Shown one piece after another: positions 1 through 35,343 of a stretch of 35,343 bases of DNA. Every line of letters starts with the position of its first letter. The stretch's first letter is position 1. The position numbers and the translations under genes are program-made. The stretch lies in contig JAQXLU010000020.1 of the NCBI GenBank assembly GCA_029012285.1, forward strand, positions 1 through 35,343. Direction: 5' to 3'. Origin of the DNA: Clostridiales bacterium. GTDB taxonomy: Bacteria > Bacillota > Clostridia > Christensenellales > Aristaeellaceae. The notes under the pieces are model-generated. The model did no database searches and was not told the DNA's origin. It worked only from the letters and a program-made list of their open reading frames with translations.

Positions 1-2409
1 GCGCTTGTTGTCCGCCGACGCAGCGCGGACAAGCTCATATTGTCCGCGGCTCATGGCTTTCATGCGGCGGTTGGCGTGGCGCAGGATGCGCTCAAAGAAG
101 GCCATCTGCACATAGGATTCCAGCATGATCTTCTCCCGGCCTTCCAATCGGCCGTTGGCCGTGCGGGACAATTCGGTCAGCCACATGAGGCGCTGATCCT
201 CGCGCAGCAGCGCTGAGCGCGCCCGGGCGATTTGCTCCTGGGCCTGGCGGTTGCGCCCGAGCCGGACGATCAAGGCGCGCATGCCGCCGTTGAGCCACTG
301 GCGGTTCTCCTCCAGCGACGCGAGCTGCGCGTCCAGGGCGGTCAGTTCAACCTCCGGCAGTGTGGATAGCTGCGCGCGATAGGCCTCGCGCTGGCCCTGG
401 TGAGCGGTCAGGTCGTCCGTGGCCTTGCGGTGCGCTGCATCCGCGGCGGCAATGGTCTGTTCAATGGCCGCTGCCTGCTGGCGGAGCTGGGTGATCCTTG
501 CCTGTGCAGCGCGTTTGCTCGGATAGGCCAGCTTTGCAGATAGCGCGTCCGATTGCGCCATCAGAGCCGCGAGGGTCGCCTGTTCCGCCGCGATGGACGC
601 GATAAGGGTGTTGAGCGAGGATTGCTTTTGCGCAAGCGACGCTTCCTGTGCGGGGAGGGCCTTGCATAGCGCCTCGTACCGGGCAGCACCCTGGCGGGCG
701 GCGCAGTGCTTTTGCTGGGCCTCCTCCAGCTGCCGGGTGAGCGCGTCCCTTCGCTGCTGAGCAAAGGAAGGGAGCTGCTCCAACGCGGTGGAACCAAGGC
801 ATGCTTCTGCCTGTGCCTGTACGGCTGCTTCCCGCTGCTCCGCGTCCGCCTTTGCAAGCATGTATGCGCTTTGCGCCGCGTGCTCGCGCTGCTGGGCGGT
901 GTCCCGGGCTTGCTCAGCGGCCTTCACCGCCGCTTGATCCACCGCCGATTCCGGCAGCGCTGCGGGCTGGGGATGATGCGTGCTGCCGCATACCGGGCAG
1001 GGGGCCCCGGGCCGCAGGGATTCCTTCGCCAAATGCCCTGCCTGCTGGGAGAACCATGCCGCCGACAGCTGCTGATACCGCGCCTGAGCCTCGGTGGTCG
1101 CGCGCAGGCTGCTCTGCCACTGTGCGCCCCGAAGCTGCGCGTCCCTACGGGTATGCAGCAACGTATCGTATTCCCGGCAGAGCGCGTCCAGCTCGTCCAG
1201 TGCGTGCTGAGTCTGCTCGTAGGCTTGCTTTTGCCGTTCAGCCTCCGCCGCGCAGGAGGTCAAGGCAGCCTGTTCCGCCCTGCATCGCGCGATGGCCTTC
1301 TCCTCATTCGTCGCGCCCGATTGCAGAGCGTCCGCGTCCGCCTGGGCTTCCCGGATATGGCTGCTCAATGCGCGTGCCTTCTCGTTGCATGCGTCGAGCT
1401 GGTCGTAATCCGGCATCAGCGCCTCAATGGACGCGGCCTCCGTGGTGGATAGCGCGGCCCGGGGCTGCTCCTGGCGCGCCGTGTTCAGCGCGGCGGAGGT
1501 GGATTCTAGCAATGCCGCATCCCGCGAAAGCTGCGCATCGGCTTGTTGCAACTGATGCAGCAGCTTTTGCCGCAGCAGCGCCTGCTCCCGCTGACGCGCC
1601 AGCGCCCTGCCGTCCTCATCCACCTGATGCAGCGCGGTTTGCATTGCAGATTCCGCCTCCGCGTCATGCGCGATGTAGGCAGATAGCAGCGCGTCCGCCT
1701 CCGAAGGGGCCAGCGTGTCCTCTTGCAGGGCAGTCAGCTGGTCGGCCTGCGCATCCTCCGGGTCAGCCTCCACGGTGCGCAACGCATCCCGGATGATGCG
1801 CCGCTGCTCGTCGCAGACGCGCTTTTGCTCGGCGGCATCCTGGTTGAGCCGATCCTGCAAACGGTTGTAATTCGCAGTGGAGAACAAATCCCGGAAGAGC
1901 TCGCGGCGCTTGTCTGTGTCGGCCCGGAGCAGCTCGCGAAATTCCCCCTGGGCAATCATGGAAACCTGCTTGAACTGCTCCCGGGTCAGCCCCAGCAGCT
2001 CGATCAGGCGACGGTTGACCGATCTGTCCGCCACAGTGATGCCGTCGGGCAGCGTCAATTCCACGCTGGGCTTTTCTTCCACCAGGCCTGTGCCGCGCAG
2101 GCTGGGCCGCATGTACGCCGGACTTCTACGGACGGTGTAGGTCTGATCGTGGTGGCGGAAGGTCAGCTTCACATAGGTGGGCACATCGGGCGTGGCGTAG
2201 GTGCAGCGCAGCATCTTGACGGTGCGCTCGTTGCTGCCGGAGGGGTCATCGTAGAGCGCATAGGTGATCGCGTCAAAGATGGTCGTCTTGCCCGCGCCCG
2301 TGTCGCCGCAGATGAGGTACAGCCCCGTTTCCCCCAGGCATGAGAAATCCAGCTCCTGCACACCGGCGTAGGAGCCAAAGGCACTCATGGTCATTTTCAG
2401 CGGTCTCAT
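1..2409 (-). CDS. sbcC: SbcC, ATPase subunit of the SbcCD nuclease (3' part cut by window edge)
   Basis: Large SMC/Rad50-like ATPase that works with SbcD to open and cut hairpins and blocked DNA ends in the cytoplasm. The first 803 codons are present and no stop was met where I checked the frame. The N-terminus has the Walker A loop CGDTGAGKTT (about residue 35) after an SMC-like start, and the Q-loop region SMIAQGEFRELL follows. Long Ala/Glu/Arg/Gln-rich coiled coils flank a zinc hook CPVCGSTHHP at about residues 471-480. The last visible residues (MSRGQYELVR) match the region just before the signature/Walker B half, so roughly 200 C-terminal residues lie outside the window. The ATG overlaps the sbcD stop as ATGA, so the two genes are translationally coupled. 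No long ORF on the other strand here is credible. Confidence 0.95.
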   Translation of the reverse strand, partial: MRPLKMTMSAFGSYAGVQELDFSCLGETGLYLICGDTGAGKTTIFDAITYALYDDPSGSNERTVKMLRCTYATPDVPTYVKLTFRHHDQTYTVRRSPAYMRPSLRGTGLVEEKPSVELTLPDGITVADRSVNRRLIELLGLTREQFKQVSMIAQGEFRELLRADTDKRRELFRDLFSTANYNRLQDRLNQDAAEQKRVCDEQRRIIRDALRTVEADPEDAQADQLTALQEDTLAPSEADALLSAYIAHDAEAESAMQTALHQVDEDGRALARQREQALLRQKLLHQLQQADAQLSRDAALLESTSAALNTARQEQPRAALSTTEAASIEALMPDYDQLDACNEKARALSSHIREAQADADALQSGATNEEKAIARCRAEQAALTSCAAEAERQKQAYEQTQHALDELDALCREYDTLLHTRRDAQLRGAQWQSSLRATTEAQARYQQLSAAWFSQQAGHLAKESLRPGAPCPVCGSTHHPQPAALPESAVDQAAVKAAEQARDTAQQREHAAQSAYMLAKADAEQREAAVQAQAEACLGSTALEQLPSFAQQRRDALTRQLEEAQQKHCAARQGAARYEALCKALPAQEASLAQKQSSLNTLIASIAAEQATLAALMAQSDALSAKLAYPSKRAAQARITQLRQQAAAIEQTIAAADAAHRKATDDLTAHQGQREAYRAQLSTLPEVELTALDAQLASLEENRQWLNGGMRALIVRLGRNRQAQEQIARARSALLREDQRLMWLTELSRTANGRLEGREKIMLESYVQMAFFERILRHANRRMKAMSRGQYELVRAASADNKR

Positions 2410-3563
2410 GCCCTGTCCTCCCAGATCTCGCGGATGAGGCGCTCCATATAATGGGTTTGCTCCTCGCTCATGTCCATCCCGTTGGCTTGCTGGTAGAATG
2501 CCTCAAACAGGGAAAGCGGGGTGTGCTTGTTCGCATCCACCGCCGTGGAGAAGTCCTCTGCCTCGCGGGTGCGTGCGTTGTCCCAGTCCAGGTGGGTGAT
2601 GCGGGGGTACACCTGGCGCAGGCGGTTCATTACGTCCGGGATGGGCGTGTCGTCGGTGAGAATCACGTGGGTGTAAGCATCCCGGTCAGCATGGCGGAGG
2701 AATGCCTCGCCGGTGACTTCCTCAAAGCGGCCCTTCACCTCCGCCAGGCGGCGCGGCGCGGGAATGGTCTCGTGGCGTAAGGTCACGCTGTGGTCAGCGG
2801 AGAGCTCCGCGATGGTGACGGACTTCTCCATGCCCGCCTCGGAAAAGTCGTAGGCCATGGGCGTGCCGCAATAGTGGATGCGCTCGCTGCCCACGTTCTG
2901 CCTGCGGTGCAGATGGCCCAGCGCCACAAGGTCGAAGGGGGCGAAGCAACGGGCTTCCACCAGGTCGCTGCCACCCACGTTTACCTCTGCCGTGGCATAG
3001 AATAGCGTTTCCTCCGAGCCGCTGAGCGCACCGCCCGCCACAAACTGGTGCGCCACGAGCACATTGCGCCGCGTCGGGTTAATGGTCATGTGACGGATGG
3101 CGCAATTCACCGCGTCGTTGGTCGTTTCAATGTTTTCCTCGGGGAAGAATGGCCGAACCGTGGCAGCCTTCAAAAAGGGGAGGAGCCACACATCCACAGG
3201 CCCGGCGTCGTCCACCAGGGTGACGGGGGTGACTTGCCCGCGATAGACGGGGGAAATGTGCAGTCCGCTTTCCTGCAGCGGCCCGGAGAGGAAGGAGAGT
3301 CGCTCCGCCGAATCGTGGTTGCCGTTGATGACGCACACCGTCGTCTCCCTTGTCAGCGCCGCCAGGAAGGTATCCAGCAGCTGGGTGGCATACACCGGCG
3401 GAACGCTGCGGTCATACACATCTCCCGCGATGAGCACCGCCTGGGGCTTTTCCGCCTGGGCGATCAGGCGAATGCGTTCGAGCATTTCCGCCTGTTCCTC
3501 CTGCAGGGAATACCGGTGCAGCTGGCGCCCCAGGTGCAAGTCGGACAGGATCAGGAACTTCAT
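2406..3563 (-). CDS. sbcD: SbcD, Mre11-like nuclease subunit
   Basis: Metallophosphoesterase-type exo/endonuclease that partners SbcC in processing hairpins and double-strand ends. The protein has 385 residues, normal for the family. The phosphoesterase motifs are in order: SDLHLGR near residue 7, GDVYDRSVPP near 48, NGNHDSAERL near 80, VAHQF, and LGHLHRRQ. The start at 3563 (MKFLILSDLHLG) is chosen over an upstream in-frame codon because GGGAGG sits about 10 nt before it and the protein then begins with the conserved first strand. It is the first gene of the sbcD-sbcC operon; the 4-base ATGA overlap joins it to sbcC. A good promoter lies just upstream, facing the TetR-type gene. Confidence 0.96.
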   Translation of the reverse strand: MKFLILSDLHLGRQLHRYSLQEEQAEMLERIRLIAQAEKPQAVLIAGDVYDRSVPPVYATQLLDTFLAALTRETTVCVINGNHDSAERLSFLSGPLQESGLHISPVYRGQVTPVTLVDDAGPVDVWLLPFLKAATVRPFFPEENIETTNDAVNCAIRHMTINPTRRNVLVAHQFVAGGALSGSEETLFYATAEVNVGGSDLVEARCFAPFDLVALGHLHRRQNVGSERIHYCGTPMAYDFSEAGMEKSVTIAELSADHSVTLRHETIPAPRRLAEVKGRFEEVTGEAFLRHADRDAYTHVILTDDTPIPDVMNRLRQVYPRITHLDWDNARTREAEDFSTAVDANKHTPLSLFEAFYQQANGMDMSEEQTHYMERLIREIWEDRA

Positions 3564-3594
3564 GTCGTGCTTCCTCCCAATGGTTACTGCACCT

Positions 3595-3623
3595 ATTATC
3601 CCCCATGGCGGCGGATTCGTCAA
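3595..3623 (-). promoter_or_regulatory. sigma-A promoter of sbcDC
   Basis: Read on the minus strand: -35 TTGACG (3623-3618), 17-bp spacer, -10 GATAAT (3600-3595), about 32 nt before the sbcD start. Its -35 lies inside the inverted repeat shared with the divergent regulator. Confidence 0.7.
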
Positions 3624-3651
3624 GTATCCCGTCATTTCTATGCTTGACGAA
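3616..3651. repeat. Perfect 9-bp inverted repeat spanning two divergent -35 boxes (candidate operator)
   Basis: TTCGTCAAG (3616-3624) and CTTGACGAA (3643-3651) are exact inverted copies separated by 18 bp. Each arm contains the -35 box of one divergent promoter, sbcDC leftward and the TetR-type gene rightward. This is the natural place for an autoregulatory TetR operator, but the arms could match partly because both promoters use TTGACG. Confidence 0.5.
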
Positions 3652-3672
3652 AGGCGGGCCTTGGCCTATACT
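3644..3672 (+). promoter_or_regulatory. sigma-A promoter of the TetR-type gene
   Basis: -35 TTGACG (3644-3649), 17-bp spacer, -10 TATACT (3667-3672). A second TATACT overlaps at 3672-3677. The gene's ATG is 33 nt further on. Confidence 0.7.
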
Positions 3673-3705
3673 ATACTTTATAACCAGCAGAAGGAGAACG
3701 AGGCC

Positions 3706-4386
3706 ATGCGCAAGGGCGATGAAAAAAGACAGGAGCTGCTCCAGGCGGCGGAAAGGCTGTTTTGCCAGCAGGGGTACGAAAGGACCAGTGTGCAGGACAT
3801 CCTGAATGAAATTTCACTGTCCAAGGGCGGGTTCTACCATCACTTTGCCAGCAAGGAGGAGGTGCTCACGGCCCTGTGCGACCGCCGCGCGGAGAGGGCT
3901 GCGATGTATACCGCAGAGGCGCTGTCCCAGGCGGAAAGCGCGCTGCAGCGCCTGAACGCGGTGCTGCACGGCTTCATGCCGCTGCGCCGGGAGGAGGCCG
4001 ATTTTGTGGCCATGCTGCTGCCCACCATCGAGAAAGCGGAGGGCCGGGGCATCGCCATGACCTACCAGGACGCGCTGGTTGCCCACTTTTCCCCGCTGCT
4101 CAAGGCAGAAATCGCCGCAGCATCGGCGGTGGAAGCCATCTATCCGCCGGTGAAGGACATCGAGGGGGTGATTCTCCATCTGGTGAACCACTGCTGGATG
4201 GAAGCCGCCGCAGAGATGGCCTGTGCCCGCCGGGAGGGTCAGCGGCTGGAACAGCTGACGCTGCTGCACCTGCTGGAGAAATACCGCCGCGCCATCGAAG
4301 CGCTGCTGGACGCGCCCTTTGGCTCGATGGAGATCATCCGCGTGGAGGAATGGGACGAGGTATTCCGGCAGATGAAGGATATATAA
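3706..4386 (+). CDS. TetR/AcrR-family transcriptional regulator
   Basis: Predicted dimeric DNA-binding repressor of 226 residues. The N-terminal TetR helix-turn-helix is clear: RQELLQAAERLF, then TSVQDILNEISLSKGGFYHH and FASKEEVL (about residues 8-55). The rest is a helical ligand/dimer domain with no recognisable specificity. The start is set by AAGGAG nine bases before ATG 3706; the open frame extends upstream only through the promoter. It is divergent from sbcDC across about 140 bp with back-to-back promoters and a shared inverted repeat, which suggests autoregulation and possibly control of sbcDC (inference). No transporter, the usual target of such regulators, is adjacent. It is followed by a hairpin terminator. 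Confidence 0.92.
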   Translation: MRKGDEKRQELLQAAERLFCQQGYERTSVQDILNEISLSKGGFYHHFASKEEVLTALCDRRAERAAMYTAEALSQAESALQRLNAVLHGFMPLRREEADFVAMLLPTIEKAEGRGIAMTYQDALVAHFSPLLKAEIAAASAVEAIYPPVKDIEGVILHLVNHCWMEAAAEMACARREGQRLEQLTLLHLLEKYRRAIEALLDAPFGSMEIIRVEEWDEVFRQMKDI

Positions 4387-4407
4387 GGCGACAATAAAAG
4401 CATATGG

Positions 4408-4444
4408 AAACGCGCAGACCGCTGTGACAGCCTGCGCGTGTTTC
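4408..4444. terminator. Rho-independent terminator after the TetR-type gene, probably bidirectional
   Basis: Stem ACGCGCAG (4410-4417) / CTGCGCGT (4432-4439) encloses a smaller GCTG-tga-CAGC hairpin. It is followed by GTTTCATTT on the plus strand and flanked by AAA on the other side. The convergent kinase pseudogene ends at 4443. Confidence 0.6.
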
Positions 4445-4843
4445 ATTTGATGGCATCAATGATATTCCGCATCTCCCGGACGATCTGTCCGGGGGATTTG
4501 TTGTCCATCCAAATCAAATGATCCCTGCATGCCCCGGCTCATGCAGCCAGTGTGTAATCCTTTGCAGTTATGGCGTCCAGGATGGGCCTGCGGATGTCCT
4601 CATACATCGCCACCACCGAGGAAAACACGACATAATCAAATCCGGATTGCAGATAATTGTCCAGCGCAAAAGCCATCACCCGGTCGCCATTGCGTAGCCG
4701 GGGATCCTGTACCGAAAACGGGTTGACGCACCATGCCATTCGCCGTCAAAGAACGCGCTGTTCTCATAGGACTGAAACAGCAAATCCGCGACCGTCGTTT
4801 TGCCCACGCAGGGCGAACCGGTAATGAGAATCAGCTTCTGCAT
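4443..4843 (-). pseudogene. Decayed P-loop nucleotide/nucleoside kinase-like gene
   Basis: The reading frame is broken. From ATG 4843, preceded by AGGAGGG, it begins with a P-loop kinase N-terminus (LILITGSPCVGKTTVADLL) and runs to FFDGEW. One base is then missing near 4736-4741 (family motif DGxWxWxxNPF), and the protein continues in another frame as WCVNPFSVQDPRLRNG, YVVFSSVVAMYEDIRRPILD and AKDYTL. A TGA follows at 4541-4539. The same frame then resumes with the family C-terminus DHLIWMDNKSPGQIVREMRN and IIDAIK, ending at TGA 4445-4443. About 40 residues between DYTL and DHLI appear deleted. An intact relative would be about 170-180 residues. It lies 15 bp behind the YgiQ gene and would have been co-transcribed. 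Recent decay is likely, because the remaining segments still match well. Confidence 0.75.
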
Positions 4844-4858
4844 TGATTACCCTCCTGT

Positions 4859-6811
4859 TTACCTCCGTCCCCGGGCGCGCCCTCTGCCCGGGCCGCCCTC
4901 CTCGTTGCCGTGGCGGCGGGGCTTGGTGGGCAGCTTGTCCGCATGGCGGATGGCTTTGCGCTCGTGGGCGGGGTTGTCGCGCTTGCCGGTGCTGCGCCGG
5001 GCCTCCCGCAGCGATTCGCGCTCCGGCGGCACAAGGCATTCGCGGCCCGTGCCGATCAGATCCTCCCGCCCGGCCAGCCGCAGCGCCTTGCGCACCAGCT
5101 CATGATTGCGCGGATTGCCAAACTGCATCAGCGCGCGCTGCATGGCCTTGTCTTCCGGCGAACGGGCGACAAAGACCGGCTTCATCGTGCGGGGATCCAG
5201 CCCGGTGTAGAACATGCAGGTGCTCAGCGTGCCGGGCGTCGGGTAAAAATCCTGCACCTGGTCGGGCTGGAAGCCGATGTCCCTCAAATAGCAGGCCAGC
5301 TCGACCGCGGCGTTCAGATCGCTGCCGGGGTGGCTGGACATCAAATAGGGGATCAGATACTGCCGCTTGTCCAGCCTTCCGTTGACCTGCGCATACTTTT
5401 CGCAGAAGGCGTCGTATAGCTCCCGGCGGGGCTTGCCCATCTTGTCCAGCACATAGGGGCAAACGTGCTCCGGTGCGACCTTCAGCTGCCCGGACACGTG
5501 ATGCTCGCAGAACTCCTTGAGGAAGGAGGCATTGTGGGGGTCGGCCATGATGTAGTCATAGCGCAGCCCGGAGCGGACGAACACCTTCTTCACCCTGGGC
5601 AGCTCCCGCAGCTGGCGCAGCAGGGCCATGAATTCCGAGTGATCGACCTCCAGGTTCTTGCAGGGGCGGGGAAAAAGGCACTGCCGCTGCTTGCATGCGC
5701 CAACCTTCATCTGATTCGGGCAGGCGGGCTTGCGGAAATTTGCCGTCGGGCCGCCCACATCGTGGATGTAGCCCTTGAAGTTGGGTAGCGTCGTCAAAAG
5801 CCGGGCTTCCTTGACGATGGATTCCGGGCTGCGGCTCTGAATGATGCGCCCCTGGTGGAAGGTGATGGCGCAGAAGGAGCACGACCCAAAGCAGCCCCTG
5901 GTGGAGGCCAGGGAGAATTCAACCTCCTGCAATGCGCTCACGCCGCCGTCCGCGTCATACATGGGATGCCAGGTGCGGGTGTAGGGCAGCTCATACACCG
6001 CGTCCAACGCCTCCCGTGACAGGGGCAACGACGGCTGATTCTGGATCAGATACCGGTCCTTGTCCTGCTGCTGGCACATGCGCTTGCCCCGGATGGGGTC
6101 CTGCTCGTCATACTGCATGATGAAGGCCTCGCAGTACTTCTTCCTGTCCGCTGTGACCTCTTGGTGGCTGGGAAGCTGCAAGCAGGATGCATCCGCCGTC
6201 CTGGACATGTAGCAGATGCCGCGGATGCGGGGCAGCTCCGCCGGATTCATGCCGTCCGCCACCCAGTTGGCGCACTCGACGATGCTTGTTTCGCCCATGC
6301 CGTACATCAGCAGCGTCGCGCCGGAATCCACCAGGATGCTGTGGCGTACCCTGTCGTCCCAGTAATCGTAGTGGGAAAAGCGCCGCAGGGAGGCTTCCAC
6401 TCCGCCAATCAGGATGGGCACATCCCGGTATGCCTGGCGGATGCGGTTGCAGTAGACGATCACCGCGCGGTCAGGGCGCATCCCGGCCTTGCCGCCGGGG
6501 GCGTAGGCGTCATCATGGCGGCGCTTTTTGGCGACGGTATAGTGGTTGACCATGCTGTCGATCACGCCGGAGGACACCAGGAAGCCCAGCCTTGGCCGCC
6601 CGAAGCGCTTGAAGGCGCTTTCATCCTGCCAGGGTGGCAGGCAGAGCATCGCCACGCGATACCCCGCCTTTTCCAGCACACGGCTGATGATGGCATGCCC
6701 GAAGGAGGGGTGATCCACATAGGCTTCGCCCACGACATACACAAAATCCGGCGCATCCCAGCCACGGGCATGGCATTCCTCCAGGGTGACAGGCAAAAAG
6801 GTCTTGTTCAT
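4859..6811 (-). CDS. YgiQ-family radical SAM protein
   Basis: Radical SAM enzyme of the conserved but uncharacterised YgiQ family; 650 residues, normal length. An N-terminal domain (MNKTFLPVTLEEC, FVYVVGEAYVDHPSFGHAII) precedes the radical SAM core. The cluster motif CFGSCSFC lies at about residue 310. Conserved GGVEASLRRFSHYDYWDDRV and IHDVGGPTANFRKPACPNQ segments are present. The C-terminus is a basic tail rich in Arg and Gly, typical of this family. ATG 6811 is chosen because AGAGGG precedes it by about 9 bases; an upstream TTG is weaker. The gene has its own promoter and once shared a transcript with the kinase remnant downstream. The reaction is unknown. Confidence 0.93.
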   Translation of the reverse strand: MNKTFLPVTLEECHARGWDAPDFVYVVGEAYVDHPSFGHAIISRVLEKAGYRVAMLCLPPWQDESAFKRFGRPRLGFLVSSGVIDSMVNHYTVAKKRRHDDAYAPGGKAGMRPDRAVIVYCNRIRQAYRDVPILIGGVEASLRRFSHYDYWDDRVRHSILVDSGATLLMYGMGETSIVECANWVADGMNPAELPRIRGICYMSRTADASCLQLPSHQEVTADRKKYCEAFIMQYDEQDPIRGKRMCQQQDKDRYLIQNQPSLPLSREALDAVYELPYTRTWHPMYDADGGVSALQEVEFSLASTRGCFGSCSFCAITFHQGRIIQSRSPESIVKEARLLTTLPNFKGYIHDVGGPTANFRKPACPNQMKVGACKQRQCLFPRPCKNLEVDHSEFMALLRQLRELPRVKKVFVRSGLRYDYIMADPHNASFLKEFCEHHVSGQLKVAPEHVCPYVLDKMGKPRRELYDAFCEKYAQVNGRLDKRQYLIPYLMSSHPGSDLNAAVELACYLRDIGFQPDQVQDFYPTPGTLSTCMFYTGLDPRTMKPVFVARSPEDKAMQRALMQFGNPRNHELVRKALRLAGREDLIGTGRECLVPPERESLREARRSTGKRDNPAHERKAIRHADKLPTKPRRHGNEEGGPGRGRARGRR

Positions 6812-6843
6812 CAGCGAACCCTCTTTCCGCAAGGTATGTCACC

Positions 6844-6872
6844 ATTGTAGAGGAAGCCGCCTTGAAAGTCAA
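6844..6872 (-). promoter_or_regulatory. sigma-A promoter of the YgiQ gene
   Basis: Minus strand: -35 TTGACT (6872-6867), 17-bp spacer, -10 TACAAT (6849-6844), 33 nt before the start codon. It is divergent from the deoD promoter. Confidence 0.7.
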
Positions 6873-6887
6873 GCATGCAAATACCGG

Positions 6888-6916
6888 TGGACAAAGCGCA
6901 CGCTTCATGGTAAAAT
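6888..6916 (+). promoter_or_regulatory. sigma-A promoter of deoD
   Basis: -35 TGGACA (6888-6893), 17-bp spacer, -10 TAAAAT (6911-6916), 37 nt before the deoD ATG. Confidence 0.6.
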
Positions 6917-6952
6917 GCAGGCAGAGAAATCGTGACCGAAAGGAGCGTTCCT

Positions 6953-7654
6953 ATGATTCCGACCCCCCATATCACCGCCAGGGAGGGCGATTTTGCCCCC
7001 ACTGTCCTCATGCCCGGCGACCCGCTGCGGGCCAAGTTCATCGCCGACACCTATCTGGAGGACGCGGTGCTGGTCAATAACACCCGGGGCGTGCAGGGGC
7101 ACACCGGCTTCTACAAGGGCAAGCGCGTGTCCGTGATGGCCAGCGGCATGGGCATGCCCTCCATCGGCATCTATTCCTACGAGCTGTTCAACTACTATGG
7201 CGTGGAGAACATCATCCGCGTGGGTACGGCGGGCAGGATCAGCCAAAGTCTGAAGGTGCGCGACGTTGTGGCGGGTATGAGCGCGTATACCAATTCCTCC
7301 TTCGGGGAACAGTATGGCTTCCAGGGTCATTTGGCGCCCTGCTGCTCCTGGAAGCTGCTTAAGGCGGCGGTGGAGGCTGGCGAGCGCCTCGGCGCGCATG
7401 TTGTCCCCGGCGCGCTGTATTCCTCCGATGTGTTCTATGACGAACGCCCCCAGGGGAAGATCCTCCAGGGCCTGGGTGTGCTCGCGGTGGAAATGGAAGC
7501 GGCCGCGCTCTACCTCACCGCAGCCCGCGCGGGAAAGAACGCGCTGTCCATCTGCACCATCTCCGACAATCCCTTCACCGGGGAAGGCCTGAGCGCGGAG
7601 GAACGCCAGAACTCCTTCACCCAGATGATGGAGATTGCCTTGGAAATCGCCTGA
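6953..7654 (+). CDS. deoD: Purine nucleoside phosphorylase, DeoD type
   Basis: Cytoplasmic hexameric-type phosphorylase of purine (deoxy)nucleosides, giving free base and (deoxy)ribose 1-phosphate in nucleotide salvage. The product has 233 residues, as expected. Family motifs are TPHITA at the N-terminus, MPGDPLRAKFIA (phosphate binding), ASGMGMPSIGIYSYEL, IIRVGTAG, EMEAAALY (ribose binding) and SDNPFTGE with the catalytic Asp. ATG 6953 follows AAAGGAG by 7-8 bases; the upstream in-frame start lacks an SD. It is followed after 14 bp by a small ferredoxin gene with its own SD, likely on the same transcript, which ends at the hairpin at 7954-7986. Confidence 0.97.
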   Translation: MIPTPHITAREGDFAPTVLMPGDPLRAKFIADTYLEDAVLVNNTRGVQGHTGFYKGKRVSVMASGMGMPSIGIYSYELFNYYGVENIIRVGTAGRISQSLKVRDVVAGMSAYTNSSFGEQYGFQGHLAPCCSWKLLKAAVEAGERLGAHVVPGALYSSDVFYDERPQGKILQGLGVLAVEMEAAALYLTAARAGKNALSICTISDNPFTGEGLSAEERQNSFTQMMEIALEIA

Positions 7655-7668
7655 ATGGGAGGATGCTC

Positions 7669-7947
7669 ATGACCCGATTGCTTTATGACGATGAAAAGCT
7701 GCGCGTCCGCGTTTGCGGCGGCATCCACTGTGCCGGAAACGGCGGCGGACGTGCGCTGGAGGACGCTTTCCAGGATGCGCTGGAAGCAGCCGGTATCGCA
7801 GCGCAGGTGGAGCTATTGCGGGCCCACTGCCTCGGCGCATGCCAGGATGGCCCCTGCGTGCGCATCGCGGGGGAGCGATTCTACCATGTGCAGACAGCGG
7901 ATGTGCCCGGCCTGGTGCGCGATGAAATTCTCCCGCGCATGAAATGA
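7669..7947 (+). CDS. Small thioredoxin-like [2Fe-2S] ferredoxin domain protein
   Basis: A 92-residue single-domain protein resembling the [2Fe-2S] thioredoxin-like fold of NuoE/HndA subunits and stand-alone Trx-like ferredoxins. The cysteine pattern fits: C16 and C21 (VCGGIHCAGNGG), then C54 and C58 (AHCLGAC), plus an extra C63 in DGPCVRI. It would be a soluble electron carrier; the partner is not evident. ATG 7669 is preferred over ATG 7663, because GGGAGG ends at 7662 and would touch the first ATG but stands 6 bases from the second. It lies directly behind deoD and before a terminator. A redox role tied to purine salvage is not established. Confidence 0.85.
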   Translation: MTRLLYDDEKLRVRVCGGIHCAGNGGGRALEDAFQDALEAAGIAAQVELLRAHCLGACQDGPCVRIAGERFYHVQTADVPGLVRDEILPRMK

Positions 7948-7953
7948 TCCCAT

Positions 7954-7986
7954 AAGGCAGACGGAATGTACCGCCTGCCTTTTATT
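7954..7986. terminator. Bidirectional terminator between the ferredoxin gene and sigF
   Basis: AAGGCAG-a-CGG (7954-7964) pairs with CCG-c-CTGCCTT (7971-7982), followed by TTTATT on the plus strand and preceded by A-rich sequence. The TAA of the convergent sigF lies in its edge. Confidence 0.65.
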
Positions 7987-8674
7987 CTGCCAGCGCCCGT
8001 TTGAGCAGCGTGCGGATGATCCTCTCTCGCCGGGACACCTGCATCTGCGTCATGCCCAGGCGCATTCCGGCCTCTCGCTGCGTCAGCCCGACGCGGTAGC
8101 GCAGCAGGATCAGCTTGCGGTCAAGTGCGGGCAGCTTGTCCAGGATGTCTCGCAGCTCCAGGCGGGATTGCCAGTCCTCCGGGTCGGGCAGCAAATCAAG
8201 CAGGGCGCTGCCGCCTGGGGATTGCGTATCGGTGGAGACCACGCGAACCTCCTCCAGGTGGAGCATGAGCTCGGTGGCGTCCATGCGCATTTCCGCCGAT
8301 AGCTCCTGTACGGTGGGCTCGCGGTGGAGGGTCGCTGACAGGGACTGCTCCGCCTGGCGGATGGCCCTGCGGAGCGCCACTTCCGTGCGGGGAATGTGGA
8401 GGGGCTGCGCCGTCCGGGTCAGCAGCCGCATTTCCCCCAATATCCATGCCGCCGCGTAGGTGGAGAAGGCTGCATCGCGGGACGGGTCGAATTGGCGCAG
8501 GGCCTTCATCAGCCCGATGACGCCCTGCTGGTAGAGCTCCTCCCGCGCGCAGGTGGCGGGGAAGCGCCGCACCATCGCCCCCACCAGCGGCAGATGCTTC
8601 TCCGCCAGGGCCTGTATGGCCTCCGGGCCAGCAGCGCGGGCCTGCAGAAGCTCTTGTGTGAAGGTTGCATTCAA
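7982..8674 (-). CDS. sigF: RNA polymerase sporulation sigma factor SigF (SpoIIAC)
   Basis: Forespore-specific sigma factor of the sigma-70 family, 230 residues. Region 2 is clear: EELYQQGVIGLMKALRQFDP, then AFSTYAAAWILGEMRLL. Region 3 follows (VALRRAIRQAEQSL, PTVQELSAEM), and region 4 has the helix-turn-helix TQREAGMRLGMTQMQVSRRE. The start is TTG 8674: GGAGGG stands six bases before it and its first bases overlap the spoIIAB stop as TTGA. Longer frames upstream only cover spoIIAB. In the family it is held inactive by SpoIIAB until SpoIIAA releases it after septation; the gene order here is the classic spoIIA order. Confidence 0.95.
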   Translation of the reverse strand: MNATFTQELLQARAAGPEAIQALAEKHLPLVGAMVRRFPATCAREELYQQGVIGLMKALRQFDPSRDAAFSTYAAAWILGEMRLLTRTAQPLHIPRTEVALRRAIRQAEQSLSATLHREPTVQELSAEMRMDATELMLHLEEVRVVSTDTQSPGGSALLDLLPDPEDWQSRLELRDILDKLPALDRKLILLRYRVGLTQREAGMRLGMTQMQVSRRERIIRTLLKRALAE

Positions 8675-9108
8675 TGGACGCCCTCCGCGCCAATCCGTTT
8701 GCGCATGCGCACCGAGGTGCCGCTGCCGGGCGCGGATTGCACCTCCACCTCGTCCATGAAGGTCTGCATGACCGCAAAGCCCATGCCGCTGCGCTCCTGC
8801 TCGGGGTGGGTGGTGAAGAAGGGCTCCATGGCCTGCTTGACGTTGGTGATACCCTTCCCCCGGTCGGAGACCTCGATGGCCAGCGCCTTGCCGTCGATGA
8901 TGGCCCGCATGGTCACCAGGCCCCGCGTGCCCTCGTAGCCATGGACGATGGCGTTGGTGACGGCCTCCGATACGGCGGTTTTGACGTCGGCAATCTCGGA
9001 CACGGTGGGGGAGAGCTGCACCGCGAAGGCCGCAATCACCACCCGGGCAAAGGCCTCGTTTTCCGGGACGCTCAGGAAGCTCACTTCCATTTCGTTGTGT
9101 CTGTTCAT
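8671..9108 (-). CDS. spoIIAB: Anti-sigma F factor / serine kinase SpoIIAB
   Basis: GHKL-fold protein kinase and anti-sigma factor that binds SigF and phosphorylates SpoIIAA; 145 residues, standard. The ATP-lid motifs are visible: SEAVTNAIVHGYEG (N box), EVSDRGKGI (G1), and FFTTHPEQERSGMGFAVM (G2). The ATG overlaps the spoIIAA stop as ATGA, and its TGA overlaps the sigF start, so all three genes are coupled. Confidence 0.96.
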   Translation of the reverse strand: MNRHNEMEVSFLSVPENEAFARVVIAAFAVQLSPTVSEIADVKTAVSEAVTNAIVHGYEGTRGLVTMRAIIDGKALAIEVSDRGKGITNVKQAMEPFFTTHPEQERSGMGFAVMQTFMDEVEVQSAPGSGTSVRMRKRIGAEGVH

Positions 9109-9428
9109 TGCGCTGCCTCCTGCTTGTCAAGCTGCCGGATCACCCTGTCCATGCCGGACATGTGGAAGATGCGGGCAATGTGGGGGTTCATGTGGATCAC
9201 GCCCACCATGCCGCCCCTGTCCCGCATTTGACGGTATCGCCCCAGAATGACGCCGATGCCGGAGGAATCCATGAATTGCAGCGTGGTGAAGTCGAGGATC
9301 AGCCGACGGATGCCCGGGTCGGCGATCAAAGCGTCCAGCTCCCGCCGGACGCTTTGCGCGCAGTAATGATCCAGCTCTCCCGCCAGACGGACGATGATGC
9401 TGTCGCCGTCACGGATGGATTGAAGCAT
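9105..9428 (-). CDS. spoIIAA: Anti-anti-sigma factor SpoIIAA
   Basis: STAS-domain protein of 107 residues that relieves SpoIIAB inhibition of SigF. The phosphorylation loop FMDSSGIGVILGRY is intact; Ser55 corresponds by eye to the phosphorylated serine of the DSSG motif. ATG 9428 is chosen because AGGAGG lies eight bases before it; the open frame extends further only through the promoter/hairpin region. It is the first gene of the spoIIA operon. Confidence 0.95.
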   Translation of the reverse strand: MLQSIRDGDSIIVRLAGELDHYCAQSVRRELDALIADPGIRRLILDFTTLQFMDSSGIGVILGRYRQMRDRGGMVGVIHMNPHIARIFHMSGMDRVIRQLDKQEAAQ

Positions 9429-9465
9429 AACAAAAACCTCCTGTGACAGATATTCACGGGAGGTA

Positions 9466-9495
9466 CATTTCAGGAAAGGGCAGTGCTTTTCCTGC
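9466..9495 (-). promoter_or_regulatory. Candidate SigH-type promoter of the spoIIA operon
   Basis: Minus strand: GCAGGAAAA (9495-9487) resembles the sigma-H -35 (RnAGGAWWW). A 12-bp spacer is followed by CCTGAAATG (9474-9466), resembling RnnGAATWW with GAAA in place of GAAT. It is 38 nt before the SpoIIAA start. spoIIA is SigH-dependent in Bacillus; here this is inference. No good sigma-A promoter was seen. Confidence 0.4.
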
Positions 9496-9511
9496 GATGA
9501 AAAAGCACTGC
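9480..9511 (-). terminator. Hairpin between the permease operon and spoIIA
   Basis: Perfect 11-bp arms GCAGTGCTTTT (9480-9490) and AAAAGCACTGC (9501-9511) with a 10-nt loop. On the minus strand it follows the DMT-type gene and precedes spoIIAA. The U-tract is better on the plus side (TTTTG) than on the minus (CCTTTCC), so termination strength is uncertain. Confidence 0.5.
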
Positions 9512-9572
9512 TTTTGTCAAAGCGGGACAAGCGTTCGACAGTGCCGTAGGGGTGGGCGCGAAGGCTGTCGGA

Positions 9573-10064
9573 TCAACCGGCGGGTGTTTTCCACTTCATC
9601 AGCAGCACCCCTGCCACCATCAGAGCGACCCCGACATACTTTTGCCAGGTGAAGGCCAGCTTCTCCGAGCCCAGCCAGCCAAAGGCGTCGATCAGCGCCG
9701 CCACGGTCAGCTGAGATAATAGGATGGTCGAGATTGCCACGGTGGGGGACAGCCCCTTGATGGACATCATCACCGTCACCGTGATGATGGGTGCAATCAC
9801 GCCGCCCCACCAGGAATACCATGGCGATTGCCCGATCAAGCGGATGTTCCCCTTGCCAAAGCCCCAGGCGATGAGCAGCGATAGCACGAAGCCCACCGCC
9901 TGCACCAGCGCGTTGGTTTCCAACACGCCCACCTTTTCGCCCAAGCGGGTGTTCATCACGCCCTGGATGCTCATCGCCGCACCCGCCAATAACGCGCAAA
10001 GAAAGCCCAGCATCAGCATACCCCCTTTGGAAAGAGTATGGCGTGACGACGGGCGATTATTCAT
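9573..10064 (-). CDS. DMT-type permease of the DUF606/YdcZ family
   Basis: Small hydrophobic protein of up to 163 residues with about five membrane segments (LGFLCALLAGAAMSIQGVMN; LVQAVGFVLSLLIAWGF; WWGGVIAPIITVTVMMS; AISTILLSQLTVAALIDAFG; VGVALMVAGVLLM). The half-size DMT pattern, SIQGVMNTRLGEKVG and YSWWGG fit the DUF606 family; substrate unknown. ATG 10064 overlaps the alarmone-synthetase stop as ATGA and has GAGGAG eight bases upstream. An internal start at 10013 (MLGFLC) also has an SD-like AGGGGG and matches the family's usual N-terminus better. Last gene of a four-gene operon. Confidence 0.85.
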   Translation of the reverse strand: MNNRPSSRHTLSKGGMLMLGFLCALLAGAAMSIQGVMNTRLGEKVGVLETNALVQAVGFVLSLLIAWGFGKGNIRLIGQSPWYSWWGGVIAPIITVTVMMSIKGLSPTVAISTILLSQLTVAALIDAFGWLGSEKLAFTWQKYVGVALMVAGVLLMKWKTPAG

Positions 10065-10747
10065 GGCGCTTGCTCCTCGGCCTTGGTGGCTTGTTGGGCA
10101 ATGACCGCGTCGATGCGGTCGTGGATGGACTGCATCCGATCGTCAAGGGAGGCGATGTCCTCACCGACCCGGTGTAGCTCCTCGCTGATGTCCTCCGGCA
10201 CCTCGCCTGCGGCCTTGTAGCGCATGGAGTGCTCCAGCGAGGCCCAAAAGTCCATGGCGATGGTGCGTATCTGCACCTCCACCGGCACGGGAAGGCGGCC
10301 GCTTTGCAGGAATACAGGGATTTCGACGATCAGGTGCAGGCTGCGGTAGCCGTTGGGCTTGGGGTTGCGGATGTAATCCTGCATTTCCAGCAGCCTCACG
10401 TCGTCCTGGGTGGTCAGCAATCGGGCGATGGTGTACACGTCCTGCACATAGGAGCAGATCACGCGGATGCCGGCGATGTCGTGCAGGTTTTCCACGGCGC
10501 TTTGCATGCTGACGGCGAAGTGCTTCCGGCTGAGCTTCTCCATCATGCTCTGAATGGATTTGAGGCGGCTCTCAATGTGGTGGATGGGGTTGCGGCGGTG
10601 CTTCATCTGGAACTCGTCATCGAGGATTTCCAGCTTCGTCTGGACCTCCTTGATGGCGGCGGAATACCGGCACTGGATGGCGAAAAAGTCGTCGACCATC
10701 CGCTGGAAATCCTCGCTCATCTGCTGCATGCGCTTTTCATCAGCCAT
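10061..10747 (-). CDS. Small alarmone synthetase, GTP pyrophosphokinase family (RelQ/RelP-like)
   Basis: Single-domain (p)ppGpp synthetase of 228 residues lacking hydrolase, TGS and ACT domains. Synthetase motifs are present: RRNPIHHIESRLKSIQSMME, LHDIAGIRVICSYVQDVY, DYIRNPKPNGYRSLHLIVE, and VEVQIRTIAMDFWASLEH. The C-terminus is a predicted helix, as in tetrameric small synthetases. The expected reaction is transfer of pyrophosphate from ATP to GDP/GTP. ATG 10747 has GGAGG six bases before it and lies inside the last codons of the histidine kinase gene (8-bp overlap). Its stop overlaps the permease start. Operon membership suggests control by the two-component system (inference). Confidence 0.92.
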   Translation of the reverse strand: MADEKRMQQMSEDFQRMVDDFFAIQCRYSAAIKEVQTKLEILDDEFQMKHRRNPIHHIESRLKSIQSMMEKLSRKHFAVSMQSAVENLHDIAGIRVICSYVQDVYTIARLLTTQDDVRLLEMQDYIRNPKPNGYRSLHLIVEIPVFLQSGRLPVPVEVQIRTIAMDFWASLEHSMRYKAAGEVPEDISEELHRVGEDIASLDDRMQSIHDRIDAVIAQQATKAEEQAP

Positions 10748-12116
10748 GTTGTACCTCCATGTCGTTTGCCTGCGCGGCTTGCCCAGCGTGGATGTGGCGC
10801 GGCGGGGAAACCGGCAACTCCACGCGGAAGGTGGAGCCCTCGCCGACGGCGCTCGTTACGCTGACGGTGCCACCCAGCATGTCCACAATGCGCTTCACCA
10901 GGCTAAGTCCCAGGCCTACGCCCTCCTGTTTGCGGCTCTTGTCCGCCTGATAGAACTTATCGAAGATGCGCTTTTGCGCCTCCTCGGTCATGCCGCAGCC
11001 GTGATCCTGGATCTCCACGATGGCGTTTTCCTCCCGGAATACCCGCACCTCAATATCCGTGCCCTCCGGGGAGAACTTGATGGCGTTCTGAATGATGTTC
11101 ACCCACACCTGGTTGAGCAGCTCCTGGTCGGAGGTGATGCTGACCTCCTGGAGGTCCAGCTGCCAGTCGATGTCCTTGGCGCTCCAGGTGGGCTCCAGGC
11201 GGAGAATGACCTGGCGCAGCTGCTCGTCCAGGGAAAAGGTGGCGATGCTGGCCAGGGCGGTCTGCTGCTCCAGTGCGGACAAGCGCAGCAGCGTTTCGGA
11301 CAACCGGGACAAGCGGTCGCTTTCCTGCGCGATGATCTGGATGTACTCCGCCTTCTGCTCCTCGGTCAGCCCGGGCATCTGCAAGAGCTTTGCAAAGCCG
11401 CGGATGGAGGCGATGGGCGTCTTGAACTCATGGGAGATGCTGCTGATGAAGTCCTTTTGCAGATAGGCCGTGGAACCCAGGGCCTCCGTCATGTCGTTGA
11501 AGGAGCGCATCAATTCGCCCATCTCGCCCGGCTGATTATCCGGCAAACGCACGGAAAAGTCGCCCTCCTGCACCTGCTCGTGGGCGCGGGTGAGCGCCTG
11601 CACGGGCTTTGACAGCCGGAAGGAGGCGAAGGTCGTCATCAGCACAAACACCGCCAGGAAGGTGAGGGAGGCGGAGATGATGCGGAAGAACGCCACCATG
11701 AACAGCGACCGCTCGTACAGGGAGGTGATCCTGACCAAACCTTCGTTGAGCTGAACATAGGTGATGGGCGATTTGCTCATGTCGTCCAGCACGGAATAGA
11801 TGCTGCGTTCCGAAAGCACGGTAAAGAGGTCGTCTGGCAGATCGGGGGCATCGGGGGCGACGAGCTCCACATGGGTGTCCTCCACATCGTCCATCATGCC
11901 CAGCATCGTGGGCAGCGTCAGGTCTGTGCGCTTGTCGATCTCCAGCAGGTAGACTGCCAGCGCGTTCTGCTGGAGCTGCAATTCGTTCTGCACGTTGACG
12001 TGGCTGATCACATAGGCGAGCATCAGCGAAATGATTGCCGCGAAGGCAGCGCTGATGTAGAGCGCGATCATCAGCTTGCCACGGAAGGTGTAGGGCTGGA
12101 AGTATCGCTTAAGCAT
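10740..12116 (-). CDS. Membrane sensor histidine kinase (HAMP-HisKA-HATPase)
   Basis: 458-residue class I sensor kinase. TM1 is about residues 15-37 and an extracytoplasmic domain of about 100 residues follows (ELQLQQNALAVYLLEI to YERS). TM2 is about 141-163, then HAMP (SFRLSKPVQALTRAHEQVQ). The HisKA motif SSISHEFKTPIASI has the phospho-accepting His229. HATPase boxes are NIIQNAIKFSPEG, EIQDHGCGM and KQEGVGLGLSLV. ATG 12116 (MLKRYF) is chosen over an upstream TTG because it gives a normal short cytoplasmic N-terminus. It overlaps the response-regulator stop by 8 bp and the alarmone-synthetase gene by 8 bp. The signal is unknown. Confidence 0.95.
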   Translation of the reverse strand: MLKRYFQPYTFRGKLMIALYISAAFAAIISLMLAYVISHVNVQNELQLQQNALAVYLLEIDKRTDLTLPTMLGMMDDVEDTHVELVAPDAPDLPDDLFTVLSERSIYSVLDDMSKSPITYVQLNEGLVRITSLYERSLFMVAFFRIISASLTFLAVFVLMTTFASFRLSKPVQALTRAHEQVQEGDFSVRLPDNQPGEMGELMRSFNDMTEALGSTAYLQKDFISSISHEFKTPIASIRGFAKLLQMPGLTEEQKAEYIQIIAQESDRLSRLSETLLRLSALEQQTALASIATFSLDEQLRQVILRLEPTWSAKDIDWQLDLQEVSITSDQELLNQVWVNIIQNAIKFSPEGTDIEVRVFREENAIVEIQDHGCGMTEEAQKRIFDKFYQADKSRKQEGVGLGLSLVKRIVDMLGGTVSVTSAVGEGSTFRVELPVSPPRHIHAGQAAQANDMEVQHG

Positions 12117-12786
12117 CGTTTCTGACCGCCTTATAGCCAAGGCCGCGCACCGTCACCAGGGAGAAATCGGGGAATACATCGCATTTTTCGCGCAGCCGCT
12201 TGATGTGCACGTCCACCGTGCGCTCGTCGCTGTCGGAATCCATCCCCCAGATCTCGTCCATCAGCTGACGGCGGGTGAAAATCTGCATCGGACTGGACAG
12301 GAGCTTGAAGAGCAGGAAGAATTCCTTTTTGGGCAGCGTCAGCAGCGTATCGCCCCGGCGGACGGTCAAGCTGTCATAATCCAGCAGCGTTTCGCCGATG
12401 GTCAGCCGGTGGCTGGTCATGGCCCGGCTGCGGCGGAGCAGCGCCTGCACATGCAAGAGCAGCTCGTCCAGATCGACGGGCTTGGTCAGGTAATCATCCG
12501 CGCCCGCAGTGAAGCCGGTGCGCTTGTCCTCCAGGGAATCCCGCGCGGTCACCAGCATGATGGGCAGCAGGGGATAGGCGCTGCGCAGCTCGGCCGTCAG
12601 CTCCCAGCCATCCATGACGGGCATCATCACATCGGCAATGACCAGATCGGGCATGACGCGCTCAATCGCGTCCAGGGCTTCCTCCCCGTTGGCAGCGGCC
12701 ACCGTCTGATAACCGTTCAGCCCCAAAAAGGCGCACATCATCCGCTGCAGGGACAAATCGTCCTCCACGACAAGGATTGAAAACAT
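12109..12786 (-). CDS. OmpR/PhoB-family response regulator
   Basis: 225 residues. The receiver domain has the acidic pair EDD (8-10), phospho-accepting Asp52 in VIADVMMP, Thr80 in LVTARD and Lys102 in YLTKPV. The C-terminal winged helix ends with DVHIKRLREK and VTVRGLGYKAV, typical of OmpR-type DNA-binding domains. AAGGAG precedes the ATG by about 10 bases. First gene of the operon with the histidine kinase, small alarmone synthetase and permease, transcribed from a well-matched promoter that could be autoregulated. Confidence 0.96.
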   Translation of the reverse strand: MFSILVVEDDLSLQRMMCAFLGLNGYQTVAAANGEEALDAIERVMPDLVIADVMMPVMDGWELTAELRSAYPLLPIMLVTARDSLEDKRTGFTAGADDYLTKPVDLDELLLHVQALLRRSRAMTSHRLTIGETLLDYDSLTVRRGDTLLTLPKKEFFLLFKLLSSPMQIFTRRQLMDEIWGMDSDSDERTVDVHIKRLREKCDVFPDFSLVTVRGLGYKAVRNDA

Positions 12787-12813
12787 CTATCACCAACTCC
12801 TTTGTATGACTTC

Positions 12814-12842
12814 ATGATAGCACACCTTGGTGCATCCTGCAA
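12814..12842 (-). promoter_or_regulatory. sigma-A promoter of the two-component operon
   Basis: Minus strand: -35 TTGCAG (12842-12837), 17-bp spacer, -10 TATCAT (12819-12814). The spacer contains a short CACC/GGTG inverted repeat (12823-12832) that could be a regulator site, though it is too short to be sure. Confidence 0.65.
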
Positions 12843-12890
12843 GGGGAGTATAGAATGGCGCTGTGAACTGCAAATGAAGAGCGGGTGATG

Positions 12891-13355
12891 TTATTTTGCG
12901 TAGAACACAAGGGTCATGCGGTCGTTGATGATCTGCGTGTCGCCGGTGGGACGGTAGCCCATCTTCTCGTAAAGATGGCAGTTGGCCTTCTCCTGGAGGA
13001 TGGTGCCCAGCGTCCAGCCGGTATCGCCGTGGATGCGTTCTGCTTCGCGGATCGCCGCTTGCGCCACGCCTCTGCCGCGAAACTCGGGCAGCACAAACAG
13101 GGGGGATATGCGCTTTGGCGAAGCGTTGTGCGCATCCACTACGCGGATGGCGCCCGTATTCACCCCGTCCACCCGGATGAAGTAGAAATGCGTGGCTGGC
13201 ATGGCGAAGCGCGATTGTACCTTTTCCAGCGGTTCGTTGCCGGGGTTGGTGTCAAAGTCCTGATAGGTCGACAGCAGCTCTGCAAAGGCAGCGCGCTGCA
13301 TCTGCCAGATCGTGGGCGCGTCGTCCATAGACGCGCGGACGAGGGTGATGTTCAT
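12891..13355 (-). CDS. GNAT-family N-acetyltransferase
   Basis: 154-residue acetyl-CoA-dependent acyltransferase fold, substrate unknown. The acetyl-CoA loop is visible as LFVLPEFRGRGVAQAAIREA, followed by LGTILQEKANCHLYEKMGYR, the usual motif B. ATG 13355 is used: AGGAGGG abuts an earlier ATG (13361) but is six bases from this one. It lies directly behind the terminator of the tyrS-YigZ operon with almost no room for a promoter, so expression probably comes from read-through. Confidence 0.88.
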   Translation of the reverse strand: MNITLVRASMDDAPTIWQMQRAAFAELLSTYQDFDTNPGNEPLEKVQSRFAMPATHFYFIRVDGVNTGAIRVVDAHNASPKRISPLFVLPEFRGRGVAQAAIREAERIHGDTGWTLGTILQEKANCHLYEKMGYRPTGDTQIINDRMTLVFYAK

Positions 13356-13374
13356 GTGCATCCCTCCTGGTATG

Positions 13375-13403
13375 AAAAACCGCCGCACAAAGACATGCGG
13401 CGG
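13375..13403 (-). terminator. Rho-independent terminator after the YigZ gene
   Basis: Minus strand: CCGCCGCA (13403-13396), 8-nt loop, TGCGGCGG (13387-13380), then TTTTT (13379-13375). Strong GC stem directly after the YigZ stop. Confidence 0.8.
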
Positions 13404-13408
13404 CAGGT

Positions 13409-14047
13409 TTATTCGTTTGCATCCCACGCCTGGTAGGATTCGTCCTCCAGCAGGTATTCAAACCTGCCGTCGGTCAGGCGGACAAGGTCAGATAGCATGG
13501 CCTCGGCATCCTTCTCGCGCACCAGCAGCGTGAAGCCCACGGCGGTGGTGAATTCGCTCCCCACCAGCTGCACGGGCATGGCCTTGAGCGCGTGGGTCAC
13601 CCTGTCCCACAGGGAATAGGCTACCTCGCACAGATACCGTTGGCTGGGCTCCATCACCACGACCTGGGCGGCTTTGAGCGCGATCACCGTGCCCTGCGTA
13701 TACGCCCGGACAAGCCCGCCCGCGCCCAGCAGCACGCCACCGAAATAGCGGGTCACCACCACGCAGCAGTTGACCACGCCCTGGGCCTTGAGCACCTCCA
13801 TCATGGGCAATCCCGCTGTGCCGCCGGGCTCTCCATCGTCGGAGTAGCGCATGATGCCCGCGTTCCTGCCGATGATGTAGGCGTAGCAGTTGTGGGTCGC
13901 GTCCTTGTGTTTCGTGCGTATCCTTTGCAGGAAAGCAAGCGCTTCTTCCTCCGTTTGGCAGGGGCAGGCGTAACCGATGAAGCGGCTCTTGTTGATGACC
14001 ACCTCATCGGACGCCTCCCGCCGCAGCGTCTTGTATGGCGCGCTCAT
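13409..14047 (-). CDS. YigZ/IMPACT-family protein
   Basis: 212-residue member of the UPF0029/IMPACT family. The N-terminal domain carries [30 protein letters not shown] and [18 protein letters not shown], then [22 protein letters not shown]-terminal DUF1949-type domain follows. The molecular role of bacterial YigZ is not settled; eukaryotic IMPACT acts in translation control. The ATG overlaps the tyrS stop as ATGA, so the two are translationally coupled. A strong terminator closes the operon right behind it. Confidence 0.93.
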
Positions 14048-15270
14048 TGGAGGATCAGGCGGCGGAAGCCCTTCTTGCCCTTTTGCAGCATCAGGCCGTC
14101 CGCGCCGAACTGCTCGGCAGAAATGGTGGCGTTCATGTCGGTGACTTTTTCATCTGCCACCAGCACCGCGCCGGCTTTGATCTGATTGCGTGCGTCGGAC
14201 TGGCTCTTGCACAGCCCGGATTTGACCAGCATGGTGGTGACGCGAGCGTCCTCGGCCAGGTCGGCTGCGGTCAGCTCAAAGGAGGGGACGCTGGCACTGT
14301 TCATGCCGCCGCCGAACAGGGAAGCCGCCGCCTCCGCCGCCTTTTGGGCTTCCTCCTCGCCGTGCACCAGCTTGGTGACCTCGTAGGCCAGCACCTTCTT
14401 GGCCTCGTTGATGGCGCTGCCCTCCAGCGCGCCCAGGCGGCGCACCTCGTCCATGGGCAGGAAGGTCAGAAGGCCCAGGCACTTTTCCACGTCCTTGTCG
14501 TCCACATTGCGCCAGTACTGGTAGAAGTCAAAGGGCGAGGTCTTGTTGGGATCAAGCCACAGCGCGCCCTTTTCGGTCTTGCCCATCTTCTTGCCGTCGT
14601 GGGTGAGCAGCAGCTGGAAGGTGCAGGCGAAGGCCTTCTCGTTGTCCTTGCGGCGCACCAGGTCAGCGCCGCCCAGCATGTTGGACCACTGGTCGTTGCC
14701 GCCCATTTCCAGACGGCAGCCGTAGCGGTGGAAGAGCTCCAGGAAGTCGTAGGACTGCATGAGCATGTAGGTGAATTCCAGGAAGGACAAGCCGTTCTCA
14801 GATTCCATGCGGGCGCGGTAGCAATCGGCGCGCAGCATGGTGTTGACGGAGAACATGGAGCCGATGTCGCGCATGAAGTCGATGAAGTTGAGGTGACGCA
14901 GCCAGTCGCCGTTGTTGACGATGATCGCCTTGCCGTCAGAGAAGTCCAGGAAGCGGCTCATCTGCTGCTTGATGCACTCCACGTTCTGGTCGATGGTTTC
15001 GACGGTCATCATCTTGCGCATGTCGGTCTTGCCGCTGGGGTCGCCGATCATGGCGGTGCCGCCGCCCATCAGCGCGATGGGCTTATGACCGGCTTTCTGC
15101 ATGTGGGCCATGGCCATGATCGGGATGTAATGGCCGATATGCAGGGAATCCGCCGTGGGGTCGAAGCCCACGTAGAAGGTGGTGGGCTCTTCCAGCTGCT
15201 TGTACAATTCGTCCTCAAAGGTGACCTGGGCGATAAAGCCGCGTTCCTTCAAAACGTCAAGAATGTGCAT
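14044..15270 (-). CDS. tyrS: Tyrosyl-tRNA synthetase
   Basis: Class I aminoacyl-tRNA synthetase joining tyrosine to tRNA-Tyr; 408 residues, typical of the bacterial TyrS. The HIGH motif is intact at residues 44-47 (SLHIGHYIP), the tyrosine pocket includes GGNDQW at 190-195, and the KMSKS equivalent is KMGKT at 228-232. A C-terminal S4 RNA-binding domain follows (from about 345, [20 protein letters not shown]). GAGGAGG precedes the ATG by nine bases. It is the second gene of a T-box-led operon, 27 bp behind an aminotransferase. Confidence 0.97.
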
Positions 15271-15297
15271 GGGGGTATCCTCCTCTATCTGTGTTGT

Positions 15298-16482
15298 TTA
15301 CTTGGATGCTTCCGCGATCACCTCGCGGATGATGGCCATCCCCTTGTGAATCTGCTCCACCGTGGAGTTGGAGAAGTTTAGCCGCAGCGTGTTGTGGTGG
15401 CCGCCCTCTGCGAAGAAGTGGGTGCCGGGCACATAGACCACGCCGCGTGCAACGCAGGTGTTGAGCATCTCCAGCGCGTCCAGATGAGCGGGCAGCTCCA
15501 CCCAGATGAACAAGCCGCCCTCGGGGTGGGTGTAGGTCGTGCCCTCGGGGAAGGTCGCCAGCTCGGCAAGCATGGTGTCCAGCTGCTCCTTGTAGGAAGC
15601 GCAGATGCTGCGGATGTGCTCTGGCAGCAGCTTTTGCCGCAGGAACTGATCGACGATGGCCTGGGTCAGGTTGGAGGTGTGTACGTCCGAGGACTGCTTG
15701 CCCACGGTGCATTTGCGCAGAATACGGGGGTCGCCTGCCATATAGCCCACGCGGATGCCGGGGGAGATGATCTTGGAGAAGCTGCCAAGGAACACCACCC
15801 AGCCCTCCTTGTCGTAGGACTTGATGGAGGGCAGCGCCGTGCCCGCATAGCGCAAATCGCGGTAGGGGTCGTCCTCCGCCACCACCACGCCGTATTTGGC
15901 GGCCAATTCCGCGATGGGCTGGCGGCGATCCGCAGACAGCGTCTTGCCGGTGGGGTTCTGGAAGGTCGGGATGGTATAGAGAATCTTCGGGTGATGGCGG
16001 ATGATGGCTTCCTCCAGCTTGTCGATGAGGATGCCGTTCTCATCGCTTTCCACCGGCACGACGTTGGCCTCGTACAGGCGCATGCACTGCATGTTGCCCA
16101 GGAAGGTGGGGTTCTCCACCAGGATGACGTCGCCGGGGTTAATTAGCGCCTTGCACAAGAGGTCCATCGCCTGGGTGGAGCCGGTGGTGGGCAGCACGCA
16201 GTCCAGCTGGCAGCCCAGCGCGTCCTCGGCGTAGGTGTGCAGGCTTTCCAGCAAGGGCGCATAGCCCTCGGTTGCGCCGTACTGCAGGATGGTCTTGCCG
16301 TCCTTTTCCAGCACGTCTTTGGCGATCTGTGCGCACACAGCATCCGGCAGGGCAGATTTGGCCGGGTTGCCGCCTGCGAAGGAGATCATGCCCGGCTTGG
16401 CGATGAGCTTGAAGATTTCGCGGATGGCGCTGCCGGACACGTTGTCAAACCTGTGCGCATATTGCAGTTGTTCCAGTTTCAT
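15298..16482 (-). CDS. PLP-dependent aminotransferase, class I/II (2-aminoadipate/aromatic type)
   Basis: 394-residue fold-type I aminotransferase of the LysN/AadAT-like subgroup. Visible motifs: SFAGGNPAKSALP near the N-terminus, LPTTGSTQAMDLL, PTFQNPTGKTLS (NPTG 176-179), AEDDPYRDLRY (PLP-pyridine Asp), and FLGSFSKIISPGIRVGY with the PLP lysine at 237; the carboxylate Arg is in LRLNFSN. ATG 16482 follows AAGGAG; the longer frame upstream only crosses the T-box terminator. The gene is led by a tyrosine-type T-box and followed by tyrS. This suggests a tyrosine-linked transamination such as 4-hydroxyphenylpyruvate to tyrosine, but substrate cannot be read from sequence. Confidence 0.93.
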   Translation of the reverse strand: MKLEQLQYAHRFDNVSGSAIREIFKLIAKPGMISFAGGNPAKSALPDAVCAQIAKDVLEKDGKTILQYGATEGYAPLLESLHTYAEDALGCQLDCVLPTTGSTQAMDLLCKALINPGDVILVENPTFLGNMQCMRLYEANVVPVESDENGILIDKLEEAIIRHHPKILYTIPTFQNPTGKTLSADRRQPIAELAAKYGVVVAEDDPYRDLRYAGTALPSIKSYDKEGWVVFLGSFSKIISPGIRVGYMAGDPRILRKCTVGKQSSDVHTSNLTQAIVDQFLRQKLLPEHIRSICASYKEQLDTMLAELATFPEGTTYTHPEGGLFIWVELPAHLDALEMLNTCVARGVVYVPGTHFFAEGGHHNTLRLNFSNSTVEQIHKGMAIIREVIAEASK

Positions 16483-16498
16483 GGGGTTCACACTCCTT

Positions 16499-16542
16499 AA
16501 AAAATAGAAATCACCCTCTCCGGCAATGCCGGGGAAGGTGAT
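16499..16542 (-). terminator. Regulated intrinsic terminator of the T-box
   Basis: Minus strand: ATCACC..CCGGC pairs with GCCGG..GGGTGAT across an ATT loop (outer arms 16542-16510), followed by TTCTATTTTTT. It ends just before the aminotransferase SD. Confidence 0.9.
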
Positions 16543-16778
16543 GAATTGCATCACGATACCACTTCCGTTCAGCCGACCATGGTCAGCCCTCATCGAGGAA
16601 CAAGCATTCCTCCCGCGCGATAACCGGCGCACCGGATGCCACCTACTGACCCATCAGGCGTTCAGCGCATGGCTCGGAGCTGTACTTCGCCTTATCGTGC
16701 GCACCGCTTCCTCGCAGCGACCGGAAGCTCTCTGAAGGCGCGTCACAGGCAGGCTACTCGTCTCCTCATTGCCCTGTT
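16499..16778 (-). ncRNA. T-box riboswitch (tyrosine type) leading aminotransferase-tyrS-YigZ
   Basis: Minus-strand 5' leader. Stem I has AGTA in the specifier loop (16758-16755) and the distal motif AGAGAGC (16733-16727), with GGTCGCTGCGAG following. The 3' side of the specifier loop is GAA-G-TAC-A, giving specifier TAC (Tyr) at 16684-16682. The antiterminator is textbook: GGAAG (16566-16562), 7-nt bulge TGGTATC (16561-16555), GTGATG (16554-16549), loop, CATCAC (16543-16538), CTTCC (16537-16533). TGGT in the bulge would pair with an uncharged ACCA end, consistent with discriminator A of tRNA-Tyr. CATCACCTTCC is shared with the terminator, so the two folds exclude each other. Uncharged tRNA-Tyr should allow read-through. 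Confidence 0.93.
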
Positions 16779-16784
16779 GGTGGT

Positions 16785-16813
16785 ATTATATGCGCTTTGC
16801 CGTGCACTGTCAA
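16785..16813 (-). promoter_or_regulatory. Consensus sigma-A promoter of the T-box operon
   Basis: Minus strand: -35 TTGACA (16813-16808), 17-bp spacer, -10 TATAAT (16790-16785); a perfect consensus match. Predicted RNA start is near 16778. Confidence 0.9.
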
Positions 16814-16884
16814 GAGGGATTTTTGCATGTGGAGTCCCGGCGCGCGATACATCCAGGCACAGAACCGGCTTGCCACAGGTGAAT

Positions 16885-16904
16885 ATTTGATGTTCAAATC
16901 AAAT
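16885..16904. repeat. AT-rich 20-bp palindrome upstream of asp23-like gene
   Basis: ATTTGAT (16885-16891) - GTTCAA - ATCAAAT (16898-16904), exact 7-bp arms in otherwise GC-rich DNA, flanked by CCGGC and GCCGG. It lies between the divergent T-box and asp23 promoters. An operator is possible; function is not shown. The rest of 16814-16940 holds nothing I recognise. Confidence 0.35.
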
Positions 16905-16940
16905 GCCGGCAAAACTCCAGCGGCATAAATGAAAAAAGCC

Positions 16941-16969
16941 TTGCTAAAAACGTCAAAATCCTGTATACT
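16941..16969 (+). promoter_or_regulatory. sigma-A promoter of the asp23-YloV-recG operon
   Basis: -35 TTGCTA (16941-16946), 17-bp spacer, -10 TATACT (16964-16969). The leader to ATG 17079 is about 100 nt and has only a small GGGC/GCCC hairpin. Confidence 0.65.
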
Positions 16970-17078
16970 ACATAATGACCCCAACTATGGGTATCTTTGA
17001 CGTGGCATCACGGCATTGCTCATGGGCTGGGGACTGCCCCTGGCACAAGGAGCAAGGCGCAAGGAGGTAGACGCAACC

Positions 17079-17429
17079 ATGGAATGCAAGATCAAAAATG
17101 ACATCGGCACGATCTACATCACCGAGGACGTGATGCTCAAGGTCGTGGGTTATGCGGCGCTGGAATGTTACGGCATCGTCGCGATGTCCTCCAAGCGGGC
17201 CAAGGACGGCATTGTGGAATGGCTCGGCAGGGAGAATCTGACCCGAGGGGTGCAGATCCGCAACGTGGGCGATATGCTGGACGTGGATCTGTTCATCGTC
17301 GTGGAATACGGCATCTCCATCGCCGAGGTGTGCAAGACCATCGTCGATCAGGTGCGCTACAAGCTGGAGAGCATGACTGGCGTGAAGGTGCGCAAGGTGA
17401 ACATTTCGGTGGAGGGCATCCGCGTCTGA
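17079..17429 (+). CDS. Asp23/Gls24-family envelope stress response protein
   Basis: 116-residue soluble protein of the Asp23/Gls24 (DUF322) family, which in Gram-positives lies next to the DAK2 phosphotransferase gene, as here. Family features: GTIYITEDVMLKVVGYAALE at the N-terminus, the central EYGISIAEVCKTIVDQV and the C-terminal VRKVNISVEGIRV. ATG 17079 has a full AAGGAGGT ten bases before it. It is the first gene of a plus-strand operon. Members are thought to act in envelope homeostasis; the YloV-neighbour type is often called YloU. Confidence 0.92.
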   Translation: MECKIKNDIGTIYITEDVMLKVVGYAALECYGIVAMSSKRAKDGIVEWLGRENLTRGVQIRNVGDMLDVDLFIVVEYGISIAEVCKTIVDQVRYKLESMTGVKVRKVNISVEGIRV

Positions 17430-17489
17430 CACCGATGAAGCGAAGCTGTGCACGGCATGCCGGACACAGGCCGATTGGAGGAACAATCA

Positions 17490-19151
17490 TTGATACAGCA
17501 TAAAGTTATTGATGGTTTGCTGCTGCGCGATATGTTGATCGCCGGCGCGAATCTGCTGGAGCAGAACCGCGAGGCAGTGGACGCCCTGAACGTTTTCCCC
17601 GTACCCGACGGCGATACAGGCACCAACATGAGCCTGACGATGCAAAGCGCTGTGCGCGAGATCAACGCACAGGAGTATCTGCGCGCCGATGAGGCTGCCG
17701 CGGCCATTTCCAAGGGCGCGCTCAAGGGCGCCCGCGGCAACTCAGGCGTGATCACATCCCAGCTGCTGCGCGGCTTCGCCACCGCCCTCAAGGGTGTGGA
17801 GAAGATTACGCCCGTCCAGTTCGCCCAGGCCCTCAAGGCCGGCAGCGACAAGGCGTATAAGGCGGTCATGAAGCCCAAGGAGGGCACCATCCTGACCGTG
17901 GCCCGCGTCATCGCGGAGGACGCGATCAAGTATACCGAGCAGCATCCTGACGATTACGACGGGCTGATGAACCTGATGCTGCAAAGCGGCGAGGCGATCC
18001 TGCGCAAAACGCCTGACATGCTGCCCCCGCTGAAGGCGGCTGGCGTGGTGGACTCCGGCGGACGCGGCCTGCTGCTGATCTACACCGGCTACGCGGCCTG
18101 CATGCGCGGCGAGGAGATTGCCGATCCTGCGGCGCTTCTGGCGGGCGATGCCAGCGTCGTGGAGGAGGACATCCACGACCTCTCCGGTGAAATCAAGAAC
18201 GCCTACTGCACCGAGTTTACCATCGTCAACTTCCGAGAGGACTGCACCGAGGGCGATGTGGATTCCTTCCGCCGCCGCCTCAACCGCATTGGCGACCGGG
18301 TGCAGGTCACCGGAGATATGGTGCAAACCAAGGTGCATGTGCACACCAATGCCCCTGGCAACGCCCTGGAGTACGGCATTGAGCTGGGCGAATTGGTGGA
18401 CATCAAAATTGACAATATGCTGGACATGAAGCGGAAGCTGGAAGGGGAGACAGCTCCCGTTGAGGCAAAGCCCGCCGCACCCGCTGAGCCTGCCAAGGAC
18501 TACGGCATGGTCGCCGTGTCCCTGGGCGAGGGCTTCTCCAACATCTTCCGCGACCTGACGGTGGATCACATCGTCGAGGGCGGGCAGACAATGAATCCCT
18601 CCGTCGATGATATCCTCAGCGCGATCAATGCGGTCAATGCCAGGTGCGTGTTCGTGTTCCCCAACAATGGCAACGTGATCTTTGCGGCCAACCAGGCGGC
18701 GGAGCTGGCGGAGAAGGAAGTGCACGTTATTCCCACCAAGAACGTGGCGATGGGGATTGCCGCCGCCGTGGCCTTCCAGCCCGATGTGTCCAGCGCGGAA
18801 AACGCCCAGCGCATGGCCGAGGCTGCCAACCATGTCAAGACCGGTACGGTCACCTACGCCGTGCGGGACAGCGAATACAACGGCGTGCAGATCCACAAGG
18901 ACGACATCATCGGCATGCACAACGGGCAGATCGAGTTCTCCGGCAATTCCGTGCATGATGTGGTGATGGACATGATGAGCGCCATTGTCGACGACGAGGC
19001 CGAGCTGATCACCGTCTACTACGGCGCGGACGTGACCCGTGAGGACGCGGAGGCCATCACTGCCGAGATTGCGGACAAGTATCCCGACTGCGATGTGGAT
19101 TGCCTGCTGGGCGGTCAGCCGCTGTACTACTACCTGATCTCTGTGGAGTAA
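17490..19151 (+). CDS. DAK2/DegV-fold phosphotransferase, YloV/FakA-like
   Basis: 553 residues, the usual length of YloV/FakA proteins. The N-terminal DAK2 (DhaL-like) ATP domain has NVFPVPDGDTGTNMSLTMQS with the Mg/ATP-binding aspartates D40 and D42, and KGARGNSGVITSQLLRG. The middle domain has TEFTIVNF and HVHTNAPG, and the C-terminal part is EDD-like (TVYYGADVTREDAE). FakA phosphorylates fatty acids presented by FakB; a FakB partner is not in the window. TTG 17490 is taken as start because GGAGG ends eight bases earlier and the length then fits. It follows the Asp23-like gene by 60 bp and is one base from recG. Confidence 0.93.
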   Translation: MIQHKVIDGLLLRDMLIAGANLLEQNREAVDALNVFPVPDGDTGTNMSLTMQSAVREINAQEYLRADEAAAAISKGALKGARGNSGVITSQLLRGFATALKGVEKITPVQFAQALKAGSDKAYKAVMKPKEGTILTVARVIAEDAIKYTEQHPDDYDGLMNLMLQSGEAILRKTPDMLPPLKAAGVVDSGGRGLLLIYTGYAACMRGEEIADPAALLAGDASVVEEDIHDLSGEIKNAYCTEFTIVNFREDCTEGDVDSFRRRLNRIGDRVQVTGDMVQTKVHVHTNAPGNALEYGIELGELVDIKIDNMLDMKRKLEGETAPVEAKPAAPAEPAKDYGMVAVSLGEGFSNIFRDLTVDHIVEGGQTMNPSVDDILSAINAVNARCVFVFPNNGNVIFAANQAAELAEKEVHVIPTKNVAMGIAAAVAFQPDVSSAENAQRMAEAANHVKTGTVTYAVRDSEYNGVQIHKDDIIGMHNGQIEFSGNSVHDVVMDMMSAIVDDEAELITVYYGADVTREDAEAITAEIADKYPDCDVDCLLGGQPLYYYLISVE

Positions 19152-19152
19152 A

Positions 19153-21156
19153 ATGAATTTATCTGAAATGCGGGGCGTTGGCCTTGCACGAATGGAATCC
19201 CTTCGCGCAGTGGGCATCGTCTCATTGCGCGATTTGCTTTACACGCTGCCCGTGCGCTATGAGGACAGGACGCAGCTAGTCCCCTGCAAGGAGGCCCGCG
19301 GGGAGGTCCTGGTGCAGGGCGTGGTGCAGGAGAAGCCCAAATTCAGCCGTTATAACGGGCTGAGCCGCGTGACGGCATCGCTCCGGGATGAAAGCGGAAG
19401 GCTCTCCCTGGCGTGGTATAACCAGCCTTGGATGATGGAGCAGCTGCCGGTGGGCGAAACGATCATGCTCTATGGGCGCGTCGGGGAAAAAAACGGCCGC
19501 CGGGTGCTGCAAAACGCGCTGCTGGTGGAGGAACCCTCCATCCAGCCGGTGTACCGCGCCATCAAGGGCATCCCGGCAAAGTCCTTGCGCAAGCTGATGG
19601 AGCAGGCTCTCACGCAGGTGGACGATACCTGCCCGGAGACGCTGCCCAACGCGCTGCGCCTCCGCCATGGACTGTGCGAATTGAACTTCGCGCTGCGTCA
19701 GGCTCATTTCCCGTCAAGCTTTGAGAACCTGAAAATGGCCCGCCGTCGCCTGGCCTTTGAGCAGATGTTGATGTACCAGGCAGCGCTGGGGCTGATGCGC
19801 CGCCACAAGGAGGACGGCATCCCCATGCCGCTTGCGGACACGGCCACTACGGATTTCTGGCAGACAATGCCCTTCCCGCCGACGAACGCCCAACGCCGCG
19901 TGCTGGAGGAGGTCGCCGCCGGTTTGCGCCAGCCCCGCGCCATGCGTCGCCTGATCCAGGGCGATGTGGGCTGCGGTAAGACTGCGCTGGCCTTTGGCGC
20001 CATCGCCATGGTTTGCAAGGCGGGCTACCAGGCCACCATGATGGCTCCTACGGAGATCCTGGCCCGCCAGCACTACGAATCGGCCAAGGCCATGCTGGAG
20101 CCGCTGGGCGTCCGCTGCGGGCTGCTCATCGGCAGCATGAAGGCGAAGGAGAAGAAGGCTGCCCATCAGGCTTGCGCCAACGGCGAATGGGACGCGGTTT
20201 TTGGCACGCACGCACTCATCAGCGAAGGCGTGGGTTATCAGCGGCTTGGCCTGGTGGTGACGGACGAGCAGCACCGCTTTGGCGTCAGGCAGCGCAGCAG
20301 CTTGCAGGATAAGGGTACGCGGGAGGAAAAATCCCCCCATGTGCTGGTGATGTCCGCCACGCCGATTCCCCGCACGCTTGCGCTGATCCTCTACGGCGAC
20401 CTGGATGTATCCGTGGTGGACGAGCTTCCGCCGGGCCGCACGCCGGTCAAGACCCGCGTGGTGCCCGAGGAAAAGCGGGAGGCCATGTACGGCTTCCTCC
20501 GCCAGGAGGTGGCCCAGGGACGCCAGGGCTATGTGGTTTGCCCGCTGGTGGAGGAGAGCGAGCAGCTCGAAGATGTGCGCTCCGCCAAGGAAACCTATGC
20601 CGATTTGGTGGACGGCGTGCTGCACGGCCTTCGCGTCGGGCTGACCTGGGGCAATCAGAAGGCCGATGAAAAGGCCGCTGTTCTGGCTGATTTCGCGTCC
20701 GGCGCGCTGGATGTGCTGGTGTCCACCACCGTCATCGAGGTGGGCGTGAACGTCCCCAACGCGACGGTGATGATCATCGAAAACGCTCAGCGCTACGGTT
20801 TGAGCCAGCTGCATCAGCTGCGGGGGCGCGTGGGACGCGGCGCAGCAGCGTCCTGGTGCTTTTTGCTGGCGGAGGAAAACGAGCGCCTGCGCATCCTGAC
20901 ACAAACCAACGACGGCTTCCTGGTGGCGCAGAAGGACCTTGAGCTGCGCGGTCCCGGCGATCTGATGGGCACGCGCCAGTCCGGCGAGATGCTCCAGGGC
21001 TTCCTGCTGGATGGCGACGTGAAGCTGCTGGAGGAAGCTGCCAGCTGCATGAAGCAGCTCCGGGCCGATCCTGCCCTCCAGGAGGAGAGAGCGGCGGTGG
21101 AAAGCACGGCGCTGAGCTGCTACGGGGAAAGGCTCAAGCAGGTGGCCCTCAACTGA
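19153..21156 (+). CDS. recG: ATP-dependent DNA helicase RecG
   Basis: Branch-migration helicase that remodels stalled forks and Holliday junctions; 667 residues, standard. The N-terminal wedge (OB) domain is followed by Walker A GDVGCGKTALAF, TATMMAPTEILARQHYES-like motif Ia, the DEQHRFGVRQR motif II and SATPIPRTLAL motif III. The RecG-specific C-terminal part has STTVIEVGVNVPNATVM, QLHQLRGRVGRG and DLELRGPGDLMGTRQSG. ATG 19153 begins one base after the YloV-like stop, with GGAG overlapping that gene's end. Confidence 0.97.
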   Translation: MNLSEMRGVGLARMESLRAVGIVSLRDLLYTLPVRYEDRTQLVPCKEARGEVLVQGVVQEKPKFSRYNGLSRVTASLRDESGRLSLAWYNQPWMMEQLPVGETIMLYGRVGEKNGRRVLQNALLVEEPSIQPVYRAIKGIPAKSLRKLMEQALTQVDDTCPETLPNALRLRHGLCELNFALRQAHFPSSFENLKMARRRLAFEQMLMYQAALGLMRRHKEDGIPMPLADTATTDFWQTMPFPPTNAQRRVLEEVAAGLRQPRAMRRLIQGDVGCGKTALAFGAIAMVCKAGYQATMMAPTEILARQHYESAKAMLEPLGVRCGLLIGSMKAKEKKAAHQACANGEWDAVFGTHALISEGVGYQRLGLVVTDEQHRFGVRQRSSLQDKGTREEKSPHVLVMSATPIPRTLALILYGDLDVSVVDELPPGRTPVKTRVVPEEKREAMYGFLRQEVAQGRQGYVVCPLVEESEQLEDVRSAKETYADLVDGVLHGLRVGLTWGNQKADEKAAVLADFASGALDVLVSTTVIEVGVNVPNATVMIIENAQRYGLSQLHQLRGRVGRGAAASWCFLLAEENERLRILTQTNDGFLVAQKDLELRGPGDLMGTRQSGEMLQGFLLDGDVKLLEEAASCMKQLRADPALQEERAAVESTALSCYGERLKQVALN

Positions 21157-21188
21157 TTCCAAATCAAACTTAGGAAGGGGTTCTGATC

Positions 21189-23240
21189 ATGAACTGTCTT
21201 GAAAACCGGGAGCTGTCCTGGCTGCGCTTCAACGAAAGGGTGCTGGAGGAGGCCGAGGACGAACGGGTGCCGCTGTGTGAGCGGCTGTCCTTCCTGTCCA
21301 TTTTCCAGTCTAACCTGGATGAATTCTTCATGGTGCGCATCGGCTCGCTCCACGATCAGATGTTGCTGGACAAGGAGGCCCGGGAGAACAAGACCCGCAT
21401 GACCCCCGGTGAGCAGATCGACGCCTGCATCAGCCGTATCCGCGAGCTGTGCCGCCGCCGTGACCGCACCTATGCGGCGCTGCTGGAACGGCTGAACGAG
21501 CAGGGCGTGAGCATCGTGAACTTCAAGGAGATCAGCGAGGAAAGCAGCCATTACCTGAAGGAGATGTTCCGCCGGGAGTTCCTGCCGCTGATGTCCACCA
21601 ACGTGCTGGGCAAGAAGGAGAATTTCCCCTTTCTGAAAAACAAGGACATTTACGCCATCGCTGTGCTGGGCAAAAAGGGTGACAAGGAGCGCATCGGCAT
21701 CGTTCCATGCGGCACGGGTGTGTTCCCCCGGCTGATCGCGATCCCGGAGCGCACGGGCTGCTTTATGCTGGCGGAGGAGCTGATCCTGCACTACCTGCCG
21801 GAGCTCTTCCCGGGGTACAAGGTGCTGTCCAAGACGCTGGCGCGCATCACCCGCAGCGCCGATATCGACGCGGACGCGGTCTACGACGAGGACCTTAACT
21901 ACCGCGACCACATGGCCGAGGTGGTCAAGCTCCGTCAGAAGCTCTGTCCGGTGCGTTTGGAGCTGTCTCGCCAGATTGATGTGGGCATCATCCAGCGGCT
22001 GTGCAACGAGCTGAAGCTGAGCATGGATCGCGTCTACGAGTACGACACGCCCCTGGATGTGAGCTTCCTCTTTGGCATCCAGGACAATTTGCGCAGCCAC
22101 GCGGAGCTCTTCTACGCGCCCAGGCATCCGCAGAACACGCCTGATCTGGACATGGGCCGCCCCATCCTGGATCAGATTGCCGAGAAGGACGTGCTGCTTC
22201 ACTATCCCTACCAGTCCATCCGCCCCTTCCTGACCATGCTGACCCAGGCCGCCCATGACCCGACGGTTGCCTCCATCCGCATGACGCTCTACCGTCTGGC
22301 GCGGGACTCCAAGGTGGTCGAGGCCCTGGTGGAGGCTGCTGAGAACGGTAAACAGGTGGACGTGCTGGTGGAGCTCAAGGCCCGCTTCGACGAGGAAAAC
22401 AACATCGAGTGGAGCCGCCGCCTGGAGCGCGCAGGCTGCCACGTCATCTACGGCGTGGAGCGGCTGAAGGTGCACTCCAAGCTCTGCCTGATTACCCGCA
22501 AGACCGAGCAGGGCATCCAGTACATCACCCAGATCGGCACGGGCAACTACAACGAAAAGACCGCCCGCCTGTACACGGACATCAGCTACATGACCGCGCG
22601 GGAGGAGATCGGCCGGGACGCGATGGCGGTTTTTGAGGCCCTGCTGGAGGGCGAAACGGTTGACCACATGCAGACGCTGCTGGTTGCGCCCCACTGCCTG
22701 CAGAACAAGCTGATCGACATGATCGACGGCGAGATTGCCAAGGCGAGGGATGGCCAGCGGGGACATATCCGCCTGAAGATGAACAGCCTGACCGACAAGA
22801 CGCTCATCGACAAGCTGATCGAGGCCAGCCAGGCCGGCGTGTGCATCGAGATGATCGTGCGCGGCATCTGCTGCTTGCGGGGCGGCGTAACGGGGGAGAC
22901 GGACAACATCCGCATCATCAGTGTGGTAGGGCGCTTCCTGGAGCATAGCCGTATCTACATCTTCGGTGAGGGCGAGGAAGCACGGTATTACATCTCCTCT
23001 GCCGACTGGATGACCCGCAACACCCTGCGCCGCGTGGAGGTCGCCACGCCCATCCTGGACGAGGCTTGCAAGGCGCGCATCGCCCGCGTGTTCGACGTCA
23101 TTTGGCGCGACAATGTGCAAGCCCGTGAGCAGCAGCCGGACGGCAACTACCGCCGCCGCTACCCCGGCGTGCAAACGCCCCTGAGCAGCCAGAACTGGCT
23201 CTATGACGAGGCTTATCGCATGGCCACACAAACGAAATAA
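21189..23240 (+). CDS. ppk1: Polyphosphate kinase 1
   Basis: Makes inorganic polyphosphate from ATP (reversible). 683 residues with the four PPK1 domains. The N-terminal domain starts NRELSWLRFNERVLEEA and has QSNLDEFFMVRIGS; the head domain follows. The catalytic region contains the phospho-accepting His429 in VHSKLCLITR, then QIGTGNYNEKTARLYTD and SISTPRHPQNT-like FYAPRHPQNTPD earlier. SD AGGAAGGGG precedes the ATG. It is 32 bp behind recG, so likely the last gene of the operon. A 703-codon antisense frame on the same DNA is a GC artefact. Confidence 0.97.
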   Translation: MNCLENRELSWLRFNERVLEEAEDERVPLCERLSFLSIFQSNLDEFFMVRIGSLHDQMLLDKEARENKTRMTPGEQIDACISRIRELCRRRDRTYAALLERLNEQGVSIVNFKEISEESSHYLKEMFRREFLPLMSTNVLGKKENFPFLKNKDIYAIAVLGKKGDKERIGIVPCGTGVFPRLIAIPERTGCFMLAEELILHYLPELFPGYKVLSKTLARITRSADIDADAVYDEDLNYRDHMAEVVKLRQKLCPVRLELSRQIDVGIIQRLCNELKLSMDRVYEYDTPLDVSFLFGIQDNLRSHAELFYAPRHPQNTPDLDMGRPILDQIAEKDVLLHYPYQSIRPFLTMLTQAAHDPTVASIRMTLYRLARDSKVVEALVEAAENGKQVDVLVELKARFDEENNIEWSRRLERAGCHVIYGVERLKVHSKLCLITRKTEQGIQYITQIGTGNYNEKTARLYTDISYMTAREEIGRDAMAVFEALLEGETVDHMQTLLVAPHCLQNKLIDMIDGEIAKARDGQRGHIRLKMNSLTDKTLIDKLIEASQAGVCIEMIVRGICCLRGGVTGETDNIRIISVVGRFLEHSRIYIFGEGEEARYYISSADWMTRNTLRRVEVATPILDEACKARIARVFDVIWRDNVQAREQQPDGNYRRRYPGVQTPLSSQNWLYDEAYRMATQTK

Positions 23241-23283
23241 AACAAAAACGGACTGACATGTTGCTGCAACAGGTCAGTCCGTT
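23241..23283 (-). terminator. Terminator shared by convergent hemW and ppk1
   Basis: AACGGACTGAC (23247-23257) and GTCAGTCCGTT (23273-23283) form a perfect 11-bp stem with a nested TTGC/GCAA hairpin. On the minus strand it is followed by TTTTGTTTTATT, so it is strong for hemW; the hemW stop codon lies inside the stem. On the plus strand the U-tract is poor. Confidence 0.8.
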
Positions 23284-24434
23284 CCTTGATCTGTGGCTTC
23301 CAGGATCTCCACCAGGATGGCGTTTTGCACGTCCATGCCGCGCCGGGTGAGCGCCCAGCGCCCGTCCTGGTGCACAAGCAGGCCGCGCTGTGCCTGCGCA
23401 CGGAGGACGTTCCCGCAGTATGCATCCAGGGTCAGGCCGTGCATGGCGGCGAATTCCGCTTCGGAGATTCCCTGGGTCATGCGCAAACCAAGCATCAGCG
23501 ATTCAAACCGCGCGTCCTCCGCCATCAGGGAGGTACGATCCCGCCGCCGCCAGGCCTGATCGTCCACCATGGCGATGTAGTCCCGGATACCGCTGGGGTT
23601 GGTCAGGCGGAGTCCGCCGCGCCTTGTGGGCAGGAAGGTCGCGGCCGATGTGCCCAGCCCGATGTAGGACGTTCGCTGCCAGTAGCCGATGTTGTGCTGG
23701 CAGGCCTTTCCGGGCTTGGCAAAGTTGCTGATTTCATACTGCTCAAAACCAGCTTGCGATAGGATGCGCAGCGCATCGTCGTACATGCGGCGCTCGTCCT
23801 CCTCGTCGGGCAGGGCCAGGCGGTCAGCGTCCAAGTCACGCTTGAGGGGTGTGCCGTCCTCGGGAATCAGCCCGTAGCAGCTGATGTGCTCCACCCCCAG
23901 GGACAGGGCCGCATCCAGCGTCTCCCGCCACATGGCGACGGTTTGACCCGGCAATCCGAACATCAAGTCAACGCTGAGGTTCTTTACCCCCATGCGCCGT
24001 GCCAGGTGGACGGAGGCTTTCACCTCCTCAAAGCTGTGGATGCGTCCCAGCAACGCCAGCAGCTCCGGTTGGTACGCCTGCATGCCCAGGGATAGCCGAT
24101 TCACACCCCCGTCGAGCGCTGCCTCAAGCCAAGGCGGTGTGAGCGTACCGGGGTTGGCCTCCGAGGTAAACTCTATCCCGGATGGAAGCGTGAAGTGTGC
24201 TCGCAAACCGGTCAGCAGCTTGCGCAGAAGCGGCGCGGGCAAGGTGGAGGGTGTTCCGCCGCCGATATAGGCAGTCTGCATGGACTTGCCCTGTGCCGTG
24301 GCGGCCATCACCTCTGCCTCGCGCAGCAGTGCGTCCACATAGGCAGCCATGGTGCCCTCCTGACCGGCGTAGGAGGCAAAATCGCAATAGCGGCATTTCT
24401 GCCGGCAATAGGGGAGATGAATGTATAGCTCCAT
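23274..24434 (-). CDS. hemW: HemW-type radical SAM heme chaperone
   Basis: 386-residue HemN-like radical SAM protein. The cluster motif CRQKCRYCDF (C10, C14, C17) lacks the extra Cys of true coproporphyrinogen dehydrogenases, which is the mark of HemW. Other motifs: YIGGGTPSTL, EANPGTL, NRLSLGMQA, SVDLMFGLPGQT, and QYEISNFAKPGKACQHNIGYW. HemW inserts heme into target proteins; older annotations call it an oxygen-independent coproporphyrinogen oxidase. The SD is weak (AGGTGA, close to the ATG). It is divergent from the DUF1622 gene and ends in a strong terminator. Confidence 0.95.
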   Translation of the reverse strand: MELYIHLPYCRQKCRYCDFASYAGQEGTMAAYVDALLREAEVMAATAQGKSMQTAYIGGGTPSTLPAPLLRKLLTGLRAHFTLPSGIEFTSEANPGTLTPPWLEAALDGGVNRLSLGMQAYQPELLALLGRIHSFEEVKASVHLARRMGVKNLSVDLMFGLPGQTVAMWRETLDAALSLGVEHISCYGLIPEDGTPLKRDLDADRLALPDEEDERRMYDDALRILSQAGFEQYEISNFAKPGKACQHNIGYWQRTSYIGLGTSAATFLPTRRGGLRLTNPSGIRDYIAMVDDQAWRRRDRTSLMAEDARFESLMLGLRMTQGISEAEFAAMHGLTLDAYCGNVLRAQAQRGLLVHQDGRWALTRRGMDVQNAILVEILEATDQGTD

Positions 24435-24454
24435 AAATCACCTGAAAATGGGGG

Positions 24455-24483
24455 TTGGCGAAATGCAAGTTTTGTTGTATAAT
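24455..24483 (+). promoter_or_regulatory. sigma-A promoter of the DUF1622 gene
   Basis: -35 TTGGCG (24455-24460), 17-bp spacer, -10 TATAAT (24478-24483), 23 nt before the ATG. Confidence 0.65.
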
Positions 24484-24504
24484 ATCAAAAAAGGGGAGGA
24501 ACAA
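24476..24504 (-). promoter_or_regulatory. Candidate hemW promoter overlapping the DUF1622 promoter
   Basis: Minus strand: -35 TTGTTC (24504-24499), 17-bp spacer, -10 TATACA (24481-24476). Its -10 shares four bases with the opposing TATAAT, so the two polymerases would exclude each other. Confidence 0.4.
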
Positions 24505-24506
24505 CC

Positions 24507-24863
24507 ATGAATGTAATCATTGAATTTCTGGAGGAAATCGTCAAATATGTGGCCCAGGTGGGCATCACCGCGACCGAGATGGTGGGCATCTTGATCCTGA
24601 TGATCACCGTGGTGAAGGGCATCATCGGCTATTTCCGCAAGGACGAGCATCTGCGCCTGGATTTGGCGGAGGGCATTGCCTTGGCGCTGGAATTCAAGCT
24701 GGGCGGCGAGGTGCTGCGTACCGTCATCGTCCGCGAATGGACGGAGCTGATGATCCTTGGTGCGATCATCGCCTTGCGCGGCGCGCTGACGCTGCTCATT
24801 CACTGGGAAATCAGCGTGGAGGAGAAGCGCGAGAAGCACATGCTGGAGGTTCACAAGGAGTGA
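24507..24863 (+). CDS. DUF1622 family membrane protein
   Basis: 118-residue protein with two predicted membrane helices, about residues 20-43 (TATEMVGILILMITVVKGII) and 78-98 (WTELMILGAIIALRGALTLL). They are separated by a cytoplasmic stretch LRLDLAEGIALALEFKLGGE that matches the DUF1622 family pattern. Function unknown. SD GGGGAGG lies eight bases before the ATG. Its end overlaps the end of the convergent SLOG-type gene by 13 bp and no terminator follows closely, so its transcript may run antisense into that gene. Confidence 0.88.
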   Translation: MNVIIEFLEEIVKYVAQVGITATEMVGILILMITVVKGIIGYFRKDEHLRLDLAEGIALALEFKLGGEVLRTVIVREWTELMILGAIIALRGALTLLIHWEISVEEKREKHMLEVHKE

Positions 24864-25492
24864 CGGTATTCCGCCACCGCACCCGGCACGGCGATGTTCA
24901 CCACCGGCACGTCCTGGGAGATGGCATAGCGCACGGTGGACAGCGTGCCGCCGCGCAGATGGGTCATGCAGGCCACGCACAGGTAGCTGCGATCCACCAT
25001 ATAGGCGTTGCGGGCCTGCATGCAGCCCTCGTAATAACGGGGGGACAGCACACGGGTCTCATCGCTGAGATAGAGCAGGCGCTCGTAACGAGAGCAGTCT
25101 GCTCTTTTCCATCTCGCGCACTGATCCGCGCAGGGCAGGCAGAAAATCAGCCGCACGTCAGGATGCTTTTCCCGCAGCCGCACCACCTGCTCGGCAGCCA
25201 GTAAATCAAAGCCCAACGCGCCGCCGCACAGGAAGTCCCTGTAGCCCTGGGCATAGAGCACCATTAGCAGCTCATAGAGCTGCGCGACGAGCTGCTCATC
25301 CGCCGCGCTGATGGACCGGTGTCCGGTGAAGCACACCGTGTGCGCCCGGTTGTCCCGGGTGCGCAGCGCGTAGGGGTCGCCCGGTGCATGCCCGCTGATG
25401 AAGGAAGGCGGCTGACGGAGTACGTCAGCCGCTTTTGCATGGAATGAGCCCCTGTGCGCCCCCCGAAAGGGCAGACGATGATAAATGGGCAT
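24851..25492 (-). CDS. SLOG-superfamily (DUF1273/YpsA-like) protein with N-terminal extension
   Basis: 213 residues. The recognisable domain starts at about residue 53 with TVCFTGHRSISAADEQL, then GYRDFLCGGALGFDLLAAEQV, LIFCLPCADQ and VVNIAVPG. This is the Rossmann-like SLOG fold of DUF1273/YpsA proteins, which are thought to bind nucleotide-type ligands. ATG 25492 has a good AAGGAGG seven bases upstream and is 19 bp behind lepA. The first ~50 residues (MPIYHRLPFRGAHRGSF...) are not part of the domain and encode a perfect hairpin. No ATG lies between; a GTG at the V of TVCFTGHR lacks an SD. The true start is therefore uncertain. Confidence 0.8.
   Translation of the reverse strand: MPIYHRLPFRGAHRGSFHAKAADVLRQPPSFISGHAPGDPYALRTRDNRAHTVCFTGHRSISAADEQLVAQLYELLMVLYAQGYRDFLCGGALGFDLLAAEQVVRLREKHPDVRLIFCLPCADQCARWKRADCSRYERLLYLSDETRVLSPRYYEGCMQARNAYMVDRSYLCVACMTHLRGGTLSTVRYAISQDVPVVNIAVPGAVAEYRHSL
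25408..25436 (+). terminator. Terminator-like hairpin inside the SLOG-type gene
   Basis: GCGGCTGACG (25408-25417), loop GAGTA, CGTCAGCCGC (25423-25432), then TTTT on the plus strand. On the minus strand the stem is followed only by CTTCCTTC. It would stop plus-strand RNA antisense to the SLOG-type gene, or weakly stop lepA transcripts. Confidence 0.55.
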
Positions 25493-25511
25493 GCTCCTGC
25501 CTCCTTGTGGG

Positions 25512-27317
25512 TCAATCGGCGTCCATCTTGAGCACAGCCAGGAAGGCCTCCGAAGGCACCTGCACCGTACCGAATTGGCGCATGCGCCTCTTGCCTTCCT
25601 TCTGCTTTTCCAGCAGCTTCTTTTTGCGGGTGATGTCGCCGCCGTAGCATTTGGCCAGCACGTCCTTGCGCATGGCCTTGACGGTTTCGCGGGCGATGAC
25701 CTTTCCGCCGATGGCAGCCTGGATGGGAATTTCGAACATCTGGCGCGGAATCACGTCTTTGAGCTTCTCGGCGATATTGCGCCCGCGCCCATAGGCCTTG
25801 TCCTTGTGACAGATGATGGAGAACGCGTCGCAGATGTCACCGTTGAGCAAAATGTCCAGCTTGACCAGGTCGCTCTCGCGGTAATCCTTGAGCTCATAGT
25901 CGAAGGACGCATAGCCCCGGCTGCGGGACTTGATCTGGTCGAAGAATTCAAAGATGATCTCGTTGAGCGGCAATTCGTAATTCAGCTTGATGCGGCTGCC
26001 CTCGTACTGCATGTCCAAAAAGACGCCGCGCTTGTCCTGGCACAGATCCATGATCGCGCCGACCGCGTCCTGGGGCGTGTAGATCGTCGCATGCACGAAG
26101 GGCTCCTCCATCTTGCTGATTTCGCCCACCGGCGGCAAATTGGAGGGATTGTCGATGTTGATGACGGTGCCGTCGGTTTTGGTGACGCGGTAAATGACGC
26201 TGGGCGCGGTGGTGACCAGGTTCAAGTCCCATTCGCGTTCCAGGCGGGTGGTGATGATGTCCATGTGCAATAGGCCCAGGAAGCCGCAGCGGAAGCCGTA
26301 GCCCAGCGCCACGGAGGTTTCCGGCTCAAAGGATAATGAAGCGTCGTTCATGCGCAGCTTTTCCAGCGCGTCCTTGAGGGCAGGGTAGTCCGCGCCATCC
26401 GCCGGGTACACGCCGCAGTAGACCATCGGGGTCACCTGGCGGTAGCCGGGCAAGGGCGCTGACGCAGGGCGGGCCGCGTCGGTGATGGTATCGCCCACGC
26501 GGGTTTCGCGCACATCCTTGATGGAGGCTGCCACATAGCCCACATCGCCGGGCATCAGCGCGTCACAGGGCTGATAGCCGGGGTTGAAGGTGCCGACCTC
26601 GACGATGTCGAACTCGCTGCCGGAGGCCATCAGGCGCATGCGCATACCGGCGTGCAGCGTGCCCTCCTTCACACGGACGAAGCATATTGCGCCGCGGTAA
26701 TTATCATAGAACGCATCGAAGATCAGCGCCTTCAGGGGCGCGTTTTCATCCCCCGAGGGGTGGGGGACGTAGTTGACCACGGCCTCCAGCACGTCCTCGA
26801 TATTCAATCCGGTCTTGGCGCTCACACAGGGGGCGTAGGAGGCATCCAGGCCAATCACGTCCTCAATTTCCGCCTTGACCTCCTCCGGCTGGGCGCTGGG
26901 CAGGTCGATCTTGTTGATCACTGGGATGATCTCCAAATCCGCATCCAGGGCCATGTACACGTTGGCCAGCGTCTGCGCCTCGATGCCCTGGGTGGCGTCC
27001 ACCACCAGCAGCGCACCCTCACAGGCGGCCAGGGCACGGCTCACCTCATAAGTGAAGTCCACATGGCCGGGGGTGTCGATCAGGTTGAAGGTGTAGGTTT
27101 CGCCGTCCTTGGCCGTGTAGTGCATGTGGACAGCCTTGGATTTGATGGTGATGCCGCGCTCCCGTTCCAGCTCCATGGAGTCCAGAATCTGCTCGGTCAT
27201 CTCCCGCTTTTCAAAAACGCCGGTCATCTCCAGGATGCGGTCCGCCAGGGTGGACTTGCCATGGTCGATGTGGGCGATGATGCAAAAATTGCGAATCTTT
27301 GAAAGTCTGTCAGACAA
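25512..27317 (-). CDS. lepA: Elongation factor 4 (LepA) GTPase
   Basis: Ribosome-bound translational GTPase of 601 residues. The G domain has [15 protein letters not shown] (G1), [12 protein letters not shown] (G2), [12 protein letters not shown] (G3) and NKIDLP (G4). EF-G-like domains follow, then the LepA-specific C-terminal domain ([40 protein letters not shown]). The start is TTG 27317, with GGAGGG eight to nine bases before it and the standard N-terminus [21 protein letters not shown]-like. It has its own promoter and is followed by the SLOG-type gene. Confidence 0.97.
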
Positions 27318-27358
27318 GGTGGTACCCTCCGTTCAATGGGCATATCAATACAGAGTAT

Positions 27359-27387
27359 ATTGTAGCCTAAATCCCGGAATATTGCAA
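27359..27387 (-). promoter_or_regulatory. sigma-A promoter of lepA
   Basis: Minus strand: -35 TTGCAA (27387-27382), 17-bp spacer, -10 TACAAT (27364-27359), about 42 nt before the TTG start. Confidence 0.65.
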
Positions 27388-27459
27388 GGGGAAAGACGTG
27401 ACGGCGAAAAATTGACGTAATAAATGTGAAAGAAGTAACGAAAATGTATTTATTGTGTA

Positions 27460-27488
27460 TTCCAAAATCCAATTGATTATGCTATAAT
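27460..27488 (+). promoter_or_regulatory. Extended -10 promoter of the flavin reductase gene
   Basis: -10 TATAAT (27483-27488) preceded by TGC (27480-27482), an extended -10 element. At 17 bp the -35 is only TTCCAA (27460-27465). The surrounding 27420-27480 is AT-rich. Confidence 0.65.
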
Positions 27489-27494
27489 CAAGAT

Positions 27495-27513
27495 ACGAAG
27501 CGGTTTGCTTCGT
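27495..27513 (+). promoter_or_regulatory. 5'-end stem-loop in the flavin reductase leader
   Basis: ACGAAGC (27495-27501), loop GGTTT, GCTTCGT (27507-27513). It begins where transcription should start, seven bases after the -10. Hairpins at the extreme 5' end are known to stabilise mRNAs; here that is inference. Confidence 0.45.
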
Positions 27514-27536
27514 AAGAAACGAAAGGGGAAATCCAA

Positions 27537-29435
27537 ATGAAGCGTATCATTGCGACCCTGCTGTCCCTGGCGCTGGTCATGACCAGCATGATCCTGCCCG
27601 TCATGGCCGAGTCCGCCGATGCCGATATCATCATCGTCGGTGCAGGCGGCGCAGGTCTGTCTGCCGCCATTAACGCCGCCGAGGCGGGTGCGGAGAAGGT
27701 CATCGTGCTGGAAATGACCGCCAAGACCGGCGGCGCGCTGAACTTCACCTCCGGCTCCATGTCCGCTGCCGGAACCATCATCCAGAAGGAAGAGGGGATC
27801 GAGGATACCGTCGATTCCTACGTGGCCGACATCATTAACAACGGCGATGACTTCGGCGGTCAGCCCAATGAAAAGCTGATTCGCGTGTATGCCAACGACG
27901 CTGCCGAGGTGTTCGACTGGCTGTACGAGAATGGCATCAAGGATGCGACCTGGCGCGGCCCCAAGGCTGTGTTCGCCCCCGAGCATGCCCTGTACTCCAT
28001 CAAGCGTACCTACAAGCCCGCTGCGACCGACCCCAACTACAAGTCTGCTGCCCATCAGGTGCTGGACAAGCTGATCGCCGCGGATGAGCGTATTGAGGTG
28101 ATCACCCTGACCACCGCCAAGGAGCTTCTCGCCAATGAGAAGGGCCAGATCACCGGCGTGAAGGCCGTCGGCCCCAATGGTGAGGTGACCTACACCGCCA
28201 AGAACGGCGTGATTGTCTGCACCGGCGGCTACTCTGCCAACAGCAAGCTGATGGGTCTGTACGCCGAAAACGGCGAGAACTACCTTGCCGGCGGTGCGCC
28301 CGGCGCGGACGGCTACGGCATCTACATGATGCAGAAGGTCGGCGCTGGCGTGACCGGCATGGACTGCATCCCCACCTTCCCCATGGGTCTGATCAGCAAG
28401 GATGATCCCACCAGGGGTCAGATTGCTTCCACCTACACCTGGAAGACCGGCGGCATCGCGGTCAACAAGGAAGGCAACCGCTTCTGCAACGAAACCGAGG
28501 AGACCGTCTCCATCCGTGAGGTTGCCCTGGAGCAGCAGCCCGACGCGGTGCTGTTCGATATCTACACTGACAAGATCCTGGAAGACCTGATGCAGACCAG
28601 TTCCTCCATCTTCATGAAGTTCTACTTCTATGAGGGCGGCGCGGGCGAGCATGTGATGTACGCGGCTGACTCCATCGAGGAGCTGGCGGAGAAGATCGGC
28701 GTGCCCGCCGAGAACCTCAAAAAGACCGTCGAGACCTACAATGCCGCCGTGGAGGCCGGTGTGGATGCTGAGTTTGGCCGCAAGCTGGACGGCACCGACA
28801 CCAACTATAACCTGGCCATCAACAAGATCGAGGGCGACAAGTACTACGCCATCCGGCTGCATGCCCTGTGCGTCATGACCCTGGGCGGCGTGACGGCCAA
28901 CGAGAACATGCAGGTGCTGGATGAAAACGGCAACGTGATTCCCGGCCTGTACGCCGCTGGCGAGTGCGTGGGCGGCATCTGGGGCAAGTTTGTCTCCGGC
29001 GGCACCGGTGTGATGGGCCCGATTGTCTTTGGCCGCATCGCTGCCCGCCATGCCATGTCCAACGAGATGGCTGAGGGCTACACCGTGAAGGAAGCCGCGA
29101 ACATTCTGGACGCGGCCCTGTTCGAGAAGGAAACCTCCGCTGAGGAGAAGTTCGACATGACCCGTGCCCTCAAGGACGGCGAGTACGAAGCCACTGTCGA
29201 CGGCCAGAGCGGCCCCATGGTGGTGAAGGTCGTGATCGCCGAGGGTAAGATCGCGGCAGTTGAGGTCGTCTCCCACAACGAGACCCTGGCCATCGCTTCC
29301 GCGCCCCTTTCCTCCATCCCCGCTGCCATCGTCGCCAATAACTCCGCGACTGTGGACGCTGTGGCTGGCGCGACCCTGACCTCCAACCGCATTATGGACG
29401 CTGTTGCCCAGTGCCTGGAGCAAGCCGCGAAGTAA
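27537..29435 (+). CDS. Secreted FAD-dependent oxidoreductase with C-terminal FMN-binding domain (flavocytochrome c/fumarate-reductase-like)
   Basis: 632 residues, exported. A Sec signal peptide covers about residues 1-24 (cleavage after PVMA); no lipobox. The FAD_binding_2 domain starts ADIIIVGAGGAGLSAAINAAEAGA, with TGGALNFTSGSM, NGVIVCTGGYSAN, and VIPGLYAAGECVGGIWG. The C-terminal ~85 residues form an FMN_bind domain with DAVAGATL, where Thr613 would carry FMN attached by ApbE (no apbE here). Usual fumarate-reductase active-site positions differ: NExTTRD is NETEETV, HHTMGG is VMTLGG, NRLGGN is FVSGGT. A reductase for another organic acceptor is likely; substrate unknown. SD GAAAGGGGA precedes the ATG. 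It stands alone, with its own promoter and terminator. Confidence 0.9.
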   Translation: MKRIIATLLSLALVMTSMILPVMAESADADIIIVGAGGAGLSAAINAAEAGAEKVIVLEMTAKTGGALNFTSGSMSAAGTIIQKEEGIEDTVDSYVADIINNGDDFGGQPNEKLIRVYANDAAEVFDWLYENGIKDATWRGPKAVFAPEHALYSIKRTYKPAATDPNYKSAAHQVLDKLIAADERIEVITLTTAKELLANEKGQITGVKAVGPNGEVTYTAKNGVIVCTGGYSANSKLMGLYAENGENYLAGGAPGADGYGIYMMQKVGAGVTGMDCIPTFPMGLISKDDPTRGQIASTYTWKTGGIAVNKEGNRFCNETEETVSIREVALEQQPDAVLFDIYTDKILEDLMQTSSSIFMKFYFYEGGAGEHVMYAADSIEELAEKIGVPAENLKKTVETYNAAVEAGVDAEFGRKLDGTDTNYNLAINKIEGDKYYAIRLHALCVMTLGGVTANENMQVLDENGNVIPGLYAAGECVGGIWGKFVSGGTGVMGPIVFGRIAARHAMSNEMAEGYTVKEAANILDAALFEKETSAEEKFDMTRALKDGEYEATVDGQSGPMVVKVVIAEGKIAAVEVVSHNETLAIASAPLSSIPAAIVANNSATVDAVAGATLTSNRIMDAVAQCLEQAAK

Positions 29436-29455
29436 TCCAATCCTGGTGAAATACC

Positions 29456-29492
29456 ATCGCCCCTGTCGGAGCCATCCGGCAGGGGCGATTCA
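29456..29492 (+). terminator. Terminator after the flavin reductase gene
   Basis: ATCGCCCCTG (29456-29465) pairs exactly with CAGGGGCGAT (29480-29489), with an inner CGGA/TCCG pair. Only TTCAT follows, so the U-tract is short. Confidence 0.65.
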
Positions 29493-29512
29493 TATGGGGC
29501 GAAACGCAACGA

Positions 29513-30058
29513 TCACCGCTCGCCCTTCAGCAGCGCGTACCAGCTGGCATCGCAGATGCCCTGGTTATTCCAGTCGGACTGGCGCAGCATGCCTTCATAC
29601 TGCATGCCACACTTGCGCATCACGCCGCCGGAATGTGGATTGCGCGGGTCGTGGCGGGATTCGATGCGCTGATAGCCCACCTCGTCAAACAGGAAGTCCA
29701 TCACGGCTTTCAGCGCCTCGGACATCATGCCCTGGCGCCACCATTTCCGCCCGAGGCAGTAGCCGATGTGGGCAACCTCCGCACGATCGTTGTGACTCAC
29801 CACCGCAATGCTGCCGATGGCGTGCCCGTCCAGCACGATGGCCCACTGGTAGAAGTCAGGCTCTGCATAGTGCTTCATCCAATCGGACAGGATGAAGCGG
29901 CTCACATCGACGCTGCTATGGGCGGGCCAGGTCAGATATTTGGTCACCTCCGGGTCGGAGGCCCAGTTGGCGTACATGTCCGGCGCGTCCTCCGTCTGGA
30001 AGGCGCGGAGCGTTAGGCGAGGCGTGGAGAGGGTCTGCGTTCCTTTGTGATTCAGCAT
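29513..30058 (-). CDS. GNAT-family N-acetyltransferase (RimJ/RimL type)
   Basis: 181-residue Acetyltransf_3-type protein. The N-terminus TLSTPRLTLRAFQTEDAPDM is the RimJ/RimL-like signature; then AHIGYCLGRKWWRQGMMSEALK (acetyl-CoA loop) and GYQRIESRHDPRNPHSGGVM and RKCGMQYEGMLRQ. Such proteins acetylate protein N-termini or small amines; the substrate here is unknown. ATG 30058 follows AGGAGG by about eight bases; the longer frame upstream only runs through plsY. It lies just behind the plsY terminator hairpin with no separate promoter seen, so expression is likely by read-through. Confidence 0.9.
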   Translation of the reverse strand: MLNHKGTQTLSTPRLTLRAFQTEDAPDMYANWASDPEVTKYLTWPAHSSVDVSRFILSDWMKHYAEPDFYQWAIVLDGHAIGSIAVVSHNDRAEVAHIGYCLGRKWWRQGMMSEALKAVMDFLFDEVGYQRIESRHDPRNPHSGGVMRKCGMQYEGMLRQSDWNNQGICDASWYALLKGER

Positions 30059-30076
30059 AAAGTAGCCTCCTGATTG

Positions 30077-30108
30077 AAATAAGGCGCACGGAAGCTGTTT
30101 CCGTGCGC
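30077..30108 (-). terminator. Terminator after plsY
   Basis: Minus strand: GCGCACGGAA and TTCCGTGCGC form a perfect 10-bp stem with a 5-nt loop, followed by CTTATTT. It lies right after the plsY stop. Confidence 0.7.
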
Positions 30109-30113
30109 GCCAT

Positions 30114-30719
30114 TTATGCCCTTTTTTTGAAGCTGAGCTTGTTTTCCTTTCCCTGGAGCAGCCGGGCGATGTTGGCGTGGTGGCGTGCAATCAGCAGCCC
30201 GGCAATGAGTAGCACCCAAGCAATCACCAGCCAGTTGCCCCAGTTTGTGGCAATCACCAGCGCAGCAAAGAGCACCGCCAGGGTGATGGAACCCAGGGAT
30301 ACGAAACGCGTCGTCGCGATCAGGACGATGGCGACCACATAGCAGATTACCGCGGGGATGGGGAAGGTCAGCAGCATGACAGCCAGGGTGGAAGCCACGC
30401 CCTTGCCGCCCTGAAAGTGGAAGAAGCAGGGCCAGTTGTGGCCGAGCACCACGAACAATCCGGCGAGCATCGCGCCGTTCAGGCCCATCCAGAGCCGCCC
30501 GAGGACGCAGGCTGCCAGCGCCTTCAAAATGTCCAGCACGAACACCGCCAGGCCGTACTTCACGCCCATGACGCGCAGGGCATTGGTCGCGCCGGTGTTT
30601 TTGCTGCCCACCTCCCGCAAATTGGGGCCGCCTGCCATTTTTGACACGATCATGCCGAAGGACACGCTGCCCAGCAGGTAGGCGATCACCGCAATGGCGA
30701 TGTAGTGAATCCAATTCAT
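30114..30719 (-). CDS. plsY: Acyl-phosphate:glycerol-3-phosphate acyltransferase PlsY
   Basis: Integral membrane enzyme that makes lysophosphatidic acid from acyl-phosphate and glycerol 3-phosphate, the first step of phospholipid synthesis. 201 residues with about five membrane helices. The three conserved loops are present: GSVSFGMIVSK, GSKNTGATNALRVMG (motif 1-2), and GHNWPCFFHFQGGKGVAST. It begins 14 bp after the der stop, so it belongs to the DUF512-der-plsY operon, an order common in Clostridia. Confidence 0.97.
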   Translation of the reverse strand: MNWIHYIAIAVIAYLLGSVSFGMIVSKMAGGPNLREVGSKNTGATNALRVMGVKYGLAVFVLDILKALAACVLGRLWMGLNGAMLAGLFVVLGHNWPCFFHFQGGKGVASTLAVMLLTFPIPAVICYVVAIVLIATTRFVSLGSITLAVLFAALVIATNWGNWLVIAWVLLIAGLLIARHHANIARLLQGKENKLSFKKRA

Positions 30720-30733
30720 ACCATCACACTCTC

Positions 30734-32065
30734 TCAGTTATCCTTTTTCTTTTCCCGCAGGATGAACCTGATGGGCGTACCCGTGAAATCGAAGGTCTTG
30801 CGGAAGTAGTTTTCAAGATAGCGCTCGTAGGCGAAATGCATGAGGGTCTCGTCATTGACGAAGAGGATGAACAGGGGCGGGCAAGTGCTCTGCTGGGTGA
30901 TGTAGTAAATCTTGAGCCGCCGGCCATTGGTGGCGGGGGGCTGAAGGTCTGCGGTGGCGTCGCTGAGAACATCGTTGAGCACGCCGGTGGGAATGCGCTT
31001 AGAGGCTTGCGCCCACACCTGATCCACCATGTCCATCACGGTATGCACGCGCTGGCCGGTCTTGGCGGAGAGGAACAACACGGGCGCGTAATCCATGAAT
31101 TTGAGATCCTCCAGTACCTGCTTCTTGAAGGCCTCCAGGGTGCCGGTTTCCTTTTCAATGGCGTCCCACTTATTGACCACCACGATCACCGCCTTGCCCT
31201 CCTCGCGGATGAGCCCGGCAATCTTGGTGTCCTGCTCGGTCACGCCGTCGTTTGCGTCGATGAGCAGCAGCGCCACGTCGCATCGGCGGATGGCGGCGAT
31301 GGAGCGCAGCACGCTGTAACGCTCCAGGGACTCGTCCTCAATCTGGCTTTTGCGGCGGATGCCAGCGGTGTCGATGATGTTGTACTGGGTGCCGTTGACC
31401 GTAAAGAGGGTGTCGATGGCGTCACGGGTGGTGCCGGCGATATTGGAAACCATCGTGCGCTCCTGGCCCAGGAGCTTGTTCACCAGGGAGGACTTGCCCA
31501 CGTTGGGGCGGCCGACGACGGCCAGCTGGAGCACATGGTCGGTTTCCTCCATCTCGTCCTTGGAGGGCGGCGGCAGCTGCGCGCAGATGGCCTCCAGCAG
31601 ATCGCCCAGGCCCATCATGTTGGCCGCGCTGATGGCGATGGGATCGCCGATGCCCAGCTCATAGAACTCGTAGATATTGTCCACCATGGAAATGTGATCA
31701 ACCTTGTTGATGACCAGGATCAGCGGCTTGTTGGTCTTGCGCAGCAAATTGGCGACCTCACGATCATCGTCGGTCAAGCCGTCGCGCCCGTCGGCGAAGA
31801 AGCAGATCACGTCCGCCGTGTCCATGGCGATTTCTGCCTGATGGCGCATCTGGGACAGCAGCACATCCTCGCTGCGGGGGTCGATACCGCCGGTGTCGAT
31901 CATGGTGAAGCGGCGGTTTTGCCATTCCACATCGGCATAGATGCGGTCGCGTGTTACGCCGGGGGTATCCTCGACGATGGAAATGCGTTTGCCAGTGATG
32001 CGATTAAAGAAGGTGGACTTGCCCACGTTGGGGCGGCCCACGATGGCAACCAGGGGTTTGGCCAT
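30734..32065 (-). CDS. der: Ribosome biogenesis GTPase Der (EngA)
   Basis: Tandem-domain GTPase needed for 50S assembly; 443 residues. Two G domains are complete: VAIVGRPNVGKSTFFNRITG with DTGGIDPRS and NKVDHI, then LAVVGRPNVGKSSLVNKLLG with DTAGIRRKS and NKWDAIE. A C-terminal KH-like domain follows (LKIYYITQQSTCPPLFILFV). ATG 32065 (MAKPLVAIVG) is preferred over an ATG 15 bases upstream because GGAGG lies eight bases before it and overlaps the earlier ATG. A small CAGGGG/CCCCTG hairpin without U-tract separates it from the preceding gene. Confidence 0.97.
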   Translation of the reverse strand: MAKPLVAIVGRPNVGKSTFFNRITGKRISIVEDTPGVTRDRIYADVEWQNRRFTMIDTGGIDPRSEDVLLSQMRHQAEIAMDTADVICFFADGRDGLTDDDREVANLLRKTNKPLILVINKVDHISMVDNIYEFYELGIGDPIAISAANMMGLGDLLEAICAQLPPPSKDEMEETDHVLQLAVVGRPNVGKSSLVNKLLGQERTMVSNIAGTTRDAIDTLFTVNGTQYNIIDTAGIRRKSQIEDESLERYSVLRSIAAIRRCDVALLLIDANDGVTEQDTKIAGLIREEGKAVIVVVNKWDAIEKETGTLEAFKKQVLEDLKFMDYAPVLFLSAKTGQRVHTVMDMVDQVWAQASKRIPTGVLNDVLSDATADLQPPATNGRRLKIYYITQQSTCPPLFILFVNDETLMHFAYERYLENYFRKTFDFTGTPIRFILREKKKDN

Positions 32066-32102
32066 GCTTGTATCCTCCATTCAAAGCGGCTTATCAGGGG
32101 AA

Positions 32103-33407
32103 TTACCCCTGACAGCCGGAGATCGCGCGCCAGAAGCCTTCACCGGTGCTCTCGGTGATGCGAAGCGGGGCGGGCAGCGCCTTGCGCACCGCTTCCACGG
32201 TCATGCCGTCCAGGAATAAATCCCCCTCGGCGCGGATCATGCTCCGCACGATGAGGATCTCGTCCGCCACTACGTCGCGGCATTGTTCCACCAGATCGCG
32301 GCCCGTGATAAGCCCCGCCACCGTCACCGTCTCTCCAAAGAAGCGGTTGACGATGGCGCGCACCTCGACAGTGGTTCCCTTGGGCGCATATTCGTCCGCC
32401 AGGCGCTGCAAAAAAGGCGCAACGGACGTGCCCGTGGCGATGCACAGACGGCGCGGCGGGGTTTCCGACACAGGCTCATCCTCAGCGGCGTAGCGCAGGT
32501 CCGTCTCGAACATCCGCAGCATGCCCACGCCGTTCTCAATCTGCGGGTAATCCTCGTATTCTTCGTCCTCGGGCAGGGGCAGCCCGGACAGACAGAAGAA
32601 CTCATCCGCTGGGAACACGAAGCGCGTCCCCATTTCCGTCAGGAATTTCGCCTGCAGGGGCTTCACGGATTCAATCAGCTCCCTGGCCATCTGCCGGTCA
32701 TAGGGCTTGATGTAGGGCAGCCCTTCGCGGTATTTTGTCAGTCCGATGGGCACCAGCGCGACGGACTGGGCTGCCGGGGCCAGCTGTGCCAATTCGCGGA
32801 TGGACTCAAACAGAATCTCTCCGTCATTCCAGCCGGGGCAAAGCACGATCTGGCAGTGAAAGCGGATGCCGTGCTCCCGGAGCAGGCGGAGCTTGTCCAT
32901 GATCAGCGCGGCCCGCGGATTGCGCAGCAGCTTCACGCGCATATCCGGATTGGTGCAATGCACGGAGATGAACAGCGGCGACACCTTCCGGCGGATGATG
33001 CGATCCAGCTCCATGTCATCGATGTTGGTCATGGTGATGTAGTTGCCCATCATCAGGGAGAGCCGCCAGTCGTCATCCTTGACGTAAAGGGTTTTGCGCA
33101 TGCCCGGCGGCATCTGGTCGATGAAGCAGAAGATGCAGTGATTCTGACAGGGGCGGGGCGAGGACACGATGCTCTGATCCAGTGTGATGCCCAGGGGTTC
33201 CCAGTCCTGCTTGCGGACATGGAGCGTCACCTGGCTGCCATCCTTTTTCATAACGGCCATCTCAAAGCGGCGATTTGCCGTCAGTGCCTGATAATCAATC
33301 TGGTCGATGATGGGTTCGCCCGCGATGGAAAGCAGTTGATCGCCCTCGGCCAGACCCAGGCGCTCTGCAATGGAGCCTGGCTGCACATGGGTGATTGCGG
33401 TGGGCAT
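32103..33407 (-). CDS. DUF512 protein: PDZ, radical SAM and DUF512 domains
   Basis: 434 residues. An N-terminal PDZ-like domain (ITHVQPGSIAERLGLAEGDQ, LSIAGEPIIDQIDYQ) is followed by a radical SAM core with CQNHCIFCFIDQMPPGMRK (C87, C91, C94) and LSLMMGNYITMTN. A C-terminal DUF512 domain has EFFCLSGLPLP, ATGTSVAPFL and GLITGRDLVEQC. The family is common next to der in Clostridia; its reaction is not known. ATG 33407 has GGAGG seven bases upstream and gives the normal PDZ N-terminus. First gene of the operon with der, plsY and, beyond a terminator, a GNAT gene. Confidence 0.94.
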   Translation of the reverse strand: MPTAITHVQPGSIAERLGLAEGDQLLSIAGEPIIDQIDYQALTANRRFEMAVMKKDGSQVTLHVRKQDWEPLGITLDQSIVSSPRPCQNHCIFCFIDQMPPGMRKTLYVKDDDWRLSLMMGNYITMTNIDDMELDRIIRRKVSPLFISVHCTNPDMRVKLLRNPRAALIMDKLRLLREHGIRFHCQIVLCPGWNDGEILFESIRELAQLAPAAQSVALVPIGLTKYREGLPYIKPYDRQMARELIESVKPLQAKFLTEMGTRFVFPADEFFCLSGLPLPEDEEYEDYPQIENGVGMLRMFETDLRYAAEDEPVSETPPRRLCIATGTSVAPFLQRLADEYAPKGTTVEVRAIVNRFFGETVTVAGLITGRDLVEQCRDVVADEILIVRSMIRAEGDLFLDGMTVEAVRKALPAPLRITESTGEGFWRAISGCQG

Positions 33408-33476
33408 GCTTCCGCCTCCTTCCTGCGCTTGATTGCACACAAACAGATGATGCGCATTTTCTCACGCATCCAGCTT

Positions 33477-33505
33477 ATTATGCGGTAGAAATGACCAAAA
33501 GTCAA
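33477..33505 (-). promoter_or_regulatory. sigma-A promoter of the DUF512-der-plsY operon
   Basis: Minus strand: -35 TTGACT (33505-33500), 17-bp spacer, -10 CATAAT (33482-33477). I found no equally good plus-strand promoter for the murA-like gene in 33408-33612; TTGACC at 33554-33559 lacks a matching -10. Confidence 0.6.
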
Positions 33506-33612
33506 GCATAAGTCCCTTGTCTGTTTGAGGAATCGTGCCCTCTGCCATCTTTGACCAGCATGCATGCGGCGCGTGTCCACTGCCAAACTATCTTCCAAAG
33601 GGGGATGAGCGC

Positions 33613-34875
33613 ATGGCCACATACCGCATCCGGCACTGCGAACAGCTTTCAGGGGAGGTGAGCATTCATGCGGCGAAGAATGCCGTGCTGCCGCTGATGT
33701 GCGCCTCATTGCTGACCCGCGAGCCCCTCACCCTCGAGAAGGTGCCTGCCCTGACCGACGTGCGCACCCTGACGGATATTCTTGCGGACTGCGGGGTTTC
33801 CATTCATCAGGAGCAGGATTCGCTGACGCTGTGGTCGGAGGAGCCCACCTCGCCCAGTGTGCCCGACCTGCTCAGCCGCATGCGCGCGTCCGTCCTGGTG
33901 ATGGGGCCGCTCCTGGCCCGCACGGGCTATGCGCGGGTGTCGTTGCCCGGCGGATGCGCCATCGGCCAGCGCCCCATTGATTTGCATCTCAAGGGCATGG
34001 AGGCCCTCGGCGCGCAGGTGCAGCTCACCCCCGGCTCGGTGACGCTGCAGGGGAAGCTACGGGGCGGCAATGTGTACCTGGATTTTCCCTCCGTGGGCGC
34101 GACGGAGAACATCCTGCTGGCGGCAGCCCTGACCGATGGCGTTACCCGCATTGACAACGCCGCCAAGGAGCCGGAAATCATCGACCTGTGCGATTGCCTG
34201 TCAAAAATGGGCGCGCGCATCTCTGGGGCGGGGACGGGCGCCATCATCATCCGTGGGCAAAAGCTGTTGCACGGATGCACCCATAGGCCGATTCCCGACC
34301 GGATTGAGGCCGGGACGATTCTCTGTGCTTCCGCCATGACGGAGGGCAGCGTGCTTTTGCGGGGTGTGCGCCCGGAGCATATGCGGGCATTGCTTTTCAA
34401 ACTGATGGAAACCGGCGTGAAGGTTCGCGAAACCCCCGCTGGCTTGCGATTGACCGGGCGCGGCAGCCAGCCGATTCAGGTGCGGACGCTGGCGTACCCC
34501 GGCTTTCCCACGGACATGCAAGCCCCCATGATGGCCCTGGCGCTGCGGCTTCGCGGCACGTCGATCTTCCTGGAAACCATCTTTGAGAACCGCTTCATGC
34601 ATGCCCGGGAGATGGTTCGCCTGGGGGCGGACATCCGCATCGAGGACAGAATCGCCCTGGTGAGCGGCGGCCGTATGCTCTCGGGCACCACGGTGAGCAG
34701 CACCGATCTGCGGGGCGGAGCGGCCCTGATGCTCGCCGGTCTGGCAGCGGAGGGCGAGACGGTGCTGCGCGACCCCCACGGGCACATCGCCCGGGGATAC
34801 GAAAGGCTCCCGGGGATGCTCTGCAGCCTGGGCGCGGACATCCGACAGGAGGAGACAGCGCCAGGCGCGGTTTGA
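33613..34875 (+). CDS. murA: UDP-N-acetylglucosamine 1-carboxyvinyltransferase (MurA)
   Basis: First committed enzyme of peptidoglycan synthesis, adding enolpyruvate from PEP to UDP-GlcNAc. 420 residues, standard. Catalytic residues align without gaps to the known enzyme: Lys22-Asn23 in AAKNAVLPLM, Arg91 in MRASVLVMGPLLAR, and Cys115 in LPGGCAIGQRP (the fosfomycin-target cysteine). YPGFPTDMQAPMMALA has the catalytic Asp, and LRGGAALMLAGLAAEG is the C-terminal signature. ATG 33613 follows AAAGGGGG by about eight bases. Clostridia often have two MurA copies; which one this is cannot be told. Its stop codon overlaps the next gene's -35 box. Confidence 0.94.
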   Translation: MATYRIRHCEQLSGEVSIHAAKNAVLPLMCASLLTREPLTLEKVPALTDVRTLTDILADCGVSIHQEQDSLTLWSEEPTSPSVPDLLSRMRASVLVMGPLLARTGYARVSLPGGCAIGQRPIDLHLKGMEALGAQVQLTPGSVTLQGKLRGGNVYLDFPSVGATENILLAAALTDGVTRIDNAAKEPEIIDLCDCLSKMGARISGAGTGAIIIRGQKLLHGCTHRPIPDRIEAGTILCASAMTEGSVLLRGVRPEHMRALLFKLMETGVKVRETPAGLRLTGRGSQPIQVRTLAYPGFPTDMQAPMMALALRLRGTSIFLETIFENRFMHAREMVRLGADIRIEDRIALVSGGRMLSGTTVSSTDLRGGAALMLAGLAAEGETVLRDPHGHIARGYERLPGMLCSLGADIRQEETAPGAV

Positions 34876-34900
34876 CAGGGGGATGGAAACGTGCTATGCT
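34872..34900 (+). promoter_or_regulatory. sigma-A promoter of the MATE gene
   Basis: -35 TTGACA (34872-34877), 17-bp spacer, -10 TATGCT (34895-34900). The -35 contains the TGA stop of the murA-like gene. Confidence 0.7.
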
Positions 34901-34930
34901 ATACGGAGTTACAGAAAGAAGGGGATCACA

Positions 34931-35343
34931 TTGGCACGCAAGGACGTGGATATGACCCAGGGAAGCATTCTCCGCCACTACCTCGAGTTTGCCGCGCCGC
35001 TGGCGCTCGGGCTGCTCTTCCAGCAGCTTTACAACACGGTGGATACCATCATCGTGGGCCGCTTCGTAGGGGAGGAATCCCTGGCGGCGGTGGGCTCCAC
35101 GGGCAGCATTATCAACATGTTGATCGGCATCTTCAACGGCCTTTCGATGGGCACCGGCGTGGTGCTCTCCCAGGCATACGGCGCACATGACGAAGGGCGT
35201 ATCCACCGGGTGGTGCAGACCACCATTGCCGCGACGCTGATCATGTGTGTGGTTGCTACGGCGATTGGCCTGTGCATCACCGTACCCGCCCTGCGCATGA
35301 TGAATACCGACCCCGATGTGTTTCCCGAGGCCCGGACGTATCT
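34931..35343 (+). CDS. MATE-family efflux transporter (5' part; cut by window edge)
   Basis: The first 137 codons of a multidrug and toxic compound extrusion-type permease. After a short cytoplasmic start (ARKDVDMTQGSILRHYLEFA) come PLALGLLFQQLYNTVDTIIV and GRFVGEESLAAVGSTGSIIN, the classic MATE N-terminal signature. Further helices are NMLIGIFNGLSMGTGVVLSQ and TTIAATLIMCVVATAIGLC. The start is TTG 34931, eight bases behind AAGGGGAT; an in-frame ATG at 34952 lacks a clear SD. A dedicated promoter precedes it. The substrate cannot be predicted. Confidence 0.9.
   Translation, partial: MARKDVDMTQGSILRHYLEFAAPLALGLLFQQLYNTVDTIIVGRFVGEESLAAVGSTGSIINMLIGIFNGLSMGTGVVLSQAYGAHDEGRIHRVVQTTIAATLIMCVVATAIGLCITVPALRMMNTDPDVFPEARTY

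Follow-up and report, generated by a model that had tools for sequence, protein, structure and literature searches.

T-box riboswitches are standard leaders of tyrS genes, as in CD1521 of C. difficile (PMC11477304), and a tyrS T-box of B. subtilis is mentioned in PMC2494555 together with a T-box ahead of a tyrosine biosynthesis operon in the B. cereus group. The stretch analyzed here, a contig of 35,343 nt from a Clostridiales bacterium (JAQXLU010000020.1; hereafter the window), carries a leader that shares with this tyrS-type T-box (RF00230) the Stem I motifs AGUA/GAA and AGAGAGC, the specifier UAC, the UGGU sequence, mutually exclusive antiterminator and terminator structures and a tyrS gene in the downstream unit. 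In contrast to the described examples, the unit starts with an aminotransferase gene and ends with yigZ, the bulge of the antiterminator ends with AUC rather than ACC, and the leader scores below the Rfam gathering cut-off. With the B. cereus group the locus has in common a tyrosine T-box over genes that make, or here probably make, tyrosine, but in our case one T-box is common to the synthetase and the aminotransferase, and tyrA is located on another contig.

Judged by its anatomy, the leader should work by ordinary T-box antitermination via tRNA-Tyr, whereas the regulon is lineage-specific. Our main reading, to which we assign a probability of about 0.77, is that a transcriptional tRNA-Tyr T-box riboswitch governs a single aminotransferase-tyrS-yigZ unit, so that a shortage of tyrosine would raise both the charging enzyme and the probable last tyrosine-making step. 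The anatomy of the T-box, its specifier, the matching tRNA and the conserved gene order are established by computation.

The operon and its T-box leader

The three genes form one minus-strand unit with a promoter and the T-box leader ahead and an intrinsic terminator behind. A class I/II PLP aminotransferase of 394 aa (15298..16482, minus strand, ATG at 16482; PF00155) is followed by tyrS, encoding a tyrosyl-tRNA synthetase of 408 aa (14044..15270, minus strand; TIGR00234, 427.6 bits), and by yigZ (13409..14047, minus strand), whose product belongs to the IMPACT/UPF0029 family with its UPF0029 and DUF1949 domains (PF01205 and PF09186) and a TIGR00257 score above the cut-off (177.9 versus 167.95 bits). 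The tyrS stop overlaps the yigZ start in ATGA, and the intrinsic terminator 3′ of yigZ lies at 13379..13404 on the same strand (fold of 13360-13415: −20.5 kcal/mol, z −2.67). Domain and family models as well as the sequence itself thus bear out the gene order of the original prediction, with the aminotransferase first and yigZ last, coupled to tyrS by ATGA; the span on which that prediction centered (15298-16813) comprises the promoter, leader and aminotransferase, with tyrS and yigZ outside it. It had also noted that neither tyrA nor another aromatic gene is nearby, and indeed tyrA of the source genome is found on a different contig (C33), and murA was the only EPSP-synthase-type match among the window ORFs scanned, which are part of all ORFs.

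A gathering-threshold Rfam scan of the whole window returned no match, because the cut-off of RF00230 is 93 and the leader scores 76.6 bits; it was recovered by an E-value scan at 16531..16778 (minus strand), covering model positions 1-219 of 219 with an E-value of 5e-17 for 401 bases and with UAC in the specifier columns, in accordance with the original prediction. The source genome has 12 T-box matches, 11 of which score below 93, including the present leader and those ahead of pheS, valS and leuS. Since ten other matches in this genome also miss the cut-off, membership was judged by E-value and anatomy: the leader shows a full-length covariance match, a specifier matching tyrS, a UGGN bulge and a mutually exclusive terminator. 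Both the sequence and the Rfam alignment place the AGUA strand of the specifier loop at 16755..16758 and the AGAGAGC motif of Stem I at 16727..16733 (minus strand), and every T-box part named beforehand is present in the sequence. The promoter had been described as a perfect consensus, and the sigma-70-type TTGACA-17-TATAAT at 16785..16813 (minus strand) matches at 12 of 12 positions. The best promoter match directly upstream reaches at least 10/12 in 33 of 35 leaders and 12/12 in 24 of them, a count made without shuffle control.

The antiterminator GGAAG-[UGGUAUC]-GUGAUG...CAUCAC-CUUCC (16533..16566, minus strand; bulge 16555-16561) folds as drawn with −9.6 kcal/mol (z −1.07). Its CAUCACCUUCC side is common with the intrinsic terminator at 16510..16542 on the same strand (fold of 16505-16560: −23.6 kcal/mol, z −3.38), which is followed by the T run TTTCTATTTTTT. 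In an alignment of 35 leaders, the helices GGAAG/CUUCC and GUGAU/AUCAC are paired in 94.6% of cells (shuffles: 87.0%), and two-sided changes number 39 where shuffles give 12.1; the pairing falls to 39-60% when one side is slid by 1-3 columns. Taken over the whole leader, the minimum free energy lacks significance (z −1.32), and the corresponding fold gives the terminator and misses Stem I of the model. In view of the z-scores of both the antiterminator and the whole leader, we consider covariation rather than energy as the structural evidence. The mutually exclusive terminator that had been proposed is supported by sequence and fold, and the proposed antiterminator with a 7-nt bulge by sequence and covariation.

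The specifier loop reads GAA-G-UAC-AGCUCC-GAGC, with UAC (Tyr) at 16682..16684 (minus strand) and 6 nt between this codon and GAGC. In another frame, GUA stands directly after GAA, so that the switch could be imagined to sense tRNA-Val, the discriminator of which is often A; the original prediction had rightly named a GTA specifier as a risk to its reading. However, the T-boxes of metG (GAA-C-ATG), pheS (GAA-T-TTC) and valS (GAA-G-GTC) in the source genome, whose gene identities were taken from translated ORFs, place the codon after GAA-N and thereby set the specifier here as UAC; one further T-box with the codon ACC was left out of this register because its gene is truncated at a contig end. 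Moreover, valS is under its own T-box with the codon GTC, and the Rfam alignment has UAC in its specifier columns as we read the consensus. TAC is kept in all 35 aligned leaders (34 from relatives and the present one). GAA-TAC is the reading in most leaders from other genera, which means that the GAA-N rule is not absolute, but no GTA occurs there and TAC is still invariant. The register and this invariance lead us to reject the GUA frame, and sensing of tRNA-Val is highly improbable, so that the TAC specifier of the original prediction stands. Among 81 leaders of relatives surveyed by regular expression, in which genomes shared by both collections are counted twice, 78 have TAC spaced as usual, and the other three have TAC by eye with altered flanks. 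The tRNA-Tyr of the source genome (8 stretches scanned; 47 tRNA matches in the genome) has the anticodon GUA, discriminator A and the end ACCA, in keeping with UAC and UGGU.

The bulge UGGUAUC is unique among 82 leaders, as 65 of the 81 others carry UGGUACC and 16, read by eye, UGGUACA. The deviation from the consensus that had been pointed out is present in the sequence, but it amounts to a single private change, AUC instead of ACC, within a 3′ trinucleotide that varies anyway: other leaders end with ACA (16/81) or, in the UGGCAAC bulges of metG and serS in the source genome, with AAC, so that ACC is the consensus and no requirement. According to a review (PMC7583486), bulge bases 1-4 pair with the tRNA and the final three stabilize the structure, and TBDB takes UGGN as the T-box sequence (PMC7778990); the pairing part UGGU is present in 35 of 35 leaders. 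Being private and outside the pairing part, the change could be a genuine variant or an assembly error (169 contigs). One might also suppose that the leader is decaying, with UGGUAUC weakening the antiterminator and leaving the operon poorly inducible, and the AUC end is indeed restricted to this one of 82 leaders (some genomes counted twice), in an assembly whose fragmentation makes a sequence error possible too. We regard decay as improbable, as both antiterminator helices, the terminator, the Stem I motifs, the promoter and UGGU are all intact, and the genome's leaders of metG and serS likewise deviate at the sixth bulge base.

By analogy to what T-boxes are known to do, uncharged tRNA-Tyr that builds up in the cell would pair with UAC through its anticodon GUA and with the bulge UGGU through its ACCA end. 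These contacts would hold the antiterminator and allow RNA polymerase to pass the terminator at 16510-16542, while charged tRNA-Tyr would be unable to stabilize the antiterminator, and transcription would stop. Antitermination of this kind implies that tyrosine shortage would increase TyrS and, most likely, the final step in making tyrosine, in which the aminotransferase would act on 4-hydroxyphenylpyruvate, and probably on further arylpyruvates, to yield the amino acid. Either TyrA would supply the keto acid or, in many relatives, it would arise by reductive carboxylation of 4-hydroxyphenylacetate through an acyl-CoA ligase and indolepyruvate:ferredoxin oxidoreductase (IOR).

Conservation of the gene order in relatives

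A tyrS gene was found in 96 of the 100 genomes searched, including the source genome, and the loci of 94 relatives were compared; one genome (G010), for which just the gene end was visible, was left out. T-boxes were searched with our own Stem I model, R1, trained on 34 leaders, so that absence denotes a T-box undetected at the sensitivity of R1. The model reports a T-box at 47 of the 94 loci (the 34 training leaders and 13 new ones), all of them on the tyrS strand with the end of Stem I 141-244 nt upstream of the first gene of the unit.

Within the genus, 14 of 15 loci have both the aminotransferase and the T-box, and one is at a contig edge; promoter, T-box, aminotransferase, tyrS and yigZ thus represent the genus norm. 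At the family level (39 loci), 20 have both, six the aminotransferase without a detected T-box, two a distant aminotransferase and a T-box, seven a T-box directly ahead of tyrS and two neither, with two at contig edges (one with a T-box). The 40 loci from the order comprise two with both, 15 with the aminotransferase and no detected T-box, one with a T-box only, 19 with neither and three at edges. An aminotransferase gene at most 1.7 kb ahead of tyrS is accordingly seen in 14/15 loci of the genus, 26/39 of the family and 17/40 of the order, i.e., in 57 of 94 loci from many genera, and R1 detects no T-box at 15 of the 17 order-level pairs. The aminotransferase-tyrS pair therefore extends well beyond the T-box. 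The original prediction had set the arrangement apart from tyrosine T-boxes that normally lead tyrS directly. The arrangement is no peculiarity of this locus, being conserved throughout the genus and in a large part of the family, and the supposed rule fits 7 of 39 family loci.

Three relatives (G023, G026 and G027) carry a divergent tyrS with its own T-box and a separate aminotransferase-yigZ locus, where no T-box was found in the fetched flank (3/3); control seems to have followed tyrS in these genomes. Locus L320, which is of the L204 type, is an aminotransferase-yigZ locus. Ten neighbors of aminotransferases that lie away from tyrS (L185, L204, L205 and L236) include no aromatic gene, and in our reading none of the ORFs between aminotransferase and tyrS in eight gapped loci is aromatic, a GNAT-like ORF being present in one of them (L074). 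Among viral contigs, two stretches matched, neither encoding a relative. When named genomes were searched for the aminotransferase, the matches (best 80 of 577 confirmed) came mostly from metagenome assemblies of gut Clostridia and Christensenellaceae, many of them from ruminants, with an R1 T-box in 34 of the 80 loci. Distant relatives among these best 80 include proteins from Lysinibacillus, Ureibacillus and Pelolinea, for which no adjoining tyrS was found.

Substrate of the aminotransferase

The aminotransferase matches PF00155 with 125.3 bits, and K237 in its SFSK motif, which we take to be the PLP lysine, is invariant in 19 of 19 sequences. Its closest solved chains align over nearly the full length, including the SFSK region, and are 1x0m and 3aov (PH0207, presumably from Pyrococcus), the multiple-substrate aminotransferase 1wst (presumably from Thermococcus) and the 2-aminoadipate aminotransferase LysN (2egy). 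Ser20 and Arg23 of LysN are matched by Ser18 and Arg21, a pair that, as we assume, permits both acidic and aromatic substrates. In contrast to these solved enzymes, the present one is known from its sequence and is found in a tyrosine genomic context.

Family models leave the protein generic. Among the 25 listed of 68 NCBIfam matches, no model, be it for an aromatic aminotransferase or another enzyme, reaches its cut-off, and the best score is that of PdxR (238.5 versus a cut-off of 320). The source genome has nine PF00155 matches. Five other proteins were scanned, leaving out three weaker ones, and comprise a hisC-like protein (just below the cut-off), DapL, PatB and two general aspartate/PatA-like aminotransferases. 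Because the two general and the hisC-like enzymes could also transaminate arylpyruvates, a process of elimination does not yield the substrate.

Co-occurrence analysis in 99 relatives did not link the aminotransferase to tyrA by itself (58 genomes with both, 15 with the aminotransferase only, 19 with tyrA only, seven with neither; p 0.58). IOR was then considered as a second source of arylpyruvates. Of the 61 genomes that carry the aminotransferase-tyrS pair (57 strict pairs, two with a wider gap and two at contig edges), 60 possess tyrA or IOR, compared to 31 of 38 others (Fisher p 0.005; a post hoc comparison of hand-copied lists that ignores kinship), and the single exception, G080, is 74% complete. 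In the 22 genomes without tyrA, IOR is found in 10 of 11 with the pair and 4 of 11 without it (p 0.024, again post hoc and with kinship ignored).

It is conceivable that the T-box serves tyrS alone and that the aminotransferase, a general or 2-aminoadipate/kynurenine-type enzyme unspecific for tyrosine, is a passenger of an old conserved operon. The solved chains closest to it are annotated as multiple-substrate or 2-aminoadipate enzymes or are unassigned, and the lack of a link to tyrA alone points in the same direction. The order-level pairs without a detected T-box (15/17) and the aminotransferase-yigZ loci without one where tyrS is elsewhere (3/3) keep this explanation alive, although we consider it rather unlikely. 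It sits poorly with the retention of the pair in 57 of 94 loci from many genera, with the presence of an arylpyruvate source, tyrA or IOR, in 60 of 61 pair genomes, and with a related aminotransferase that lies inside a UAC T-box operon with iorAB in G020. An aromatic role, i.e., a role in transamination of arylpyruvates, is thus probable in our view. The aromatic substrate suggested by the original prediction is backed by context (co-occurrence with tyrA or IOR, the T-boxes of ligase operons and G020) rather than demonstrated, and the enzyme is best described as a likely, rather than established, aromatic aminotransferase. The tRNA specificity of the leader would in this way provide a functional handle on a protein left generic by family models, in a large group of gut bacteria that are mostly uncultured.

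Ligase-IOR operons outside the window

The most interesting lead belongs to the relatives and lies outside the window. In several of them, a T-box precedes genes for an AMP-binding acyl-CoA ligase, a sodium:solute symporter and iorA and iorB. Synthesis of phenylalanine from phenylacetate has been reported for the rumen (Allison 1965, as cited in PMC7356843), and such a route would presumably need a ligase, an uptake carrier, IOR and an aminotransferase. Compared to that route, we describe genes and, in relatives, T-box control, both read from sequence, and the copy in the source genome has no T-box. With even odds, T-boxes for aromatic amino acids (Tyr for the most part, Phe or Trp in some cases) could define a starvation regulon for arylacetate salvage in this bacterial family, in which ligase, symporter and iorAB would provide arylpyruvates by reductive carboxylation and the tyrS-linked aminotransferase would finish the amino acid; arylacetate as the ligase substrate is suggested by the IOR neighbors and the specifier codons. 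If true, this would give a genetic and regulatory basis to the old rumen finding that aromatic amino acids are made from aryl acids, and IOR in these gut bacteria would be identified as biosynthetic. An operon induced by uncharged tRNA-Tyr or tRNA-Phe should build rather than degrade the amino acid, and the direction of IOR is therefore testable in the relatives. Our searches of the open-access PMC literature found neither an aminotransferase-tyrS-yigZ operon under a T-box nor a T-box ahead of IOR.

A bolder and less likely addition is that YigZ is part of a bacterial uncharged-tRNA regulon. IMPACT, the eukaryotic relative of YigZ, restrains the uncharged-tRNA sensor GCN2. The original prediction had tentatively tied YigZ to uncharged tRNA-Tyr; yigZ does lie within the unit and may have a role there, but nothing was found that links the function of YigZ to tRNA-Tyr, and no open-access PMC article joining yigZ, GCN2 and bacteria was found.

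We examined 30 of the loci behind 41 ligase matches, including that of the source genome. In 13 of them, R1 detects a T-box ahead of the ligase, in one case preceding an MFS gene and then the ligase, and no R1 T-box was found at the other 17. Eight of the 13 have iorA downstream, while in the other five, which are short, the matches were a symporter, a PaaK-like gene or none at all. The codons of the 13 leaders are UAC at the 6-nt spacing (6), UAC at 7 nt (5) and UUC (2). For all five leaders with the 7-nt spacing, ACA (Thr) is an alternative reading one base on, and one of the two UUC leaders has the bulge UGGC, which is unsuited to tRNA-Phe with its ACCA end. In the source genome, contig C8 carries a ligase-symporter-iorA-iorB-paaK operon with no T-box ahead. 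In G020, a UAC T-box with the 7-nt spacing precedes ligase-iorA-iorB-aminotransferase, the aminotransferase being 44% identical to the one studied here, and tyrS of this genome has a separate T-box and no adjoining aminotransferase. Two further genomes, G038 and G058, carry leaders with the codon UGG (Trp) ahead of iorA-iorB-paaK.

T-box leaders at ligase and ior operons

In related genomes, T-box leaders with aromatic specifier codons (UAC, UUC or UGG) were found upstream of operons of the ior type, which encode indolepyruvate:ferredoxin oxidoreductase (loci L270 and L272–L278; L271 and L279). These leaders are followed either by genes for an acyl-CoA ligase, a symporter, IorA and IorB, or by iorA, iorB and paaK, and in L270 (genome G020) an aminotransferase gene is the additional last member of the ligase/ior operon. 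The T-box of L277 (positions 473–701) combines a UUC (Phe) codon with the bulge UGGC, a bulge not expected to match the usual tRNA-Phe end. This leader may use a different codon frame or have a different target.

The genome under study itself carries a ligase-symporter-iorA-iorB-paaK operon (L280, contig C8:15000–27000; locus positions 1691–8705), upstream of which a T-box is absent. In contrast, a T-box was seen at the counterpart operon in four relatives of the same genus (G006, G007, G009 and G010).

Specifier loops and codons

In our leader alignment A2 (columns 26–35 and 101–115), genus members have GAA-N-TAC, whereas most other genera have GAA-TAC together with one additional base on the AGTA side of the loop. 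The specifier loop thus seems to be shifted in register between genera, with the codon position unchanged.

The T-box at 675–878 of L005, upstream of a gene that we read as a putative hisS, has the specifier GAC (Asp) under the 6-nt rule and the bulge UGGC, and looks as if it senses tRNA-Asp rather than tRNA-His. A UGG (Trp) T-box in L008 (1501–1760) precedes an ORF that we read as a putative ABC-transporter substrate-binding protein, perhaps TrpX-like.

Other aminotransferase and reductase genes

At L319, L320 and L321, yigZ directly follows the aminotransferase gene with no tyrS in between, and no T-box was detected at these loci; tyrS lies at a separate place in each genome, with a T-box of its own.

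In the window (27537–29435, plus strand), domain matches identify a large FAD_binding_2 and FMN_bind reductase resembling flavocytochrome c, with vinyl phenol reductase as a weaker match.
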